Part shown: one piece after another, positions 1-64,000 of the stretch
How the letters are laid out: each line of letters starts with the position of its first letter
Position numbering within the stretch: position 1 is the first letter of the stretch
Origin: Hydrogenimonas cancrithermarum
GTDB taxonomy: Bacteria; Campylobacterota; Campylobacteria; Campylobacterales; Hydrogenimonadaceae
Length of the DNA: 64,000 nt
Assembly: GCF_030296055.1 (NCBI RefSeq)
Contig: NZ_AP027370.1
Coordinates: 1,724,501-1,788,500 of the forward strand
Direction: 5' to 3'
Translations under genes and position numbers: made by a program
Notes under the pieces: generated by a model
The model's input: only the letters and a program-made list of their open reading frames with translations
Database searches by the model: none
Told to the model about the DNA's origin: nothing

Positions 1-179
1 TGAAGATTTGCATAAAGAAGCGGTGTCGATTGGTAGAGAAGGATCGCTTTGCCGCGATAGCGCTCCATCTCCCCTTTGATCCAGCCATCGAATTTCAACA
101 GCGCAAGTCCCATCGTGAAGAGAAGCATGATGCTGATCAGCACTTCCAGCAGCGTGAAGGCGGGGGTTTCACTGCGCAT
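1..179 (-). CDS. Type II secretion pseudopilin, GspI-like, 3' part outside window
   Basis: This frame is open to the left edge, so only about the first 59 residues are visible. They begin MRSETPAFTLLEVLISIMLL, a class III prepilin signal: a short leader, the A/F cleavage junction, Glu at +5 and a hydrophobic helix. This is the last visible gene of a gsp operon and its ATG overlaps the end of the gspH-like gene by 11 nt. Its position after gspG and gspH suggests a GspI-type minor pseudopilin. The residue before the cleavage site is Ala instead of the more usual Gly, as in the two pseudopilins upstream. The exact minor-pseudopilin class cannot be settled from the visible part. Confidence 0.8.
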   Translation of the reverse strand, partial: MRSETPAFTLLEVLISIMLLFTMGLALLKFDGWIKGEMERYRGKAILLYQSTPLLYANL

Positions 180-762
180 AACCGGCTCTGTCTGGGAGGT
201 AGTCGCTCTGGCGTATAGCGCTGACCAGTGCGACCGGGTCGTCGAAAAAACGGGGCTTTTCATAGGGGTGGATGTAGAGCCACCGTTCGCCGACGCGGAT
301 GATCTGCGGATCGAAAAAGCCATCTTTGCGGCAGCGAACCGCAAAGGAGGGGCGGAATTCGTCGGTGCCTATCTTGATGTGGGGGTAGTCGATACTTTGA
401 AGGGTCTCGTCGGGATTGAGACGGTAGGCGATCCCGGTTTCACGAAGAGAAAAGACCGAGAGCAGCTCACCTTCGGCTGTCAGACGGCATTTTTTCGATT
501 CGCTGCAGTAGAGGGTCATTGCACGCTTCTTGTAGTTCGGAGAGGTTTTGAAAAGGGTGTCGATGGTCCGCAGCGAAAGCTCTTCACGGGCCGCTTCCGC
601 GGGGGATTTCGGCATGACGGTGTTGAAAGCGATGCCGTAGACGATGCCCATCAGTAGAAGTACGATGAGCAGTTCGATCAGGGTGAAGGCGCCACGAAGT
701 GGCGCGAGTGTTGAGTGTTGAGTGTTGAGTGTTGAGTGTTCGGATGCGTGAAGCTTACTCAT
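169..762 (-). CDS. GspH-like minor pseudopilin with repeat-encoded leader
   Basis: A 197-residue pseudopilin. The prepilin motif is RGA/FTLIELLIVLLL, with Ala at -1, Glu at +5 and a single N-terminal hydrophobic helix. A periplasmic domain with Cys residues around 106 and 112 follows. It lies directly after gspG, so GspH is the likeliest class, though low conservation makes GspI or GspJ possible. The leader before cleavage is about 25 residues. Most of it (HSTLNTQHSTLA) is read from five perfect heptanucleotide repeats, and the following residues come from a perfect hairpin. A GAGAAGA ribosome binding site precedes the ATG. Because seven is not a multiple of three, gain or loss of one unit would frameshift the whole gene. 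Confidence 0.82.
   Translation of the reverse strand: MSKLHASEHSTLNTQHSTLAPLRGAFTLIELLIVLLLMGIVYGIAFNTVMPKSPAEAAREELSLRTIDTLFKTSPNYKKRAMTLYCSESKKCRLTAEGELLSVFSLRETGIAYRLNPDETLQSIDYPHIKIGTDEFRPSFAVRCRKDGFFDPQIIRVGERWLYIHPYEKPRFFDDPVALVSAIRQSDYLPDRAGYAQ
689..740 (-). repeat. Heptamer array plus hairpin inside gspH leader
   Basis: Five exact copies of the 7-mer GAGTGTT (plus strand) fill 706-740; in the gene's sense this reads ACACTCA-type units. Directly after the array in the sense direction is a perfect hairpin, GCGCCAC / GAA / GTGGCGC (689-705). The whole block is translated as the prepilin leader, which the prepilin peptidase would remove. Confidence 0.95.
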
Positions 763-770
763 AAAATCTT

Positions 771-798
771 CTCAATGCTCAGTCCTCAATGCTCAGTG
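771..798 (-). repeat. Degenerate heptamer array over gspG stop codon
   Basis: Four imperfect 7-mers, read on the minus strand as CACTGAG, CATTGAG, GACTGAG and CATTGAG. The gspG stop codon TGA is inside the first unit. The units resemble, in the opposite orientation, the perfect array in the gspH leader 30 bp away, so the gspG-gspH junction is bounded by inverted arrays. Confidence 0.85.
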
Positions 799-1266
799 TC
801 TCTCGCACTCCTGCAGTGTGATGTCCTTGGCATCCCCTTCGCCTCCCTCTTTGCCGTCGGCTCCGAGGCTTATGATATTGATCTCGTTGCCTTCGTTGAT
901 GTAGATGTAGGGGTGCTTCCACGGGTCTCGTGGGAGTGTTTTGCTCTCGAGATAACCGGTCGGTGCGTAGTTCGTGTACTTCTGGGGATCGGGGTTTTTG
1001 ATGAGCGCTTCGAGCCCCTCCTCCGTTGTCGGGTACATGCCGTTGTCGAACTTGAACGATTTGAGTGCCTCCTCGATCTGCTTCATCTGGATGCAGACCA
1101 GCTTGCGTTTGGCACTTTCGGCCTTGCCGATCAGGTTCGGCAGCACGAGGGCACTCAGAAGTCCCAGAATGATGATGACGATCATCAGTTCAAGGAGCGA
1201 AAACGCAGAACGTTTTCGGGAGTGTTGAGTGTTGAGTGTTGAGTGTTGAGATCTTTTTTCTTTCAT
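793..1266 (-). CDS. gspG: Major type II secretion pseudopilin GspG
   Basis: A 157-residue major pseudopilin, the main subunit of the periplasmic pseudopilus. The prepilin motif is RSA/FSLLELMIVIII. The C-terminal half has the GspG hallmarks: a DPW motif (LPRDPWKHPY) and the SLGADGKEGGEGDAKDI calcium-binding loop. The leader is about 21 residues, long for this family, and part of it (QHSTLNTQHS) is translated from a heptamer array, followed by residues from a perfect hairpin. The ATG overlaps the stop of the S23-family gene by 4 nt (ATGA). The ribosome binding site AAGGAGAA lies inside that upstream gene, so translation is probably coupled. Confidence 0.93.
   Translation of the reverse strand: MKEKRSQHSTLNTQHSRKRSAFSLLELMIVIIILGLLSALVLPNLIGKAESAKRKLVCIQMKQIEEALKSFKFDNGMYPTTEEGLEALIKNPDPQKYTNYAPTGYLESKTLPRDPWKHPYIYINEGNEINIISLGADGKEGGEGDAKDITLQECERH
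1198..1250 (-). repeat. Heptamer array plus hairpin inside gspG leader
   Basis: Four exact GAGTGTT units plus three bases (1220-1250, plus strand) abut a perfect 8-bp hairpin, CGAAAACG / CAGAA / CGTTTTCG (1198-1218). In the direction of gspG the order is array then hairpin. Both parts are translated within or next to the prepilin leader, as in gspH. Confidence 0.95.
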
Positions 1267-1619
1267 GCCAGTTTCTCCTTGTATGTGTTCTTCAAACCGC
1301 CTAGCATATTGGCGATCTCTTCAATGACTGTTATCCATTGCAAGCCGATCTTCTTTTCGATATATCCGATTTCGATGCCGATATAGGTTTGCGTGATCAG
1401 TTCGGCGGTCGAACCACGTGCGATTTCTATGAATCTAATCGTCTCTTTGTTCGAATCTTTCTCCACTCCCTCGGCGATATTGCTCGCAATCGAGAGTGCG
1501 CTTCTTGTGATTTGGTCTTTGAATCCAAAATTTTTACACGTTTCAAAATATCTATAAATCTCGACCGAAAGCCGACAACTCTTTTTCCAAACGTTCAGGT
1601 TTTTACACCGCACATTCAC
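1263..1619 (-). CDS. Four-helix-bundle protein, S23 / Avd family
   Basis: About 118 residues, recognised as the four-helix-bundle family first named for proteins encoded in 23S rRNA intervening sequences. The hallmarks are the opening CKNLNVWKKSCRL, the central ITRSALSIASNIAEG and the later FIEIARGSTAEL. The same fold is used by Avd, the accessory protein of diversity-generating retroelements; no reverse transcriptase is visible here. The gene interrupts the gsp operon between gspF and gspG, which is not a normal T2SS position. No ATG is available near the family start, so a GTG at 1619 (or 1613) is chosen. Its stop overlaps gspG by 4 nt. Heptamer arrays lie on both sides in inverted orientation. 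Function is unknown; nucleic-acid binding is the family expectation. Confidence 0.85.
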   Translation of the reverse strand: MNVRCKNLNVWKKSCRLSVEIYRYFETCKNFGFKDQITRSALSIASNIAEGVEKDSNKETIRFIEIARGSTAELITQTYIGIEIGYIEKKIGLQWITVIEEIANMLGGLKNTYKEKLA

Positions 1620-1620
1620 T

Positions 1621-1648
1621 CCACTCAACACTCAACGCTCAGCCCTCA
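1621..1648 (-). repeat. Degenerate heptamer array at gspF stop
   Basis: Four imperfect 7-mers, on the minus strand TGAGGGC, TGAGCGT, TGAGTGT, TGAGTGG. The first unit is the end of the gspF reading frame and the next unit supplies its TGA stop. The S23-family gene starts immediately after the array. The units are the complement of those in the gspG leader on the other side of that gene. Confidence 0.85.
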
Positions 1649-2838
1649 ATACTTATTGAGAAAATCGGCAACAGCATCGAGATGACCAGAAATCCGATAA
1701 TCCCGCCGATCGTGAGCATCAAGACAGGTTCCAGCAGGGCGAGCATCACTTCGATGCGGTCGCGGTTCTGTTGGGCGTAGAGTTCGGCGAGGCTTTTGAG
1801 CGAAAATGCCAGGTGTGAGCTCTTCTCTCCCAGCGCCACGGCGTTGATGAAGTCGTTGGGAATCTCTTTGTTTTTGACATTCTCGCGAACCGCTTGTGTG
1901 AAACTTTTTCCCTCGACGATTTGTGAAGCTATTTTACCAAAAAGTTTTTGAAGATAGCGGTTTCCGATGGTCTGTGCGGCATAATTGAGCGCCTGGGCGA
2001 AGGGAACGCCGCTTTGCATCAGCAGTGCCATCACCCGCCCGAAACGCCCCAGCTCCATGAAGACCACCATGTCGCCGAAAAGAGGGATTTTCAGCACGAG
2101 ACGGTCCATGATGTAGCCGAACTTCTCGTTCTGTTTCCAGCTTAAAACCAGTCCGGCGGCCAGTGCGACGGCCACGACGATCATCACGCCCGAGTAGGCC
2201 TGGAAAAAGTGGGACAGCGCCAGTGTGATTTTCGTCGAGGTGGGCAGTTCGCTCTTGGTCGATTCGAACATGTCGACGATCTTGGGGATGATCGTCGTGA
2301 GCATGAAGTTGATCATCGCAATGGCGATCAGCAGGATAAAGGTGGGGTAGATGAAAGCTTTGACGACATCGCGTTTGATCTTCTCCTGCTCCTGGACGTA
2401 GTCGGAGAGTTCCAGCAGAACCATCTCCAGGTTGCCGCTCTTTTGCGCCACCTTGATCGTGTGGAGGAAGTAGGGCGGAACGGTATAGATGCTCTGGGCG
2501 GCCAAGGCGTCGTAGAAGGAGCCGCCGCTTTCGATATGACGGGCAACTTCTTCGAGAAAGGCGTGCTGTTTGCTTTTTTTCGGAAAGTTTTCGGCGACGA
2601 GATGCAGCCCCTGGTTGAGTGAAATACCGGCTTTGAGATAGAGGCTGAGGTTCCGCCCGAGTGCCGCGATGAGTGCGGGCGGGACCGGACGGGCGAAGAG
2701 TTGTCTTTTGGGCTTGATACTCTCGACGAGAACGTTCCGGTATCGAAGCTGCTCTTTTGCCGACGTGACATCGGGTGCGGTGATGGTGCCTTTGATGCGT
2801 TTGCCGCTTTTGTCGTACCCTTTGTAGGTGAAAGTCAT
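1639..2838 (-). CDS. gspF: Type II secretion inner-membrane platform protein GspF
   Basis: A 399-residue polytopic inner-membrane protein, the normal length for GspF/PilC. The order is an N-terminal cytoplasmic segment (MTFTYKGYDKSGKRIKG), then two repeats of the T2SSF domain with membrane segments near residues 165-190, 215-235 and 370-395. It couples the GspE ATPase to pseudopilus assembly. The ATG overlaps gspE by 4 nt. The extreme C-terminus (SISIEG) and stop are read through a degenerate heptamer array, which may have replaced the original end of the gene. Confidence 0.95.
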   Translation of the reverse strand: MTFTYKGYDKSGKRIKGTITAPDVTSAKEQLRYRNVLVESIKPKRQLFARPVPPALIAALGRNLSLYLKAGISLNQGLHLVAENFPKKSKQHAFLEEVARHIESGGSFYDALAAQSIYTVPPYFLHTIKVAQKSGNLEMVLLELSDYVQEQEKIKRDVVKAFIYPTFILLIAIAMINFMLTTIIPKIVDMFESTKSELPTSTKITLALSHFFQAYSGVMIVVAVALAAGLVLSWKQNEKFGYIMDRLVLKIPLFGDMVVFMELGRFGRVMALLMQSGVPFAQALNYAAQTIGNRYLQKLFGKIASQIVEGKSFTQAVRENVKNKEIPNDFINAVALGEKSSHLAFSLKSLAELYAQQNRDRIEVMLALLEPVLMLTIGGIIGFLVISMLLPIFSISIEG

Positions 2839-4325
2839 AGCCCTTTGACCCCGATGCGCACCGCTTCGGAAATACTCGTTTCCCCCGCGATCACCATGCG
2901 CCTGAGCTCTTCGAACATCGGCCTGAAATCACTCTTTTCTATTAGGTATCGCCGCAGCTCCTGTTCGTCGGCGCCACGTTTGATCTGCGCGGCGAAGGCT
3001 TCGTCTACGATGATGATCTCGCCGATGGCGCGCCGCCCCACATAACCCGTTCCGCCACACTTGTCGCACCCTTTGGGGCCGTAGAGGGTGGCATTGTGCG
3101 GCAGGTCGAAGTAACGGATATCTTCGTCGGTCGGCTCGTAGGGAATTTTGCAGTGTGGGCAGAGCAGCCGGACGAGGCGCTGTGCAAGGATGCCGATGAG
3201 GGTGGAACTGACCAGAAAGGGGTCGATGCCCATGTCGATCAGGCGCGGAATGGCCGATGCGGCACTGTTGGTGTGAAGCGTCGAGAGCAGCAGGTGGCCC
3301 GTCATCGCCGCCTGTGTGGCGATTTTCGCCGTCTCCTTGTCACGCATCTCGCCGACCATGATGACGTCGGGGTCCTGGCGCAGGATGGAACGGAGCGCTT
3401 CGGAGAAGGTGAGGTTCACCTTCTCGTTCACCTGGATCTGGTTGATCCCTTCGGCGTTGTATTCGACCGGGTCTTCGACGGTGACGATGTTGTAGTGTTC
3501 GTGGTCGATCTCTTTCAAAAAGGAGTGCAATGTCGTCGACTTGCCGCTTCCGGTCGGGCCGGTGATGAGGATCATTCCGTAACTGTGTTTCAGGAGCGAA
3601 CGCAGTTTGGTGTAGACCTCTTCGGAGAAGCCGAGTTCCTGTAGGGAGGGAATCGACTCGCCTTTCATCAGAAGGCGAAGTACCGCTTTTTCGCCGTAAT
3701 AGGTCGGAAGGATCGAGACGCGCACGTCGACGCTCGCTCCGGCGATCGTGATCTTCGTACGGCCGTCCTGGGGGATGCGTGTTTCGGAAATGTCGAGGTT
3801 GGAGATGACCTTGATACGGTTGATGATGGAGCCGATCGCCCCTTTTTTCAGGGTGGCTATCTTGTTCAATACGCCGTCGATACGGAATCGGACGTCTCCA
3901 TCTTTTTCGAAGGTTTCGATGTGGATATCGGTGGCGCGCCGTTTGATCGCCTGTACGAAAAGGGAGTTGACGTAACGGATGATCGGCGCCGAGTCTTCGC
4001 TTGTCAGAAGATCTTCGTTCTGAAGGAAGTTTTCGATCTCTTCCGGGCTTTCGAACCCCTCGATGCCTCCGATACTCTCTTCGCTTTTGGCTTCGAGGAA
4101 ACGGTTTTTCAGATCGTCGTAACTCTCCGTTTCAAGCAGCAGGAGGGGAAATTTTCCGCCAAGATGCGAGAGGGCGTTGAGCATGTTGGCATCGGGGTTT
4201 TCACGAATACAGGCGTGGGGTTTCTCCTCGTAGATACAGAAAAGCAGGCCGTTTTTGATGTAAAAGTCGAGGTTTTGGACTTCCGTATAGATGGGAAGTG
4301 TCGCCTGAAGCGGCGCGGAAAACAT
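2835..4325 (-). CDS. gspE: Type II secretion ATPase GspE
   Basis: A 496-residue secretion ATPase of the GspE/PilB family that powers pseudopilus assembly at the cytoplasmic face. Visible motifs are Walker A GPTGSGKST (residues 256-264), the Asp box around TVEDPVEY, Walker B around IMVGEMRD, the His box TLHTNSA, and a zinc-binding pair of CxxC motifs (CPHC 389-392, CDKC 420-423). The N-terminal domain is shorter and more divergent than in Gammaproteobacteria. The start overlaps the gspD stop by one base, consistent with tight operon translation. Confidence 0.95.
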   Translation of the reverse strand: MFSAPLQATLPIYTEVQNLDFYIKNGLLFCIYEEKPHACIRENPDANMLNALSHLGGKFPLLLLETESYDDLKNRFLEAKSEESIGGIEGFESPEEIENFLQNEDLLTSEDSAPIIRYVNSLFVQAIKRRATDIHIETFEKDGDVRFRIDGVLNKIATLKKGAIGSIINRIKVISNLDISETRIPQDGRTKITIAGASVDVRVSILPTYYGEKAVLRLLMKGESIPSLQELGFSEEVYTKLRSLLKHSYGMILITGPTGSGKSTTLHSFLKEIDHEHYNIVTVEDPVEYNAEGINQIQVNEKVNLTFSEALRSILRQDPDVIMVGEMRDKETAKIATQAAMTGHLLLSTLHTNSAASAIPRLIDMGIDPFLVSSTLIGILAQRLVRLLCPHCKIPYEPTDEDIRYFDLPHNATLYGPKGCDKCGGTGYVGRRAIGEIIIVDEAFAAQIKRGADEQELRRYLIEKSDFRPMFEELRRMVIAGETSISEAVRIGVKGL

Positions 4326-6112
4326 TATTCGTTCCCCTTTTCGGCTTCGAGCTCGCGCTGAAGGATTTTTGTGAGTTTCGTTTTGAGATCTTCCGTCTTC
4401 GCAATCTGCTCCTGGATCTTCGCGAGCGACTGGCTGTTTTTGATGATGTAGGGTGTCAGGACGACGATGACGTTGATCTGGTCCCGGTTCTCGTTGGTGG
4501 AGGTGAAGAGCGCGCCGAGGAAAGGAAGGTCGCCGAGCAGTGGTACCTTGCTGACGCCTTTGGAGTAGTAGTCTTTGAGCAGGCCGCCGATGATGACGCT
4601 CTCGCCGTTCTGGACGATCGAGACCGTGTTGACTTCCCGTTTCAGTGTCGTCGGACGGTCGGCGGCGACCGTGCTCGAACGGTCGATATCTTCGATCTTC
4701 GTCTTGACTTCGAGAAGGACTTTGTCGTCGCTGGCGATCTGGGGTTTGACTTCGAGTGTCAACCCGATATCTTCACGGCTGTAGGTGTTGCGCGTGATGG
4801 AGGTGGTGTCGTTTCCCGTTGCCTGGCTGGTGAGGATCGAGATCGTCTTGCCGATGTAGACCGTCGATTTTTTGTTGTTGATGCACAGAACGTTGGGTTC
4901 GGAGACGACGTTGACGGCACCGTTTTGTTTCAACAGGTCGATGATGGCACCGACTGCGACAGCCTTCGAGGTCGTTCCGAAGTCGATGGTGTCGGTCAGG
5001 GAGGAGGGCAGTACGAACGAGGAGCCGCCCATGTTGAAGATCGATGTCAAAAGGGTGTTCCCGGCGACGGCACCCCCGGCCAACCCCCATTTGATGCCGA
5101 GGTTTTGCAGTTTGTTCTGGCTGATCTCGTAGATGTGGGCTTTGATGTAGACCTGCTGCTGTTCGATATCGAGCTTCTTGATCACCTTCGTGATCAGCTT
5201 GACCGCCTGCGGGGTTCCGGTGATGGCGATGGCGTTGATATCCTCTTTCGCCTGAATCGAAACGTGTGCCTGCGTCTGCTTGTCGAAACTTTTCATCAAT
5301 CCCGTCAGGATTTTGACGGTTGCGGCCGCTTCGGCATTGTTGAGGAAAATGACGTCGCTCATCACCTCTTTGGCACTGTTTTGGCTGTCGTATTTTTTGA
5401 CGATGCCGACGGCTCTTTCGATGTCGTGGGTATCGGCGATCACGACGATTTTGTTGCTTTTTGCATCGGCATTGAGCGTGACCGGGAAGCGGAAGGTGGA
5501 GCTGAGCGCTTTGAAAATCGCGTTCAATTCTTTCATGGCGGCGATGGCGTCCGCATTGTCGAGTGCGATGAAACGGATCTCTTTTTTCATCGGCCGGTCG
5601 ATCTTCCTAAGTGTCGCCTCGAAGTTCTCGATATGGTTGGGGTAGTCGCTCATGATGATGACATTTTTGTTGTTGTCGAAGGTGACCGAGGCGAACTGGC
5701 TGCTGAGATAGCGCAGTTTCTGTACCGCATCGCTCGCTTTGAGGTAGTGGACCGGAATGATTTTGGTCAGCATACCCGCTTCCGATTTGCCGGGAGTCGC
5801 CATCTTCTTGGCGTTGGCGGCGCGCGTGACCATCATGTAGCCGTTGTTTCCGTCGATGATCGTGTAGCCGCGGTTTTGCAGGATCTGCGACAGAAGTGGA
5901 AGCAGCTCTTTCTCGTCGATCGGTTCTTCGGAGATGAAGTTGACGTTGCCGCTGATTCTGTCGGTGATGAGGATGTTTTTGTGGGCCTGTTTCGCGACGA
6001 AACGGATCACGTCCTTGATCGGCGTGTTGTTGAAGTTGACGGTGATCTTTTTTGCCTGAAGGCCGAATGGCAGGATCAGAGCTGTCAGTAAAAACAGGTT
6101 AATAAATCTCAT
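4325..6112 (-). CDS. gspD: Type II secretion outer-membrane secretin GspD
   Basis: A 595-residue secretin with a signal peptide (MRFINLFLLTALILPFGLQA). N-terminal N0/N1-type domains begin KKITVNFNNTPIKDVIRFVAK. The C-terminal secretin barrel carries the family segments LQNLGIKWG, VNVVSEPNVLCINNK and VPLLGDLPFLGALF. A coiled-coil-like, charged tail ends the protein. It forms the outer-membrane exit channel. The start overlaps gspC by 14 nt. No separate pilotin lipoprotein is recognisable in the window. Confidence 0.95.
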   Translation of the reverse strand: MRFINLFLLTALILPFGLQAKKITVNFNNTPIKDVIRFVAKQAHKNILITDRISGNVNFISEEPIDEKELLPLLSQILQNRGYTIIDGNNGYMMVTRAANAKKMATPGKSEAGMLTKIIPVHYLKASDAVQKLRYLSSQFASVTFDNNKNVIIMSDYPNHIENFEATLRKIDRPMKKEIRFIALDNADAIAAMKELNAIFKALSSTFRFPVTLNADAKSNKIVVIADTHDIERAVGIVKKYDSQNSAKEVMSDVIFLNNAEAAATVKILTGLMKSFDKQTQAHVSIQAKEDINAIAITGTPQAVKLITKVIKKLDIEQQQVYIKAHIYEISQNKLQNLGIKWGLAGGAVAGNTLLTSIFNMGGSSFVLPSSLTDTIDFGTTSKAVAVGAIIDLLKQNGAVNVVSEPNVLCINNKKSTVYIGKTISILTSQATGNDTTSITRNTYSREDIGLTLEVKPQIASDDKVLLEVKTKIEDIDRSSTVAADRPTTLKREVNTVSIVQNGESVIIGGLLKDYYSKGVSKVPLLGDLPFLGALFTSTNENRDQINVIVVLTPYIIKNSQSLAKIQEQIAKTEDLKTKLTKILQRELEAEKGNE

Positions 6113-6938
6113 AATGTAGCTCCTTTCGCTGGCTGCCGCGTTTGATCGTCAACGAAAGCGTACTCAATTCGTTGATTTTGTTGAAATATTTGAAGGCATC
6201 GCCTTCGTTCGTTATGGGCTTGCCGTCGATTTTTTCGATGATATCACGTTTGCGTAACCCCATTTTATCAAAAACCGACCCTTTTTTAACGTTGGTGATA
6301 CCGAAACCGACGAGCTTGTTCGCTTTGTAGACGGGGTTGATCGCGATGTATTTGAAGATCTTTTTGACATCGCGCATCTCGTCGAGCAGTTCTCTCGGGA
6401 CGTAGTAGGTATCGCCCTCCTGCCGGATCTGTTCGGTCAGTGCGGCCGTTTCGTTTCCGCTCTTTTTTTTGCTTCTGGAAGTGGAGAGTGACCCACTTTT
6501 CGTCTTCTTCATCGTCAGCCAGTATTCGCGGCCGTTTTTGAGAAGCTTGATGCGGTCCGTGAAGACTTCCGCCAACTCGAAGCCGTCGATCGTCTCGCCG
6601 ACGGTGAGAAGTTTGCTTTTTCCGTTGTGCAGGACGATGGCCATGCTGGGGCTGCCGACGGCTGTCATGGTCAGTGTGTATCCTTTGAGGGTGGCCGGCG
6701 GTTTGTTGTGCGGCTTGACACGCCTGGTGGCATCTTTCTTTCGAAGTGCGAACGCATGGGCGAAAGGGTAGCGGCCGGTTGGCTGTTCGACGGTTGCCCT
6801 ACACTCGAGCGATGCCGTCGGCGGCAAAAAAACGTCGACTGTCAGGGCGGCGAGTTTGGCGGCCAGCACGATAACGAGGCTCCATACCACGATGGGAAAG
6901 AGTGCTTCAAAACGACGTGGCATAGGTGTATTTCCCAT
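6099..6938 (-). CDS. gspC: Type II secretion protein GspC with PDZ domain
   Basis: A 279-residue inner-membrane protein with one N-terminal membrane segment (about residues 12-33). A homology-region domain follows (LKGYTLTMTAVGSPSMAIV through KLLTVGETIDGFELAEV). A C-terminal PDZ domain ends the protein (GITNVKKGSVFDKMGLRKRDIIEKIDGKPITNEGDA). This is the layout of GspC, which links the inner-membrane platform to the GspD secretin. A low-complexity Ser/Lys linker (about 150-163) separates the domains. The start at 6938 overlaps the previous gene by 32 nt; an ATG five codons in, before MPRRFEAL, is an equal alternative. Confidence 0.9.
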   Translation of the reverse strand: MGNTPMPRRFEALFPIVVWSLVIVLAAKLAALTVDVFLPPTASLECRATVEQPTGRYPFAHAFALRKKDATRRVKPHNKPPATLKGYTLTMTAVGSPSMAIVLHNGKSKLLTVGETIDGFELAEVFTDRIKLLKNGREYWLTMKKTKSGSLSTSRSKKKSGNETAALTEQIRQEGDTYYVPRELLDEMRDVKKIFKYIAINPVYKANKLVGFGITNVKKGSVFDKMGLRKRDIIEKIDGKPITNEGDAFKYFNKINELSTLSLTIKRGSQRKELHYEIY

Positions 6939-7416
6939 TTTTCAAACTGAAGTACCGCAGTGTCGAGACAAAGTTCCTGCGCATGACCGACGAGGGGGTG
7001 AGCCGGAGGGTGACGGTCCGCGTTCGCCATGAAATATCGCCCTCCAGGGTTCCGAAGTCCCCCTCCGCCCTGATCGTTCCGGGCAGGAGACGAACCGTGA
7101 CGCTGCGGATATTCGGCGGCACAAGCGATGCCGCCATCCCCTCGAGACGAATCGACGAAAGGGCCAGCTCCAGTGGCGTGATCCGGAGGGCCCCGACCTT
7201 CGCTACGGGAGAGTGGGCATAGAGTAGTGTCATCCGCTCGATACTGCAGCCTATAGGCGAGGTTGTGCGTGTATCGTAACAGACGTTCACCTGTGCTTCG
7301 GATGCCGCCTCGATCGCCGCGTTGCAGAGCCGCTCCTTGGAGACGAAGAGCAGGGTCAACGCGATCCAGAGCGTCATAGCTGCCAAAGTGAACAGGATGC
7401 GTTTGAGCCAGATCAC
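6907..7416 (-). CDS. GspN-like type II secretion protein
   Basis: A 169-residue protein with one N-terminal membrane helix (WLKRILFTLAAMTLWIALTLLF) and a periplasmic beta-rich domain. Phrases such as SIRLEGMAASLVPPNIRSVTVRLLPGTIRAEGDFGTLEGDI are typical of GspN. The start is taken as the GTG at 7416, which overlaps the stop of the preceding gene by 4 nt (GTGA). The frame stays open upstream, but that part lies antisense-like over the preceding gene and looks non-coding. Assignment rests on weak sequence features and the position between gspM-like and gspC. Confidence 0.7.
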   Translation of the reverse strand: MIWLKRILFTLAAMTLWIALTLLFVSKERLCNAAIEAASEAQVNVCYDTRTTSPIGCSIERMTLLYAHSPVAKVGALRITPLELALSSIRLEGMAASLVPPNIRSVTVRLLPGTIRAEGDFGTLEGDISWRTRTVTLRLTPSSVMRRNFVSTLRYFSLKNGKYTYATSF

Positions 7417-7799
7417 AGTGAAACTCCTACTTCGACGGAGAGCGTATGGCCGTCTTTGCGTCGTACCTCGAATGTTTCGATCGCCAGTGTGCTGTTGAGC
7501 AGTTTGTTCAATACCGTATCGACGCGCTTCGCATCCAGTTCGAAGCGGTAAATCTTCTTGTTCGTTTTTTTGGCCACCTTTGGCTGGATTCCGTAGAGTC
7601 TCAGCATCGTTTCGAAGCGCTTCAGAGCCTCCCTCTGCGCCTTTTCGGACCAAACCTCTTTCAAGGCGTGGTAGCGCCCGACCAGTGTGCTTCGCTTATG
7701 ATACTCCTTTTCGAGCGTGTTCTTTTGGCTATCCATGTAGAGTGCCGCCGTGATCCAGAGCAGCGACAGCGAAAAGAGAGCGATCAGATAGGGCCTCAA
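7413..7799 (-). CDS. GspM-like type II secretion protein
   Basis: A 128-residue protein with one N-terminal membrane helix (MRPYLIALFSLSLLWITAALY). A predicted coiled coil (QKNTLEKEYHKRSTLVGRYHALKEVWSEKAQREALKRFE) leads to a small ferredoxin-like-sized periplasmic domain. Size and layout match GspM/PilO-type platform proteins, which pair with GspL. Genes on both sides overlap by 4 nt, so it is a firm member of the operon. Sequence identity to classical GspM is not obvious by eye. Confidence 0.65.
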   Translation of the reverse strand: MRPYLIALFSLSLLWITAALYMDSQKNTLEKEYHKRSTLVGRYHALKEVWSEKAQREALKRFETMLRLYGIQPKVAKKTNKKIYRFELDAKRVDTVLNKLLNSTLAIETFEVRRKDGHTLSVEVGVSL

Positions 7800-8605
7800 A
7801 AGACGTATCCTATGCGAAGTGAGACGATCTGGTTTTTCGTCGTGCTTCGGGGCTCGATATACCCCTGGCCGCTCGAACCGTAAGCGGCCTCGGATTCATC
7901 GATATCCCAGTAGTCGTAGGCGTAGTTGCCCTGCAGATAGAACTGCCGGGTAACGTTCCATGTCAGAGGGATGTCCAGATGAAAACCGTTCGTCGTGCCG
8001 AGATCGAGTGTGACGCCGCCATCGAGAGAGGCGTCGAGTTTCGGGGCGATGGCGTGCTGGTAGTGGACCGAAGCGCCGATGGACCATGCCGGCACGGGCG
8101 ACCATCTCGTACCCAGGCCGATGAGAAGGTAGGGCCACTTGTAGGCTTCATCGTACCCGTATCCGTCGTGGTTATCGAGATTGCGCTGCCAGTGGCGGTA
8201 ACCCGCCCCCATGAAAGCGCGCATCGCATAGTCGCTTCGGGCCTCTTCCGCGGCGAGCCTGATCTCTCCGGTGTAGATCTCCACATCCGTCGTTCCCCGG
8301 TAGGGCGTAGCGCCGCTTCCGTCCGATACGAAGCCGTCGTAGTCGCTCGAGCCTCGCGCGTAGGAAAAAAGAAGTTTCAGATAGGGGCGGGCCGTTTCGT
8401 GGCGGATCGGCTCGAAATCGAGGCGAAGGGCCGTTTCGAAGCCGGTGATGTCGGAGAAGCCGGAGGTTTCACCGTCGAGATAATCGCCGTTTGCGTCCCG
8501 CTCTTCATAATCGAAATTCACCATCTGCCCGCCGATATAGATATCGTGTGCGAAGAGCGAAGTGTGTAAAAGTGCGATCAGTGCCATAATCTTCATTCTA
8601 TTCAT
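7796..8605 (-). CDS. Outer-membrane beta-barrel protein within the T2SS operon
   Basis: A 269-residue protein with a signal peptide (MNRMKIMALIALLHTSLFA). Alternating amphipathic strands follow, and it ends in GYVF, a typical BAM-recognised C-terminal Phe. The body is rich in aromatic and acidic residues (YARGSSDYDGF, YRHWQRNLDNHDGYGYDEAYKWPYL). The start is chosen because it overlaps the gspL-like stop by 8 nt and gives a proper signal peptide. It has 4-nt coupling to the gspM-like gene. No family is recognised. Its place between gspL- and gspM-like genes suggests an accessory outer-membrane part of this secretion machine or a dedicated client. Confidence 0.75.
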   Translation of the reverse strand: MNRMKIMALIALLHTSLFAHDIYIGGQMVNFDYEERDANGDYLDGETSGFSDITGFETALRLDFEPIRHETARPYLKLLFSYARGSSDYDGFVSDGSGATPYRGTTDVEIYTGEIRLAAEEARSDYAMRAFMGAGYRHWQRNLDNHDGYGYDEAYKWPYLLIGLGTRWSPVPAWSIGASVHYQHAIAPKLDASLDGGVTLDLGTTNGFHLDIPLTWNVTRQFYLQGNYAYDYWDIDESEAAYGSSGQGYIEPRSTTKNQIVSLRIGYVF

Positions 8606-9329
8606 GAACACATCCTTTTTGCGCGCTACAGGTGAGTTTGCCGATTTTTCCCTGAAGAGAGCGTTTGATGGCATCGCGAAGTTTTCGTTGCCGGGCCATC
8701 GTGCTTTCGTAACGCTTGACCAGCGACTCGATCTCGTAAAGCGAACGCTCGGTACGTGTATCGTCGACCATTTTCCGAACGGCATGCAGGCTCTGGTAGC
8801 GAAGAGAGAGGTCGAAAAGCGCCGCGATGGCGAGCAAAGCCACGAGCGCCGTCAGCGACTTTCTTCCCACGCCTCCACGCTCGGCCCGGTTACACGGCTG
8901 GGCGATGGCTGGAAAATCGAGAGAATCCAGCGAGGGGAGACTCGTGTTCTCGTTCTCCATCTCGATACAGATCCCGTTGAGCTTCTCCGCGACCAGGCCG
9001 TCGTCGATTCGAAGCGGCATCTGCTCCGAAAACTGTTGCAGGAAATAGCAGGGGGCGTTTTTGGCACCCGTTTCGTCGATCCGTCGGGCGAGCAGGTCGG
9101 CGTCGTACGCGTAGCAGTCGAAGCTCTCTCCTCTTTTTTCCACGAAAATCGCGCGATAGGTTTCAGGGCGTGATGCGAGAAAGGCATCGGCCAGTTTTCT
9201 GGCTTTTGCCAAGGAGCGTGTCGGAAATTTGGCATTGGCATACCAATAGAGTGAAGGGGATACGACGACGATCTCCTCTTCTCTCTCTTTGCGAACGGTA
9301 CTGTCCTCTCTGATGTAGTGTAGTGCCAA
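8598..9329 (-). CDS. GspL-like platform protein, first gene of the T2SS operon
   Basis: A 243-residue protein. The N-terminal cytoplasmic part of about 150 residues has no motifs recognised here. One membrane helix (about residues 160-175, SLTALVALLAIAALFDLSL) and a short periplasmic coiled coil follow. This is the topology of GspL/PilN-type proteins that recruit GspE. No ATG is present near the start, so a TTG at 9329 behind AAAGGCAGGG is used. This is the first gene of the minus-strand operon; the promoter should lie in the AT-rich spacer to its right. Confidence 0.6.
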   Translation of the reverse strand: MALHYIREDSTVRKEREEEIVVVSPSLYWYANAKFPTRSLAKARKLADAFLASRPETYRAIFVEKRGESFDCYAYDADLLARRIDETGAKNAPCYFLQQFSEQMPLRIDDGLVAEKLNGICIEMENENTSLPSLDSLDFPAIAQPCNRAERGGVGRKSLTALVALLAIAALFDLSLRYQSLHAVRKMVDDTRTERSLYEIESLVKRYESTMARQRKLRDAIKRSLQGKIGKLTCSAQKGCVHE

Positions 9330-9544
9330 ACCCTGCCTTTATTAGATAAAAACTCCGATAGCCGGAAAAAAAACGCGTTAAGTTTAAACCATTATAGTCA
9401 ACAGTCGATAAATATTTATTGAATGGATGTTATTGGGATATCCTGTTTCGCCTGGATCGTGACAATCCAAGGCAACGGCTAAATCTTGCCCAAAAAGAGT
9501 CGATAGATATTAGGATAATTTTCTATAAATATGAAGGAGTTAGA
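9330..9544. promoter_or_regulatory. Divergent promoter region between T2SS operon and barrel gene
   Basis: 215 bp between divergent genes. It is AT-rich around 9340-9420, with several A/T tracts suited to promoters in both directions. A structured patch follows at 9450-9473: GCCT-GGAT pairs with ATCC-A-AGGC around a 7-nt loop. Closer to the plus-strand gene, TATAAA (about 9522) and the ribosome binding site AAGGAGT (9535-9541) are visible. No known riboswitch class was recognised. Confidence 0.5.
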
Positions 9545-10858
9545 ATGCGACAATGGTTTCGAAGCGGTTTCGGTTTGTGTGTCGCCGCGGCTGCGGCGCA
9601 GGCGATGAGTTTTCAGCCTCTCGGATTTCAGAGTATGGGGATGGGCGGTGCCGGCGTGGCGAGTGCCAGCGGTTCGATGGCGGCCTACTACAACCCGGCA
9701 CTGCTGGCGGCGCACGACTATACGACCGAAGTGACGCTCTCGGCGGGTGTCGGGGTCGCCGAGTACAATCTGGCGGAAAATATCGATACACTCAGCGACA
9801 ACGATCTGACGGGAACGATCGAACGGATCGCAAACAATGCCCCGGTCGACGGAAGCAACACGGCCAATGGCGATGCGGCGAGAATGGCAGAGTCTCTCGA
9901 AATCCTGCAGAAGATGTCCGGTGAGACGAGTGGGCTGATCCTGACTCCTGGCGGTGCGTTTGGGGTTCAGATGAAAAACTTCGCGGTGGGTGTCTATGTC
10001 ACATCCGAAGGGACGGCGGAACCGGTGATCGATCCGGACCATTTGCAGCTGATCGTCAAGAAAAACGTAAGCGGGACGGATTACTATGCGGAGTACGACC
10101 CCGCGACGGACTCCTATAAAGCTTCCGACGAAACTGCCTACGTCAACGGTTCGCTCGACTATGCATTGCAAAACGACCTGACCTACCTCTCTTTGAAAGG
10201 GCTCAGTGTTGGAGAGGTCCCTTTCAGTTACGGCCACGCTTTCGACACTTCCATCGGGACGATCGGTGTGGGCGGGTCGCTGAAATATATGTATGGCATG
10301 ACCTACGATACTCATGTCAGCATCGATACGAGTTCGGGCGATCTTGGCGATTCGTTCAAGGACAGAGACAAATCGACCTCCTCTTTCGGTGTCGACCTGG
10401 GTGCTTTCTACACGCCCAGTGCGCTGCCAGAGCTTCGTGTCGGCGTTGTCGGCAAGAACCTCAATACCCCCGAGTTCGATACCGTGACGGGCGATACCTA
10501 CAAGATCGACCCGATGGCGAGAGCTGGTATCTACTATGCGGGGCTCGACCATTGGCTCGACATCGCCCTCGATGTCGACCTGACATCCAACAAGACCTTC
10601 CTCGACGACATCGACAGCCAGTATATCGGCGGGGGCGTCAACGTCCATCCTGTCGACTGGTTTTCGTTCCGCCTGGGGGCGATGCAGAATATGGCGGACA
10701 GTACGCTCGGCACAATCGTCACGGCGGGCCTCGGTTTGGGTGTCAAACAGTTCCAACTCGACATTTCGGCGATGATGAGCACCAAAACCGGTTACTACGA
10801 CGGCGATGAAATTCCGCGTTACGCCAGAGTCAATCTGGCGCTCGTTTCGCGCTGGTAG
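9545..10858 (+). CDS. Outer-membrane beta-barrel protein, TraF_2 / FadL-like
   Basis: A 437-residue protein starting at an ATG with the strong site AAGGAGT. It has a signal peptide (MRQWFRSGFGLCVAAAAAQAMS) directly followed by FQPLGFQSMGMGGAGVASASGSMAAYYNPALLA, the glycine-rich N-terminal plug signature of PorV/FadL/TraF_2-type barrels. Alternating strands run to the end, which finishes in Trp (LALVSRW). Proteins of this type sit in the outer membrane; FadL members move hydrophobic compounds, while TraF_2 members have no settled role. It is transcribed divergently from the T2SS operon and stands alone. Confidence 0.82.
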   Translation: MRQWFRSGFGLCVAAAAAQAMSFQPLGFQSMGMGGAGVASASGSMAAYYNPALLAAHDYTTEVTLSAGVGVAEYNLAENIDTLSDNDLTGTIERIANNAPVDGSNTANGDAARMAESLEILQKMSGETSGLILTPGGAFGVQMKNFAVGVYVTSEGTAEPVIDPDHLQLIVKKNVSGTDYYAEYDPATDSYKASDETAYVNGSLDYALQNDLTYLSLKGLSVGEVPFSYGHAFDTSIGTIGVGGSLKYMYGMTYDTHVSIDTSSGDLGDSFKDRDKSTSSFGVDLGAFYTPSALPELRVGVVGKNLNTPEFDTVTGDTYKIDPMARAGIYYAGLDHWLDIALDVDLTSNKTFLDDIDSQYIGGGVNVHPVDWFSFRLGAMQNMADSTLGTIVTAGLGLGVKQFQLDISAMMSTKTGYYDGDEIPRYARVNLALVSRW

Positions 10859-11077
10859 AGAAACTTTTCCAACCCCTTCGCCAAGGCGCGGTATCGCTTC
10901 ACCGCGCCATGGTCGCCTCTTCAAATCCGCTCCCCATCCTTTTTCGTCTACGTTTTAAATATAAGGATGGCATGAACTCCCACGGTGATCGTTTTCTTAA
11001 AGTAAGTTTTACAAAATTTATAAATTTTTAATCTTTTGGGTTCTATAATGAGTATATACCAACAAAAAGGATGAATT
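10859..11077 (+). promoter_or_regulatory. Hairpin and promoter before lipoprotein gene
   Basis: The spacer holds a perfect 8-bp hairpin (GGCGCGGT, 8-nt loop, ACCGCGCC) about 25 bp after the barrel gene. Only a short T run follows further on, so it is a weak terminator candidate. Further downstream are an AT-rich stretch, a -10 box TATAAT near 11045 and the ribosome binding site AAAGGATG just before the lipoprotein ATG. Confidence 0.6.
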
Positions 11078-12490
11078 ATGAGTTGGAAACGAACAATAGC
11101 CGTTTCGGCGGTGACAGCGGCTCTCGTTGTCATGACCGGATGTGGAGGCGGAGGTTCAAGCAGTAACGCGTGCGGTACGCTACCGGCGTGGACAGCAGTG
11201 AAAGCTCCGATGCAAAATTCCGAGAATGTCCAAAACGCGATGAGTACGTTGTACCACGTCGGGCTAGTCGGATCCGAACTAGTGTATGAAGGAAAAGAGG
11301 TGTCGTCGGAAGATACCACCACCGACAAGAGCGCTCTGCAGAAGCTGGCGGATCGTTTCAATGTCCTTCGAAGCGATGGCTTGGCTGCGGTGGAGAGTAT
11401 GTCGCCAAGTGGGATGGACCTGAATGGTGAATCGCATGAAGTAAACTGTAGTGTCAGTGGTACACGTACCGTGACATACGACGAAAACGAGAGTGAACAG
11501 TATGAGCTAGCGACCTATCAGTTCAATAATTGTAAGGAGTACGAGGGATTTTTAGAGGATCTGGTAGAGCAGATCGTTGCTTTTTATGGTTTGGATAGTG
11601 TGGAGAATGGTGATGGGTACGAACCCACGACCGATACCTATACGTTCAATGGGGAGATTTTGTTGAAGAAGTATTGGGGAGAGGACGCCAACAGCACATG
11701 GGATGGATACCGCATCGATGCCGACGAGTTGACCGTGAAGATGGAAAACAATGAAACACTGGACAAAGGGACATTGGATGCAACCATCTATGCGCAATTC
11801 GAAGAGAGAAAAATGGAGCGGACGGCATCCGAGCCTATCCTCCAGCTCGAGGATGCCACGGAAAGCACGACCCTCTCTCTTCTAAGCGACGGATGCCTGA
11901 GCCTGGTGGCGTATGCAGACGATGGGAATAACTCGACAATCAAAGTCGCCGACGCCAATCTGCAGGCGGTCGATTTCAATGCGACGGCAGTGAAATACAC
12001 AGTAGCGGACACAGTAGGTACAACGGTTTCGCTCGACGGCTACATCGGAACGAGTGGGTATGTGGCGTTGGCTGCAGGTATTGCAGTAGACCCTGCGCAG
12101 CAGATCGATCTGGGGGGATTCGCGCTTTACGGCGAAAACTTCGAATTCAATATCGAGAAGACGGGACTTGAAGAGAACGTGACCGTGAGCGGAACGCTCG
12201 CGACACCCTGCATGGGAGGCGCGGTCACCTACAGCGGTCAGATGAATGTCTATGCCAAGTATGATAGCCAGGATGGCAACGATAGTGCATTACCATACAC
12301 AGGCAGCGTCCTTCTTCAGGGGGCGACCAATGCGGCCGTCGATTTCAATCTCGACGAGAACAACCAGACCTACGCCACGACATCCGTAGATACGAACAAA
12401 ACCTACGGAAGTTGGGAAGCGTTGATCGAAGGCAACTGTACGGCGCTCTTCGAAGGGGTTTCCGGTTCTTCTCTTCCAGTTGGCCCTTAA
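11078..12490 (+). CDS. Large lipoprotein of unknown function
   Basis: A 470-residue predicted lipoprotein. The N-terminus MSWKRTIAVSAVTAALVVMT leads to a lipobox with the lipidated Cys at residue 22, followed by a Gly/Ser linker (GGGGSSS). The body is acidic and Thr/Asn-rich, beta-strand-like, with scattered Cys pairs. No domain is recognised. It has its own promoter (TATAAT, AAAGGATG) and ends at a convergent terminator shared with the subtilase gene. It is probably surface or periplasm-facing and may be a partner of the neighbouring secreted proteins, but nothing in the sequence proves that. Confidence 0.85.
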   Translation: MSWKRTIAVSAVTAALVVMTGCGGGGSSSNACGTLPAWTAVKAPMQNSENVQNAMSTLYHVGLVGSELVYEGKEVSSEDTTTDKSALQKLADRFNVLRSDGLAAVESMSPSGMDLNGESHEVNCSVSGTRTVTYDENESEQYELATYQFNNCKEYEGFLEDLVEQIVAFYGLDSVENGDGYEPTTDTYTFNGEILLKKYWGEDANSTWDGYRIDADELTVKMENNETLDKGTLDATIYAQFEERKMERTASEPILQLEDATESTTLSLLSDGCLSLVAYADDGNNSTIKVADANLQAVDFNATAVKYTVADTVGTTVSLDGYIGTSGYVALAAGIAVDPAQQIDLGGFALYGENFEFNIEKTGLEENVTVSGTLATPCMGGAVTYSGQMNVYAKYDSQDGNDSALPYTGSVLLQGATNAAVDFNLDENNQTYATTSVDTNKTYGSWEALIEGNCTALFEGVSGSSLPVGP

Positions 12491-12503
12491 TGCCTGACCG
12501 AAG

Positions 12504-12522
12504 GCCGTCCATTCAGGACGGC
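12504..12522. terminator. Shared convergent terminator
   Basis: Perfect 7-bp stem GCCGTCC / ATTCA / GGACGGC between two convergent genes, flanked by AAG on the left and TTTCTC on the right. The stop codon of the minus-strand subtilase gene lies inside the hairpin. The T tract is short, so termination may be moderate. Confidence 0.75.
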
Positions 12523-15152
12523 TTTCTCTCCTCGAATTTTCCCCATACCCAACCTATCGAGACGAACCCCGCCAAACTCAGGAGTAAAAAGAGTGTATCG
12601 ATGAGCGGTGCGCCGCCATGCGTTGAAGAGAAATGCAGCGGTTCGGTCAGGTTGACGTCACCGTTTCCCATCGGGGCGGGGATGGCGAGAGACTCCGTTT
12701 TTTTCGTAGGAGCGTTTTCTCCCGTGAGGCCGGCGACGAGATAGAAACCTTCGCTCGGAACGTAGAGCGCGGAGGCTGCGCAACGCTTTTGCGAAAGCAC
12801 ATAGAGGGAATCGGAGCGGTTCGACCAGCCATCTTTTTCGGGATCGAAGAGCAAGAGACTGTCGGAACATTTTCCATCGGCCGTCTTTCCGCCTGCGACG
12901 AGAATGGTGGGCGTTCCCCGTGTGTCGTACCCTTGCGCGGCGCCCATGAAGGCGAGTGGTATCGGCATCGGCGACATTTTCTCCCATCGGCCCGTTTCGG
13001 GGTCGTAGCGCTCGACGCTTCGAAGGAGGGCACCGTCGGAAAAGCCGCCGAAAACATAGAGTTCGCCACGGTAGGAGACCATGGCGTGTGCGGCACGCCG
13101 CTCCTGCATGGAGGCGAGTGTTTCCCATCTGTCCGTATCGGTGTCGTAACGGTAGAGCGTGTCCACTTCGCTGCCGGATTCCGAAGAGAGCATCCCCCCA
13201 CTCAGATAGATATCTTCGCCGATGCGTGCCGCCTTGGCATGGCGAAGCGGCACGGGAAGAGGTGCGCCTTCCCGCCATTGGGACGTTGCCGTGTCGTAGA
13301 TGTGAAGTTTCGCGCTGGTGGCACCCCCGTTGTCGTATCCGCCGAAGAGATAGATCGAACCGTTCCATAAAATGGCTGCGGCGCCCGATCGTGTTTCCGG
13401 CAGCATGGAGATCTGGTCCCACAGGCCTCTCTCGATGTCGTACCGTTCGAGCGTGTCCGAGTCGGGTCCGCCACCGAGATAGATCTCCCGGCCGTTGGCG
13501 ACGGCGAAGCCGTGGGGGTGTACGAAGCGCGGTTCGCTTACGGGCCGCCATGCGGTTGCGGTAATCGTTTCGGAAAGGAGCCCGTAGGCATCTTCGACGA
13601 AAAGGTTTTTTCCGCTTTCGATCGAAGGGGCCGATGCCTCGATGCGTGTATCGGACCATGATCGTATGGAGGCGTCGGTTGCGTTGCCGTCGCCATCGAC
13701 AAACTCGACGCGGCCACGTTGATGCCCGAACCCTTCGCCCGTGAGCGTGAAGGTCGAGCCTTCACACACCCCTTGCAGCGGAGCGGCGGTGGATAGCTCC
13801 ACCTTCGCGGCATCAGCCAGAAGAGAGGCGGCGGCGTTCAGGCGGCCGGAGGTGGCGGTACGGTTTTCGAGATTCGCAAGGGTTTCCGCTTTTTTCAGGA
13901 TGCGGGCTTTGCGGATCGTGGCGTTTTCATCGGGGTAGAGCGATGCGACAAGGCCGACCGTGCCGGTGACGAACGGTGTCGCTTCCGAAGTTCCCGAAAT
14001 GAAACCGTAGGATTCATCGGGCAGCGTGCTCAATATATCGACCCCGGGGGCCGCGATATCCACACTCTCCTTTCCGTAGTTCGAAAACGAAGCCAGTGAA
14101 TCGTTTCGATCGGTCGCGGCGACCGAGACGATGTTTTTTGCATTGTAGGAAGCGGGGAACTCGGCGAAAAAGCCGTCGTTGTTTCGGCCGCTGTTGCCGG
14201 CGGCGGCACAGAAGAGGATTCCCGCGTCGCCAAGCGCCTCGATGGCGAGGTGAAGCGGGTCGTCCTGGTTTCCGCTGCGGCTTCCGAAGGATGCATTGAC
14301 CGCGACGAGATTGACCATCTTCTCTTTCATGACGAGGAGGTATTCGATCCCTTCGAGAACGTCGCTGTCGTAGATGTATCCATCGGGCCTCAACACTTTC
14401 ACCGCCATCATTTTGATGTGCCAGTCAACGCCGCTGATGCCGATGCCGTTGTCGCCGACGGCTCCTACGATTCCTGCGACATTGGTTCCATGGCCGTGTG
14501 TGTCCATCGGGTCCGGATCGTTCTCTCCGTCTGGCTGGGCGGCGAAATCGTAGCCGTAAATATCGTCGACATAACCGTTTCCGTCGTCGTCGACCCCTTC
14601 GATCCCCGCCATCTCTTCGCCGTTGACCCAGATATTTTCCCTCAAGTCGCTATGCCGGTAGTCGATGCCGGTATCGAGTATCGCGACGACGACATCGGAG
14701 GAGCCGACCGTGAGGTCCCATGCATTTTCGACATGAATGTCGGCTCCCGGCGAGCCGCTCTCTCCTTCGACTTCCTGTCCCGTATTGCGCAATCCCCACT
14801 GTTTTTGGAAATCGGGATCGTTGGGAATGGTGCTGAGGCGGCGTCTGTAGTTTGGAGATACCGCAATGACACGCGGGTCCTGCCTGAGCTTCTCGCAGAG
14901 CGTTTCGGTGGAGAGGGAGGAGCGTACCCGGGCGAAGATTTTGCCGCTTCTGCCTGAGAGCCGTTTCAACAGGCCGATGGCCAGATCCTGCATCGGAAGA
15001 AGTGCATGGATCGATTGGAGAGCCGATTGGTCTTTGTAGACGACGAGTGCCTCGTTCGGGGCGTAATCGTCCCCGCTTTGGGCGGCGAAAGCGGAATAAC
15101 CCATAATAGAAAGAAGGCATACGATGCCGAACCTTCGCAAACGGCCTCTCAT
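12513..15152 (-). CDS. Secreted S8 subtilase with TIG and kelch domains, exosortase client
   Basis: An 879-residue secreted serine protease. The signal peptide (about 1-23) precedes an inhibitor-like propeptide (about 30-105). The S8 catalytic domain has Asp160 (AILDTG), His219 (DTHGHG), Asn320 (AAAGN) and Ser389 (SGTSEATP). An IPT/TIG domain (about 460-530) and about five kelch repeats (about 545-815) follow. The C-terminus is a short Pro-containing stretch (PLIDTLF), one membrane helix and a basic tail (KFEERKPS). That tripartite end resembles exosortase sorting signals, and the gene overlaps the exosortase-family gene by 4 nt. The likely product is a protease anchored or released at the cell surface by that enzyme. 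The kelch propeller suggests carbohydrate or protein binding. Confidence 0.9.
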   Translation of the reverse strand: MRGRLRRFGIVCLLSIMGYSAFAAQSGDDYAPNEALVVYKDQSALQSIHALLPMQDLAIGLLKRLSGRSGKIFARVRSSLSTETLCEKLRQDPRVIAVSPNYRRRLSTIPNDPDFQKQWGLRNTGQEVEGESGSPGADIHVENAWDLTVGSSDVVVAILDTGIDYRHSDLRENIWVNGEEMAGIEGVDDDGNGYVDDIYGYDFAAQPDGENDPDPMDTHGHGTNVAGIVGAVGDNGIGISGVDWHIKMMAVKVLRPDGYIYDSDVLEGIEYLLVMKEKMVNLVAVNASFGSRSGNQDDPLHLAIEALGDAGILFCAAAGNSGRNNDGFFAEFPASYNAKNIVSVAATDRNDSLASFSNYGKESVDIAAPGVDILSTLPDESYGFISGTSEATPFVTGTVGLVASLYPDENATIRKARILKKAETLANLENRTATSGRLNAAASLLADAAKVELSTAAPLQGVCEGSTFTLTGEGFGHQRGRVEFVDGDGNATDASIRSWSDTRIEASAPSIESGKNLFVEDAYGLLSETITATAWRPVSEPRFVHPHGFAVANGREIYLGGGPDSDTLERYDIERGLWDQISMLPETRSGAAAILWNGSIYLFGGYDNGGATSAKLHIYDTATSQWREGAPLPVPLRHAKAARIGEDIYLSGGMLSSESGSEVDTLYRYDTDTDRWETLASMQERRAAHAMVSYRGELYVFGGFSDGALLRSVERYDPETGRWEKMSPMPIPLAFMGAAQGYDTRGTPTILVAGGKTADGKCSDSLLLFDPEKDGWSNRSDSLYVLSQKRCAASALYVPSEGFYLVAGLTGENAPTKKTESLAIPAPMGNGDVNLTEPLHFSSTHGGAPLIDTLFLLLSLAGFVSIGWVWGKFEERKPS

Positions 15153-15646
15153 TCGAAATCCTTTCTGCCGATCGTAACGGCTTTTATAAAGATATAGTAG
15201 AGAACGAAAACGGAAAAGAGCATTCCGTAACGCCCTATGAAGTCATGGGAGAGATGAAAGAGACGGGGATCGATCGAAACCATATAGGCGATGAGCGACA
15301 GACGCAGCAGGTTGGCCAACACGACGAAGAGATATCCGAGCGCGAGCCATAGCGTTTTTTCCGCCAACGATGCGTTGTATGCCAGAATGGCGGAGGCAAG
15401 AAGCAGATAGAAGCCAAATCCGTTGCATGCGTCGTCGATTACGAGCCTGAACCCGTGTATCGAAAAGGAGGCTATGTGATCCGGCACGGAAGGTATGCGA
15501 AGCAGCTCGAACAGCGTTTCCAGCGATTCGACAGTCAACCATGTCTGTAGATGGACGAATACGAAAAGGGGAGAGAAATATTGGAAATAGAAGAGTGAAA
15601 AGAGAAGAAATATCCATAAAACATATCTTTTCGCATAATGATACAT
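15149..15646 (-). CDS. Exosortase/archaeosortase-family transpeptidase
   Basis: A 165-residue polytopic membrane protein. The three catalytic positions of the exosortase/archaeosortase family are visible: Cys74 in DDACNGFGFYLL, Arg115 in ANLLRLSL and His134 in LSHDFIGRYGML. It is shorter than standard EpsH-type exosortases but near the size of the compact dedicated forms. It is first in a two-gene operon with the subtilase, with a 4-nt overlap (ATGA). One enzyme beside one substrate with a C-terminal helix is the typical dedicated-pair arrangement. It probably cleaves the subtilase C-terminal signal. The subtype is not assigned. Confidence 0.87.
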   Translation of the reverse strand: MYHYAKRYVLWIFLLFSLFYFQYFSPLFVFVHLQTWLTVESLETLFELLRIPSVPDHIASFSIHGFRLVIDDACNGFGFYLLLASAILAYNASLAEKTLWLALGYLFVVLANLLRLSLIAYMVSIDPRLFHLSHDFIGRYGMLFSVFVLYYIFIKAVTIGRKDFE

Positions 15647-15902
15647 ATACAGATGTTAACATAATATCGTATATAAATTCAATGGTGTGCCGAAAGGGTA
15701 ACCTGGGCGAGCGTTTTGTATCCACAGAGCGATGGCGATGTCGAGGTTTCACGACGGAGAAGTCAATCCGTTGCTTTTCGTTTCATTGAAAATTTATCAT
15801 ACCTTGGATAGGATACTCCGAAAGGTGCTTCGTGTTCGGAAGCTTCGAATGGGTGAATCGCTTGCCCATTCATGGAAATTTATTGAAAGAAGGATGGGAA
15901 AA
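15647..15902. promoter_or_regulatory. Divergent promoter region, exosortase operon / large lipoprotein
   Basis: 256 bp between divergent starts. An AT-rich core at about 15640-15690 (ATAATATCGTATATAAATTC) can serve promoters both ways. The part nearer the plus-strand gene is open in the lipoprotein frame from 15732, but the first good start is at 15903. No riboswitch or other RNA was recognised in 15690-15890. Confidence 0.5.
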
Positions 15903-18900
15903 ATGGTGCGAAACAGATGGAGGCAGATGTATGGCGTCGCGTTGATGACGTCCATACTCGTTCTCGGCGGTTGTGGTGGCGGAGGCGGCGGTGGAACCGT
16001 CGCTACAGGCATCAATGGGAAAGTGGTCGACGGGTATGTGAGAGATGCCCATGTCTTCGTCGATAAAAACAAAGACAAGCTGGAGAATGTGGGCGAACCT
16101 ACGACGACGACCGACGCCAACGGCGACTTTTCGTTCGGAGTCGGCGTGGTGGCGTCGGGCGATTTCATCTATGCGTCGGGCGGTACGGACCTGGCGACGG
16201 GCCTTCCTTTCAAAGGGCGCCTCAGCGCCGTCTACGACGGAACCACTTTCATCCTTTCCCCGTTGACATCGATGGTGGCGGCGCTGGTCGAAAAGGGTGA
16301 GAGTGTCGATGGTGCGAAAAAGAGGGTCGCGCAGGCACTGGGTATCGACGAAAACAAAGTCGGTGCCGACCCGATGCAGGATGCCGACGCTTTCTTCGTT
16401 TCGCAGCAGATCGTGGCGGCAGCGCAGATCATGGGTACCGCTGCAGGCGATGTGAACGAAACGGTCTTCGAAAAGGCGGTCGAAGCGCTCGCCGAAAACG
16501 ATTTCAATCTCTCGGCGGCGGCGGAAACCTTCGCGAACGAGGTCAATGTCACGGCCGATCCTGACAAAGTGGCCGAAGCGACGGAGAGGGTGAACGCGTT
16601 CATCGGCCAGTTGAAAGAGGAGGCGAACGGAACGGTTCCCGATCTGCCGAGTTACCAGGTGGTCGCTTCGAGTGTCGCGGAACAGGTCGCCGAACAGGTT
16701 AAAAACGATGAAAATGTTACCGTCCCCGACGTCAACGATACGAAGAGCGTTCTGGAAGCGGTCACGTGTCTTACCTTCGAAAAGATCAAGGGTGCGAACG
16801 GTTCGGAAAACAATGTGACGAAAGATCTGAACCTTTCCGCGAAGAATCAATGTGAGATCGACGGAACCACCATTACATGGGATGTGGAGCCGGCGGGCGT
16901 CATCGACACGTCGACCGGTGCGCTCGATACCGTCTACAGCGATACGAACGTCGTGCTGAAAGCGGAAATCGAGAAAGGGAACGCCAATGCCGTCAAACGG
17001 TTCAACCTCTTCGTTCCCCGCAACGGCAACCATCCTCCGGTCGCAGCCGACGACAACGTGACGACACTGGAAGATACGCCTGTGACGTTCGATCCCGTCG
17101 CCAACGACACCGATCCGGACGGGGATGCATTGACGCTGGCCGAAGTGTCCGATCCGGCGCACGGTACGGTGGCGAAAAACGGAAACATCGTCGTCTATAC
17201 ACCGGATATGAACTACAACGGGACCGATACGTTCTCCTACAAAATCCGAGACGGTTGGGGTGGTGAGAGCAACGGCACGATCCATGTGACCGTGACGCCG
17301 GTCAACGATGCGCCGGTGCTGCAGCAGCCGGCGAACGTCACTATGGACGAAGACAGTGCGGCCGTTCCAGTCGATCTGAACGCGACCGATCCGGATACGG
17401 ATCCGGCGAATCTGACCTACAGCGTCGCTGTCGATCCGGCGAATATCGTGGATGTGAATCTGAGCGGCAATGTCGTGACGATCACACCATTGCCGAATAT
17501 GAATGGAACGGTGACGGTCACCGCGACGGTGAGCGATGGTGAAAACAACGATACGAAAACCTTTACCGTCACCGTCGTGAACGTTCCGGATCCGGCGGTT
17601 ATTTCCGGGGATTTTACGGGAACGGTGACGGAAGACGCAACCGCTCCGGCGACCGGAAAACTGAACGTGGCCGATCCCGATCCGGGTGAGGATCGCTTCA
17701 TCGCCGAAACCAACACGACTGGTTACGGCACCTTCTCGATCGACGAGAACGGAAGCTGGAGTTTTACGCTCGACAACGCCAGCACCGCGGTCCAGTCCCT
17801 GGCGGATGGTGAGACGCACCAGCTCTCTTTCACCGTTCAGTCATTGGATAAAACCACGAGGCAGGTGACGGTGACGATCGTGGGAGCCAACGATGCGCCG
17901 ACCGCGGAAGATCTCAACGTGACGGCGGAAGCCGGCAAGTCCGTGACGATCGATTTGAGCCAATATATCGACGATATCGACGGTGACACCCTGACCGTAA
18001 ACATCGTCGGCACCCCCACGAGCGGCCAGGCGAGTCTCGCTGGCACGACGATCACCTACACCGCACCGGCCAATGCGGGAACGGTCACGATCGTCTACCA
18101 GGTGAGCGACGGCCAGGCGACGGCGCGGGGTACGGTCACGATACAGGTTACCAATGGCAATCCGGTTTCGATGTCGACTCTCGAAGGGCAGACGATGTCC
18201 GATATCGACGACGAATATACCCGTTTCCTCTTCCAAAACGGTGTGGCGAAGATCCGTGCACAGCACTTCCTGAACGATGGCGGAATATGGGTACGCTTCG
18301 ACGTGCTCGAAGAGGAGGGTAGCTACCAGATCCATCCGGACAACAATACGACGACACTGGCGATCGAAGAGGGCAATTTCACGCTTTCCGATCTCAGGCG
18401 CGTAGAGCTCGACGGCACCACCCTGACCGTGCCGGTCGACGAAGAACACAACGTGACGGCCATTTTCGGTGCGAACGACCATCTCTACCGCATGAATTTC
18501 CATGTCGACCATGGAGTCCCCCGTCTGGAAGGGCCTTTCGACGAGTACCGCCCGTGGGTCCAGAACGCGCCGGCCCTGAACTACGATTCGCTCGAAGCCT
18601 TTATGCAGGCTTTCAGTGTCGGTGTCCAGGAACACTGGTTCGAAGCGTGGGACGAAACGACGCAGCATGGCACACCCTACGCTTTCGACAGCAACGGCAG
18701 TGGCGCCACCACAGGTTTGCTGATAAGCACGGACGACAACACGACGAGAGTGGGCACATGGACGATAGAACAAGGCGTCGTCTGGGTGAAACTCGACGCA
18801 GGCGAGGATGACTGCTGGCGCGACGCTTACGGCATCGTCGACGGGGTTCTCTACTCCGGGTATATACCGGAAACGGGATGCGACGAAGTGCTCGCCCTCT

Positions 18901-20486
18901 ACGGAAGCAATGCAACGCAGACGATTGAAGGAGCACTCCCCGTATCTGTCGGTAATGCCATTCATGCTCCCGAAGACATCGTGCCGGTAAGTGTCTCGGA
19001 TGTCAGCGGCAAGGAGATCGATATCCATATTATCGAAAAAGATCTCAATGCCACGATCAAGATGTATGATGATGGGAACTATACGCAGAGACTCAGCAAC
19101 GGGGTAAGCTTCAGCGGAACCTGGAGTATCGACAGCAACGGAACGATCCACTACACGAGAGGGAGCGAAGAGTATCTGAAAACCTTTTTCGGCCAGGTGG
19201 CTGCCGGTACGTACGGTGTGCACTATCCTGCCAATACGGACGACGTTACCGTGTTCAAAGTGCTCAATGTCAAAGATATCAACAGCGGCGGCGGTACCGG
19301 TGGTGCCGTCACGCTGATTTTGCAAGGTGCCGACTGGGCCGCTTATTCCTATTCGGACGATACATGGGAAGCGGTCGATTTCAACCAGCTTGGAACCGGC
19401 CGGACCCTTACGTTCAACGCCGATGCCGATGACAAGTACGGTGTCGCCGTCCACTGTAGCGACGCTGGCAACGAAGTGGCTATCGTTCAGGCGACCGTCG
19501 GAGAATACGCCACGATCGACATATGCGAGGAAGCGACGCGTCAGAAACATACCGTCTCCGGCACGATCAGCGGCGTCACCGGAGGAATGGTGACCGTCGG
19601 CATGGACGGTTCGTCGGATGGCAACCTAACCCTGGTTGACACGTACAACTACACGCTAGAAAACGTGACGAAAGGGGTTTTTGACCTGGTGGTGGAAGAC
19701 CTGGATATGACGACCTATACGGTCAAAAAGTTCGGCATAAAAAGAGATATCGACGTCAACGCCGATTTGGTGGGTGAAGACCTGAATCTTTCGACGGAGG
19801 GCATCGACCCCGTCGAACACAACTTCACCGTGGCCAATGGAGTCGGTGTCGCCTCTTTCATTACCGCAAACGGTTCGGCGCTCGGTATCGTCGGAATGTC
19901 CGACGACGACAGCGGTGTCCATAAATGGTATGCGGTTCCGACGACAACGACGGTGTCGGGAGATATCTACAGCTTCGTCGCCATGACGGAAAACAACACG
20001 ACGAACCAGTCCAGAATCTTGTTGGAGACAAAAGACGCCACGACATTCGCGGCGGATGTGACGACATACGATCCTACCGTTATCGAGGACTTCAATGCGA
20101 CGTTCGATTGGGGAGCCAAAGCGTTCGGCGGGCTCGACTACATCCCTTCGGCGTCGAGTCCGGAGTTGAGAATGTATGCCGCGTGGATCGAGCAGAAGAA
20201 CAGTGGTGTCGAGCGGGAGATCTGGATTTCGAAAGCGTGGCTCGGTACGGCAACTGCATATGCACTGCCCGATTTGGGCACGCTTGCCGGCTGGAACGCC
20301 GCATGGAGTTTCAATAGCGGCGATTCGGTCGAATGGTCGATTCTCGCCTTCATGGCGAACAAAGCGATCGCCGATACGGTCGAGAAGATGAGTGACACCG
20401 AAAACGAAGAGACAAACATGCCCTACTTTATGGAGAAGGACTTCACGATTCATATTGCCGAAAAACACGGGGATGTGACACCCTGA
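15903..20486 (+). CDS. Giant lipoprotein with cadherin-like / VCBS repeats
   Basis: A 1,527-residue predicted lipoprotein. The start at 15903 has GAAGGA eight bases upstream and gives the signal MVRNRWRQMYGVALMTSILV with the lipidated Cys at residue 24, then a run of Gly. Domains in order: a carboxypeptidase-regulatory-like segment (GKVVDGYVRDAHVFVDKN); a helical region to about 320; cadherin-like repeats with NDTDPDGDALTL and VNDAPV motifs (about 380-560); a VCBS-type domain (DPDPGEDRFIAETNTTGYG); a further Big_9-like repeat (NDAPTAEDLNV); then a C-terminal half rich in aromatic residues with no recognised family. It is likely a surface-exposed adhesin or matrix protein. It stands alone with its own promoter. 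Confidence 0.85.
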   Translation: MVRNRWRQMYGVALMTSILVLGGCGGGGGGGTVATGINGKVVDGYVRDAHVFVDKNKDKLENVGEPTTTTDANGDFSFGVGVVASGDFIYASGGTDLATGLPFKGRLSAVYDGTTFILSPLTSMVAALVEKGESVDGAKKRVAQALGIDENKVGADPMQDADAFFVSQQIVAAAQIMGTAAGDVNETVFEKAVEALAENDFNLSAAAETFANEVNVTADPDKVAEATERVNAFIGQLKEEANGTVPDLPSYQVVASSVAEQVAEQVKNDENVTVPDVNDTKSVLEAVTCLTFEKIKGANGSENNVTKDLNLSAKNQCEIDGTTITWDVEPAGVIDTSTGALDTVYSDTNVVLKAEIEKGNANAVKRFNLFVPRNGNHPPVAADDNVTTLEDTPVTFDPVANDTDPDGDALTLAEVSDPAHGTVAKNGNIVVYTPDMNYNGTDTFSYKIRDGWGGESNGTIHVTVTPVNDAPVLQQPANVTMDEDSAAVPVDLNATDPDTDPANLTYSVAVDPANIVDVNLSGNVVTITPLPNMNGTVTVTATVSDGENNDTKTFTVTVVNVPDPAVISGDFTGTVTEDATAPATGKLNVADPDPGEDRFIAETNTTGYGTFSIDENGSWSFTLDNASTAVQSLADGETHQLSFTVQSLDKTTRQVTVTIVGANDAPTAEDLNVTAEAGKSVTIDLSQYIDDIDGDTLTVNIVGTPTSGQASLAGTTITYTAPANAGTVTIVYQVSDGQATARGTVTIQVTNGNPVSMSTLEGQTMSDIDDEYTRFLFQNGVAKIRAQHFLNDGGIWVRFDVLEEEGSYQIHPDNNTTTLAIEEGNFTLSDLRRVELDGTTLTVPVDEEHNVTAIFGANDHLYRMNFHVDHGVPRLEGPFDEYRPWVQNAPALNYDSLEAFMQAFSVGVQEHWFEAWDETTQHGTPYAFDSNGSGATTGLLISTDDNTTRVGTWTIEQGVVWVKLDAGEDDCWRDAYGIVDGVLYSGYIPETGCDEVLALYGSNATQTIEGALPVSVGNAIHAPEDIVPVSVSDVSGKEIDIHIIEKDLNATIKMYDDGNYTQRLSNGVSFSGTWSIDSNGTIHYTRGSEEYLKTFFGQVAAGTYGVHYPANTDDVTVFKVLNVKDINSGGGTGGAVTLILQGADWAAYSYSDDTWEAVDFNQLGTGRTLTFNADADDKYGVAVHCSDAGNEVAIVQATVGEYATIDICEEATRQKHTVSGTISGVTGGMVTVGMDGSSDGNLTLVDTYNYTLENVTKGVFDLVVEDLDMTTYTVKKFGIKRDIDVNADLVGEDLNLSTEGIDPVEHNFTVANGVGVASFITANGSALGIVGMSDDDSGVHKWYAVPTTTTVSGDIYSFVAMTENNTTNQSRILLETKDATTFAADVTTYDPTVIEDFNATFDWGAKAFGGLDYIPSASSPELRMYAAWIEQKNSGVEREIWISKAWLGTATAYALPDLGTLAGWNAAWSFNSGDSVEWSILAFMANKAIADTVEKMSDTENEETNMPYFMEKDFTIHIAEKHGDVTP

Positions 20487-20490
20487 CACG

Positions 20491-20540
20491 ATGGAGGGCA
20501 CTCGCCTTCCATACTCCCGGGGGAAATCGGACTCCCCCGG
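20491..20540 (+). terminator. Two consecutive hairpins after the giant lipoprotein
   Basis: Hairpin one spans 20491-20512 (ATGGA-G-GGC, loop ACTC, GCC-T-TCCAT). Hairpin two spans 20517-20540 with a perfect 8-bp stem CCGGGGGA / TCCCCCGG. There is no T tract, so this may be a Rho-type or mRNA-stabilising 3' structure instead of an intrinsic terminator. Confidence 0.5.
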
Positions 20541-20648
20541 ACACCATTCAATATCCTCACACATTCGAAAACTCTTTGCAAACGCATGCAATAGACTCCT
20601 CGGTAAAAAATTGGGTAAAATAGAGCTTTCAACCGCCAAGGAGAAAGC

Positions 20649-21551
20649 ATGGTCATCAAAGAGATTCAGCAGTTTTCCGAAATTCGGACGAAAGCACGGG
20701 CCTATCTGTGTTATCTACTTTCGAGAAACATTCCGAATCGAACGCCGGAAGTGAATCTCGATACGATCGTACAGGCTTTGAAAAAGATCAAAAAAGAGGT
20801 CAAAGAGATCGATACGCTCTACGTGCTCGACGCGATGGGGCGGCAGATCATCGCGAATATCAGCAAGACGCCGAAGTACCGCACGGGTGAAGGGGAGAAT
20901 CGTGCCGACCGTGCCTATTACTACAGGGCAGTGCGGGAGAAGCGCTGTATTTTGACCGACCCTTACCCTTCGAAGATCGGGGGGATTCTGGTCGTGACGG
21001 CGGCCTATCCCGTCTATAACGACAAAGGGCAGCTCAAGTACGTCGTCGCGATCGACATTCCGCTGGAGAAATTACTTCACATGGTTCATCCGGCCTCGGG
21101 GGAGACGCTGTTCGGACGCTTCTCCCGTTTCAGCTATAGCGCATTTTCCCTCGCGCTCTTTGCCGTCGCTGTGATCCTCTTCATCAATGGGGTCAAGAGC
21201 TTTTTCACGGCCAATTTCAACATATGGAACATCGACATCAAAGAGATGTTCGAAGCGACGATTCTTTTGACGCTTTCACTGGCGATCTTCGATCTGGTCA
21301 AGGCGATTTTCGAAGAGGAGGTACTCGGACAGCACAGAAAGGCCGAGCACAACGAAATCCACAAGACGATGGTACGCTTTCTCGGCTCCATCATCATCGC
21401 CCTGGCGATCGAGGCGTTGATGCTGGTCTTTAAATTCGCTATAATCGACCCCGAAAAACTGGTCTACGCGGTCTACCTGATCGGCGGTGTCACGATGCTT
21501 CTGGTCGGCCTTGCCTATTATCTGCGTAGCATAGGGAAAGAAGTGGATTGA
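20649..21551 (+). CDS. PDC-sensor membrane protein, PglG-like
   Basis: A 300-residue protein. The N-terminal PDC/Cache-like sensor region (about 35-150: TLYVLDAMGRQIIANISKTPKY, then DPYPSKIGGILVVTAAYPVYND) is followed by about four membrane segments (about 160-180, 200-220, 240-262, 270-292). This layout and the nearness to cheY, prmA and ftsH match the protein called PglG (Cj1119c) in C. jejuni, annotated with general glycosylation but without a proven role. No signalling output domain follows the sensor. The stop overlaps the hisH start by one base (TGATG), so it is the first gene of a his-containing operon here. Confidence 0.8.
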   Translation: MVIKEIQQFSEIRTKARAYLCYLLSRNIPNRTPEVNLDTIVQALKKIKKEVKEIDTLYVLDAMGRQIIANISKTPKYRTGEGENRADRAYYYRAVREKRCILTDPYPSKIGGILVVTAAYPVYNDKGQLKYVVAIDIPLEKLLHMVHPASGETLFGRFSRFSYSAFSLALFAVAVILFINGVKSFFTANFNIWNIDIKEMFEATILLTLSLAIFDLVKAIFEEEVLGQHRKAEHNEIHKTMVRFLGSIIIALAIEALMLVFKFAIIDPEKLVYAVYLIGGVTMLLVGLAYYLRSIGKEVD

Positions 21552-22162
21552 TGGTTGCGATTATAGACTACAACATGGGCAATCTCGCCAGTGTGCGCAA
21601 TGCGCTGGCGAAGATCGGGGCGGAGTCGGAGGTGGTTTCGGACCCCGATCGTGTCAAGCGGTACGACAAAGTGCTGCTTCCCGGCGTCGGAGCGTTCGGC
21701 GACGCGATGGAGCATCTGCGAAAAAACGGGATGGACGATGCGGTGAAACGGTTCGCCGAAAGCGGCAGGCCGATGCTCGGAATCTGTTTGGGAATGCAGC
21801 TTCTCTTTTCCAAAAGCCTGGAGTTCGGCGAACACGAAGGGCTCGGCCTGATCCCCGGCGAAGTCGTACCGTTCGACCCCAACCTTTTCCAGACGCCCCA
21901 CAAGATTCCGCATATGGGGTGGAACGAGCTTTTCGTACAGAAGGAGACTCCGCTTTTCAAAGACCTTCCAAAAGCGTTCTATCTCTATTTCGTCCACTCC
22001 TACCACGCCGTCACGGCCGATGAGTATGCCATCGGCAGGACATGGTACGGGTACGAATTCGTGAGTGCCGTGCAAAACGGCAACGTTTTCGGCATTCAGC
22101 CGCATCCCGAGAAGTCGCACGACAACGGATTGAAAATTTTAAAAAACTTCGTGGAGCTATGA
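21551..22162 (+). CDS. hisH: Imidazole glycerol phosphate synthase glutaminase subunit
   Basis: A 203-residue class I glutamine amidotransferase. With HisF it supplies ammonia for the imidazole ring in histidine synthesis. The nucleophile elbow GICLGMQ has Cys79, and the His/Glu pair is in IQPHPEKS near the C-terminus. The N-terminal [15 protein letters not shown] is the standard HisH opening. It overlaps the preceding gene by one base and hisA by one base (stop TGA shares its A with the hisA ATG). HisF is not in the window. Confidence 0.96.
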
Positions 22163-22887
22163 TGGAAATATTACCGGCGATCGATCTCAAAGACGGGAAG
22201 GCCGTGCGCCTTACCAAAGGGTTGATGGAGAGCGCGAAAATCTACAGCGACGAGCCGTGGCAGTTGGCGAAAACATTCGAGGAGATGGGGTCGAAGTGGT
22301 TGCATCTGGTCGATCTCAACGGAGCTTTCGCGGGAGAGCCGAAAAATCTCGAACAGATCGAGAAGATTCGGAAAAACTGCAACCTGAAGATGGAACTCGG
22401 TGGGGGTATCCGTGACGAAGAGACGATCAGGCGTTATATCGACCTCGGTATCGACCGACTGATTCTGGGTTCTATCGCTGTCAAAGACCCCGCTTTCGTC
22501 AAAGCGATGGCGGCGAAATACCCGATCGCCGTCGGTATCGATGCGATCGACGGCTATGTCGCCGTAGAAGGATGGGCGGAAGTGAGCCGGATGAAAGCGA
22601 CCGACCTGGCAAGAGCCTTCGCCGACTGCGGTGTGGAGGCGATTATCTGTACCGATGTGGGGCGCGACGGTACACTTTCGGGTGTAAATGTCGATTTTAC
22701 CGTAAGCATCGCCGAGGCCAGCGGGATCGATACGATCGCGAGCGGCGGCGTGAAAGATCTGGGCGATATCGAAGCGCTGCACGCGACCGGAAAAGTGGCG
22801 GGTGTCATCGTGGGGAAAGCGTTCTACGAAGGGACGCTGGATCTGCGCAAAGCGTTCGAGAGAGTCCGGGAAGCTGCCGGCCGCTAG
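22162..22887 (+). CDS. hisA: Phosphoribosyl isomerase HisA
   Basis: A 241-residue (beta/alpha)8 barrel that converts ProFAR to PRFAR in histidine synthesis. The N-terminal catalytic Asp lies in [16 protein letters not shown]. The second lies in [15 protein letters not shown], and the phosphate site is in [12 protein letters not shown]. Two adjacent ATG codons exist; the second (22162) has GGAG at the better distance of five bases. The barrel halves show the usual pseudo-twofold motifs. It is followed by an 88-bp spacer before cheY containing AAATAG/TAAAAT-type promoter sequence. Confidence 0.96.
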
Positions 22888-22975
22888 CGGGGCAGGTCAT
22901 TGCCGTTGCTCTTAAACTACGTTAAATAGTGCAAACGATAAAATAGGCACAATCAAACCCTATAAAGGACCGATA

Positions 22976-23353
22976 TTGAAAATTATGGTGGTTGACGACA
23001 GTTCGACAATGCGGCGGATCATTAAAAACACGCTGAATCGACTGGGATACAAAGATCTTCTCGAGGCTGCCGACGGCGTTGAAGCATGGGAAGTCATGCA
23101 GCGGCACAAGGATGAGATCGGCGTGCTCATCACCGACTGGAACATGCCGAACATGAATGGCCTGGAGCTTGTCAAAAAAGTGCGCTCCGACAGTGCATTC
23201 GAAGATATTCCGATCATCATGGTTACCACGGAAGGCGGCAAGGCGGAAGTCATCACGGCGCTCAAAGCGGGTGTGAACAACTACATCGTCAAACCCTTTA
23301 CACCGCAGGTACTCAAAGAAAAACTCGAAGCGGTACTCGGCATTAGCGACTGA
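22976..23353 (+). CDS. cheY: Chemotaxis response regulator CheY
   Basis: A 125-residue single-domain response regulator. Acidic pocket Asp residues are in MVVDDSSTMRR, the phospho-acceptor Asp in LITDWNMPNMNG, Thr in MVTTEGG and Lys in YIVKPFTPQ. It is very close to the CheY1 of Helicobacter and Campylobacter. The start is a TTG with AAGGA six bases upstream, which gives the family opening MKIMVVDD; the ATG three codons on would cut the first strand. Its position before prmA and ftsH is the Campylobacterota arrangement. It overlaps prmA by one base. Confidence 0.96.
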   Translation: MKIMVVDDSSTMRRIIKNTLNRLGYKDLLEAADGVEAWEVMQRHKDEIGVLITDWNMPNMNGLELVKKVRSDSAFEDIPIIMVTTEGGKAEVITALKAGVNNYIVKPFTPQVLKEKLEAVLGISD

Positions 23354-24183
23354 TGAAAGATACCTACAGCGAACTGACGGTAAGGCCGTCGAACCATCTC
23401 GAGCTCTTCCTCGATTTTCTTCAAACACTCTTCCCCGAAACGATCGAGATCACGGAGGATGCACTCATCCTTCGTTCGGAAGAGCCACTCGAGGAGATCG
23501 CATGGGGAGCGAAAGCCTTCGCCGAGGCGCTGAGCGAAAATCTCGGCGAACCGGTGCATGTCGATACATCGATCGAAACGAAAGAGAACGTCGACTGGAT
23601 CGCCAGATACCGTGAAGCGATAAAACCGGTCGAAGTGGGCGATTTTTACGTCTATCCGAGCTGGGAGGCACCGAAAGAGGGCAAGCGAAACATCATGATC
23701 GATCCGGCACTGGCATTCGGGTCGGGCCACCATGAGACGACTTCGAGCTGCCTCAAGGCGATCGGTGAACGCGTCAAAGAGAACGATACGCTGCTGGATG
23801 TTGGATGCGGCAGCGGAATACTCGGGATCGCGGCGGCAATGCTGGGCGCAAAGGTGGATGCGTGCGATACCGATCCACTGGCGGTGGAGAATGCGCAAAA
23901 AAATTTCGGGCTCAACAACCAGTGTGTCAACGAGATATGGGAAGGCTCCGCACCCGGGACCGACAAAAGCTACGATGTGGTGGTCGCCAATATCGTGGCG
24001 GATGTACTTCGGATGATTGCCAAAGACTTAAAAAAGCGCACTAAACCGGGCGGGTTATTGATCCTTTCGGGGATACTGGATACAAAGGAGGCGCTGATCG
24101 ACGAAGCATTCAGCGATCTTGAGCTTCAAGAGACGATCGCCAACAACGAGTGGCTTACAAAAATTTACAGAAAAGAAGGATAG
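23353..24183 (+). CDS. prmA: Ribosomal protein L11 methyltransferase
   Basis: A 276-residue protein. The N-terminal substrate domain (about 1-95) is followed by a class I SAM methyltransferase domain with motif I LLDVGCGSGILGIAA and the catalytic-region motif VVANIVADVL. The PrmA-specific stretch DPALAFGSGHHETTSSCL lies just before motif I. It methylates ribosomal protein L11. It starts on the last base of the cheY stop and ends two bases before the ftsH ATG. Confidence 0.95.
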   Translation: MKDTYSELTVRPSNHLELFLDFLQTLFPETIEITEDALILRSEEPLEEIAWGAKAFAEALSENLGEPVHVDTSIETKENVDWIARYREAIKPVEVGDFYVYPSWEAPKEGKRNIMIDPALAFGSGHHETTSSCLKAIGERVKENDTLLDVGCGSGILGIAAAMLGAKVDACDTDPLAVENAQKNFGLNNQCVNEIWEGSAPGTDKSYDVVVANIVADVLRMIAKDLKKRTKPGGLLILSGILDTKEALIDEAFSDLELQETIANNEWLTKIYRKEG

Positions 24184-24185
24184 CA

Positions 24186-26186
24186 ATGGCGGATAACAAT
24201 CCAAAAAAAGATCCGAACGATCAAAATTTTTTCAACAGAAACCCTCTTTTGACTTTCGCGATCTTTTCGCTGCTGATCATCGTGCTCTTCAAGAGTTTCA
24301 TCGGCACGCAGGAGGGGCAGTTCGGTGCACAGAATCCCAATGCGATGGGAACCGCTCCCGTGACACAGACCAAGACGATCCCCTACAGCGATCTGAAAAA
24401 GATGATCAAAGAGGGAAAGATCAAATTCGTTTCGATTGGACAGACGACGATCAAGGCGATGGCCAGCGAGGGGGGCTACAAAACACTCTACATCGCCAAA
24501 AAAGTGGGCGAAGACAGTACGCTCATTCCTCTGCTGGATCAGATGGGTGTGGAGTACAGCGGTTATAGCGAAAACAACTGGCTGGGCGAGGTACTTTTCG
24601 GCTGGGTACTTCCGATCCTGATCTTCTTCGGGATCTGGATGTTCCTGGCGAGCCGGATGCAGAAGAACATGGGCGGCGGCATTCTGGGAATGGGAAGCGC
24701 GAAAAAGCTCGTCAATTCCGAGAAACCGAATGTCAAGTTCGACGATGTCGCCGGTGTCGAGGAGGCGAAAGAGGAGGTCAAGGAGATCGTCGAGTTCCTC
24801 AAATACCCGGAACGCTACATCCGCCTCGGTGCGAAGATCCCCAAAGGGGTTCTTCTCGTAGGCCCTCCGGGAACGGGTAAGACGCTGCTGGCCAAAGCGG
24901 TGGCGGGCGAAGCGAACGTCCCCTTCTTCTCCGTCAGCGGTTCGAGTTTCATCGAAATGTTCGTCGGTGTCGGCGCGGCGCGCGTGCGCGACCTTTTCGA
25001 ACAGGCAAAAAAAGAGGCACCGGCCATTATCTTCATCGACGAGATCGACGCGATCGGAAAGAGCCGTGCGGCGGCTGGCCAGATCGGCGGAAACGATGAA
25101 CGTGAACAGACGCTCAACCAGCTGCTCGCCGAAATGGACGGCTTCAGTTCCGACACGCCGATCATCGTCCTTGCGGCGACCAACCGTCCGGAAGTTCTCG
25201 ACCCGGCGCTTCTTCGCCCGGGCCGTTTCGACCGGCAGGTTCTGGTCGACAAGCCCGATTTCGAAGGGCGGGTCAAGATTTTGAAGGTGCATGTCAAACA
25301 TATCAAAATGGCGCCGAATGTCGATCTCGAAGAGATAGCGCGTCTGACCGCGGGCCTGGCAGGTGCGGATCTCGCCAACATCGTCAACGAAGCGGCGCTG
25401 CTCGCGGGGCGAAAGAACAAAGATCAGGTCGAGCAGGAGGATTTCCTCGAAGCGGTCGAGCGTGCCATCGCGGGCCTCGAGAAGAAGTCTCGCCGCATCG
25501 CTCCGAAAGAGAAGCGTATCGTCGCCTATCACGAAAGCGGCCATGCGCTGATCGCCGAGACGACACCGGGTGCCAAGAAGGTTTCGAAAGTCTCTATCAT
25601 TCCACGGGGGCTCGCGGCACTGGGCTATACGCTCAACACGCCGGAAGAGAACAAATACCTGATGCAGAAGCACGAGTTGGTCGCGGAGATCGACACGTTG
25701 CTCGGAGGCCGCGCGGCCGAAGAGGTTTTCATCAAGGAGATTTCGACGGGTGCGAGCAACGATCTCGAGCGGGCCACCGACATCGTCAAGGCGATGGTCG
25801 GGCTCTACGGTATGAGTGACGTCGCCGGACTGATGGTCCTCGAGAAGCAGACCAACATGTTCCTCGGCGGCGGCATGAGCCAGAAAGACTACAGTGAAAA
25901 GACGGCGGAAGAGATGGATGCGTTCATCCGTAACTTCCTGGGCGAACGCTACAAGCATGTCGTCACACGGCTCAAAGAGTACAGCGAAGCGATCGAGGAG
26001 ATCGTCGAAGAGCTCTTCAAAGCCGAGACGATCGAAGGGAAAAAGGTTCGCGAAATCATCCGCAATTTCGAGAAAAAGCATGGTATCAAGACGAAGCTCG
26101 TCGAAGAGGAAGAGGGTGACCTGAAAAGCGAAGAGAAAAAGAGCGAAGAGGCGGAAAATTCCGGCTCCGAGACAGAGAAGGAGTGA
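24186..26186 (+). CDS. ftsH: Membrane ATP-dependent zinc protease FtsH
   Basis: A 666-residue AAA+ protease of the inner membrane. Two membrane segments (about 20-38 and 137-160) flank a periplasmic loop. The AAA domain has Walker A GPPGTGKT (from residue 226), the pore loop around FVGVG, Walker [10 protein letters not shown] and the SRH region [21 protein letters not shown]. The zinc site is HESGH (449-453), with the third ligand region further on. The tail is a strongly charged Lys/Glu stretch. The start MADNNPKK is preferred because AGAAGGA precedes it. It degrades unassembled membrane proteins and regulatory proteins. Confidence 0.97.
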
Positions 26187-26188
26187 CG

Positions 26189-26809
26189 ATGGGGGCCAAC
26201 GGCACCTTCCTTGCAAATGGATGGCGTACCATCCTTCCGGTATGGGGGGCGACACTGGTCGTTCTCGTCTTCAGCGATGAAGTGCTGTTCAATCTTCTGT
26301 TGATCGGAATCAGTGCCTATGTCGCGTTTCTTTTCTATCTTCCCGAGCGGAACCCTTTCGACATCTCTTCGAAAGCGCTCATCTCTCCCGTGGACGGCAC
26401 GATCGAAACCGTCGAGACGAAAAAGAGTGAAACGGTCGTTACCATCCGAAAGTCGCTGTGGGATGTCAGTGTGGTTCGAGCCCCGGTTTCGGGCGAAGTG
26501 ACGGAATGCGAAACCGTGCATGGTATGTTTCTCGGTGTCGACGAAGAGAAAGCGAAAGTATTGAATGAGCATGGCGTCATCCGTTACGACTGGGAGGGGC
26601 GGCGTGTCGAAATATCCATGCGGTGCGGCTTTTTTTCATACGCCCTGCCTCTTTACGCCAAGAAGGGAGCGGCCAAGGTCGCGGAGGTGCAGGCACTCCT
26701 GACGGAGGGGTTGGTCGAAGTGAAAGTTCCGGCATCCGTCAAAATCGAGGCTTTGCCGGGCGACAGAGTTCTCGGTGGCTATTCGGTCCTTGGACGCGAT
26801 AATAGATAA
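26189..26809 (+). CDS. Phosphatidylserine decarboxylase-related membrane protein
   Basis: A 206-residue protein with N-terminal hydrophobic segments (about 10-50) and a PS-decarboxylase-like beta domain (ISPVDGTIETVE, SLWDVSVVRAPVSGEV). It sits between ftsH and pssA, the place of Cj1115c in C. jejuni. The self-cleaving LGST/GS motif that makes the pyruvoyl cofactor in true decarboxylases is not visible; the region reads VLGGYSVLG. It may therefore not be an active decarboxylase, and annotation as psd would be risky. The start is the ATG three bases after the ftsH stop. Its stop TAA shares a base with the pssA ATG. Confidence 0.75.
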   Translation: MGANGTFLANGWRTILPVWGATLVVLVFSDEVLFNLLLIGISAYVAFLFYLPERNPFDISSKALISPVDGTIETVETKKSETVVTIRKSLWDVSVVRAPVSGEVTECETVHGMFLGVDEEKAKVLNEHGVIRYDWEGRRVEISMRCGFFSYALPLYAKKGAAKVAEVQALLTEGLVEVKVPASVKIEALPGDRVLGGYSVLGRDNR

Positions 26810-27537
26810 TGGGAAACCGGAATTTCCAGTTCATCTACATTCTGCCGAACCTTTTTACCGCCGCCTCTATCTTTACCGCCGTCATCTCGATGGTCTCCGC
26901 TGCGCACGGCCAGTTCGAAAAAGCGGTATGGCTCATCTTTCTCTCTCTTCTCTTCGACGGTCTGGACGGGCGGGTCGCCCGCCTGACCCACACCACCAGC
27001 AAATTCGGTGTCGAGTTCGATTCGCTTGCCGATATCGTCGCATTTGGCGTGGCCCCCGCGCTGCTGGTCTATTTTTATGCCGGAGAGGATTACGGACGTT
27101 TCGGCGTACTGGTGATGGCGCTTTACATCATCTTCGGAGCCGTGCGTCTCGCCCGCTTCAATGTCATGAGCCTCGATACCGATCCGACGGTTTTCATCGG
27201 CGTTCCCATCCCCACCGCCGCGACTTTCGTTTCCGTATGGGTGCTGATGTTCGAACGCTACGAGACACTTCATGGATTTGGTTGGCTCTTGCTTTCGGGC
27301 ATGCTGCTCGTATCGCTTCTGATGGTGAGCAATATCCGCTATCCCAGTTTCAAAAAACTCAATCTGAAAAAGCCGATGGTCACCAAAACACTGATTTTGA
27401 TGATATCACTGGCGTCGTTGATGTACCTCTATCCTGTAGAAGGGTTCACGATCATCATATCGCTCTACATTCTTTGGGGTGTTGGACGCACAATCCATAC
27501 GATGATGACGAAGAAGAGAATATCCCCGAAAACTTGA
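26809..27537 (+). CDS. pssA: CDP-diacylglycerol-serine O-phosphatidyltransferase
   Basis: A 242-residue polytopic enzyme that makes phosphatidylserine from CDP-diacylglycerol and serine. The CDP-alcohol phosphotransferase signature is complete: DGLDGRVARLT, then G and two Asp in SKFGVEFDSLADIVAFG. About seven to eight membrane helices run through the rest. Its start overlaps the stop of the psd-related gene by one base, and together they form the end of the cheY-prmA-ftsH block. Confidence 0.95.
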   Translation: MGNRNFQFIYILPNLFTAASIFTAVISMVSAAHGQFEKAVWLIFLSLLFDGLDGRVARLTHTTSKFGVEFDSLADIVAFGVAPALLVYFYAGEDYGRFGVLVMALYIIFGAVRLARFNVMSLDTDPTVFIGVPIPTAATFVSVWVLMFERYETLHGFGWLLLSGMLLVSLLMVSNIRYPSFKKLNLKKPMVTKTLILMISLASLMYLYPVEGFTIIISLYILWGVGRTIHTMMTKKRISPKT

Positions 27538-27592
27538 AAAGAAAAATTATCGATTAATAATTTATTTTCAATTCCGACGTTCCGATATATGG

Positions 27593-27598
27593 TATACT
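27593..27598 (+). promoter_or_regulatory. -10 box of the leu transcript
   Basis: TATACT at 27593-27598, preceded by AT-rich sequence after the pssA stop. Transcription would start near 27605, about 20 bp before the leader peptide ATG. No clear -35 box is seen, which is usual in this phylum. Confidence 0.6.
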
Positions 27599-27624
27599 TT
27601 TATCAACAAAAAGAAGGAGATGTT

Positions 27625-27714
27625 ATGCCCGGAACCGATACAGGCCGTATCAAGGCGATCAAACATTTGCCGAAAATCGAGATCAAAAACAGACTCCTAT
27701 TCCTGTTCTTCTAA
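27625..27714 (+). CDS. leuL: Candidate leucine leader peptide
   Basis: A 29-codon ORF with a strong ribosome binding site (AAGGAG, five bases before the ATG), placed between the promoter and leuA. It encodes MPGTDTGRIKAIKHLPKIEI and ends KNRLLFLFF, with Leu codons CTC, CTA and CTG among the last seven, including the uncommon CTA. A tiny, well-initiated ORF ending in Leu/Phe codons just before a leucine biosynthesis gene fits a leader peptide that senses charged tRNA-Leu. A run of eight T (27748-27755) follows, but no convincing GC stem precedes it, so the attenuation mechanism is not settled. Confidence 0.7.
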   Translation: MPGTDTGRIKAIKHLPKIEIKNRLLFLFF

Positions 27715-27780
27715 ACCACTCAACAATTATTCAGACAGAGTTTCCGCTTTTTTTTACAACAACGACGAAGGATTACAGAA

Positions 27781-29334
27781 ATGAAAAACGACAAACGCGT
27801 TTATATATTCGATACGACATTGCGTGACGGAGAACAGAGCCCCGGCGCTTCGATGAATACGGAAGAGAAGATCAAGATCGCGACGCAGCTTCAGCGTCTC
27901 GGCGTCGATGTGATCGAAGCCGGTTTCGCCGCGGCGAGTCCCGGGGATTTCGATGCGATACGACGTATCTGCGAAGTGGTGGACAAAAGCACCGTCTGCT
28001 CGCTCGCCCGTGCCGTGGACCGTGACATCATCCAGGCGGGTGAATCGCTCGCCGATGCGAAACACAAACGGATCCATACATTTATCGCGACCAGTCCCAT
28101 ACATATGGAGCACAAGCTCAAGATGAGTCCGGAAGAGGTGATCCGCCGTGCCGTCGCGGCTGTCAAACTCGCAAAGACCTTTACCGATGACGTCGAGTTC
28201 AGCTGTGAAGACGCCGGGCGAAGCGAGATGCCCTTTTTGAAAGAGATCCTCGATGCCGTCATCGAGGCGGGTGCAACGACGCTCAACATTCCCGATACGG
28301 TCGGTTACCGTCTGCCTCAGGAGATGGGAGCGATCATTGAAGAGCTTCACGGCCATGTGGGTGAACGGGCGATCATATCGGTCCACTGCCACAACGATCT
28401 CGGCCTCGCCGTCGCCAACTCACTCTTTTCAGTGATGAACGGTGCGAGGCAGGTGGAGTGTACGATCAACGGCCTTGGCGAGCGTGCGGGCAACGCGGCG
28501 CTCGAAGAGGTCGTGATGGCGATGAAAACCCGTGCCGATGTCTTCGAGGGAATCGAGACCGGCATCAACACGAAAGAGATCTACCCGACCAGCCGTCTGG
28601 TTGCGGCGATTACCGGCATCGAACCACAGCCGAACAAGGCGATCGTGGGCAAAAACGCTTTTGCGCATGAAAGCGGTATCCATCAAGACGGTGTGCTCAA
28701 ATGCCAGGAGACCTATGAGATTATGCATGCCGAAGATATCGGGCTCGAGACCAACCGTATCGTACTGGGCAAGCACTCCGGCCGCCACGCTTTCAAAGAG
28801 CGTCTCGAAGCACTTGGATTCGACCTTTCTCCCGAAGACTTGAACAAAGCGTTCGAGCGTTTCAAGCTCCTCGCCGACAAGAAAAAGGAGATATTCGATG
28901 ACGACATCCGTATGCTGATCGCCAACGAGATTACGAACATTCCGCAGGCGTACGAACTCGTAGGGCTTCAGATCGCCGACTGCTCCGCCGGTGTGCCGAG
29001 TGCGGCAGTGACGATCCGCCATGACGGAGAAGAGATTACCGATGCAGGCATAGGCGATGGAACGATCGACGCGATCTTCAAGACGATCGACCGTATCAGC
29101 GGCCACTCAGGCCGGCTTTTGGATTATCGGGTAGAGGCCGTAAGCCAGGGAAAAGATGCCCTGGCGAAAGTGGTCGTCAATGTCCAGTTCGATGAAAACA
29201 ACAGCGCCGTTATCGGCCACGGCCTCAGTATCGATACGATGCTCGCAAGTGCCAAAGCCTACATCGGCGCATTGAACAGCTATCTTTCGATGATTCCTTC
29301 CAACTGCCAGATCGACAGCTGCGAAGGTGTTTAG
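27781..29334 (+). CDS. leuA: 2-isopropylmalate synthase
   Basis: A 517-residue enzyme that condenses acetyl-CoA and 2-oxoisovalerate, the committed step of leucine synthesis. The catalytic barrel opens with [17 protein letters not shown]. The metal-binding HxH is in [13 protein letters not shown], and the conserved loop [17 protein letters not shown] and [14 protein letters not shown] are present. The C-terminal LeuA dimer domain (about 395-510) normally binds leucine as feedback inhibitor. The ribosome binding site is GAAGGA. Its stop codon TAG is the first part of an octanucleotide repeat array. Confidence 0.97.
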
Positions 29335-29479
29335 AAGGTTAGAAGGTTAGAAGGTTAGAAGGTTAGAAGGTTAGAAGGTTAGAAGGTTAGAAGGTTAGAA
29401 GGTTAGAAGGTTAGAACCGAGTTTTCAATACTAAATAGCTTCTCTCCCTTCTCGCCCTCTCACCAGCCGCGATAGCGGC
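29331..29479 (+). repeat. Octamer array element after leuA
   Basis: Ten exact copies of TTAGAAGG (29331-29410) and a partial one. A 31-bp tail (29411-29441) follows, which recurs with one mismatch after kdsA at 45000-45030. After a further pyrimidine-rich stretch comes a hairpin GCCGC / GATA / GCGGC (29466-29479). The leuA stop TAG (29332-29334) lies in the first unit. The rest of the spacer to the TPR gene at 29500 holds nothing else. Confidence 0.95.
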
Positions 29480-29499
29480 GATCCCACCCTTTCACCTTC

Positions 29500-31821
29500 C
29501 TATCTCCCGGAAACTATATCAAAATCGAAATATTCCGATTGGAATGTCCCGTTCGGGATCTTCCCGAACTGAATGATCGCCGCTTCGTAGTTTTTCTGTT
29601 CCAGATAGAGCAGCCCGAGGGCGTAGCGGCTTTCGAGGTTGTTGGGATCGGTCAGTTTGGCCAGTTCGAGCAGTGCCGAGGCGCTGGCCGTATGGCCTGC
29701 ACCGACCGATGCGACGGCAGCCAGAAAGAGGGTCCTGCTGTCTTCGTGGTTGTACTTGTCTACAAGCTGGTTGAAAAGGACATAGGCCTCTTCGTAAGAT
29801 TTGAGATAGATGTCGCAGAGTGCGAGTGATTCGACAATGCCGGCAGGGTCTTTCATCTCCTCCAGAAGTTTTCGCTCCAGCCTCTTTTTGAAAGGGTAGA
29901 GTGTCCCGGTGATAAAACGCAGCGCGATGTAGTTCTCCCGTGTAAAAGCACTGCCGTAATAGACGGCATCGAGATCGAGCGGATGCTCTTTCAGGTAGCG
30001 CTGTGCATTGACGCTGAAGCGCTTGACGTCGAGTTCCCTGTCCCGGATATGCAGATAGAGAAGATTGGCCAAAACGTCTCTACGCATCCGGTCACGCAGT
30101 TTTCCGGCACCTTTTTGGGCCTCTTCCCACCTTCCCTGGTTGGCATTGACGAGAATGTCCAGAAGAAGGTAGATAGGACGGTTGTCGTGTTTTACCCCTT
30201 CCCACTTCGATGCGGCGGAGAGGTTCCCGCGATAGAAATAGAAGAGGGCCCGATAGAAACGCTGAAGCGTATCGGGCTGGGTGAACTGCGCCAGATCGTC
30301 ACTGACGAACTGCTCGACCTGGGGAATCGGTCTGCCGGTGAGCTTTTCGCACATCAGAGCGAAGATGGCGGAAAGATAGTTGCCGGAGTCGAGATGGTAG
30401 CTTCGCAGGAAATGTTCATGGGCTTTGGAGAAGTTTCCGATCTGTGCGTAGGTGAGTCCAAGGTTGTAGTGTAGGATCGAATGGTTCGGGTATCGTTCGA
30501 GTGCCTTTTGCAAAATCGCGTTGGCCTCTCTGAGATGGTGGTCGATCGCCGCCTTGATCGCCTTGGAGATAAGCAGATTGACATGGGAGATGCTGGAGCT
30601 GCGCGAGAGGTATTTCGTCGCCTCTTTCTCTTCGTCGACGTAGATCGAAGCGTTCCCTTTCTTGATGTAGTTGATGGTCTGTGCGGCATTGAAGACCTTG
30701 AAGGGTGCAAACTCGAAAAGGAGCCTGAAAGCGTTTGGAGGGACCAGGATCGCATTGGCCGAGTAACGTCTCTGGGCGGCATGGATGTCGTAGACGGCGG
30801 GTGAGAGTTTCGTTTTGACCGGATAGATATCGAGGCCCTTGCCTTTGAAATCGTTTTTCAGTTCGCTCAGAAGATCGGCCGTATGCCGGGGCATTTGGTT
30901 TTTCAACTCCACGAGTGCCAGGGCTTTGCGGCTCTTCAGCGGCAGATCCGACTCCTCCACGGCACGCTTGAGATACTGGACGGCGAGAGGATAATCTCCG
31001 ATATGGGCATACATCTGCCCGAGTATCAGATAGTCCTGCGGCGTGGCACCGCGTTCCATCAGGTCGATCGCCTTGAGCGGCCTGTCGAAGACGGCGTAGC
31101 CGATGGCTCCGAGATGCCCGAGCTCTTTGTTATAGCTTTTGGCGGTGGGATGGGCGACGGCACTCAAAATCTCGAAATAGTTTCCTTTGTAGTAGTTCAC
31201 CAGGGCGTAAAGATAGCTGTAGAGTGAAGAGTTGTAACTGTCCGGGAGGTAGGCTTCCGCCATCTGAAGGTAGTATTCGAACCGTTTTTTGTCTTTGAGA
31301 TGGAGTGCGCAGGCTGCGGCGTTGATGGCGCTGATACATCGGTTTTCACCGTTTTGGATCGCTTTTTTGAACGAGCCGATCGCCTCTTCGTAGCGCTCCT
31401 GCCGCATCTGTGCGACACCGAGGTTGTAGTTGGAGATCGAAGCGCTGAAGGTAGCGATCTGTTCGAAGAGATTGAGTGCCTCTTTCTTGTTGCCGCGCGC
31501 ATAGAGGATATTGGCTTTTTGAATCATCTGCTCAAGCTGCGACGGTGTGGCGAGGGGTTTGATCTTCTCTGCGGATTTGATCTTTTGGGCGAGGTGGTCG
31601 GCGTCGACCGTTTCTTTGGATGGCGTCTTTTTTGTGGCGAGAATGACGATGAGGGCGATCAGAAGCAGAAGGAGCGCACCGCCGATGCCGGCAAGTAGGA
31701 GAACCACCTTTTTGCGCTGTTTCTTCTGTGCGCTTTCTTCCGCGCCGCCTTGCGCCGTTTCGTTCTCGTCGGAAGGCTTGCCGCTCTCCTCTTCGAGAAT
31801 GATCACCTCTTCTTCAGCCAT
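29500..31821 (-). CDS. TPR-repeat membrane protein
   Basis: A 773-residue protein. The acidic cytoplasmic N-terminus (MAEEEVIILEEESG) is followed by a basic stop (KKQRKK) and a single membrane helix (about 38-62), then a long extracytoplasmic region of tetratricopeptide repeats. Examples are ANILYARGNKKEALNLFEQIA, NYNLGVAQMRQERYEEAIGSF, LHYNLGLTYAQIGNFSKAHE and YALGLLYLEQKNYEAAIIQF. It lies directly after serS, as Cj0390 does in C. jejuni. It is a scaffold-type protein whose role is unknown; a function in envelope or motility assembly is only a guess. Confidence 0.88.
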   Translation of the reverse strand: MAEEEVIILEEESGKPSDENETAQGGAEESAQKKQRKKVVLLLAGIGGALLLLLIALIVILATKKTPSKETVDADHLAQKIKSAEKIKPLATPSQLEQMIQKANILYARGNKKEALNLFEQIATFSASISNYNLGVAQMRQERYEEAIGSFKKAIQNGENRCISAINAAACALHLKDKKRFEYYLQMAEAYLPDSYNSSLYSYLYALVNYYKGNYFEILSAVAHPTAKSYNKELGHLGAIGYAVFDRPLKAIDLMERGATPQDYLILGQMYAHIGDYPLAVQYLKRAVEESDLPLKSRKALALVELKNQMPRHTADLLSELKNDFKGKGLDIYPVKTKLSPAVYDIHAAQRRYSANAILVPPNAFRLLFEFAPFKVFNAAQTINYIKKGNASIYVDEEKEATKYLSRSSSISHVNLLISKAIKAAIDHHLREANAILQKALERYPNHSILHYNLGLTYAQIGNFSKAHEHFLRSYHLDSGNYLSAIFALMCEKLTGRPIPQVEQFVSDDLAQFTQPDTLQRFYRALFYFYRGNLSAASKWEGVKHDNRPIYLLLDILVNANQGRWEEAQKGAGKLRDRMRRDVLANLLYLHIRDRELDVKRFSVNAQRYLKEHPLDLDAVYYGSAFTRENYIALRFITGTLYPFKKRLERKLLEEMKDPAGIVESLALCDIYLKSYEEAYVLFNQLVDKYNHEDSRTLFLAAVASVGAGHTASASALLELAKLTDPNNLESRYALGLLYLEQKNYEAAIIQFGKIPNGTFQSEYFDFDIVSGR

Positions 31822-31830
31822 CCCTCCGCC

Positions 31831-33075
31831 TTACAGGTAGCGTCTCAAAACGTCCGGGACGATGATCGAGCCGTCGGCCTGCTGGTAGTTTTCCATAATC
31901 GCGATCAGTGTTCTTCCGACGGCGAGGCTGGAGCCGTTGAGCGTGTGGACCAGACGATTTTTCTTCTCCTCTTTGTAGCGGATTTTCGCGCGGCGCGCCT
32001 GAAAATCGCGGGTGTTGGAGATGGAGCTGATCTCGCGGTATTTTCCCTGTCCGGGGAGCCACACTTCCAGATCGATCGTCTTGGCTGCACTGAAGCCCAT
32101 GTCGCCGGCACATAGCAGCATCTGGCGATGCGGCAGCCCGAGCGAGGCCAACAGATCGGAGGCGCAGGCAACCATCTCGTCGAAGATTTCGTCGCTCTGG
32201 TCGGGTGCCGCGATGCAGACCAGTTCCACCTTGTCGAACTGGTGCTGGCGGATCATTCCGCGTGTATCGCGTCCGGCCGAGCCCGCCTCTTTTCTGAAAC
32301 ATGGGGTGTAGGCGGTCAGGCGCTGCGGCAGATCTTCACGCCTCAAAATCTCGTCGCGGAAGAGGTTGGTGACCGGTACTTCCGCCGTCGGGATCATGTA
32401 GAGATCCTCTCCTTCGATCTTGAAGAGGTCGTCGGCGAATTTCGGAAGCTGCCCCGTACCGAAAAGCGAGTCTGCGTTGGCCATGAAAGGGACGTAGACC
32501 TCTTCGAATCCGCGGTCGCGGTTGAAATCGAGCATGTAGTTGATGAGTGCGCGCTCGAGTCTGGCACCTTCGTATCGAAGGGCACTGAAACGGCTCTTGG
32601 CGATCTTGACGCCGCGCTCGAAATCGATCCATCCATTCTCTTCGGCCAGCTCCCAGTGCTCTTTGGGCTCGAAGTCGAACGTTTTGGGTTCCAGTACCCG
32701 TTTGATCTCGACATTGTCGTTTTCGTCTTCGCCGTCGGGGACATCGGGATCGGGAATGTTGGGGATCGTCGCCGCCAGATCGAAGAGCTTCTCTTCGAGA
32801 GCCTGAAGCTCTTCGTTCAGCGCCGCGATGCGTTCTTTGTTTTCGCTCACCTCTTTTTGCAGTTCGGAGAGATCTTTCCCTTCACGTTTGTATTGCCCGA
32901 AGAGTCTGCTCTTTCGGTTCTGTTCCGCCTGTGCCGCTTCCAGCCTCTTTTGGACACCCTTTTTCTCTTCGAAGAGGACTTTCAGCTTTTCCAGCAGTTT
33001 CTCGTCGACACCGCGCCGTTTCAGAGCGGCGGAAACGGTATCGAATTCTCTTTCAAGTTGCCGAAGATCGACCAT
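31831..33075 (-). CDS. serS: Seryl-tRNA synthetase
   Basis: A 414-residue class II synthetase that charges tRNA-Ser. The N-terminal long coiled-coil arm (about 30-100) binds the tRNA variable arm. The catalytic domain includes [10 protein letters not shown], motif 2 [25 protein letters not shown] and motif 3 near the end ([19 protein letters not shown]). Nine bases separate it from the downstream TPR gene, so the two are co-transcribed. The spacer of 62 bp before it holds the promoter and no leader structure. Confidence 0.97.
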
Positions 33076-33137
33076 TTGTTTCCTTCGTTCGTAATTTCGT
33101 TGTGATAAATACTATTTTACTCAAAACTACTTTACGA

Positions 33138-33959
33138 TCAGATATCGTCGCTCATGTTGTAGGTCGAGACCGAGACGATCGCGGTGAAATAGACGAGCCA
33201 CAGGATGAGAAGGACTGCCACCGGAAGCAATACGAATGTCATCAGGCAAAATCCCATCAACAGGCCGACTCCCAGGCTTACAAGCATCCAGAGCGAGACC
33301 GTTTTGAAATAGCTTCCCGTAAAGGCCGCTTTCCAGAAAGCCGTCGAAAAAAACATGAATACGGCATTGAATGCATCCGTGAAGGAGCGCTGAAGCAGTG
33401 CATAACCGTAGACCAGCGGCCAGAGATAGCTGAAAAAGAGAGAGGTGATCAGAAAGAAAAGGAGTGTCGGTGTACTCAACCCCAACACCTGCATATACAT
33501 TTCGTAGGTCTGTTCGGGTGTCGGGTTCTGAATGGTCTGTTGCTGTTCGATGAGTGCGAAGGCTTCGAATCCTCCGCTCAGCCAGAAGATGAGGGTGGAA
33601 AGGATCATCATGATGACGGAGAAGAGTACGAAACCGGTATAGTAGCCGGCCGCCGGCGAAAAGAATGCAAAGAGTGTCTCTTTGAGATCGCCCTGTGCGA
33701 CGGCGGTTTTGAAGTTTTCGACGGCGGCGGAACCTCTGAGTCTGTCGACGATCCAGTAGGCGATCGCATAGAGCAAGATACCCTGGAAGATCGAGGCGAA
33801 CCATCCGATCAACGGAACGAATTCGAGAAGTGCAAGAAGCAGCAACAACGCGGCCACGATGGAGGTGTTTTTCCAGCTTGCGCTCATGGCCGCCCATGTG
33901 TAGGCGATGGCGGTACCGACTGGCCGGGTGCGAAGCGAATCGTCCAGTAGAATTTTCAT
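33138..33959 (-). CDS. Polytopic inner-membrane protein of unknown function
   Basis: A 273-residue protein with about six membrane helices (about 34-58, 60-80, 115-140, 172-195, 225-245, 248-268). It starts MKILLDDSLRTRPVGTAIAYTW behind AAAGGAAA. The family is not recognised with certainty; the layout resembles YciC/DUF-type membrane proteins. It stands between serS and a small conserved protein on the same strand with spacers that could hold separate promoters. The frame is open further upstream, but no good start lies there. Confidence 0.75.
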   Translation of the reverse strand: MKILLDDSLRTRPVGTAIAYTWAAMSASWKNTSIVAALLLLLALLEFVPLIGWFASIFQGILLYAIAYWIVDRLRGSAAVENFKTAVAQGDLKETLFAFFSPAAGYYTGFVLFSVIMMILSTLIFWLSGGFEAFALIEQQQTIQNPTPEQTYEMYMQVLGLSTPTLLFFLITSLFFSYLWPLVYGYALLQRSFTDAFNAVFMFFSTAFWKAAFTGSYFKTVSLWMLVSLGVGLLMGFCLMTFVLLPVAVLLILWLVYFTAIVSVSTYNMSDDI

Positions 33960-34049
33960 ATGTTTCCTTTGGGCAGAACCGTGGGAGACGGCTCCGCTGT
34001 TTTGAAAACATTTTACATAAATTTTTGTTAACACGCACTAAGAGATTGC

Positions 34050-34271
34050 TCAGATCTCCTGCGGGCATGAGAGTTCGACGCGGATGGTCACTGTTTCGCC
34101 TTCTTCGGTAACGTAGAAGCGGTGTTTTTTGCAGTAGTTGGCATTCATGTGATTGACCAGTTTGAGTGCGGCAAGCTCCGCTTCCGATCTGTCGTCGAAC
34201 GATTGTGGAAGGACGAGATTTTCATCTTTTTTGACGCATCCGCACCGTTTTTCTATATCGATGGTGTACAT
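34050..34271 (-). CDS. Small conserved Cys-containing protein
   Basis: A 73-residue soluble protein behind an excellent ribosome binding site (AAGGAG). It contains CGC at residues 10-12, one Cys in NYCKKHRFYV and one in ELSCPQEI, four Cys in all, which might bind a metal. No known family can be named. It is monocistronic or paired with the upstream crcB gene, 38 bp away. Confidence 0.7.
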   Translation of the reverse strand: MYTIDIEKRCGCVKKDENLVLPQSFDDRSEAELAALKLVNHMNANYCKKHRFYVTEEGETVTIRVELSCPQEI

Positions 34272-34309
34272 TTCGACTCCTTCTTGGGTAAATATCGTTC
34301 TTTATGGAA

Positions 34310-34690
34310 TTATCCGTAAAGACGCTTAAAGAGCATCATTCCCACGATCGTGGCCGTGATACATAAAAGCGCGTTAAGGGTAACGTTGGCGAACGCCCGT
34401 CCCCACAGGCCGCCCTGCAGCATCGTGACGGTTTCGAGCGAAAAGGTGGAGAAAGTCGTCAAAGCGCCGAGCATCCCGGTGATGACGAAGGCTTTCTGAT
34501 GAGGTGAAACGACGTTTTCGAAATAGAGCGCCATGAAGCCGATGATGAAACTGCCCAGAAGATTGACGCCAAGCGTTCCGACGGGGAAAAGTACCGGAGA
34601 GAGTTTCTGCAGCCACGTGCTGATGAGAAAACGAAGAATGGCGCCGAAAAAACCGCCGGTTCCCACGGCTGCCAGAAGAGCGAACTGCAT
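34310..34690 (-). CDS. crcB: Fluoride channel CrcB / Fluc
   Basis: A 126-residue inner-membrane protein with four helices, the normal size of a Fluc monomer. Signatures are GGFFGAILRF, FPVGTLGVNLLGSFIIG and GALTTFSTFSLE. These double-barrelled channels export fluoride. The ATG shares its A with the TGA of the DUF190 gene upstream. No fluoride riboswitch motif was found before the pair. Confidence 0.95.
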   Translation of the reverse strand: MQFALLAAVGTGGFFGAILRFLISTWLQKLSPVLFPVGTLGVNLLGSFIIGFMALYFENVVSPHQKAFVITGMLGALTTFSTFSLETVTMLQGGLWGRAFANVTLNALLCITATIVGMMLFKRLYG

Positions 34691-35040
34691 CACGGGTTTC
34701 CATGTTTGGGATGTTTGTAGGCAATCACTTCCACATCTCCCATCGTCACGAACGCCTCTTCGATCCAGTCGTTCGCCAGCCGCAAAAATTTGGTGATTTT
34801 CTCTTCCGTATCGACGATTTCGACGATAAGAGGAAGTTTTTGGCTGAGTGACCAGACATTGAAGGCCATGATTTCGGAGTGGGCACCGAAACCGGCCACA
34901 CCCTTGATGACCGTGGCACCGGAAATCTCCATCTCCTTCGCCTTTTTGAGAAGATACTCCCAGAGGGGCTGGCCATCGTATTTCTCTTCACTGCTGATAA
35001 AGATGCGAACCAGTTTACGCTTGCCAAGAAATCGTTTCAT
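34690..35040 (-). CDS. DUF190 protein linked to CrcB
   Basis: A 116-residue protein of the DUF190 family, with the recognisable GATVIKGVAGFGAHSEI segment and the LPLIVEIVDTEEKI strand. DUF190 genes are commonly next to crcB and may form PII-like regulatory trimers, but their role in fluoride resistance is not established. It overlaps crcB by one base, so the two proteins are made together. The region before its ATG is taken up by a heptamer array and hairpin that follow trpS. Confidence 0.88.
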   Translation of the reverse strand: MKRFLGKRKLVRIFISSEEKYDGQPLWEYLLKKAKEMEISGATVIKGVAGFGAHSEIMAFNVWSLSQKLPLIVEIVDTEEKITKFLRLANDWIEEAFVTMGDVEVIAYKHPKHGNP

Positions 35041-35062
35041 TCATTCTCCCTCATTCCCATTT

Positions 35063-35117
35063 AAGCTGATTTCCGTCAGCTTTCACTACTCACTACTCAC
35101 TACTCACTACTCACTCA
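35063..35117 (-). repeat. Heptamer array plus hairpin after trpS
   Basis: Four exact CTACTCA units (plus strand 35086-35113) with partial units at both ends. On the minus strand they read as TGAGTAG-type units and begin at the TGA stop of trpS (35115-35117). Directly after the array in the trpS direction is a perfect hairpin AAGCTGA / TTTCCG / TCAGCTT (35063-35082). It may double as the trpS terminator, but lacks a T tract. Confidence 0.93.
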
Positions 35118-36101
35118 AATGTCACAGCTTATTTCGAACACCGCTTCGTTCGCTTTTTCCATCGTCTGTGCAGCCTCTTTGCGGGCTGCATCGTTGCCCT
35201 TTTCGACGATCGCGTCGATCTTCGCGTCGTCGAGTTTCGCACGGCGTTCGCGCATCGGTTCGAGCAGACGTTCGATGCTCTGGGCACAGATTTTTTTGCA
35301 GTCGACGCATCCGATGGCACCGGCACGGCAGTCGGCGTCGATCTTTTGAACCACGGCATCCTCGGTGAGCGCTTTGTGATAGTCGAAGACGAGACAGACG
35401 TCGGGATTGCCCGGGTCGTTGCGACGGACGCGCTGCGGGTCGGTCTTGGCGCCGCGCAGTTTCTGCCATACCTCTTCTGGTGTGTCGGAGAGGAAGATGG
35501 CGTTGTTGTAGCTTTTGCTCATCTTGCGTCCGTCGAGCCCCGGAAGACGTGAGGTTTCGGTCAGCATCTCTTTGGGCTCTTTGAAGACTTCGCAGCCGAA
35601 CAGGTGATGGAAACGGCGGACGATTTCGCGTGTGATCTCCAGGTGCGGTTTCTGATCTTCGCCGATCGGCACGATATCGGCCTGGTAGAGTATGATGTCG
35701 GCCGCCTGCAAAACGGGGTAGGTGAGGAAACCCGCCGTATGAATCTCTTTGTGCTCCATCTGTGCGAGCTGGTCTTTGTAGGTCGGATTGCGCTCCAGCC
35801 ATCCAAGCGGCGTGATCATGTTCAAAAGGACGTAGAGTTCGGCGTGCTCTTTGATGGCACTCTGGACGAAAAGAGTCGATTTGTCGGGGTCGATCCCCGC
35901 GGCGATCCAGTCTTTGACGAGTTCGCGTCCGAGCAGTCTGAGGTTGAGTTTGTCCTCGTAACTGGTCGAGAGGGCGTGCCAGTCGGCGACGAAGAAGTGG
36001 CAGTCGTTGCTTTCTTGAAGATTGACCCAGTTTTTCAGGACACCGAGATAGTGTCCGAGGTGAAGTTTGCCCGTGGGGCGCATACCGCTGACGATTCGCA
36101 T
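35115..36101 (-). CDS. trpS: Tryptophanyl-tRNA synthetase
   Basis: A 328-residue class I synthetase. The HIGH-type motif is HLGH (residues 14-17 in PTGKLHLGHYLG) and the KMSKS motif is in DGRKMSKSYNN. The start MRIVSGMRPTGK is the family standard; the frame extends upstream without a better start. It is close to serS, as in C. jejuni. The stop codon TGA is the edge of a heptamer repeat array. Confidence 0.97.
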   Translation of the reverse strand: MRIVSGMRPTGKLHLGHYLGVLKNWVNLQESNDCHFFVADWHALSTSYEDKLNLRLLGRELVKDWIAAGIDPDKSTLFVQSAIKEHAELYVLLNMITPLGWLERNPTYKDQLAQMEHKEIHTAGFLTYPVLQAADIILYQADIVPIGEDQKPHLEITREIVRRFHHLFGCEVFKEPKEMLTETSRLPGLDGRKMSKSYNNAIFLSDTPEEVWQKLRGAKTDPQRVRRNDPGNPDVCLVFDYHKALTEDAVVQKIDADCRAGAIGCVDCKKICAQSIERLLEPMRERRAKLDDAKIDAIVEKGNDAARKEAAQTMEKANEAVFEISCDI

Positions 36102-36222
36102 CGATAGATTCCTTAGAAAAATTTTGAAGATTATAGCCAATGAAGCATTGATCGGCGGTAAATTTATCCGATTTTTTCCATTAATAGAGTAAAATAGCGC
36201 CAATACGTTTCAAAGGAACTTC
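36102..36222. promoter_or_regulatory. Divergent promoter region trpS / DUF6394-like gene
   Basis: 121 bp between divergent genes. It is AT-rich, with TAAAAT (about 36190) at a good distance for the plus-strand gene, which also has AAAGGA before its ATG. Nothing else was seen. Confidence 0.55.
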
Positions 36223-36600
36223 ATGAATCTCGAAAAAGTCATTTCGGGCTTTTTTATCATCCTCGCATTGACGCTCAACTTCGGATTTTTCTACGGAGAT
36301 CCGACGGTGCTCGAGCAGCACAACCGTTATGAGCTCTTCGCCGCCATCATCGTCAACCTGATTGCGACGATCTACAAACTCGGAGACAAGACGCAGCTCG
36401 GCGCCGTGCTGCTCGCAACCAGTCTCGTCGCCGATATCCAGCTGATCGGTGCGGCATCGATCTGGGCACTCGGAGAGTATGTGACGGGAATGAATGTCGA
36501 AACCGTCACCGCGATCATCTCCTTCTCGGGCGGCGCACTGCTGGCGAACATCGTCTCGGTGATCCTCTTTACCGGAGACGTCCTCAAGTCCAAGAGGTAA
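36223..36600 (+). CDS. Small membrane protein, DUF6394-like
   Basis: A 125-residue protein with about four membrane helices (about 7-25, 38-52, 62-85, 95-117). It opens MNLEKVISGFFIILALTLNFGFFYG. The family corresponds to a conserved Campylobacterota membrane protein found directly before the two-RCK potassium channel. It is separated from that channel gene by only six bases, so it is probably an accessory subunit or regulator. No catalytic motif is seen. Confidence 0.75.
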   Translation: MNLEKVISGFFIILALTLNFGFFYGDPTVLEQHNRYELFAAIIVNLIATIYKLGDKTQLGAVLLATSLVADIQLIGAASIWALGEYVTGMNVETVTAIISFSGGALLANIVSVILFTGDVLKSKR

Positions 36601-36606
36601 CCGGCG

Positions 36607-38307
36607 TTGCAGAACAATTCGCTCTATCTGATCATCAAGCGGATGCGTACCCCAATGTACGTGCTGGTGGTCACCTTCTCCATCTCGATTCTCGGTATGG
36701 TGCTGATCCCCGGCGTGGACGATCAGGGAAAGCCGTACCATATGACATTTTTCGACGCTTTCTACTTCGTCTCCTATATGGCGACGACGATCGGCTTTGG
36801 GGAAGCGCCATACGAATTTACCTATCCGCAGCGTCTTTGGGTCGGTTTCTGTATCTACCTGACGGTCATCGGCTGGTTCTACGCTATCGGTTCGATCATC
36901 TCTTTGGTGCAGGACAAGGTGCTCGCCGCGCAGATCGCTCTGGCACAGTTTCAGCGAAAGATCAAAAAGATGGAAGAACCTTTCATCATCTTCGTCGGAT
37001 ACAACTCGTTGACGAAAGCGATCATCGACCGTCTGACACTCGATGGAATACGAAGTGTCGTTATCGAAAAGAACGAAGAGAAGATCAAAATGCTCGCCCT
37101 CGAAAATTATGCGATCGAAGTGCCCGCTCTCGTCGGTGACATCCGCGATCCGAAAGTCTTCAAGACGGCGGGCATCCACAAACACAACTGCCACGCCGTC
37201 GTCTCACTTTTCAACGACGATGTCATGAACCTCCATGTCGCACTTTCGGCGAAACTGATGAACAAGCACGTCACCGTCATCGTCGAAGCGACCGAAGAGG
37301 AGTATGCGCAAAACCTCAAGACGATCGGTGCCGACATTGTCGAAAACCCTTTCAAAATCGTCGCGAAGCGGATCTATCTTTCGCTCAAATCGCCTTCGCT
37401 GCTGATGCTCGAGCAGTGGATTTACGGCGATCCGCTAGTGCTCAGAAAAAAAGACAGGCTTCCGAAAGAGGGAAAATATATCGTTTGCGGATACGGCCGC
37501 ATGGGACAGGCACTCGAAGTCGGGCTCAAACGTGCCGGCATCGACTACATCTTCATCGAAGCGAGCCCGGAAAAGGCAGCCAAGGCAAAACGGGGCGAAA
37601 AGGTGATCGTTGGCGATGCGGACGACAAAAAAATCCTGCTCAAAGCCGATGTGCAGGAGGCGTCGTGCATCATCGCAGCGACCAAAGACGATCTGCTCAA
37701 CCTCTCCATCATCATGGCGGCCAAGCGTATCAACCCCGAAATCTATACCGTCGCGCGTGAAAACCATATCAACGATACCGTCGTCTTCAAAGCGGCGAAG
37801 ATCGACCGGGTCATCATGATCGAGACACTGATGGTCAAAAAGACTTACAACATTCTCGCCCGTCCGCTCGCCGACCGTTTCATCCGGCTCATGAAGTACC
37901 GTGGAGAGGCGTGGGGAGAGAAGGTAGTAGACCTTCTGAAGGAGTACATCAATAACAATCCTGAAACGATGGAGACGGTCATCGACGAGGATCATGCCTA
38001 TGCCCTGGTGCGCCATATACGCGAGTCGGGAGAGGAGATCCCCTACAGTATTCTCTATCGAAGCAGGGAGGAGTGGAAACGGGAGAACCCGCTGTTGGTG
38101 CTTTACGTACGCAGAGGCGGGGAGGAGATGCTCCTTCCAGACCCGTCGCTTCCCATTCAGATCGGTGATGAAGTGCTGATCGCCGGAACGAAAGAGGCGT
38201 TTGAAGATGTGGGGTACATTATGGAGAACCTTTACGAACTCTACTATGTCATGCAGGGGAAGGAGTGCGAATTGTCGCTTTCGTGCAAATTGACGTTCGA
38301 TTTTTAA
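36607..38307 (+). CDS. Potassium channel with RCK/TrkA domains
   Basis: A 566-residue protein. Two membrane helices (about 16-36 and 78-98) flank a pore with the filter TTIGFGE (60-66), a Gly-Phe-Gly variant of the usual GYG. The cytoplasmic part has two RCK/TrkA-N domains (about 117-235, FIIFVGYNSLTKAI; about 292-420, KYIVCGYGRMGQALEVG) and TrkA-C-like regions ending about 550. It is a ligand-gated K+ channel of the inner membrane. The start is a TTG behind AAGAGG; an ATG 12 codons in (MRTPMYVL) is an alternative. Confidence 0.88.
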   Translation: MQNNSLYLIIKRMRTPMYVLVVTFSISILGMVLIPGVDDQGKPYHMTFFDAFYFVSYMATTIGFGEAPYEFTYPQRLWVGFCIYLTVIGWFYAIGSIISLVQDKVLAAQIALAQFQRKIKKMEEPFIIFVGYNSLTKAIIDRLTLDGIRSVVIEKNEEKIKMLALENYAIEVPALVGDIRDPKVFKTAGIHKHNCHAVVSLFNDDVMNLHVALSAKLMNKHVTVIVEATEEEYAQNLKTIGADIVENPFKIVAKRIYLSLKSPSLLMLEQWIYGDPLVLRKKDRLPKEGKYIVCGYGRMGQALEVGLKRAGIDYIFIEASPEKAAKAKRGEKVIVGDADDKKILLKADVQEASCIIAATKDDLLNLSIIMAAKRINPEIYTVARENHINDTVVFKAAKIDRVIMIETLMVKKTYNILARPLADRFIRLMKYRGEAWGEKVVDLLKEYINNNPETMETVIDEDHAYALVRHIRESGEEIPYSILYRSREEWKRENPLLVLYVRRGGEEMLLPDPSLPIQIGDEVLIAGTKEAFEDVGYIMENLYELYYVMQGKECELSLSCKLTFDF

Positions 38308-38425
38308 AACAGCGGGCAAAGCCTGCGGTTATTGGTTGATGTATTGGGTTCGTTTCGCGAGCGGTATTGGCGTGTTGAAAACGGTTTTTAATCCAAGAAC
38401 TTGACGAAAACCCTTGACAACCACT

Positions 38426-38514
38426 GGCGAGCTCCGCTCGCCTACTACTCACTACTCACTACTCACTACTCACTACTCACTACTCACTACTCACTACTCA
38501 CTACTCACTACTCA
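38426..38514 (-). repeat. Heptamer array plus hairpin after der
   Basis: Ten exact CTACTCA units (plus strand 38445-38514). The unit next to der contains its stop TAG (38508-38510) and encodes its last two residues. At the far end is a perfect hairpin GGCGAGC / TCC / GCTCGCC (38426-38442). Further left, 38308-38425 is a non-coding remnant with another hairpin (GCGGGC / AAA / GCCTGC) and a direct repeat CTTGAC; nothing else is recognised in it. Confidence 0.95.
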
Positions 38515-39899
38515 CTCTCTTCTTCCCTCTCCCCGCGCCGTTTGGGTATGAGGATGACCGGCGTGCCTTCGAGGTCGAAGTTTTCTCTGAGTTGGTTCGT
38601 CAGGTAGCGGATGTAGCTGAAGTGGATTCCCCTGGGGCGGTTGGAGATGAGGGCGATTTTCGGCGGTTTGATGGCGTACTGCGACGCGAAAAGGATGTTG
38701 ACGGGTTTGCCCTTGTGGCTTGGAATATGGTGTCTGATCGTCGCCTGCTTGATGACCTCGTTGAGTTCGCGCGTCGGGATGTGGCGGGTGTAGTTTTCAA
38801 ACACTTTCAAAATCATGTCGTTGATTTTGTGGATCCGCTTTTTCGATTTGGCCGAAACGGTGATGACGGGTGCCCAGCTCAGGAATTTGAAGCGGTAGCG
38901 CAGCTCGTCGACGATTTCTTCATAACTCCCCAACGCTTCATCCCACTTGTTGAGAACGATGATGCATCCGAGCTTGTACTCGTCCACCAGCCCCGCGATC
39001 TTCTCGTCCAGCTCGCTGAGCGGTGCACTCGCATCGAGGACGAGCAGGGCGATGTCGGCGCGTTCGAGCATCTGCCGCGTGCGTCCGAGGGCGTAACGCT
39101 CGATCCCCTGGATCTTTCCGCGGCGTCTGATACCTGCCGTATCGACGAAGGTGACCGTTTTGTCGCCCAGCGTCATCTTCTCGTCGACAGGGTCGATCGT
39201 CGTGCCGGCTACGTCGCTGACGACGGCACGCTCCTCGCCCAGCAGGGCATTGAGCAGCGAGCTTTTGCCGACATTGGTGCGTCCGATGATCGCGACGCCT
39301 ATTTCGCTGAGATCCTCCTCTTCCTGCAAGGTTCCCGTCTCGTCGAACTGTGCAATGAGGTTCTCGAGGGCATCCGCTTCGTCCGGCACGAGATCCAGGA
39401 GGGCCGCTTCGGGTTCGTCGAGATGGTTTTTGACCCACTCGATAAGCTGACCGACGCGGCGGTTGTGCGATACGGAGATGGCGAAAAGGTTGTTGGCACC
39501 GAACTCACCGAACTCCCATGCACGCTCTTCCTCTTTGTCGTTGTCGATCTTGTTGACGACCAGTGCGATCGGTTTGCCAAGCCGCTGAAGCCGGTAGAAG
39601 AGCTCCTTGTCCCGATCGTCCGGCAACGCTTTGCCGTCGACCATGTAAAGAATGATGTCGGCCGCTTTCGCCGCTTCGATCGCTTTGTTCCTGACACGAC
39701 GGAAGAGTTCGCTGCTATCGTCGATTCCTCCGGTATCCAGAAGCTCCGCCTCTTTTCCGTCGAAGTCGATTATCTCTTTTTTTACGTCCCGTGTCGTCCC
39801 CGCCATATCGGAAGTGATGGCGATGCGCCGCCGTGCAAAACGGTTGAACAGGGAACTTTTTCCTACATTGGGCTGACCCAGTATGGCTATTTTTTTCAT
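38508..39899 (-). CDS. der: Ribosome assembly GTPase Der (EngA)
   Basis: A 463-residue double GTPase. The first G domain has GQPNVGKSSLFNR (G1) and NKID (G4); the second has GRTNVGKSSLLNALLG and NKWD. A C-terminal KH-like domain follows (about 350-455). It is needed for 50S subunit maturation. The start MKKIAILGQPNVGKS is standard. Order der, then EamA and kdsA on the other side, matches C. jejuni. The last residues (SE) and stop are read from a heptamer repeat, so the original C-terminus may have been altered. Confidence 0.97.
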   Translation of the reverse strand: MKKIAILGQPNVGKSSLFNRFARRRIAITSDMAGTTRDVKKEIIDFDGKEAELLDTGGIDDSSELFRRVRNKAIEAAKAADIILYMVDGKALPDDRDKELFYRLQRLGKPIALVVNKIDNDKEEERAWEFGEFGANNLFAISVSHNRRVGQLIEWVKNHLDEPEAALLDLVPDEADALENLIAQFDETGTLQEEEDLSEIGVAIIGRTNVGKSSLLNALLGEERAVVSDVAGTTIDPVDEKMTLGDKTVTFVDTAGIRRRGKIQGIERYALGRTRQMLERADIALLVLDASAPLSELDEKIAGLVDEYKLGCIIVLNKWDEALGSYEEIVDELRYRFKFLSWAPVITVSAKSKKRIHKINDMILKVFENYTRHIPTRELNEVIKQATIRHHIPSHKGKPVNILFASQYAIKPPKIALISNRPRGIHFSYIRYLTNQLRENFDLEGTPVILIPKRRGEREEESE

Positions 39900-39923
39900 C
39901 TCTCTCTTTAATACACGGTAATT

Positions 39924-40198
39924 TTACTGACGTTACGCACCATATGTTACCATCTGTCGAACGAGAACAGATGCAATGCGAGGCGGAAAGCTTCGGGCGT
40001 AGCCGAAGCTACGTTCGAAATTTTCCAACGAAGTCAGTGTGTCTGTTCTCGTTCGACCCCGCAGGGGCGGCATCATCGCCATACGATTGCCGCGTTACGA
40101 CGGTATCGGTGTAGCTTCGGCTACACCTCACCACCGTGCCTTGCACTTATATGACGCTAAAGCCGCAGATGGTGACATATGGTGCGTAACGTCAGTAA
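39924..40198. mobile_element. 275-bp inverted-repeat element (MITE-like or structured RNA)
   Basis: Terminal inverted repeats of 33 bp (39924-39956 and 40166-40198) differ at one position. Inside is a second perfect 15-bp inverted pair (39957-39971 and 40042-40056). Local hairpins follow: AGCTTCGG / GCGTAG / CCGAAGCT (39989-40010), CCCC / GCA / GGGG (40057-40067), and an 8-bp stem with a TTCG loop (40108-40127). No ORF of note is inside. TTTAATAC occurs just outside both ends (39907-39914 and 40199 onward), a possible target duplication. The nested cloverleaf is typical of a non-autonomous transposable element, although a structured non-coding RNA is possible. Confidence 0.8.
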
Positions 40199-40249
40199 TT
40201 TAATACTATTTTATCGAAAATATGATTAAATTGTCGAAAGGATGCAATT

Positions 40250-40996
40250 ATGAAAAAAGCAGTGGTACTGTTGTTGATTTTTATCGGGACGATCTATGCG
40301 GAGTCGATGCATGCGACCTATAAAGTGGAGTATGGGATTTTCGGAAAAATGGGAGTCTCCGATGCCTATCTCACGAAAGAGAATGGACGCTATAAAATAA
40401 AGATGGTCGCCAAAGCGACCGGTTTGGCGAAAGTTCTCAGCGGCGGCCGTGTCGAGATATATGAAAGCGAAGGGGTGGTTTTCAACGGGCGCCTCATTCC
40501 GGAAGTTTTCAGAAAAGATATCAAACGTTCGGGAAAAAGGCGTGTGAAAATCTATCGATTCGATCATGGGTACCAGCGCGTCACCTATCGTGAAAAGAAG
40601 TATCGTGACGGAAAGCTCGAAAGCGAATCGAACGATACGCTTCCCTACTACGCGAACGACGACATCCTCTCTCTTTACTTCAACACACCGATGATCATCG
40701 GAGACTGTACCAAACCGTTCGACAGTTTTCTCAAAGCCGTCGGTGCCGAAAAGAAGACGGGAAAGGTCAGGATAGAGACGATTACGGGAAAGCAGAAAGA
40801 GAAGATGAAAGCGTCGCTTGGCGAAGCGTCCTGCTATCTGAAAGTGACGGTCTATCAGAAACTTTTCGGTTCCAAAGGCGGTGAGCTCTACCTCTCCCTG
40901 CGCTCCGACAATGTCGTGAAAAAAGCGCTTCTCAAAGATGTGGTCATGTTTGGCGACATACGGGGCAAACTCATACATTTCGAAAGCAAAAAGTGA
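40250..40996 (+). CDS. DUF3108 periplasmic protein
   Basis: A 248-residue protein with a signal peptide (MKKAVVLLLIFIGTIYA) and a DUF3108 beta-rich body starting HATYKVEYGIFGKMGVSDAYL. It ends with DVVMFGDIRGKL. The ribosome binding site is AAAGGA. Members are exported and of unknown function, possibly envelope-lipid related. It is the first gene after the inverted-repeat element and probably has its own promoter (AATATGATTAAAT region near 40215). Confidence 0.83.
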   Translation: MKKAVVLLLIFIGTIYAESMHATYKVEYGIFGKMGVSDAYLTKENGRYKIKMVAKATGLAKVLSGGRVEIYESEGVVFNGRLIPEVFRKDIKRSGKRRVKIYRFDHGYQRVTYREKKYRDGKLESESNDTLPYYANDDILSLYFNTPMIIGDCTKPFDSFLKAVGAEKKTGKVRIETITGKQKEKMKASLGEASCYLKVTVYQKLFGSKGGELYLSLRSDNVVKKALLKDVVMFGDIRGKLIHFESKK

Positions 40997-41040
40997 CGTC
41001 GAGTACGATGTACCGTTCGATGTTGATTGGGAAATAACGG

Positions 41041-41928
41041 TTGCGGGAGCGTTTCAACCGGCTCGACGCCGGTGTACGGTATATGCTTTTCGCCTCACTG
41101 ATGTTTGCCTGCATGGGGGTTTTCGCCAAGCTTCTGAGCCACACGATGCCATCGCTGGAAGTTGTCTTTTTCAGAAACGTTTTCGGTGTGGCCATCGTTG
41201 CGGCGACGCTTCTGAAAAAACCGATGCGCCACAGAGGCGGGAAACCGTGGTTGCTCTTTTTCCGTGGGCTTATGGGGTTTCTGGCTCTGCTCGCTTTCTT
41301 TTACAATATCGCACACATTCCGCTCGGAGATGCGATGACCTACTCGAAGAGTTCCCCCATCTTCACGGCACTTTTCGCCTGGCTTTTTCTACATGAAAAG
41401 ATGGGAGTGAAGGGGTGGGTTGCGCTTTTTATCGGATTTGCAGGTATCGTGTTTATCGCGAAGCCGAGCGGCATGATGCTGGACAAGACGGCGTGGCTCG
41501 GTATCTTCAGCGGAGTCGGAGCGGCGCTTGCCTATACGGCGGTCAGAGAACTCAAACGCTATTACGACACCCGGGCGATCGTCCTTTCGTTTATGGGTAT
41601 CGGAACGATCGGTCCGCTGTTGTTGATGGCGATCACGCCCTATGTGAAGATGCCGGAACTCGATATGGTGTTCGGGGAGTTTGTCATGCCGGGAGGCATC
41701 GCCTGGCTTTATGTGGTGCTGATGGGCCTTTTCGCGACACTGGCACAGCTCTATATGACCAAAGCTTACGGTGTCACCAAAGCCGGTATCGTCGGCGCCG
41801 TCAGTTACAGCAACATCCTCTTTTCCATTGCGCTGGGACTTCTCATCGGCGACCCTTTCCCCGACCCGATGACATGGGTCGGCATCGCCTTCGTCGTGAT
41901 CGCAGGCATTGCGGTGGCAAGCAAATGA
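41041..41928 (+). CDS. EamA-family (DMT) transporter
   Basis: A 295-residue inner-membrane protein with ten helices and two EamA repeats, typical of drug/metabolite transporters. The first repeat begins MLFASLMFACMGVFAKLLS and the second around WLGIFSGVGAALAYTAVREL. The start is uncertain: a TTG at 41041 gives a short cytoplasmic lead, while an ATG at 41083 would start inside helix one. In C. jejuni the gene between engA and kdsA (Cj0385c) is of the same type. The substrate is unknown. Confidence 0.88.
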   Translation: MRERFNRLDAGVRYMLFASLMFACMGVFAKLLSHTMPSLEVVFFRNVFGVAIVAATLLKKPMRHRGGKPWLLFFRGLMGFLALLAFFYNIAHIPLGDAMTYSKSSPIFTALFAWLFLHEKMGVKGWVALFIGFAGIVFIAKPSGMMLDKTAWLGIFSGVGAALAYTAVRELKRYYDTRAIVLSFMGIGTIGPLLLMAITPYVKMPELDMVFGEFVMPGGIAWLYVVLMGLFATLAQLYMTKAYGVTKAGIVGAVSYSNILFSIALGLLIGDPFPDPMTWVGIAFVVIAGIAVASK

Positions 41929-41964
41929 GGTGCCTTTTAAGAAAAGATATGTTAGAGTAGTTTT

Positions 41965-42684
41965 ATGTTGAAACCCGATAAAGCGAAATGGAAGATCGCG
42001 CTCTTCGCATCTGTTATGGCCGTTGCGGCATCTGCGGGGTTGGTGGGTGTGCAGTGGCTTTTGCAGGATGAACCCTCGGACCTCTCCATCTCTGTCATGG
42101 GAACGCTCTATCTGCTTCTCTTTTCGATTCTTTTTTTCAAATTGCTGCGGCAAAGTGCACAGCTGGAGCAGGTGGAGAGAGAAAAAGAGGCACAGAAACT
42201 GCTTGACGATACGACCCTTCTCTATAAAAACAGGGTTTTCAAGGAGCTGGCCGGAACCCAGATACGTATGTGCAAACGCAACAACTGGCCGGCCGGCCTC
42301 ATTTTGATGGATATCGACAGACTCGCAAAGATCAATGAAAAGTACGGATACGATGCAGGCAATCAGGTCCTGAAACATTTCGCCACCGTTTTAAAAGAGA
42401 CGGTACGCGACAGCGACCTGGTCGCCCGTTTCGACGATGACAGATTCGCGCTGCTGCTTCCCGACTGCGACGCGAAAAATGCGAAAAAAGTGATTCAGCG
42501 TATTCAGGCCAGAATTCTGGAGGCTCCGCCAAAAATCGAAAAATCGACGATCAAGATACCTTTCTCGTCGGGCGTGGTTTCGTTCAACGGCAAGGTCGCG
42601 AAGCTCAATCATATGCTCAAACGTGCCGGCGAAGCGCTCGAAGCGGCGAAAAGAAGAGGTGGAAACCGAATAGAACTTTTTTAG
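41965..42684 (+). CDS. Membrane GGDEF-like protein 1, degenerate signature
   Basis: A 239-residue protein with two membrane helices (about 10-30 and 42-62), a short coiled coil and a GGDEF-type domain (about 80-239). The domain landmarks are DTTLLYKNRVF, LILMDIDRLAKINEKYGYDAGNQVLKHFA and DSDLVARF. The signature reads DDDRF (157-161) in place of GGDEF, so diguanylate cyclase activity is doubtful, although the D-x-D metal site in LMDIDRL is kept. It is the first of three adjacent, related genes lying between the EamA and kdsA genes. Confidence 0.83.
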   Translation: MLKPDKAKWKIALFASVMAVAASAGLVGVQWLLQDEPSDLSISVMGTLYLLLFSILFFKLLRQSAQLEQVEREKEAQKLLDDTTLLYKNRVFKELAGTQIRMCKRNNWPAGLILMDIDRLAKINEKYGYDAGNQVLKHFATVLKETVRDSDLVARFDDDRFALLLPDCDAKNAKKVIQRIQARILEAPPKIEKSTIKIPFSSGVVSFNGKVAKLNHMLKRAGEALEAAKRRGGNRIELF

Positions 42685-42738
42685 AAAAAGGGTTCGAAAA
42701 CCAAAGGGGGTATATGAGGTCGTTTGGAAAGGGCTTGT

Positions 42739-43455
42739 ATGCAAAGAAGAAGATATAAAATTCTCGGAGCGCTGCTTGGCGCCATTTTCCTGACCAGTGC
42801 GGCGGCGTGGCTTCCCGTATTGACCGAGTGGCTCGAGCGTTTCGACCTCACCGCTTCCGAAGCGGGACGATTGGCGTATGCCATCTTTTTCGTGCTTGCG
42901 GCCGTCGTCTCCTACGCTTTCGTGACGGAATTGATCCGGGCGCGTATGCAGATCAAACGGTGCGACGAGGTGCTCAACACCTCCGCGGCGATGGAGATGC
43001 ACGACAAGCAGCTTTTCCATACGATGGGCAAAAAACAGATACTGTTGGCCAAACGCAATGGCTGGCCGGTGAGTATGATCGCGCTCTATCTGCATCCGAT
43101 GCAGGGAAACAAAGCGGCCGGAGATATCAGCCTTCAGATCAAGGAGATGGTTCTCGAAGAGCTCGAGAAGGTGATGCGCGGCAGCGATTTGGCAGGAAGT
43201 TTCGCGAAGAACGAATATTTGATCTTTTTGCAAAATTGCAGCGAGAGCCAGTCCAAAGAGATCGCCAAGCGGATCAAAAAAAGATTTTCCGACAAGCGTG
43301 TCGAGGTCGACGGCAAACTCTACAGGATCGAGTGTAAATGTGGCGTGACGACGCTCGACGCCGGTGCGGCGGAGTTGAAACGGTTGATGGAGCGTGCCTT
43401 CGACGTTCTCGAACGTGCCAAAGAGAAAACGGGCAACGTGATCGAACATTTTTAG
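42739..43455 (+). CDS. Membrane GGDEF-like protein 2, strongly degenerate
   Basis: A 238-residue protein, the second of three tandem relatives. Two membrane helices (about 8-28, 48-66) precede a GGDEF-like domain. The metal-binding D-x-D is lost (LYLHPMQGNKAAGD) and the signature region reads AKNEY (156-160). The fold core is kept in LQIKEMVLEELEKVMRGSDLAGSF and LIFLQNCSE. It cannot be a normal cyclase and may be a structural or sensing partner. ATG at 42739 is chosen; a TTG at 42724 is in frame. Confidence 0.78.
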   Translation: MQRRRYKILGALLGAIFLTSAAAWLPVLTEWLERFDLTASEAGRLAYAIFFVLAAVVSYAFVTELIRARMQIKRCDEVLNTSAAMEMHDKQLFHTMGKKQILLAKRNGWPVSMIALYLHPMQGNKAAGDISLQIKEMVLEELEKVMRGSDLAGSFAKNEYLIFLQNCSESQSKEIAKRIKKRFSDKRVEVDGKLYRIECKCGVTTLDAGAAELKRLMERAFDVLERAKEKTGNVIEHF

Positions 43456-43465
43456 GATTGAACAG

Positions 43466-44113
43466 ATGATTGAAATACTCTATGGTGTTATCGGAGTTCT
43501 CGCGACGGCCCTCATCGCGGTGGGAACGATGTGGTTTCGCTGCAGAAAAGCACTCAAAGCGAGCAGTGCAAAAGTCGACGCTCTGACGGAAGAGGTGACA
43601 GCCGCACGTTCGCTCGACGAGACGACAGGGGCGTTCAACTACCCCTTTTTCGTCAAGATGGCCAATGTCCAGATCAAACTCGCACGGCGCCACCGCTGGC
43701 CCGTGACGCTGTTGATCGTCGATGTCGACCAGCTGGAGAAGATCAATCTACGCTACAGCTTCAAGACGGGCGACAGTGTCTTGAAACATCTGGTCGAGAC
43801 GATCCGTGAAACGGTCCGAAGCAGCGATGTTCTGGGCCGTTTCGGAGGGTCGGGTATCTTCGTTCTCCTGCCAGAATGCGATACCGAAAACATTCCGACG
43901 GTTTATGATCGGATCGAGAAGCGCATCGACGAGACACCTCTGATGCAAGGGGAGAAGCAGATCCGATACAGGACGACGGCAGGTGCCGTGACGATGTACG
44001 GGATTCAGATCCAACTCAACCGGATGATGGAACTTGCCGAAGATGCGCTCGGCAGCGCGAAAGAGAAGAAAAAGAGTCTTGTCATATTCGACAAAGAGGG
44101 AGGGGAAGTATGA
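43466..44113 (+). CDS. Membrane GGDEF-like protein 3, degenerate signature
   Basis: A 215-residue protein, third of the tandem set, with one membrane helix (about 4-24), a coiled-coil linker and a GGDEF-type domain. The landmarks are [41 protein letters not shown] and SSDVLGRF. The signature is GGSGI (127-131). Metal-site Asp residues are present (IVDVDQL), so of the three it is closest to an active enzyme, but the catalytic Glu is replaced. The stop overlaps the kdsA start by 4 nt. Confidence 0.8.
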
Positions 44114-44907
44114 TTTTGATAGCGGGACCGTGTGTCATCGAGTCCAGAGAGAGTGTGATGCGTATCGCCGAAGCGTTGAAAAAGTATGACGAAGAGGAGA
44201 GAATCGACTTCTATTTCAAAGCGAGTTTCGACAAAGCCAACCGAACATCGCTCGAGAGTTACCGGGGGCCGGGCCTCGAGGAGGGAATGAAAATTTTCGA
44301 AGAGGTGAAACAGGCGTTCGGATACAAGACATTGACGGATGTCCACGAATCGTGTCAGGTGCCTGTCGTAGCCGAAACGGTCGATGTCCTGCAGATTCCC
44401 GCCTTTTTGTGCCGCCAGACGGATCTGTTGGTGGCGGCGGCCAAAACTGACTGCATCGTCAATATCAAAAAGGGGCAGTTCATGGTCCCCGCCGATATGC
44501 AATACTCGGTCCTGAAGGTGCTCAAGACGCGCGGATACGAACGGGCCGATTACGAAACGAGCAAAAAAGCCGGGGTATGGCTGACCGAACGCGGCTCGAC
44601 CTTCGGTTACGGCAACCTCGTCGTGGATATGCGTTCGCTCCCGATCATGCGGGCGTTCGCACCTGTCATTTTCGATGCGACACACAGCGTTCAGATGCCG
44701 GGGCAGGGGGGAAAGACCGGTGGCGACAGTTCGTTCGTACCCTATCTGGCGCGTGCAGCCGCCGCAGCGGGCGTCGACGGCTTCTTCTTCGAAACCCATT
44801 TCGATCCCTCTCTGGCGCTTAGTGACGGGCCGAATATGATCAGACTGGACGATCTTGACAAACTGATCGGCCAGATCGAAGCGATACGGGAGATTGTCGA
44901 AGGTTAG
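44110..44907 (+). CDS. kdsA: KDO-8-phosphate synthase
   Basis: A 265-residue enzyme that joins arabinose-5-phosphate and phosphoenolpyruvate to make KDO-8-P for lipid A core. Motifs are AGPCVIES (Cys8, the metal ligand of the metal-dependent class), [31 protein letters not shown] and [10 protein letters not shown]. The start overlaps the GGDEF-like gene by 4 nt (ATGA). The stop TAG is inside the first unit of an octanucleotide array. Downstream are ribH and nusB, as in C. jejuni. Confidence 0.97.
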
Positions 44908-45066
44908 AAGGTTAGAAGGTTAGAAGGTTAGAAGGTTAGAAGGTTAGAAGGTTAGAAGGTTAGAAGGTTAGAAGGTTAGAAGGTTAGAAGGTTAGAAGGT
45001 TAGAACCGAGTTTTCAATACTGAATAGCTTGTTGCTTCGCACCCTCCCACCCGCCGCGCAGCGGCG
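44904..45066 (+). repeat. Octamer array element after kdsA
   Basis: Twelve exact copies of TTAGAAGG (44904-44999) with the kdsA stop TAG (44905-44907) in the first unit. A 31-bp tail (45000-45030) differs at one base from the tail after leuA. After another pyrimidine-rich stretch a perfect hairpin CGCCGC / GCA / GCGGCG (45052-45066) closes the element. The ribH promoter (TAAAAT near 45073, TATAAA near 45089) lies just beyond. Confidence 0.95.
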
Positions 45067-45108
45067 ATTATGCTAAAATATCACAATTTATAAATCGAGG
45101 ATAGTTTG

Positions 45109-45579
45109 ATGAACATTATCGAAGGACAGTTGAAACTTGACGGCAGCGAGCGCGTCGCGATCATCGCGAGCCGCTTCAACCACATCATTACCGACCGCCT
45201 GGTCGAAGGGGCGCGCGACGCCTTTTTGCGCCATGGCGGCAACGACGGCAATCTCGACCTGATTCTGGTACCGGGTGCATTCGAAATCCCGTTCGCGCTG
45301 GAAAAAGCGCTGGCTTCCGGGAAATATGCCGGTGTCTGCTGTGTCGGTGCCGTGATTCGCGGATCGACGCCACATTTCGACTATGTGGCGGCGGAAGCGA
45401 CCAAGGGTGTCGCGAATGTGACCCTCAAGCACGGAAAGCCGGTCGCCTTCGGCGTACTCACGACCGATACGATCGAACAGGCGATCGAGCGGGCCGGTTC
45501 CAAGGCGGGCAACAAAGGGTTCGAAGCGATGACGGGTGTGATTGAAATGCTCGATCTCTACCGGACGATGGAGGGGTAA
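45109..45579 (+). CDS. ribH: 6,7-dimethyl-8-ribityllumazine synthase
   Basis: A 156-residue lumazine synthase, the second-last step of riboflavin synthesis. Family segments are [44 protein letters not shown] (with the catalytic His region) and [18 protein letters not shown]. The normal length for icosahedral or pentameric enzymes is about 155. The ATG at 45109 is used with GAGGAT upstream. It shares a base with nusB (TAATG). Confidence 0.97.
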
Positions 45580-45998
45580 TGGCGACAAGACATCAGTCCC
45601 GCGGGGCCGTGATCGGCCTGCTTTATGCGCACGATATCGGTAATCCGGAGGTCCAGCAGTTCAGCGAAGACCTGCTTGAAGAGAAGAAGATCCGAAACAA
45701 GCAGCGCGAGTTCGCACTCGGCCTCTACAACGGCGTGCTCGAGCATCTCGGAACCATCGACGAAGAGATCAAAGAGCATTTGAAAGATTGGGATTTCGAC
45801 CGACTCGACCATGTGGACAAGTCGATCCTGCGTCTTGGAACCTACGAGCTGCTCTACACCGATCTCGACCGGGCCGTCATCATCAACGAAGCGGTCGAAC
45901 TGGCCAAAGAGCTCGGAAGCGACCAGTCGCCGAAGTTCGTCAACGGCGTGCTCGATGCGATCGAAAAGACGGCTTCCCGGAAGGATGAGAAGGCATGA
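45579..45998 (+). CDS. nusB: Transcription antitermination factor NusB
   Basis: A 139-residue all-helical protein that forms the antitermination complex with NusE (S10) on rRNA transcripts. Family segments are RGAVIGLLYAHD, DHVDKSILRLGTYELLY and INEAVELAKELGSDQSPKFVNGVLDAI. It is translationally coupled with ribH (one-base overlap) and mqnC (4-nt overlap). Confidence 0.96.
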   Translation: MATRHQSRGAVIGLLYAHDIGNPEVQQFSEDLLEEKKIRNKQREFALGLYNGVLEHLGTIDEEIKEHLKDWDFDRLDHVDKSILRLGTYELLYTDLDRAVIINEAVELAKELGSDQSPKFVNGVLDAIEKTASRKDEKA

Positions 45999-47041
45999 AC
46001 CGCCTGAGCAAAGCGGAGGCGGTCGACCTGATTCGCAATGCCGATCTCAAGACGCTCGGCCGCATGGCGAGCGAGATGAAGGCGAAGCTGCATCCCGAAA
46101 AGATCACGACTTTCGTCGTCGACAGGAATATCAACTATACCAACGTCTGCTGGGTCGACTGCAAATTCTGCGCATTCTACCGCCATGGGAAAGATGAAGA
46201 CGCCTACGTGCTTACGTTCGAAGAGATCGACCAAAAGATCGAGGAGCTGCTCGCCATCGGCGGGACACAGATCCTTTTTCAAGGCGGTGTGCATCCGAAA
46301 CTCAAAATCGAGTGGTACGAAGAGCTCGTCGAACATATCCACCGGAAGTATCCCGAAATCACGATTCATGGCTTCAGTGCCGTCGAAATCGACTATATCG
46401 CCAAAGTCTCACATATCGGTGTCGAAGAGGTGCTGCAGCGCCTGGCCGCAAAGGGACTCAGCTCCATTCCCGGTGCGGGTGCGGAAATTTTGAGCGATCG
46501 CGTGCGGGACATCATCGCCCCCAAAAAGATCGACGTCGAAGATTGGCTGAATGTCCACCGACTGGCCCACGAAAACGGTATCAAGTCGACGGCGACGATG
46601 ATGTTCGGTACTGTGGAGACCGACGAAGAGATCGTCGAGCACTGGGATCTGGTGCGCAACCTGCAGGACGAGACGGGCGGTTTCCGTGCCTTTATCATGT
46701 GGAGTTTTCAGCCATATCACACGAAGCTCGAAGCCGATGGGATCGTGACACACAAAACGAGCCCCAACCGCTATCTTCGGCTCCTCGCCGTCAGCCGTCT
46801 CTTTCTCGACAATGTCAGAAATATCCAGAGTTCGTGGGTGACGCAGGGCAGCTACATCGGCCAGATGGCACTGCAATACGGCGCCAACGACCTGGGCAGC
46901 ACGATGATGGAGGAGAACGTCGTCAAAGCGGCGGGTGCCGTGAACCGTATGAACCAGCAGGAGATGATCCGCCTTATCCGCGATGTCGGCGAAACGCCGG
47001 CGAAACGGAATACGGCGTACGAGATTTTAGAGGTTTACTGA
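45995..47041 (+). CDS. mqnC: Cyclic dehypoxanthinyl futalosine synthase
   Basis: A 348-residue radical SAM enzyme of the futalosine route to menaquinone. The cluster motif is CX3CX2C (Cys52, 56, 59 in NYTNVCWVDCKFCAFYR). The conserved GGTQILFQGGVHP and IPGAGAEILSDRVR segments distinguish MqnC from MqnE. It overlaps nusB by 4 nt. Menaquinone is the main respiratory quinone in this phylum. Confidence 0.93.
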   Translation: MNRLSKAEAVDLIRNADLKTLGRMASEMKAKLHPEKITTFVVDRNINYTNVCWVDCKFCAFYRHGKDEDAYVLTFEEIDQKIEELLAIGGTQILFQGGVHPKLKIEWYEELVEHIHRKYPEITIHGFSAVEIDYIAKVSHIGVEEVLQRLAAKGLSSIPGAGAEILSDRVRDIIAPKKIDVEDWLNVHRLAHENGIKSTATMMFGTVETDEEIVEHWDLVRNLQDETGGFRAFIMWSFQPYHTKLEADGIVTHKTSPNRYLRLLAVSRLFLDNVRNIQSSWVTQGSYIGQMALQYGANDLGSTMMEENVVKAAGAVNRMNQQEMIRLIRDVGETPAKRNTAYEILEVY

Positions 47042-47096
47042 TACGTCAGGAAACGATCACGACGGAAAAGTGTCGCTCTTTGAGAGAGGATTGTGG

Positions 47097-48407
47097 ATGA
47101 AGAAGATTTTGCTGTTTCTGGCAGTGTTGCAAGGAGTGTTGATGAGTGCGGTTTTGGATAAGATTGAGATAAATGGCGTGGATGTCCCGTTGATTTTCGA
47201 AGAGGAACGGCTTCTTCCGATCGCTTCGATGCAGGTGGTGTTCCGCTACAGCGGTTCGCTGGCCGACGGGGAACATCCGGGCCTGGCGAAGTTTTCGGCA
47301 CGGATGATGAACGAGGGGACCGAAACGCTCGGTTCGACGGGATTCGCCAAGGCGCTGGAAGAGCGGGCCATCAGCCTGAGTGCACATGCGGGAACCGAAA
47401 CGTTCGTTTTCGAATTGACTTCCCTCAAAGAGGAGTTCGAAAAGGGTGTCGACCTCTTCGAAGATCTCCTTCGAGCGCCGAATCTGACGGACGAGAGTTT
47501 CAAAAAGGTCCAGACGACGACGATCGGATCGCTGATGCGCAAAGAGAGTGACTACGATTACCAGGCGAGCCTGCTGCTCAAAAAGGCACTCTTCGAAGGG
47601 ACGCCTCTGGCGCATCCGGCTGACGGGACGGTCCAGGATATCGAGGCACTGAGACTGGAAAAAGTCCGCGAATTTCTGAAAAAGCATCTGGTCCTTCGGC
47701 GCGCGATCGTCGTCATAGGGGGTGCGATGACGATCGAGGAGGCCAAAGCGTATGTGAAAGAGGCGCTGAAGCCGCTGAAGAGGGGTGAAACGGAACCGCT
47801 GCCCTTCTACGAGGCGAGCGGCGCAGGCAAAACCGTTGTCGAAGAGAAACTGACCGAGCAGGCCTACATCTATTTCGGAGCACCTTTCAAGATGCGTGTG
47901 GACGATCCGCAGAGCTACAAAGCGAAAGTGGCGGCATTCATTCTCGGAAGCAGTGGTTTCGGCAGCCGGCTGATGGAAGAGGTGCGTGTCAAGCGGGGCC
48001 TTGCCTATTCGGCTTACGGACGGATCGTGCTGAACAAGAGCAGAAGCTATTTCAGCGGCTATCTGCAGACCAAGCTCGAGAGCCAGGACGAGGCGAAAAG
48101 GGTGGTGGTCGATGTGATCGACGACTTCGTCGAAAAGGGTGTGACGCAAAAGGAGCTCGAAGATGCCAAAATGTTTCTGCTCGGTTCCGAGCCGCTTCGC
48201 AACGAAACACTCTCGCAGCGTCTCGGGCGTGCATTCGACGAGTACTACAAAGGACTCGGGCTAGGCTACTCCAAAAAACAGCTGGAGCTGATCGAAGCGT
48301 TGACGGTCGAAGAGCTGAACGATTTCATTGCGAAGCATCCCGAGATTCTGAAACTGACATTCGCCATCATTACCAATGAAAAAGAGACGCCGGCCGGGAA
48401 AAAATGA
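47097..48407 (+). CDS. M16-family peptidase-like protein lacking the zinc motif
   Basis: A 436-residue secreted or periplasmic protein with a signal peptide (MKKILLFLAVLQGVLMSAV) and the two-lobe M16 (insulinase/pitrilysin) fold. The expected HxxEH zinc motif after GSLADGEHPGLAKF is replaced (KFSARMMNEGTET). The C-terminal lobe keeps the Arg/Tyr substrate-binding region (EVRVKRGLAYSAYG). It is thus probably the non-catalytic partner of a heterodimer, or a non-peptidase. The ATG with a signal peptide is preferred to an earlier start at 47070. Confidence 0.87.
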   Translation: MKKILLFLAVLQGVLMSAVLDKIEINGVDVPLIFEEERLLPIASMQVVFRYSGSLADGEHPGLAKFSARMMNEGTETLGSTGFAKALEERAISLSAHAGTETFVFELTSLKEEFEKGVDLFEDLLRAPNLTDESFKKVQTTTIGSLMRKESDYDYQASLLLKKALFEGTPLAHPADGTVQDIEALRLEKVREFLKKHLVLRRAIVVIGGAMTIEEAKAYVKEALKPLKRGETEPLPFYEASGAGKTVVEEKLTEQAYIYFGAPFKMRVDDPQSYKAKVAAFILGSSGFGSRLMEEVRVKRGLAYSAYGRIVLNKSRSYFSGYLQTKLESQDEAKRVVVDVIDDFVEKGVTQKELEDAKMFLLGSEPLRNETLSQRLGRAFDEYYKGLGLGYSKKQLELIEALTVEELNDFIAKHPEILKLTFAIITNEKETPAGKK

Positions 48408-48476
48408 TATACTCTTTATCATCGCACAGGAAACAGGAAGTCTGTTCGGTGAAGAAGAGTCATAGAGGAGATCGCC

Positions 48477-48710
48477 ATGGATAAGCTACTGACCCGTATC
48501 ACGATCGATCCGGAAAAAAGGGGCGGCAAGCCGTGTATCAGAAATCTGAGAATCACGGTTTACGACATACTGGATATGCTTGCATCGGGAATGAGTTTCG
48601 AGGAGATCATGGAAGACTTTCCGAAACTTTCGAGAGAAGATATCCTCGCGGCATTGCGCTACGCCGCGGATAGAGAGCATAAGACCACTGTCACGCCTTT
48701 GAGTGCGTAA
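48477..48710 (+). CDS. DUF433 antitoxin
   Basis: A 77-residue protein with the DUF433 opening RITIDPEKRGGKPCIRNLRITVYDILDMLASGMS and helix-turn-helix-like end LSREDILAALRYAADRE. DUF433 proteins are the antitoxin partners of DUF5615 PIN-like toxins. The ribosome binding site is GAGGAG and a promoter-like TATACT lies near 48411. It is the first gene of a two-gene module set between the M16-like gene and recG. Confidence 0.9.
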   Translation: MDKLLTRITIDPEKRGGKPCIRNLRITVYDILDMLASGMSFEEIMEDFPKLSREDILAALRYAADREHKTTVTPLSA

Positions 48711-48720
48711 GGTACTTTCG

Positions 48721-49056
48721 GTGAAGTACCGTCTGCTTTTCGACAACAACATCTCCCACAGGGTTGTCTCCAGAATCGCCGAACATTTTCCAGAGGCATC
48801 CCATGTCATGCTTCTGGGGCTCGACGAAGCGAAAGATTCCGAAGTGTGGCACTATGCCAGGCGAAATCGATATGCGATAGTGACCAAGGATTCCGACTTC
48901 AACGATATCGCCATACTCAAAGGATCCCCTCCGAAGGTGGTATGGATAAAAATAGGCAACTGCCGGGTCGATGAAACGGTTGCATTTCTCATCGAAAAGC
49001 GAGAGACGATCGCAAATTTTCTCGATGACGAAACATCCGTGATCCTCGAAATATAA
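48721..49056 (+). CDS. DUF5615 PIN-like toxin
   Basis: A 111-residue PIN-fold protein. Metal-site acidic residues are in LLFDNNISHR and in AIVTKDSDFND, and the intermediate Glu/Asp in DEAKDSEVWHYA. It is expected to be an RNase that is held in check by the DUF433 protein. The GTG at 48721 gives the family opening MKYRLLFDNN; a GTG at 48703 is also in frame. A perfect hairpin GGTACTT / TCGGTG / AAGTACC spans this start codon. The stop shares a base with the recG ATG. Confidence 0.85.
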   Translation: MKYRLLFDNNISHRVVSRIAEHFPEASHVMLLGLDEAKDSEVWHYARRNRYAIVTKDSDFNDIAILKGSPPKVVWIKIGNCRVDETVAFLIEKRETIANFLDDETSVILEI

Positions 49057-50879
49057 TGCCTTCCGAATCGTTCGACCAAAAACTGAAAAAAGCCGGTTTC
49101 TCTTCGCTTCTGGAGATGGCGATCCATCTGCCTATCTCCTACCTCGATACTAGGCTCAGCTCGGAGCTCAGCATCGGCGAAGCCCATACGATCGAAGCAG
49201 AGATCGTGCAGGTGTCGCGGCTGCCGAAGCGGCTAGTAGCGACGGCTCGCACGCCCCTTTGCGACCGGCCGATCGAGATCACGATTTTTCATCCCAAACC
49301 CTACCACGGCGCACTCTTCAAGCCGGGCATGCGCCATTTTCTACAAGGAAAGATCGATCGGTACGGTTCGAAACTTCAGCTCGTCAACCCGAAAAAGATA
49401 TCCAAAACGGGCGAAATCGTTCCGCAATACAGATGCAAACTTCGGCAGGATGTGCATCGACGGATCGTCGAATCGCTGGTGACGGTCGCCAATCTGGTGG
49501 GCGAGGGGCTCGACGAAGAGAGAGCCGCGCTCATCGTCCGTGCACACAGGCCCGACGATACGTGGTTGAAACTCTACCGTCGGCATGGCGGAGTGGGGCC
49601 GAAAACGGTGGAGGCACTGAAGTTTGCCGAGGCGCTCGACCACTTCAAGCGTCTCGGCGGGAAACGGGTGCGGTTTCCTGCGACCGCCCGTTTGGATGGA
49701 AGTGCCGAACCCTTCGTGAAGCGGCTGCCATTCGAGCTGACGGACGACCAGAAACGGGCGATCGAGGCCATCCGGGCCGACCTGAGCGGCGAAACGGCGG
49801 CACGGCGTATGATCGTCGGCGACGTTGGAAGCGGCAAGACGATGGTCATCCTCGCCGCCGCGACGATGGCATATCCGCACAAAGCGGTTCTGATGGCCCC
49901 CACCTCCATACTCGCCCGCCAACTCTACGAAGAGGCGAAAAAGTGGCTGCCCGATTTCGTCGATGTGGCCCTCGTCACCCAGAGCAGGGAAGCGGGTGAG
50001 ATGCAAACAGCGCATCTCATCGTCGGTACCCACGCACTCCTCTACCGCGATCTCCCCGAAGCGCCGTTGATCATGGTGGACGAACAGCACCGTTTCGGCA
50101 CCGAACAGAGAAAAATGCTCGAGCGGCTTGTCTCCAAAAATCGTCCATCATCGAAAAAGGCGAAGCCGCATTTTTTGCAGTTCTCCGCCACCCCGATTCC
50201 GAGAACGCAGGCGATGATGGAGTCGGCCCTGATCGACGTAACGCTGATCGAATCGACACCGTTCGTCAAAGATATCTCGACGCACATTGTCGACAAAAGC
50301 GGTTTTACGGCACTTCTTGGGCATATCCGAACCGAGACGGAGGCGGGACGGCAGGTTCTTGTGGTCTATCCGCTGGTGGAGGAGAGCGAACATATCGGCT
50401 ACCGTTCGATAGAGGAGAGCGAAGCGTTCTGGAAAGCGCGTTTCGACGGTGTCCATGTGACCCACGGCAGGGACAAAAACAAAGACGATGTCTTGCAGGC
50501 CTTTGCCGAAAAGGGAAAGATACTGCTCGCCACGACGGTGATCGAGGTCGGTATATCGCTGCCGAAACTCTCGACCATCGTCATCGTCGGAGCGGAGCGT
50601 ATGGGGCTGGCGACACTGCATCAGCTCCGTGGACGGGTCAGCAGGACAGGGCTCAAGGGTTACTGCTTTCTTTTTACGCACGATGTGAAGAACGAACGGC
50701 TCCAATCGTTCGCGAAGACGGCCAACGGCTTCGAAATCGCACGGCTCGACCTGAAGTTCAGAAAATCGGGCGATCTTTTGAGAGGGAAGATGCAAAGCGG
50801 AAAAGAGTTCGTCTGGCTCGATATGGGGGAAGATGAAAAGATTGTCGAAGCGGCGAAAAGGAGGGCGGACGGAAGATGA
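49056..50879 (+). CDS. recG: ATP-dependent DNA helicase RecG
   Basis: A 607-residue superfamily 2 helicase that remodels stalled replication forks. An N-terminal OB-type wedge domain (about 45-150) precedes the helicase core, with Walker A GDVGSGKT (from residue 255), DEQH (342-345), motif III FSATPIPRT, motif V TTVIEVGISLP and motif VI QLRGRVSRTG. It is shorter than the E. coli protein (693), as usual in Campylobacterota. The start directly overlaps the PIN toxin gene, so the toxin module has been inserted without an intervening spacer. Confidence 0.95.
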   Translation: MPSESFDQKLKKAGFSSLLEMAIHLPISYLDTRLSSELSIGEAHTIEAEIVQVSRLPKRLVATARTPLCDRPIEITIFHPKPYHGALFKPGMRHFLQGKIDRYGSKLQLVNPKKISKTGEIVPQYRCKLRQDVHRRIVESLVTVANLVGEGLDEERAALIVRAHRPDDTWLKLYRRHGGVGPKTVEALKFAEALDHFKRLGGKRVRFPATARLDGSAEPFVKRLPFELTDDQKRAIEAIRADLSGETAARRMIVGDVGSGKTMVILAAATMAYPHKAVLMAPTSILARQLYEEAKKWLPDFVDVALVTQSREAGEMQTAHLIVGTHALLYRDLPEAPLIMVDEQHRFGTEQRKMLERLVSKNRPSSKKAKPHFLQFSATPIPRTQAMMESALIDVTLIESTPFVKDISTHIVDKSGFTALLGHIRTETEAGRQVLVVYPLVEESEHIGYRSIEESEAFWKARFDGVHVTHGRDKNKDDVLQAFAEKGKILLATTVIEVGISLPKLSTIVIVGAERMGLATLHQLRGRVSRTGLKGYCFLFTHDVKNERLQSFAKTANGFEIARLDLKFRKSGDLLRGKMQSGKEFVWLDMGEDEKIVEAAKRRADGR

Positions 50880-50898
50880 AACTTCCGCCCCGCGAAGC

Positions 50899-50961
50899 TA
50901 ATATGCCTTGATCGCGAAAAAAATCGCGATCAGAAGCAGTAACAACAATGCTCTTCGCATA
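50899..50961 (-). CDS. 20-residue hydrophobic peptide, type I toxin-like
   Basis: A 20-codon ORF behind GGAGGG four bases before its ATG. It begins MRRALLLLLL and ends FAIKAY, one charged start plus one membrane helix, the size and form of Ibs-type toxins. The middle of the ORF contains a perfect 8-bp hairpin (GATCGCGA / T6 / TCGCGATC). It lies downstream of two tandem promoter-hairpin units and can pair with the 5' end of the second. A TAATAT box at 50900 on the opposite strand could drive an antisense RNA. No homologue is known to me, so function is inferred from architecture only. Confidence 0.55.
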
Positions 50962-50990
50962 TGCCCTCCTCGAGTGGTCTCGGGCCTGCA

Positions 50991-51062
50991 AAAAAAAAGG
51001 CCGATGGGTCATGACTCCCATCGACCGATACAGGCCCTTAGACCACTCGAGCTGTTGTTACG
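50991..51062 (-). ncRNA. Small RNA or leader 2, upstream of the tiny peptide ORF
   Basis: A -10 box TATAAT (minus strand of 51069-51074) is followed by a start near 51062, a region of about 70 nt and a terminator hairpin (stem CGATGGG / CCCATCG, 51002-51023) with an eight-T run (50991-50998). Beyond it the read-through RNA forms a 19-bp stem: 51031-51051 pairs with 50970-50989, the latter touching the peptide ribosome binding site. The RNA 5' end (51053-51061) is complementary to 50940-50948 inside the ORF. Confidence 0.65.
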
Positions 51063-51089
51063 GGTAAAATTATATCACACATCGATAGC

Positions 51090-51160
51090 AAAAAAAAAGG
51101 TCCGACGGGAGCGACCCGTCGGACCTGCCGGCCCTTTGAACACGCAAAGGCTGTTACTAC
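51090..51160 (-). ncRNA. Small RNA 1, tandem relative of the downstream unit
   Basis: Ten bases after the hpf stop a TATAAT box (minus strand of 51167-51172) starts an RNA of about 70 nt. It ends in an 11-bp perfect terminator stem (51099-51125, loop AGCGA) followed by nine T (51090-51098). The unit resembles the next one in order and sequence (GTGATATAATT, then AACAGC, then AAGGGCC, then hairpin plus T run), so the two look like a duplication. It could also serve as the hpf terminator. Confidence 0.65.
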
Positions 51161-51179
51161 AACATAATTATATCACAAA

Positions 51180-51719
51180 TCAATAGAGCCCGAAGCGTCC
51201 GTCGCTGCGGCGGTAGAGGACGCGCATTTTGCCCTCGATGTCGTTGAAGACGATGAATTGCCGATCCGGGCTCGATTTGAGGAGGTTGAGCGCCTCTTCG
51301 ATCTCGAGTGGCTTGTAGAGTTCGAGCTCCGCCGGTACGATCTCGTCGCTGTCGTCCGCGAGTGCCGCCGCGATCTCCGCTTCGTGTGCCGCGGCGAGTT
51401 CGTCCGGGCGAACCGATTTGTGCTCGGTCACTTTGTCGTGGTGGCGTCGAAGGACTTTGTGTGCACGGTCGATAGCCAAGTCGATCGCGGCGTAGACGTC
51501 TTTGTCTTTCTGGCGGATGACTACGGTATTTTTGTTCGCCATGTTGATGACGAATTCGACACTGTACCCTTTTTTGCCATTTTTCTCGTCCGCATCGATG
51601 ACGACGCGGGTGGAGATGATATCGAGATTGTATTTTTTAAGACCGTCGATAGCACTTTCAATATGGTTTTTGATGGCATCGGTCAATTCGAAATGGCGAC
51701 CTACGATGCTTATGTTCAT
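51180..51719 (-). CDS. hpf: Ribosome hibernation factor HPF, long form
   Basis: A 179-residue protein. The N-terminal S30AE domain (about 1-100: MNISIVGRHFELTDAIKNHI, then VVIRQKDKDVYAAIDLAID) is followed by a linker and the C-terminal dimerisation domain (about 120-179: EALNLLKSSPDRQFIVFNDIEGKMRVLYRRSDGRFGLY). This is the long form that pairs 70S ribosomes into 100S dimers in slow growth. AAGGAG precedes the ATG. It stands alone after the pilin genes, and the tandem small-RNA units follow it immediately. Confidence 0.95.
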   Translation of the reverse strand: MNISIVGRHFELTDAIKNHIESAIDGLKKYNLDIISTRVVIDADEKNGKKGYSVEFVINMANKNTVVIRQKDKDVYAAIDLAIDRAHKVLRRHHDKVTEHKSVRPDELAAAHEAEIAAALADDSDEIVPAELELYKPLEIEEALNLLKSSPDRQFIVFNDIEGKMRVLYRRSDGRFGLY

Positions 51720-51774
51720 CGTCTAACTCCTTTTGTCTGTTTATGTAATTATCGACATTGTAACAAACTAAGGC

Positions 51775-52209
51775 TTAAGGCTTTTGTATGGTTCGCCGAT
51801 GAAACCGTATAGTTTCGTTGTTTTCCGGGTCGGTATACGAAACGAATGTATCGATCAAAACCGTACCGTTGCTTTCCGCCGTCGCGATGTCGTTGGCCAA
51901 AAGGTGGGACGGGTTGCATGGAAGTCCGTTGCCGATGTAGTGGAGCGACATGTTGATGTCGTAAATCGGTGCTCCCTGCGGATACCTCAGGTTGATCCGT
52001 TCGATACAGTCGATGCGGTTGTCGTGGCCCGAGATCGCCAGAAGCGCGAACTCCGTGGCGCTGCGTGCCAGAAGCTGCGCCTGCTCCTGCATGTAGATGT
52101 CGCCCGTCTGCCTCTTCGTCTGGGAAGAGAGCGAGAAGGCGAGCACCATCAGTGTCGCGACCAGCAGCATGAGAAAAATGGCCGAAAGGAGCGTAAATCC
52201 ACGGCGCAT
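51775..52209 (-). CDS. PilX/GspK-like minor pilin
   Basis: A 144-residue prepilin-like protein. The signal is RRG/FTLLSAIFLMLLVATLMV, with Gly at -1 but Ser in place of Glu at +5, as in GspK and PilX tip subunits. A helix with MQEQAQLLARSATEFALLAI follows, and Cys residues occur in DCIERINL and LPCNPSHL. Its ATG shares a base with the stop of the previous gene (TGATG). It is the last gene of the giant-protein operon. Confidence 0.75.
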   Translation of the reverse strand: MRRGFTLLSAIFLMLLVATLMVLAFSLSSQTKRQTGDIYMQEQAQLLARSATEFALLAISGHDNRIDCIERINLRYPQGAPIYDINMSLHYIGNGLPCNPSHLLANDIATAESNGTVLIDTFVSYTDPENNETIRFHRRTIQKP

Positions 52210-53135
52210 CAGAAAATCACCTTCTCTTTGCAAAAAGAGACGTTGTTGTCGTACATATGTTCCCCCACACAAAGTTTCAATCGTATCGAATCGCCCATCT
52301 GGGTAAACTTGAAGGTCGAAACATGCTCGACCATCAGGCTCGAGGAGCCGTCCGTCTCGTAGCGCTCGCCTTCCCACGGCTGGTAGTCGTAAAAGAGCGT
52401 GAGGTTGCAGTCGTTCGTAACTCCAGCCGGACACTGCGGCACGAGCGCATAGGCGCTCCACGCCAGTTTGTAATGCTCGTAGATCTCTTTCGCGGCGGTC
52501 GAGTTGAAATCCAGAAGCGTCGGGTTGGCGTCGCAGTCGTTGTCTTTGCATGAAACTTTCAGCGCATAATCGTTGTCGACATAGGGATACCATCCATAGG
52601 AGGAGACGTTGTAGTCACCGACATGTCCGTCCATGACCAGCGCAGGGTGCTGTCCTACGCCGTGTAGCGTCACGCCGTTTTGGGAAAGTGCCGAGATGAT
52701 GTCGTCGGCAAAGTCGAAACGGCTGCCCGGAGAGGAGACGCCGGATTTTCCGGTGTCGGCACTGTCGAGATCGATGAAACCGCTCCACCCCGGTGCGTTG
52801 AGCGTACCGTTCCAGGCTCCTTTGAGTGCCATGTCCGCATATCCGATCCATTCGAGAATGTGGTAGCTGTCGTCGGCGTCGCCGAGAAAGAGGTACTGGC
52901 TGAGGTTGGAATCTTTTCTGGCGATCGTACTGTCTTTGATGCGGTACTGAAGACGCCTGGCGATCTGTTCGAGTGCCAGTTCCGTCTTGGTCTGAAGCGT
53001 GTTCATCGTGCGAGCGAGAATGTAGTTGTCGTAAATCTTGACGAAGATATCGGCGCCGATCATCGAGATGATCCCGAAGATCAGGATCACCATGATCAGC
53101 TCGATCATCGTGAATGCGCGGCGTAGTGTTCTCAT
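52209..53135 (-). CDS. PilW/GspJ-like minor pilin
   Basis: A 308-residue prepilin. The signal is RRA/FTMIELIMVILIFGIISM, with Ala at -1 and Glu at +5. A long helix (LARTMNTLQTKTELALEQIARRL) and a large beta-rich domain follow, with a Cys pair in SCKDNDCDANP and one in PQCPAGVTNDCNLTL. The start at 53135 is taken since it overlaps the previous gene by 4 nt (ATGA). Size fits PilW or GspJ. It probably joins the two neighbouring pilins in a tip complex. Confidence 0.78.
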   Translation of the reverse strand: MRTLRRAFTMIELIMVILIFGIISMIGADIFVKIYDNYILARTMNTLQTKTELALEQIARRLQYRIKDSTIARKDSNLSQYLFLGDADDSYHILEWIGYADMALKGAWNGTLNAPGWSGFIDLDSADTGKSGVSSPGSRFDFADDIISALSQNGVTLHGVGQHPALVMDGHVGDYNVSSYGWYPYVDNDYALKVSCKDNDCDANPTLLDFNSTAAKEIYEHYKLAWSAYALVPQCPAGVTNDCNLTLFYDYQPWEGERYETDGSSSLMVEHVSTFKFTQMGDSIRLKLCVGEHMYDNNVSFCKEKVIF

Positions 53136-53842
53136 TCGAAAGTCCGGTGCAGAATTTTGTATTCTCCGATGTTGGAGGAGAAGGCGTAGAGGTTGATGGT
53201 CCCTTCGCTGCTCACCACCGCCGTTTTGACCATTTTGATGTTGGTCATCCGTCCGATATCGGTGTTGGGGATCGCCCAAACGGCGGGCTGGGGAGACTCG
53301 TGGTAGTTGAACGCGTCGGAGATGTAGTAGACCGTCGTGTCGATGGTGTAACCGAGTTTGTAGTCCTGCGCCTGCCCGCCTGTCAGAGAGGATGCCTGCG
53401 CGTTGAAGTCGTCGATATCGTCGAAGATCCCGCCGTCGTCGGCATCGGGCCCGAGGTTCGCAGGAAGGGTCGCGAAGGTGAGGCCGGGCGGTGAGACCCT
53501 GTAGTAGGTGAAGTCGAAGAACTTCCTTCGGTACTCGCCTTTGAAGTGCCCTTTTCTCCGGTTGGGGTCGAGCAGCGTTCTATTGAGGTCTCCCGCTCCG
53601 TTCAGGACGTCGCACACTTTGGCGAAGCCCCCGTTGAGGGTCTGGTTGGTGTCCGCCTCGTCCCAGCGGTGGCCGAGGATATTGACAAGCGTCGTGACCC
53701 CCGCCATGATACCCTCCTGCTGGATCGAAAAGGCGTTGCTGCGCTGCGTTTCGACCAGGATCAGCGGCACCGACATGAAGACGATGCCGATGACGACGAT
53801 CGAGACGATCAGCTCGATGAAGGAGAAACCGCGTCTTACCAT
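53132..53842 (-). CDS. PilV/GspI-like minor pilin
   Basis: A 236-residue prepilin with MVRRG/FSFIELIVSIVVIGIVFMS, Gly at -1 and Glu at +5. An elongated helix follows (TQRSNAFSIQQEGIMAGVTTLVN), then a domain with one Cys (KVCDVLNG). It begins 7 nt inside the end of the giant DUF11 gene, showing tight coupling to it. It is the first pilin of a set of three. Confidence 0.78.
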   Translation of the reverse strand: MVRRGFSFIELIVSIVVIGIVFMSVPLILVETQRSNAFSIQQEGIMAGVTTLVNILGHRWDEADTNQTLNGGFAKVCDVLNGAGDLNRTLLDPNRRKGHFKGEYRRKFFDFTYYRVSPPGLTFATLPANLGPDADDGGIFDDIDDFNAQASSLTGGQAQDYKLGYTIDTTVYYISDAFNYHESPQPAVWAIPNTDIGRMTNIKMVKTAVVSSEGTINLYAFSSNIGEYKILHRTFE

Positions 53843-56800
53843 TCAAGTCTCCTGTTGCTCTTCCTGCTTCCGTTCGTCTCGACCGTCTCGCCCTTCTCGC
53901 CGATGCCCGACCAGTCGTCCGTCGGGAGGTTGAACTCGACGTGGTAGTTCATGCGTCCGTCGGGGAAGAATTTGTTGTATTTGAGCCAATCCGGATGCGG
54001 ACGCAGGATGATTTTGGTTTTGTAGAGATTACTGGAGCCTCCGTACGTCACCTGTGCGGAGTAGGTGCCGTTCGTGAAGGTGGCGTTCAGATCGGCCACG
54101 GCATTGGTTCCGCCGTTGATCGTGACGAGCGGATCGTTTGCCCCCTCCTGTGTCGCGTTGAGGTCGATCACCACGTTGCGCGTGTCGTTCGTGTTGATCC
54201 ACCAGTTAACGTCGTCGGAGCTTTCCGGCAGGCCGCTGATGCCGTAATCGCCACAGGCCGCGATATCGTTGTTGCAGAAGACTTCGATGAAAATCGGCGT
54301 CTCGATCGTCGTCGTGCTGCTGCGGTAGTCGGGTGCGTGCATTCGTGCATACCAGAAACGTGCCCTGTGCCCATCGTCGAGAGGGTAGTCTGTCACGGTC
54401 TCGGGGACCTCTGTGCCGGTCGCGAGATAGTTGTCGATTTTCGCTTTTCCCGTATCGATCTGGATATCGACCGGGTAGTGCGCGTGGGTGATGGAGCGGT
54501 TGACGTCGATCAGGAACGTGACATTGGCGATGCCGTTCGTGAAGTTCGTGTCGTCGATGATGTGCAGTACGCTTTCGGGGCCCGTGCCGACGTTGGCGAG
54601 GAGTGAAACAGCGGAGTCGGTGTCGAGTTTCCAGAGCAGGTCGATACCTGCCGATTCGGCACTGCTGACATTGGCTTCGAGTGTCATGTTGACATCGTCG
54701 GCGTAACATCCGCTCGTGAAGGCTTCGGTGACATTGCCGTCGAGATTGAGAGAACGGATCACCGTTTCGACAGTGCTGTGCATCCTATTCATGTCGTCCG
54801 CCATATAGGTGAAGCCGCCACCCTGGTTCGTGACGGAGGTGTTCACTTCGATACTCGCGGGAATGAAGAGGAGTTTCGCCTCCCCTTTGATGTAACAGCT
54901 GACGTAACTGTCGTTCTGATCCTGGTCGTCGTTGTCAACGGTGGCGTTACAGTCGCCGTTCGTTCTGTCGACGTCGCTCCAGTTGGTATCCCGAAGTTTC
55001 AGTGTGACATATCCCACATCGTCGAATTTCACGTTTGGGACGGTTTGCGCGGCACCGTCGGTGAAGTTGAAGTCCTCCAGGTGGATTTTCGACGTGATAT
55101 CCGGCACACACCCCTTTTCGTCCGTAATGGCGATCGTCGCCATCGTAATGTTCGAGTCTGTGATATTGGCGGCGAAGAGCCGTTGTGTATATCCTATGGT
55201 GCGAATGGCTCCGGAGGCGTCGGTGGCATTGGCGTCGATATCGAACGGTTGGCCCGATTTTATGATCAGGTAGCTTCCGGCCGTTGCGATGCTGTTGCTG
55301 ACCGAGAAGGTGAATTTTTCCGGACGCATCGCGAAATGGTCGCCGAACGGCCCGTAGTAGCTCGGCGCCACCTGCTCTTTTACCCCTTCGTTGTCCTGGT
55401 AGCGGATCTTGTACTGGATACTGAAATAGATATCCCGCCACGCTGTCGGGAGAGAGATGTTCTTGTCGATGATCCAGCTCATACCGGTGCCGATCGGCAG
55501 GTATTCGGAGCTGAGAATCGTGAAATCCGATCGGTTGAAATCGGCGATTTCGGCATAACTGTTGTTGCCGTCGACCAGCTTGATTCTCCAGACTGTCAGG
55601 TTGACGTCGGGGTAGTTTTGCGCAAAGGTCGCGAAGGTGGTGTTGGAGTCGTCGATACTGATGTTCAGGTCGAACGCTTTGCCAACGATTTTGGTGCCGA
55701 CACTGACACGTCCCGGGTCGCGAATGTCGCTCGAAAGCGCCGTCCACTGGAAGACGACCGGCGGCGATTCGGCCGATGTACTCTCCTGCCTCTGGTCGGC
55801 GTCGGGTTTGCTGAAATATTCGAGCGTGGGGTTGGTGAAGTTGATGATCGCCTTGTTGACGAACGCCTTGTTGAGCTGTGCGAAACTGTTGACTTTGACT
55901 TTGAACTCGACCCAGCTGACGTTGAGGGCGGGGAAGGTTCCGTTGATGTCGCTGTCGTTGTAGTTGAGCCGCTCGTGCAGGTTGACCGTCAAAAGGGTAC
56001 GGTTGACATCGTCGTTGTTCGCGTAGGTCGTCGTCGTGTAGTTCAAGTCGAGCATCTGTTGGTTGGTCATCGTCTGGGCGGAGACGGCACTTGCCGGGAA
56101 GTTTTGATCCCAATGGTTCAGATGGTTGTCCGAGCCGTTGCTGTCGAGCGACGCGATATACGCTCTTCCGCTTGCGGTCAAACCGGTCGACGTGTTGAAG
56201 TAGCCTTTATCGATCAGCCACTGTTTACATTCGGCGTTTTTCGCATTGCTGCCGTCGAGAACGGGGGATCCTCCCGAACCGTCGCAGAGCCTTTCGGTAA
56301 TGGACACCACTTTCAGTTCCGCCTCGTCGGGAATGTATGTGACTTCCGCTGGAAGGGGGTCTTGCAGGATCACTTTCGTCGCGTCGGTATTGCCCGTATT
56401 GATGATGGTGATACGATAAATCACTTCTCCACCGCGCGTGACGTTGGTCTCTTCGCAGCGAACGTAGTCGCCAGTGATCGGATTTTCGACGAAACACTCT
56501 TTATAGGAGTCGATGAAGTCGGGATTGAAGATCTCCGTCGAGAGGCCGATCACCGAAGGGAAGGATTGGTCGAAGAGTTCCTGGTTCCCAACCCGTTCAC
56601 GTCCGACCGAGAGGGTGATGTTGGTCTCTCCCTGCAGGTGGCCGAGATAGATTTCGTTCGTATTGAAATCGGAAGAGATATCGAACTGGTCCATGTCGAT
56701 ACCCATACTGTAATTCAACTGTGGGTTTCTCGGTGTCAGGTAGTGGCCTGCTTGGGTGATGGTGCCGTTGAGGACATTTTCGACCGGGTTGAGAGTATCG

Positions 56801-59800
56801 GAGATGTTGACGTCGCTCGTGGTGTTGTTGTCGATTTTGACGATACTCAGGTGGTCGACGGCACGGGCCCGTTCCCCACCGCCGGCGAAGAGCAAGAGAC
56901 GGCTGTCGATCGTCTCTCCCGCATAGGGTGTCAGAAAACCGTCGATGGGAATCGTGAGTCTGTCGTACCCTACCGCTGCCGGTACAAGTTTCCTGAAGCC
57001 GTCGAAGAGGTTGATGTTTTTGTAGACCTGGTCGCGGTGGGCGCGGTGGTTGACTTCGTAGAAGACGACGAGGCTCCAGCCGCCGAAGTGGCCGATGCTG
57101 ATGGCCTGGATGGAGGTGGTGTTTCCGTCGGTGACCGTCATGAAGATCGGTTTGTCGACTCCTGTGTTGGCTTTCAGGTTTTTTACACCGTAGTTTCCGT
57201 CGTACGTTCCGAGATTTTCCCCGATCGTTTCGAGGATGTTCGTGACATCCGCGGAGCAGGCGTAGATACGTCGGTATGTATCGTACTGGGTTTTGTTGTA
57301 GTAGTAGTATGTGTCGTCGGCCGTGAGATCGTGATCGCCATCCGGAGCCGTGAACGTGATGGTTTTGTAGTCGTCGTCCGTTTCGACCGAAGTGGCGTCG
57401 CCCGGTTCGCCGTGAATGTGGCCGGTCCAGTAGAGGCGTGCATAGGTTACCGTGATATTGGTGTCGTAGGGCAGGTCGAGTTTCGCGGTGGAGGGTGAAT
57501 GTGCCGAGACGTCGATATCGGAGAGCAGGGCACTGGCGTTGGAGTCGTCACCTGTAAGGTAGGTGTTGCCGATGGCCACCAGGTCTCCGTAGCGGGTCAT
57601 GGTCTTCCGTTCGCTGAAACCGTCTTTGAGCTTGACCGTCGTGTTTCCTTCGCTGCTCCCGACGTTGACGGAGACTTCTGCATGGTTGTCGCCGTAATCC
57701 TCTTCGGCCGTCCGGGTCTGAACGTCGACACTGTTGGTGACGGTACCGTTTTGCGGCGAAGCGACCGTCAGTGTGAAATATCTGGAGCCTCCCGCTTTGA
57801 GCAATGGCAACGAAGCGGTGACGGCACTGCTGTTTGAATCGATTTGGAAGTCGTCACCCCAGTTGGAGTGGTCGTTCGATGCGATGCTCAAAACGGCCGG
57901 AACGTGGTCGGTGAGGTTGATGTCTCGGGCATCGACGGTGCTGTCGTTGGTGACGGTGATCGTATAGACGAACGGTGCGTTGAGTGCCGGTGTCGTGAGG
58001 TCGACACTCTTCGTAATTCTTAAATTGGTGCCGACCGTTTGGGTTGTGACCGACTCACTGTTATTCGAAGTGTCGTAATCGACCGGAGTGGTTACGATAG
58101 AGGTGTTGGCTTCAAGCGTTGTTATTTCGTTTGGTGCGGTAACCGTCAACTGTATGATTTCTTGCGAATCATAGAACCATGCATTGGAAAGATTGTCGTC
58201 ATCGCTGAAGTGGCAGCTATAAACATAGGATGATGAATCGAACATGCAGGATTTCCATGTCGTGCTTACATTATCCTCTACAAAAATGACGTTATTTGGC
58301 AGTTGTACTGAGAGATTCAACTCTTCTATAGGCTCGAGTGTAAGGTTGTTTACCGTAATCGTATATTGGAAATCGGATTCCACGGCTGCAGTCGGCGGAG
58401 CGCTCAGTGTAACTTCTGCGTCTACACCACAAACTGTTTCCTTTGCGCGAGTAGTTCCGTCATAATTGATATATGCTTTTTCACGTTTGTACAGTGTAGC
58501 TATGGCCGTATCGTCGAGGGCGATATTGAAGAGTTTGGCTTCATCTATGAAACCGTTGAAATATCTTCCTCCACCGGTAGTTCCGTCATGCAGGCGGGTA
58601 CCACCATTTACCGCACCTATTCCGATGGCATTTCCGTGGCCCCACAACTGGGTGCCTATGCCACTGTCGAACCTTACACCGTCCAGATAAGCCCTGAAGG
58701 CATCGTTTTGATGCGTATAGCTTCCGGCGATCGCATCGAGAACCAGGGTGACATGGTGCCACTCTCCTTCCGATATAGCCGTATGCAGATAGGTGCCCGT
58801 CCATCCAGATTCTGGTCTGTTCCAGCCACCGACATAGAGCTCTCCATCTTTTATGTAGATAGCGAGCCCCCTGGCACCGCCACCCTCTTCATAAAGCACA
58901 TGGGTTCCGGTGACTGTATCTGCATTGAACCATAGAGCCACCGTTCTTTTGTTGTGGACGGCTGTATTTATTTCTGAACTGTTGGGAATAGATATATAGT
59001 CGTTACTGCCGTCGAATTCTCCGGCGCGGTAGAACGAAACTCTTCCGTTGCTATCTTTCGTCAGGATTTTATTTACCGTGTGTGCACCGTTTTTTGCCGT
59101 TCCGTTATGGTTTCCTGTTTGGTCTACAACTGTACCCCAGGAACACTCGTCCATGCGCCATTCCGCTATCGCTTTGATCACCTTGACATCAGTAGAAGCA
59201 TCGGCACTGTTATTGGACGTGTCAGGTTCCTCTGTCGCTGTTACGGCTGAGCTATGTATACTGAGTGTCGTATCCGATGTGATATTTGGTGTCGTCAACG
59301 TTATAACGACCGTACGGTTTTCATCTGGTGATAGTCTCTCCCAGTGACATCGCACGGTCGATGCGGTGAGTGTACAGCTGGCGTTGTCGTCCACGGCTGC
59401 GAAAGTGCCCGCGGGAGAGGAGGTGAAGGTGTGGGTGACATTGACGTCGCGAGCTGTCGATATATCGATGTTTTTCACGACCATCGTGACGGTCGTGTTG
59501 TGTTCTTCGAGTACTTCGGTGTCGTCGGCAGTCAAAGAGATCTCGAGATCGGCGCCCCGTACTTCCACCTCTTCAGCCGACGCCTCCACCGGTGCGGGGA
59601 TGGAAGGGGAGTCGACCGTAATTTCGTCGGTGTATCTACCGATCTTTTTGGGTGCTTCGACATTTAGAACGAGACGGGTCGATCCGCTGTAACCGGCGAG
59701 TGAGGGAAGTTCACACACCACGGTATGGTTTCCATCGCCCGGTGTGCAGTTCCAACCTGCGTCACTGCCGTTGTTGCCGACATAGATGAAGCCTGTCGGG

Positions 59801-62800
59801 AGTGTGTCGGAGATGTTGATATCTTCCGCTTCGTTTTTGCCGGTGTTGACGATGGTGACAACATAGTCGAAAAGCTCGTCGAAGGCTAGGGTTGTTTTCG
59901 AAACATTGACATCGACATTGAACCGGCTCCCTTCCACTTTGACATAAGCGCTGTCGGTGTTGTTGGTGTTATCGGTTTCGACCGTTGTGTTCACGACGCG
60001 AGCGTCGTTGTTTATGATACCTTCGACGCCCGGTGTTTTCGCTTTGACGACGACGCTGAGGGTTTCGCCTTGCAGCAGTTCGTTGCGGATACATTGGAGG
60101 TTGTGGCCGTTGATGGCGCAGGTACCGTTCCATCCGCTTTGCGAGGAGATGGTCAGATTGCTGAAACCGGTGTTGAAATCATCCATCAGATTGATGAAGT
60201 GTGCCAGACCGAGTTCCCGGTTTTCGACCGTGATGTTGAACTCCACATATTTGTTGAGGCCCGCCGTGACGTTGCTCTCGTCGTAACCCGGATTTTCGAG
60301 GTCCTGCACGTACTTTTCGATTTTCAGGTCGGCACCCTTGACGGTCGTGGTGGGATTTGGCGAAATGGTCTCCTGGGTTATCTGTCCCGATCCGTCGGTA
60401 CCTTCAACATGGACGGTGTAGCTGACCACTTCGTTGGCGTTGGGTGCGGTGGCGTGGATTTCGACTCTCGAGGTGGCGTTGTTGGGTGCCAGTGTGGCGA
60501 GACGGCAAGTCAGGAGCGAGGATGCGGAGTCGAAATGGCAGTTCCAGCCGCTGTCTCCACCCGTCGAGGTGACATTGAACTCTTCGGAGTATCCCGATGG
60601 GAATTGCATGGTCAGGTTGATGTCGCGGGCTTCCGAGTGGCCGCGGTTGATGACGGTGATGGTGTAGTCGATGGGCTTCAATGCCCCGACCGGATTGGGA
60701 GATTGTTGGAAAGGGTTGTTGGCGAAGCCCACTTCGGCACCTTCGATCTCCGTGTCGAAGTCGGAAATGTTGGGCCGGTTCGTTTCGGCTGTGGTGGTGG
60801 TCGCCACGGCACGGTTGCGGATGGTTCCGGTATAGCCTGGGGCGATCGCATAGATGGTGAAGGATGCCGAACCATTGGCCGGCAGCGTGCTGCTATAGTC
60901 ACAACTCACATTGTGGTCGGATGTGGCGCTGTTGTCGACGCATGTCCAGCCACTGCCGCCCAGGGCCCTGTTCCATGTGGCGGAGAGGTTGACATCGGTA
61001 TGGAGGATGTCGTCCACGTGGATGCCTGCCGCCGGTACACTGCTGTTGTTCTCCACCCGGATGGTGTAGGCGAGTTCGTCACCCATTCCTGCCGTGGCAG
61101 GCCCGGTTTTGGTCACGACGATGTCCGTGCCGACGATACGGGTGCCGAGTGTGTCGCCGTTGTCGAGGAGCAGTCGTTCCAGTTCGGGCGTCGATGTGGT
61201 GACGTTGGCTTCGTTGGTAAGTGTGATTCCCGTATCGTTGGGTGCCGCGACGGTGATGTCGATCGATGAAGGTGTATTGGAAGGAGGAAGATTTCCGCCG
61301 TAGGCACAGGTGACGGTTCCACCGCTTTCGTTACAGTTCCAGTTCGCACCGCTGGCGGAGACGAACGTCACACCTGTCGGAAGGATGTCCGTGACGGTGA
61401 TGCCCGCTGCACCGCTCGATGGCACGTCGTGTGCCGGTGGCGTTCCTGTGTAGGTATCGGGCCTTGGGTAGTTGCGTACATCGAGTGTGTAGGTAAATCG
61501 CTGCTCGGCACCCGCTTCGCGAGGCCCTCTTTTATCCACCGAAACATTGGCCCCGCGTACGAGCGTGTTGGTATGAAGATAGCCGTCTCCGCCCGTTGGT
61601 GCGTTGTTGGCGAGGTGTTGATCGGTGAGCGAAGTCTCCGCTTTGTAACGATTGACGACGAAGTTGTTGTTTTCGTCGTTCACATCGAAGCTGGCTGCAT
61701 CGATCACGGTCACGGTGATCGTCGCGACATTCCTCGTCTGGCCTCGAGAGAGTACGACTCCCCCATTCATCGTGCAAAGGAGTGTCGAACCCGCTGTCGT
61801 GGGGTTGTTGCAGGTGAAGTTGGCTGCCGGTGTGACGGAGACGTTCGTGACGTTGGATGGAATGAGGTCGGTGACATTGACGTCCGTGATATCCAGGTCG
61901 ACTTGGGAAACATTCCTCACCTGCAGGGTGTAGGTGATCGTTTCGCCGATGGCGGCGTAATTTTCGGCAGCACCGTAATTCACACCGTTGATGAGCTTTC
62001 GGACCGCGAGGTCGATATCGATCACTTCGGTTCTGGCGGTATAGGTGTTGTTGGCAAGATTCGATTCGGAGGTATCGGTTTCTGTCGTGACGGTATTGTA
62101 GACCCAGTCGTGTGCGGGACCGGCTTTGACTCTGAAAGTGACGATGTTTTCGTCGTATCCGTTTGGAATTTCAAAATTGGGATCGTTGGTTTGGCAATGG
62201 ATGTCCGATCCGCTGATACTGCATGTCCAGGCACTGCTCAAAGTACTCAAAGAGCCCGTGACGTAAGTGACGTTTGCAGGAACCGTATCGTTGATTTCAG
62301 CTCCAAATGCGGAAGAGCGTCCCTGGTTTCTAAGAGAAATAGTGTATTGATACTCGGAATTTCCGGCGACTCTTAGAGGTGCCGCTTTGTATATGACGAG
62401 GTCGGCTCCCTCGACATGCAGCAGGGCGTCGTCGCTGTTGTTGGTCGTATCGGCCTCCGGAGTCGATGTGGAGACGGTGGCGGTATTGGTATAGTCGCCG
62501 TTCGTATTGGGTGCATTCGCTGTAATGGTGAAAGTTTTCGATCCATTGGTATTTGCGATGGTTCCGAGCTGGCACGTGACGGTTCGGCCCGAAACGGCGA
62601 AGCCGTCGTTGTCGCATCCGCTTGTGGATATGGTGGTGAACCCATCGGGTAGTGTATCGGTCACGTTGGTATCTTCCGCATCCGCCAGGCCGCTGTTGCC
62701 GACGTCGATCGTGAAGGTTACCCGCTCTCCGAGTCCCACGGTGCCCGGAGAGACGCTTTTCGAGATGGTCAGTTCCGCGCCGCGGATCGTGACGGGTGCG

Positions 62801-64000
62801 ACTTTGGAATTGGTCGTAGCCGTATCGGACTCGGCCGTATCGTTGCTTACGTCGACGCGGTTGCTGCGTTGTTGATCGAGGACGCTCGTGGTGTTCGGTG
62901 CCGTGGCGTCCACCGTTACGTTGGATGTACTCTGGCCGCTGGCAAGATCGTGTTTATAGGTACAGTCGAATCCTGCCGGGAAGTTGGTTGTACAGCTCCA
63001 GTCGACAAAGTTGTAGCTTAGGTTTGAAAGAGAGAGTCCGTCCGTATTTTCCACGACGCTGTCACTGAGTGTGATATTCGTCGCTACGGCGTCTCCCTGG
63101 TTTTTCAGCGAAATCGTGTAGGTTACCGTTTTCCCCACGGCCACTTCATTCACATTCGGCACCTTGTCGACGATGAGATCCGCTCCTTTGATTTCGATCC
63201 ACCAATTTTTTTCATCGTTCGACGTTGTGCTTTGTGTCGTAGATGTTACAGCGGTCGCCGTATTCTTTATTTTTTTATGCCCCGGGAAATTGCTGTCGTA
63301 ATTGGGCGCCGTGGCACGAATGGCGACAGTGGCTGACCCATTTTTCGCAAGATCGCCCAATTGGCACGTGAAGGGCTCCGTGACCGATGTGAAAGAGCCG
63401 GTTCCACAATCGGTTTCGATGTCGGTGAAATTGGCGATATTGTTGGCGTTCAGGTCGATGGTGACATTGACATCTTTCGCGATGGCACTGCCGTTGTTGG
63501 TGACGACGACGTTGACGTTCACCCGTTCGTTCGCGATACCTACCCTATCTCCGCTTTTCGTTACGACGATATCGGCCCCTTCGATTTCAGTGGAGGCCGT
63601 GGTGGATGTTTTGTCGTAAGCATCGGGTGAGTCGACATGGACGGTTGCGTAATTATGGACCGTTCCCAGTGGGGCGTTGACGGGAACGGCGACGCTGAAT
63701 TTAATCGTCGTTGTCGCTCCTTCGGACGCCAGTGTGCCGAGGCTGCAAGAGAGGGTATCCGTTCCGATGGAGCCGCTACAGTTCCAGCCGTCGCTTTGTG
63801 AGATCGAGCTTATCGTATAGCCGCTTCCGAGCCGTGCTCCCATGTCGTCCGTCAGTGTCAATGTCTTGGCATCGGTAAGCGACGTATTCTTGATGGTGAT
63901 TTCATAGTCGATCGTGCCTCCGGCAACTGCCGTGGCAGAGGCGATTTTGGTCACTTCGAGTTCGACACCGGTGACGGTGATATCTGCCGTATCCTCTCCG
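53836..64000 (-). CDS. Giant DUF11-repeat surface protein with LamG domain, N-terminus outside window
   Basis: The frame is open to the right edge, so over 3,380 residues are visible. About 14 DUF11-type modules can be counted, each opening like GADLVVTK or GAELTISK, with LxN(xG) strands and a W(N/S/T)C Cys pattern. Between the twelfth and thirteenth is a LamG/concanavalin-like domain (about 58450-59150; GEFDGSNDYISIPNSSE, EWHHVTLVLDAI). After the last module comes a unique 1,300-residue C-terminal region with another DUF11-like piece. No cell-wall anchor or barrel is seen at the C-terminus (SNRRLEW). Tight coupling to three minor pilins suggests a surface or pilus-tip adhesin. The LamG segment is more AT-rich than its surroundings. 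Confidence 0.88.
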   Translation of the reverse strand, partial: GEDTADITVTGVELEVTKIASATAVAGGTIDYEITIKNTSLTDAKTLTLTDDMGARLGSGYTISSISQSDGWNCSGSIGTDTLSCSLGTLASEGATTTIKFSVAVPVNAPLGTVHNYATVHVDSPDAYDKTSTTASTEIEGADIVVTKSGDRVGIANERVNVNVVVTNNGSAIAKDVNVTIDLNANNIANFTDIETDCGTGSFTSVTEPFTCQLGDLAKNGSATVAIRATAPNYDSNFPGHKKIKNTATAVTSTTQSTTSNDEKNWWIEIKGADLIVDKVPNVNEVAVGKTVTYTISLKNQGDAVATNITLSDSVVENTDGLSLSNLSYNFVDWSCTTNFPAGFDCTYKHDLASGQSTSNVTVDATAPNTTSVLDQQRSNRVDVSNDTAESDTATTNSKVAPVTIRGAELTISKSVSPGTVGLGERVTFTIDVGNSGLADAEDTNVTDTLPDGFTTISTSGCDNDGFAVSGRTVTCQLGTIANTNGSKTFTITANAPNTNGDYTNTATVSTSTPEADTTNNSDDALLHVEGADLVIYKAAPLRVAGNSEYQYTISLRNQGRSSAFGAEINDTVPANVTYVTGSLSTLSSAWTCSISGSDIHCQTNDPNFEIPNGYDENIVTFRVKAGPAHDWVYNTVTTETDTSESNLANNTYTARTEVIDIDLAVRKLINGVNYGAAENYAAIGETITYTLQVRNVSQVDLDITDVNVTDLIPSNVTNVSVTPAANFTCNNPTTAGSTLLCTMNGGVVLSRGQTRNVATITVTVIDAASFDVNDENNNFVVNRYKAETSLTDQHLANNAPTGGDGYLHTNTLVRGANVSVDKRGPREAGAEQRFTYTLDVRNYPRPDTYTGTPPAHDVPSSGAAGITVTDILPTGVTFVSASGANWNCNESGGTVTCAYGGNLPPSNTPSSIDITVAAPNDTGITLTNEANVTTSTPELERLLLDNGDTLGTRIVGTDIVVTKTGPATAGMGDELAYTIRVENNSSVPAAGIHVDDILHTDVNLSATWNRALGGSGWTCVDNSATSDHNVSCDYSSTLPANGSASFTIYAIAPGYTGTIRNRAVATTTTAETNRPNISDFDTEIEGAEVGFANNPFQQSPNPVGALKPIDYTITVINRGHSEARDINLTMQFPSGYSEEFNVTSTGGDSGWNCHFDSASSLLTCRLATLAPNNATSRVEIHATAPNANEVVSYTVHVEGTDGSGQITQETISPNPTTTVKGADLKIEKYVQDLENPGYDESNVTAGLNKYVEFNITVENRELGLAHFINLMDDFNTGFSNLTISSQSGWNGTCAINGHNLQCIRNELLQGETLSVVVKAKTPGVEGIINNDARVVNTTVETDNTNNTDSAYVKVEGSRFNVDVNVSKTTLAFDELFDYVVTIVNTGKNEAEDINISDTLPTGFIYVGNNGSDAGWNCTPGDGNHTVVCELPSLAGYSGSTRLVLNVEAPKKIGRYTDEITVDSPSIPAPVEASAEEVEVRGADLEISLTADDTEVLEEHNTTVTMVVKNIDISTARDVNVTHTFTSSPAGTFAAVDDNASCTLTASTVRCHWERLSPDENRTVVITLTTPNITSDTTLSIHSSAVTATEEPDTSNNSADASTDVKVIKAIAEWRMDECSWGTVVDQTGNHNGTAKNGAHTVNKILTKDSNGRVSFYRAGEFDGSNDYISIPNSSEINTAVHNKRTVALWFNADTVTGTHVLYEEGGGARGLAIYIKDGELYVGGWNRPESGWTGTYLHTAISEGEWHHVTLVLDAIAGSYTHQNDAFRAYLDGVRFDSGIGTQLWGHGNAIGIGAVNGGTRLHDGTTGGGRYFNGFIDEAKLFNIALDDTAIATLYKREKAYINYDGTTRAKETVCGVDAEVTLSAPPTAAVESDFQYTITVNNLTLEPIEELNLSVQLPNNVIFVEDNVSTTWKSCMFDSSSYVYSCHFSDDDNLSNAWFYDSQEIIQLTVTAPNEITTLEANTSIVTTPVDYDTSNNSESVTTQTVGTNLRITKSVDLTTPALNAPFVYTITVTNDSTVDARDINLTDHVPAVLSIASNDHSNWGDDFQIDSNSSAVTASLPLLKAGGSRYFTLTVASPQNGTVTNSVDVQTRTAEEDYGDNHAEVSVNVGSSEGNTTVKLKDGFSERKTMTRYGDLVAIGNTYLTGDDSNASALLSDIDVSAHSPSTAKLDLPYDTNITVTYARLYWTGHIHGEPGDATSVETDDDYKTITFTAPDGDHDLTADDTYYYYNKTQYDTYRRIYACSADVTNILETIGENLGTYDGNYGVKNLKANTGVDKPIFMTVTDGNTTSIQAISIGHFGGWSLVVFYEVNHRAHRDQVYKNINLFDGFRKLVPAAVGYDRLTIPIDGFLTPYAGETIDSRLLLFAGGGERARAVDHLSIVKIDNNTTSDVNISDTLNPVENVLNGTITQAGHYLTPRNPQLNYSMGIDMDQFDISSDFNTNEIYLGHLQGETNITLSVGRERVGNQELFDQSFPSVIGLSTEIFNPDFIDSYKECFVENPITGDYVRCEETNVTRGGEVIYRITIINTGNTDATKVILQDPLPAEVTYIPDEAELKVVSITERLCDGSGGSPVLDGSNAKNAECKQWLIDKGYFNTSTGLTASGRAYIASLDSNGSDNHLNHWDQNFPASAVSAQTMTNQQMLDLNYTTTTYANNDDVNRTLLTVNLHERLNYNDSDINGTFPALNVSWVEFKVKVNSFAQLNKAFVNKAIINFTNPTLEYFSKPDADQRQESTSAESPPVVFQWTALSSDIRDPGRVSVGTKIVGKAFDLNISIDDSNTTFATFAQNYPDVNLTVWRIKLVDGNNSYAEIADFNRSDFTILSSEYLPIGTGMSWIIDKNISLPTAWRDIYFSIQYKIRYQDNEGVKEQVAPSYYGPFGDHFAMRPEKFTFSVSNSIATAGSYLIIKSGQPFDIDANATDASGAIRTIGYTQRLFAANITDSNITMATIAITDEKGCVPDITSKIHLEDFNFTDGAAQTVPNVKFDDVGYVTLKLRDTNWSDVDRTNGDCNATVDNDDQDQNDSYVSCYIKGEAKLLFIPASIEVNTSVTNQGGGFTYMADDMNRMHSTVETVIRSLNLDGNVTEAFTSGCYADDVNMTLEANVSSAESAGIDLLWKLDTDSAVSLLANVGTGPESVLHIIDDTNFTNGIANVTFLIDVNRSITHAHYPVDIQIDTGKAKIDNYLATGTEVPETVTDYPLDDGHRARFWYARMHAPDYRSSTTTIETPIFIEVFCNNDIAACGDYGISGLPESSDDVNWWINTNDTRNVVIDLNATQEGANDPLVTINGGTNAVADLNATFTNGTYSAQVTYGGSSNLYKTKIILRPHPDWLKYNKFFPDGRMNYHVEFNLPTDDWSGIGEKGETVETNGSRKSNRRLEW

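Follow-up and report, generated by a model that had tools for sequence, protein, structure and literature searches.

A mobile cloverleaf element beside der in Hydrogenimonas cancrithermarum has a folded core found with unrelated transposon ends in Campylobacterota

Our analysis showed that the 271-bp feature between der and a DUF3108 protein gene in Hydrogenimonas cancrithermarum is a mobile element, a MITE, and that the same folded core occurs with several unrelated termini, and with target duplications of different lengths, across Campylobacterota. As a likely explanation we propose a non-autonomous DNA transposon that is moved in trans by its outer ends and whose core is kept for its single-strand fold. 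Positions are those of the window, the whole 64,000-nt stretch of H. cancrithermarum DNA that was analysed.

Results

Boundaries and insertion site

The element occupies positions 39926–40196 (no strand assigned), boundaries that agree with those of other copies and have 5-bp duplications outside them. It lies between two divergent genes, der (EngA GTPase; 38508–39899, minus strand; an open reading frame with a GQPNVGKS motif), which starts 26 bp away from it, and the DUF3108 protein gene (40250–40996, plus strand; PF11306, 44.8 bits against a cut-off of 26). The original prediction had drawn a 275-bp element from 33-nt terminal arms with one mismatch. These arms are present (39924–39956 and 40166–40198, 97% complementary) and the inverted repeat stands, but the mobile unit, ACTGACG...CGTCAGT, is the shorter 271-bp one, since other copies end at ACTG...CAGT and the outer T/A of the 33-nt repeat is thus flanking sequence. 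The terminal repeats proper, at 39926–39955 (plus strand) and 40167–40196 (minus strand), form the closing stem (helix 1, with double changes in 17 of 30 pairs), and their outer 14 bp are conserved; the outermost part of the left repeat, ACTGACGTTACGCAC, is a putative transposase site. As predicted, the element has no coding capacity, with no open reading frame of 90 aa or more inside it.

At all 12 loci in relatives that were found via the DUF3108 gene, the spacer between this gene and der is short and lacks the element (for example CTTTGATTCACAATAATTTAATACGATTTTATCG at locus L017). The empty spacer of one relative reads CAATAATTTAATACGATTTTATCG, and the occupied home site has the order CGGTAATTT-T-(element)-AATTTAATACTATTTTATCG; comparison of empty and occupied sites, drawing on the 12 relatives, therefore gives a 5-bp target duplication, AATTT, at 39920–39924 on the left and 40197–40201 on the right (neither with a strand), plus one extra T at 39925. 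The pair of TTTAATAC sequences outside the ends, earlier taken as a possible target duplication, had to be given up in that role: the left TTTAATAC corresponds to TTTGATTC in the relatives’ empty site, and the right one is ancestral.

Dispersed copies and target duplications

A search for further copies found dispersed ones in the home genome as well as in relatives. The home genome has a second full copy (C1:1092718–1092988, 90% identity), directly downstream of an mnmG-like gene identified from its translation, and at least one truncated copy; further copies are scattered in other Hydrogenimonas species and in other families, relatives having up to a dozen of near-constant length. Absence from the 12 relatives, the second home copy and the scattered copies elsewhere together identify the feature as a mobile element. 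When we considered 70 elements with ACTGA...TCAGT ends, comprising the long cloverleaf and shorter types, 28 were flanked by a perfect 5-bp duplication, compared with 1.1% in a control with mismatched flanks, and almost none by a perfect one of 4 or 6 bp. The original reading as a MITE is thus upheld: copies are dispersed, both 5-bp target duplications and empty sites were observed, and full-length insertion sequences (IS) of related bacteria have ends that are similar (see below). The element also has terminal inverted repeats, is shorter than about 500 bp and has no transposase gene.

The home element had no match in plasmids or phages, and an element of genome G256 matched one Sulfurovum plasmid. 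A pattern for the module described below had five matches in viral contigs, and the stretches examined look like chance matches without a cloverleaf. A shorter element type of 119–136 bp, seen at L118, L119 and L129 (G007), L169 and L175 (G005) and L171–L174 (G043), has the same ACTGA...TTACGCA ends without the cloverleaf module, around a conserved hairpin-rich interior of its own (CTCGAAATC..GATTTCG, CTTTAGGGGGNTGNAGGG).

A cloverleaf fold with strong covariation

Folded as RNA, the feature reaches −158 kcal/mol, compared with −84.3 ± 4.5 kcal/mol for 200 shuffled sequences (z = −16.5), none of which did as well. The cross-shaped fold proposed from the letters alone was borne out: the ends pair into the closing stem, followed by arm 1 (39956–40057, plus strand; helices 2–4 of the covariation count), a CCC-GCA-GGG mini-hairpin (40058–40066, plus strand) and arm 2 (40067–40166, minus strand by its module reading; helices 6–9). 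The inner pair of arms is also present, at about 39956–39978 and 40035–40057, and is perfect in its outer part. On the other hand, the TTCG loop, once thought to be of importance, is not conserved, its two middle bases varying freely among copies.

Covariance analysis of the homologues showed very strong covariation. In an alignment of 25 long copies, drawn from three families, pairing is kept in 96% of cells, and compensated double changes occur at 56 of the 96 pairs. The alignment holds 328 double-change cells, against 89 ± 9 in shuffles and 30–54 when the partner is slid by 1–3 columns; the fold was derived from this same alignment and is therefore favoured over the slid versions, the margin being large nonetheless. 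The fold belongs to the mobile element itself. Of the alternative first considered, a structured RNA, the covariation is retained, while the single copy and conserved position that would have favoured it are not what we found, the element being missing from the same spacer in 12 relatives; the MITE and structured-RNA readings are compatible, and each is partly supported.

Two inverted copies of one module

Each two-arm element consists of two inverted copies of a structured module of about 74 nt around the CCC..GGG mini-hairpin, giving the plan end repeat, sense module, mini-hairpin, antisense module, end repeat. In the home element model R1 places the sense module at 39970–40043 (plus strand; 81 bits, E 6e-18 in the window) and the antisense copy at 40080–40152 (minus strand; 62 bits, E 4e-13), both modules being part of the model’s own training set. 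A module runs from an outer stem through the loop CAAGGC, an inner stem, a second loop, an apical TAGCC-NN-AGCTA hairpin and the other side of the inner stem to the loop AACGNAG. The covariance model of the module has matches in 30 of 249 Campylobacterota genomes and in 15 of 55 genera. All 31 elements in which two modules were found have them in sense-then-antisense order, so that the first module along either strand, in the 5’ to 3’ direction, is a sense one; a simple pattern for the CCC..GGG motif, which the home element shares with other two-module elements, detects it in 28 of them, and the other three carry shorter forms.

Across 99 distinct modules we counted 576 double-change cells against 222 ± 17, with conserved loop bases; because this alignment was made by fitting to the model, its counts are biased in favour of the structure, a bias from which alignment A1 is free. 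Beside the apical hairpin (columns 32 and 63 of alignment A3) a C.A mismatch recurs, alternating with G-C, which may represent a functional non-canonical pair.

The fold favours one strand of each arm

Where pairs are predominantly Watson-Crick, G.U cells outnumber A.C cells on the module-sense strand by 110 to 73, 42 of the latter coming from the one pair with the recurrent C.A (110 versus 31 if that pair is left out), although the copies are related and these counts are not independent events. On the top strand of the element the excess is seen in arm 1 (35 G.U, 12 A.C) and is reversed in arm 2 (7 and 20), the pattern that reading each arm in its own sense would give. The G.U excess of the module-sense strand disfavours a cruciform-only reading, which is strand-symmetric.

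The same excess, together with the strong covariation, would suit an element that is carried for its RNA, for example a leader controlling der or a general small RNA, with mobility as a secondary matter. The site between divergent genes, perhaps within the der leader, fits this too: if the ancestral sequence to the right of the insertion drives der, the der mRNA would carry the element in its leader. However, the copies are dispersed, 12 relatives have an empty der site, a sense reading of both arms needs opposite strands, we found no clear promoter or terminator, and the home element has no match in Rfam 15 (other members gave only sub-threshold microRNA models). We regard a primarily functional RNA as quite improbable.

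One core, several unrelated ends

The elements that contain modules are cloverleaves of about 260–276 bp or, in some cases, one-arm elements of about 160–170 bp, and they have at least seven unrelated termini: ACTGAYnTTACGCA, GGGCACCTCTAA, TAGACTTCTTGCATAA, TAGAACCCATCTCAAAAATCC, ATTACCGCACC, AAGTAATGAGGCATAAA, ATACCATCGGTAACTAA, and others. One genome (G049) has at least four of these terminal types, and the home genome has three more cloverleaf elements, with TAGAACCC ends (L004, L009 and L319). The duplications differ as well: those of GGGCAC-end elements are 4 bp long (13 of 23, control 5.7%), while GACTTC- and GAACCC-end elements are mostly bounded by TA, for which the flank test reads duplication and conserved end alike, and which is probably a target duplication. 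Direct comparison shows that ends and cores part company. L311 (GGGCA ends) and L180 (GACTTC ends) have cores that are 87% identical and outer bases that are unrelated, while L311 and L308 have common ends (79–83%) and cores at 69%.

Bacterial MITEs are IS-derived and form stable stem loops in transcripts (PMC10969869, PMC2229807), and such stable-hairpin MITEs are common. The feature could be an ordinary one of this sort, its fold a by-product of long inverted repeats, its pairing kept passively by fold-back (quasi-palindrome) template switching and its interior without function; fold-back copying would also explain the matched ends and the exchange of ends. This is hard to square with the constancy of loops CAAGGC and AACGNAG and of the apical TAGCC/AGCTA, which remain the same, unpaired or mispaired, in elements with unrelated ends although the stems differ, with an architecture and length that are stable near 265–271 bp, or with likely parent IS that lack the module. 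We think it unlikely.

Two further arrangements were seen. In L111 (G002; 296–732) a GGGCACC-end cloverleaf is nested within a shorter ACTGA-end element. L193, L296 and L315 (G160) are one-arm versions, 158 bp between GGGCAC ends and flanked by TTAA, in which a very long hairpin carries a single module at its apex.

Candidate transposases

With a G043 fragment as its starting point, a protein search identified IS4-family IS of Campylobacterota (NF049925, 282 bits), which are 1.48–1.57 kb long, encode a transposase and end in ACTCAACTTTCGCAC or ACTTAACTTTCGCAC, with perfect 5-bp duplications in several cases. Their duplication length equals that of the home element, and their ends match it at 11 of 15 bases; with the ACTGACC variant the match is 12 of 15. 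In G279, an IS5-family IS has ends, TAGACTTCTTTCATAACC, that are identical to those of L312 and one base off those of L313. Neither type of IS contained the module when searched with filters off. The likeness of the ends suggests that different DDE transposases are the probable movers of cloverleaf elements.

Similar ends thus exist on the IS4-family IS of related bacteria, but an exact partner was not found, and no transposase with such ends turned up when the home genome and the genus were searched with PF01609 and NF049925. In G000, G007, G005, G016 and G043, paired ACTGA ends, considered as an autonomous partner, proved to be MITEs or long spans arising by chance in which no transposase could be recognised, and a 1.7-kb end pair in G007 (2215144–2216835) holds ordinary genes between MITEs. 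Two longer elements, L281 (G270; 362 bp) and L289 (G411; 367–492 bp), have the IS4-family ends ACTCAACTTTCGCAC or ACTTAACTTTCGCAC without the module and are likely further non-autonomous derivatives.

G256 is an orphan burst of cloverleaf copies (L188, L206–L234), with about 20 near-identical cloverleaves of 265–266 bp and at least 19 near-identical modules in elements with matching ends; in this genome we found neither a PF01609 transposase nor an end pair at IS-like spacing. The mover there and in the home genome may be of a class outside PF01609/NF049925-type searches, or may have been lost. Such a burst, and structured modules in inverted pairs generally, would be accommodated by a REPIN-like system, in which the module hairpins would be bound by single-strand (HUH/Y1) transposases and the two inverted modules would be the counterpart of the paired inverted REPs in a REPIN. 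Duplication length, however, follows end type, which is a mark of DDE transposition, and in two cases the ends match a DDE IS. We consider a REPIN-like system very improbable.

Discussion

Our preferred explanation remains a MITE moved in trans by its ends and retaining its core for the fold. A DDE transposase encoded elsewhere would bind only the outermost 15–17 bp or so and move the element in trans; in the case of ACTGA...TTACGCA ends the enzyme would be of the IS4 family and make 5-bp duplications. The core would be kept by selection on a folded single strand, RNA or single-stranded DNA, and with inverted modules whichever strand is single-stranded or transcribed would present one sense module first. 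Fold-back copying between the end repeats would help to keep them matched, and would let both ends change together when the element comes under another transposase. What counts against this explanation is that neither the home genome nor its genus yielded a transposase with such ends, that the IS4-family ends agree at only 11 of 15 bases, and that fold-back correction by itself could yield much of the covariation without selection. More tentatively, the core could possibly be a functional structured nucleic-acid module with its own lineage, a selfish cassette that persists by swapping only its terminal ~17 bp, thereby passing between transposase families (IS4, IS5 and others), and whose inverted design provides a working module on either strand.

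Several known repeats have features in common with the cloverleaf. The bcr1 element of the Bacillus cereus group is likewise a repeat that moves, has a duplication of 5 bp and conserves a fold like that of an RNA, but it is about 155 bp long and occurs in one host group, and we know of no module common to different end types in it. Correia/NEMIS, ERIC and QMITE2 are short, non-coding and dispersed MITEs with terminal inverted repeats, target duplications and predicted stable hairpin transcripts (PMC10969869, PMC2229807); what sets the cloverleaf apart from them is a two-arm core whose conserved module is common to unrelated ends and different duplications. The CIR elements of Caulobacter also have two arms from inverted repeats and a conserved secondary structure, but by description the arms are joined by a linker without end-to-end pairing, whereas the ends of the cloverleaf close its fold, and the modules differ (PMC2229807). 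REPINs and BIMEs similarly place palindromic units in alternating orientation, though as far as the account cited goes these units are 20–40 bp long and tied to RAYT enzymes (PMC2817692), whereas the cloverleaf modules are ~74 nt long and belong to a transposon flanked by target duplications. In the open-licence papers searched we found no description of the cloverleaf group, which may be described elsewhere; it is apparently a large and undescribed group in Campylobacterota.

By the tests available the element is a MITE, and its novelty lies in the core shared across end types. In the usual account a MITE arises by internal deletion of one IS and has an interior without function; here the interior is conserved and the ends change. 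This makes it testable whether a folded core benefits a MITE and how a non-autonomous element switches transposase. The work also supplies a covariance model and a genome set for repeat annotation in Campylobacterota, and the presumed der leader, which carries the element in one genome and lacks it in relatives, offers a presence/absence case for effects on a housekeeping gene.

Follow-up and report, generated by a model that had tools for sequence, protein, structure and literature searches.

In a vent-dwelling Hydrogenimonas, four overlapping genes, one encoding a giant exported protein and three encoding minor prepilins, probably form an MshQ-D-O-P tip module; the MSHA-type pilus to which it would belong has its machine encoded elsewhere on the chromosome. 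This identification follows from the DUF6701 homology of the large protein together with the pairing of the three pilins with MshD, MshO and MshP. Judged from its sequence, the giant belongs to the MshQ (DUF6701) family; its own similarity is remote, and membership runs through other family members and a profile match to the MshQ of A. caviae. What is new here is a probable MSHA tip module that is unlinked from its machine and carries a giant MshQ. The stretch of DNA analysed, called the window below, comprises 64,000 nucleotides (G000:C1:1724501-1788500) of a 2.38-Mb genome.

A giant gene and three overlapping prepilin genes

Inside the window, the large gene appears as an open frame (53836-63999, minus strand, 3,387 aa) that has no start codon there. 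With the flanking DNA, the full gene was recovered at G000:C1:1778336-1790446 (window 53836-65946) and was found to encode 4,036 aa. The N-terminus of the protein, MATSNRLFRHFFRVFLISTLLSATVVFAGSS, was judged by eye to be a Sec-type leader. Pfam matched DUF11 at 20 places in the complete protein and at 15 in the part within the window, with a single LamG in both cases. The gene shares its final 7 nt (ATGGTGA), stop codon included, with the PilV-like gene, which starts with ATG at 53842; an earlier note made from the sequence had described this overlap for a protein of more than 3,380 residues. The PilV- and PilW-like genes overlap by 4 nt, and the PilW- and PilX-like genes by 1 nt; the starts of the latter two were set by their prepilin motifs, and the ORF list over-extends both. 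The PilX-like prepilin lacks Glu5 (GFTLLS), as is expected of cap pilin subunits (review PMC10191384), and weakly matches the N-terminus of GspK. The neighbouring hpf is probably not part of the module's function.

Table 1. Features of the module and of related systems (window positions unless stated otherwise; kb values refer to the chromosome)
Feature	Position	Strand	Remarks
MshQ-type giant protein, 4,036 aa	53836..64000 in window, start at 65946 beyond it	-	DUF6701-type C-terminus
LamG of giant protein	residues 2312-2483		
Conserved middle domain of giant protein	residues about 2801-3143		
C-terminal 620 aa of giant protein	53839..55698	-	conserved, 148/298 genomes; DUF6701/MshQ homologue
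Last 25 residues, WxGxG...NRRxEW (own tail NRRLEW)	53839..53913	-	proposed docking tail
MshD/PilV-like minor prepilin, 236 aa	53132-53842	-	N_methyl/TIGR02532 match
MshO/PilW-like minor prepilin, 308 aa	52209-53135	-	N_methyl/TIGR02532 match; start within listed ORF
MshP/PilX-like minor prepilin, 144 aa	51775-52209	-	start within listed ORF
hpf (hibernation-promoting factor)	51180..51719	-	conserved neighbour downstream
Complete T2SS	1 to about 9300	-	third secretin; ~45 kb from module
MSHA operon mshI-J-K-L-M-N-E-G	304.6-314.0 kb		unlinked to module
Second MshL-like cluster	1073-1084 kb		secretin 222 bits, below equivalog cut-off

The giant protein itself gave no direct match to PF20419 (DUF6701). 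Likewise, hmmscan with Pfam found no match in the C-terminus and missed DUF6701 for single family members, probably because of its speed filters. On the other hand, a genome search with PF20419 brought several family members above the cut-off, in the same C-terminal region and with up to 84 bits. The DUF6701 reference was an Aeromonas caviae chromosome, filed among plasmids, in which the MSHA locus runs mshL, M, E, G, pilins, D, O, P, Q and then mreB. As mshQ is interrupted by insertion elements in this strain, only its intact C-terminal piece was compared; almost the whole DUF6701 model is matched by this piece (positions 11-577 of 577; E 6e-99). The Campylobacterota family profile matched A. 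caviae MshQ with E 9.5e-6 over 178 columns in hhalign and with E 3e-5 in hmmsearch, the best of 500 shuffles reaching 0.63. Concerning the pilins, profile comparison placed the PilV-like protein with MshD (E 1.5e-11) and the PilX-like protein with MshP (E 2.4e-6), in both cases ahead of every other pilin tested. The PilW-like protein gave its longest alignment with MshO (73 columns), its profile score being similar for MshA. All three were closer to MshD, MshP and MshO than to GspI, GspK and GspJ, respectively.

No PilY1 (PF05567) was found in this genome or in any of the 298 genomes of the class, and the giant protein contains no PF05567 domain. A. baumannii and A. caviae served as positive controls, PilY1 being detected in both by the same search, and we therefore rejected a PilY1 hidden elsewhere in the genome. 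The earlier suggestion that a large protein occupies the place of PilY1 stands.

Distribution, display array and C-terminal tail

With the C-terminal 1,127 aa as query, matches were obtained in 53 of the 298 genomes; a profile built on the final 620 aa extended this to 148 genomes, representing 35 of 58 genera. We inspected 60 loci, of which 54 were of the window-protein type and six encoded paralogous proteins ending in VFR, LFR or IFR. In 44 of the 54, spread over many genera, the large gene is directly followed by the three pilin genes. The four-gene order, which the earlier note had proposed to look for in relatives, is therefore a conserved arrangement. Ten loci lack the adjacent trio, and some orthologues (L089, L112, L113 and L122, for example) have no neighbouring pilin genes. 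The module is present in all five Hydrogenimonas genomes. In some loci the MshQ-type gene is repeated in tandem or close by (three copies in L113, two each in L098 and L124), as if display variants were kept side by side. Searches of plasmids and phages with the C-terminus gave no convincing relatives.

The proteins of this family usually have 1,200-1,900 aa, typically about 1,300 aa. Among the inspected loci, forms above 4,000 aa occurred only in this genome, in its congener G074 and in G061, a member of another family. DUF11 and LamG are optional decorations that most orthologues do without, and expansion into a DUF11 array is rare. Residues 400-1600 of the giant share 42-66% identity with G061 and 29-42% with the congener G074, whereas residues 3400-4036 share 44-83% with G074 and 24-42% with G061. 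As the array is closer to G061 and the anchor closer to G074, these comparisons fit an exchange of the display part between families and vertical inheritance of the anchor. Once the neighbouring hpf is corrected for, the divergence of the C-terminus still tracks that of the three pilins, with a partial r of about 0.5.

In the AlphaFold2 model (mean pLDDT 77), the C-terminus consists of beta-sandwich domains in a row. Sequence searches found no relatives of the C-terminus among solved structures, and Foldseek with the C-terminus and the middle domain returned generic beta-sandwich matches alone, with low TM-scores. The last 25 residues mostly have pLDDT below 50 and are predicted to be disordered, yet they are among the most conserved. 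Of 54 proteins, 53 retain the terminal Trp, among them ones without an adjoining pilin gene, and we therefore rejected the idea that it is a mere by-product of the gene overlap. Conservation of the tail, combined with its predicted disorder when modelled alone, suggests that the NRRxEW tail is a peptide that may fold and dock on the minor pilins; as the alignment is shallow, we take this as a lead.

We also counted D/E-x-N-x-S/T sequons in the MshQ-type proteins (L061-L130). They were 7.6 times as frequent as expected (1,318 seen, 174 expected), and the mirror motif was not enriched (125); the enrichment is missing in genus group g3. The excess of the sequon and not of its mirror suggests PglB-type N-glycosylation of these proteins, a modification known in vent relatives (PMC6025236). 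Besides the giant (53836-64000), the enrichment concerns a 1,584-aa Big_9/cadherin-like protein and a lipoprotein encoded in the window (15732-20486 and 11078-12490). A Kelch-repeat subtilase that seems to carry a signal peptide is also encoded in the window (12516-15152, minus strand).

Pilus machines and competing explanations

The genome encodes three secretins. The one at 309789-311345 scored 262 bits, above the MshL equivalog cut-off of 250 bits, and its operon contains an AAA ATPase, a GspE/PilB-type protein and a GspF-type protein in MSHA order. The operon has no pilins, and its order I-J-K-L-M-N-x-E-G is kept in six other genomes checked, x sometimes being missing. The genes mshL, mshM, mshE and mshG are all present; they are the mandatory genes of MSH systems, with mshA as a loner, according to Denise et al. 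2019 (PMC6668835), in which MSH-type machines with unlinked mshA are already known from Epsilonproteobacteria. Three major-type pilins at 977-979 kb are candidates for MshA. Because the module never adjoins the MSHA machine in the inspected loci, their partnership rests on co-occurrence. The MshL query detected a secretin in 145 of the 148 family-bearing genomes (raw counts that ignore kinship). More telling than such whole-sample tables are genomes with the module, a single detectable secretin of the MshL type and no T2SS match, which number at least 12 in the Sulfurospirillum group and about 9 in family f8.

The earlier note had also proposed that a surface protein is secreted by the type II route and assembled on a dedicated pseudopilus; the three pilins would then add a further pseudopilus tip to the T2SS in the window and expel the giant as a substrate. 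The complete T2SS in the same window, the weak match of the PilX-like protein to GspK and a somewhat higher frequency of T2SS in family-bearing genomes (47 of 148, against 22 of 150 others, again raw counts that ignore kinship) would agree with this. However, this T2SS possesses its own G-H-I-J-K pseudopilins, and the pilins of the module lie closer to the MSHA subunits. Since most module-bearing genomes have no T2SS (its secretin is missing from 101 of the 148), we disfavour this route and consider it highly improbable. In the T2SS cluster itself, a gene for a 23S rRNA intervening-sequence (four-helix) protein was observed between gspF and gspG (window 1263-1631). Both listed frames, those of GspG and GspH, start with HSTLNTQHSTL, a repeat peptide suggestive of an intergenic element that was pulled into the reading frame (L027 10670-11767, G000:C1:1724669-1725766).

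The module might work with the second MshL-like machine, or with both, rather than with the MSHA operon alone; this seems unlikely, though less so than secretion by the T2SS. In the congeners G074 and G125, the second machine has its own MshQ-type protein and pilins; this genome is without them, and the module of the window could therefore stand in. The cluster concerned (L025) has no VFR/LFR-type MshQ-like protein and pilins, unlike those of G074 and G125 (L097 and L158) beside rsmE, and this tip set was apparently lost here. Against such a role, the tip protein of the second machine, where present, lies within about 6 kb of it and ends in VFR or LFR, not EW, and the single detectable secretin of about 20 module-bearing genomes is of the first type. 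Mere chance neighbourhood, with the surface protein and the pilins acting independently, would accommodate the orthologues that have no adjacent pilins, but the overlapping genes, the correlated divergence of anchor and pilins and a homologue encoded beside mshD-O-P in Aeromonas all speak against it. The conserved gene order (44 of 54 loci) counts against it as well, and we give this explanation almost no credence, the least of all those considered.

An MshQ-D-O-P tip module working with the MSHA machine would operate as follows. The MshD-, MshO- and MshP-like pilins would together prime the pilus as a minor-pilin complex capped by the MshP-like subunit, which lacks Glu5. The 4,036-aa MshQ-type protein would be exported by Sec, dock on the minor pilins through its C-terminal tail and be pushed outward via the MshL secretin, so that the Ig-like DUF11 chain and LamG would be displayed at the tip as a probable adhesin. 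The machine used would be the unlinked operon mshI-J-K-L-M-N-E-G. A broader picture, which we put forward tentatively and with some doubt, is that PilY1-independent tip adhesins form a class widespread in Campylobacterota, in which the short NRRxEW peptide at the C-terminus fixes interchangeable display modules to the MshD-O-P minor pilins. In Hydrogenimonas and in a single lineage of the Sulfurospirillum family, the display part would then have grown into a fibre of DUF11 domains, by our estimate ~100 nm long and possibly N-glycosylated; its array would be exchanged between families, the anchor staying with its pilins.

Comparison with known systems

MshQ, or DUF6701, has no assigned function, and the V. 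cholerae table consulted gives none for MshQ. Half of the class has this gene-pilin unit, in which the tail is conserved and the front exchangeable; the idea of MshQ as the tip adhesin of MSHA pili, a counterpart of PilY1, can therefore be tested directly. If true, it would also account for the pilus tip in those Campylobacterota where PilY1 was not found.

The closest known system is mshD-mshO-mshP-mshQ of the MSHA pilus in Vibrio and Aeromonas, which likewise combines overlapping D, O and P prepilin genes with a large exported DUF6701 protein; the MshL-M-N-E-G machine is also present in this genome. The order is Q-D-O-P here and D-O-P-Q there, the module is unlinked from its machine, and MshQ has 4,036 aa, 20 DUF11 and its own tail NRRxEW. 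The alternative tip adhesin of the earlier note therefore stands as regards the position of PilY1, but it is not a new type, being the MshQ known beside mshD-mshO-mshP. The portion of the study on MSH systems available to us (PMC6668835) describes neither this tip module nor its MshQ-type protein or the giant form. PilY1/PilC with PilV-PilW-PilX of type IVa pili is also a large exported protein encoded with capping minor pilins, and the role of the giant is likely the same as that of PilY1; the giant, however, has no PF05567 and its C-terminal family is unrelated. The GspI-J-K pseudopilins of the T2SS are of a homologous minor-pilin class with a cap subunit lacking Glu5, but the genome has a separate T2SS set and the profile match is weaker than that to MshD, MshO and MshP. 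Surface proteins with DUF11 and LamG share the repeated Ig-like DUF11 and the LamG module and are usually free or wall-bound, whereas here the array is fused to a pilus-type C-terminus.
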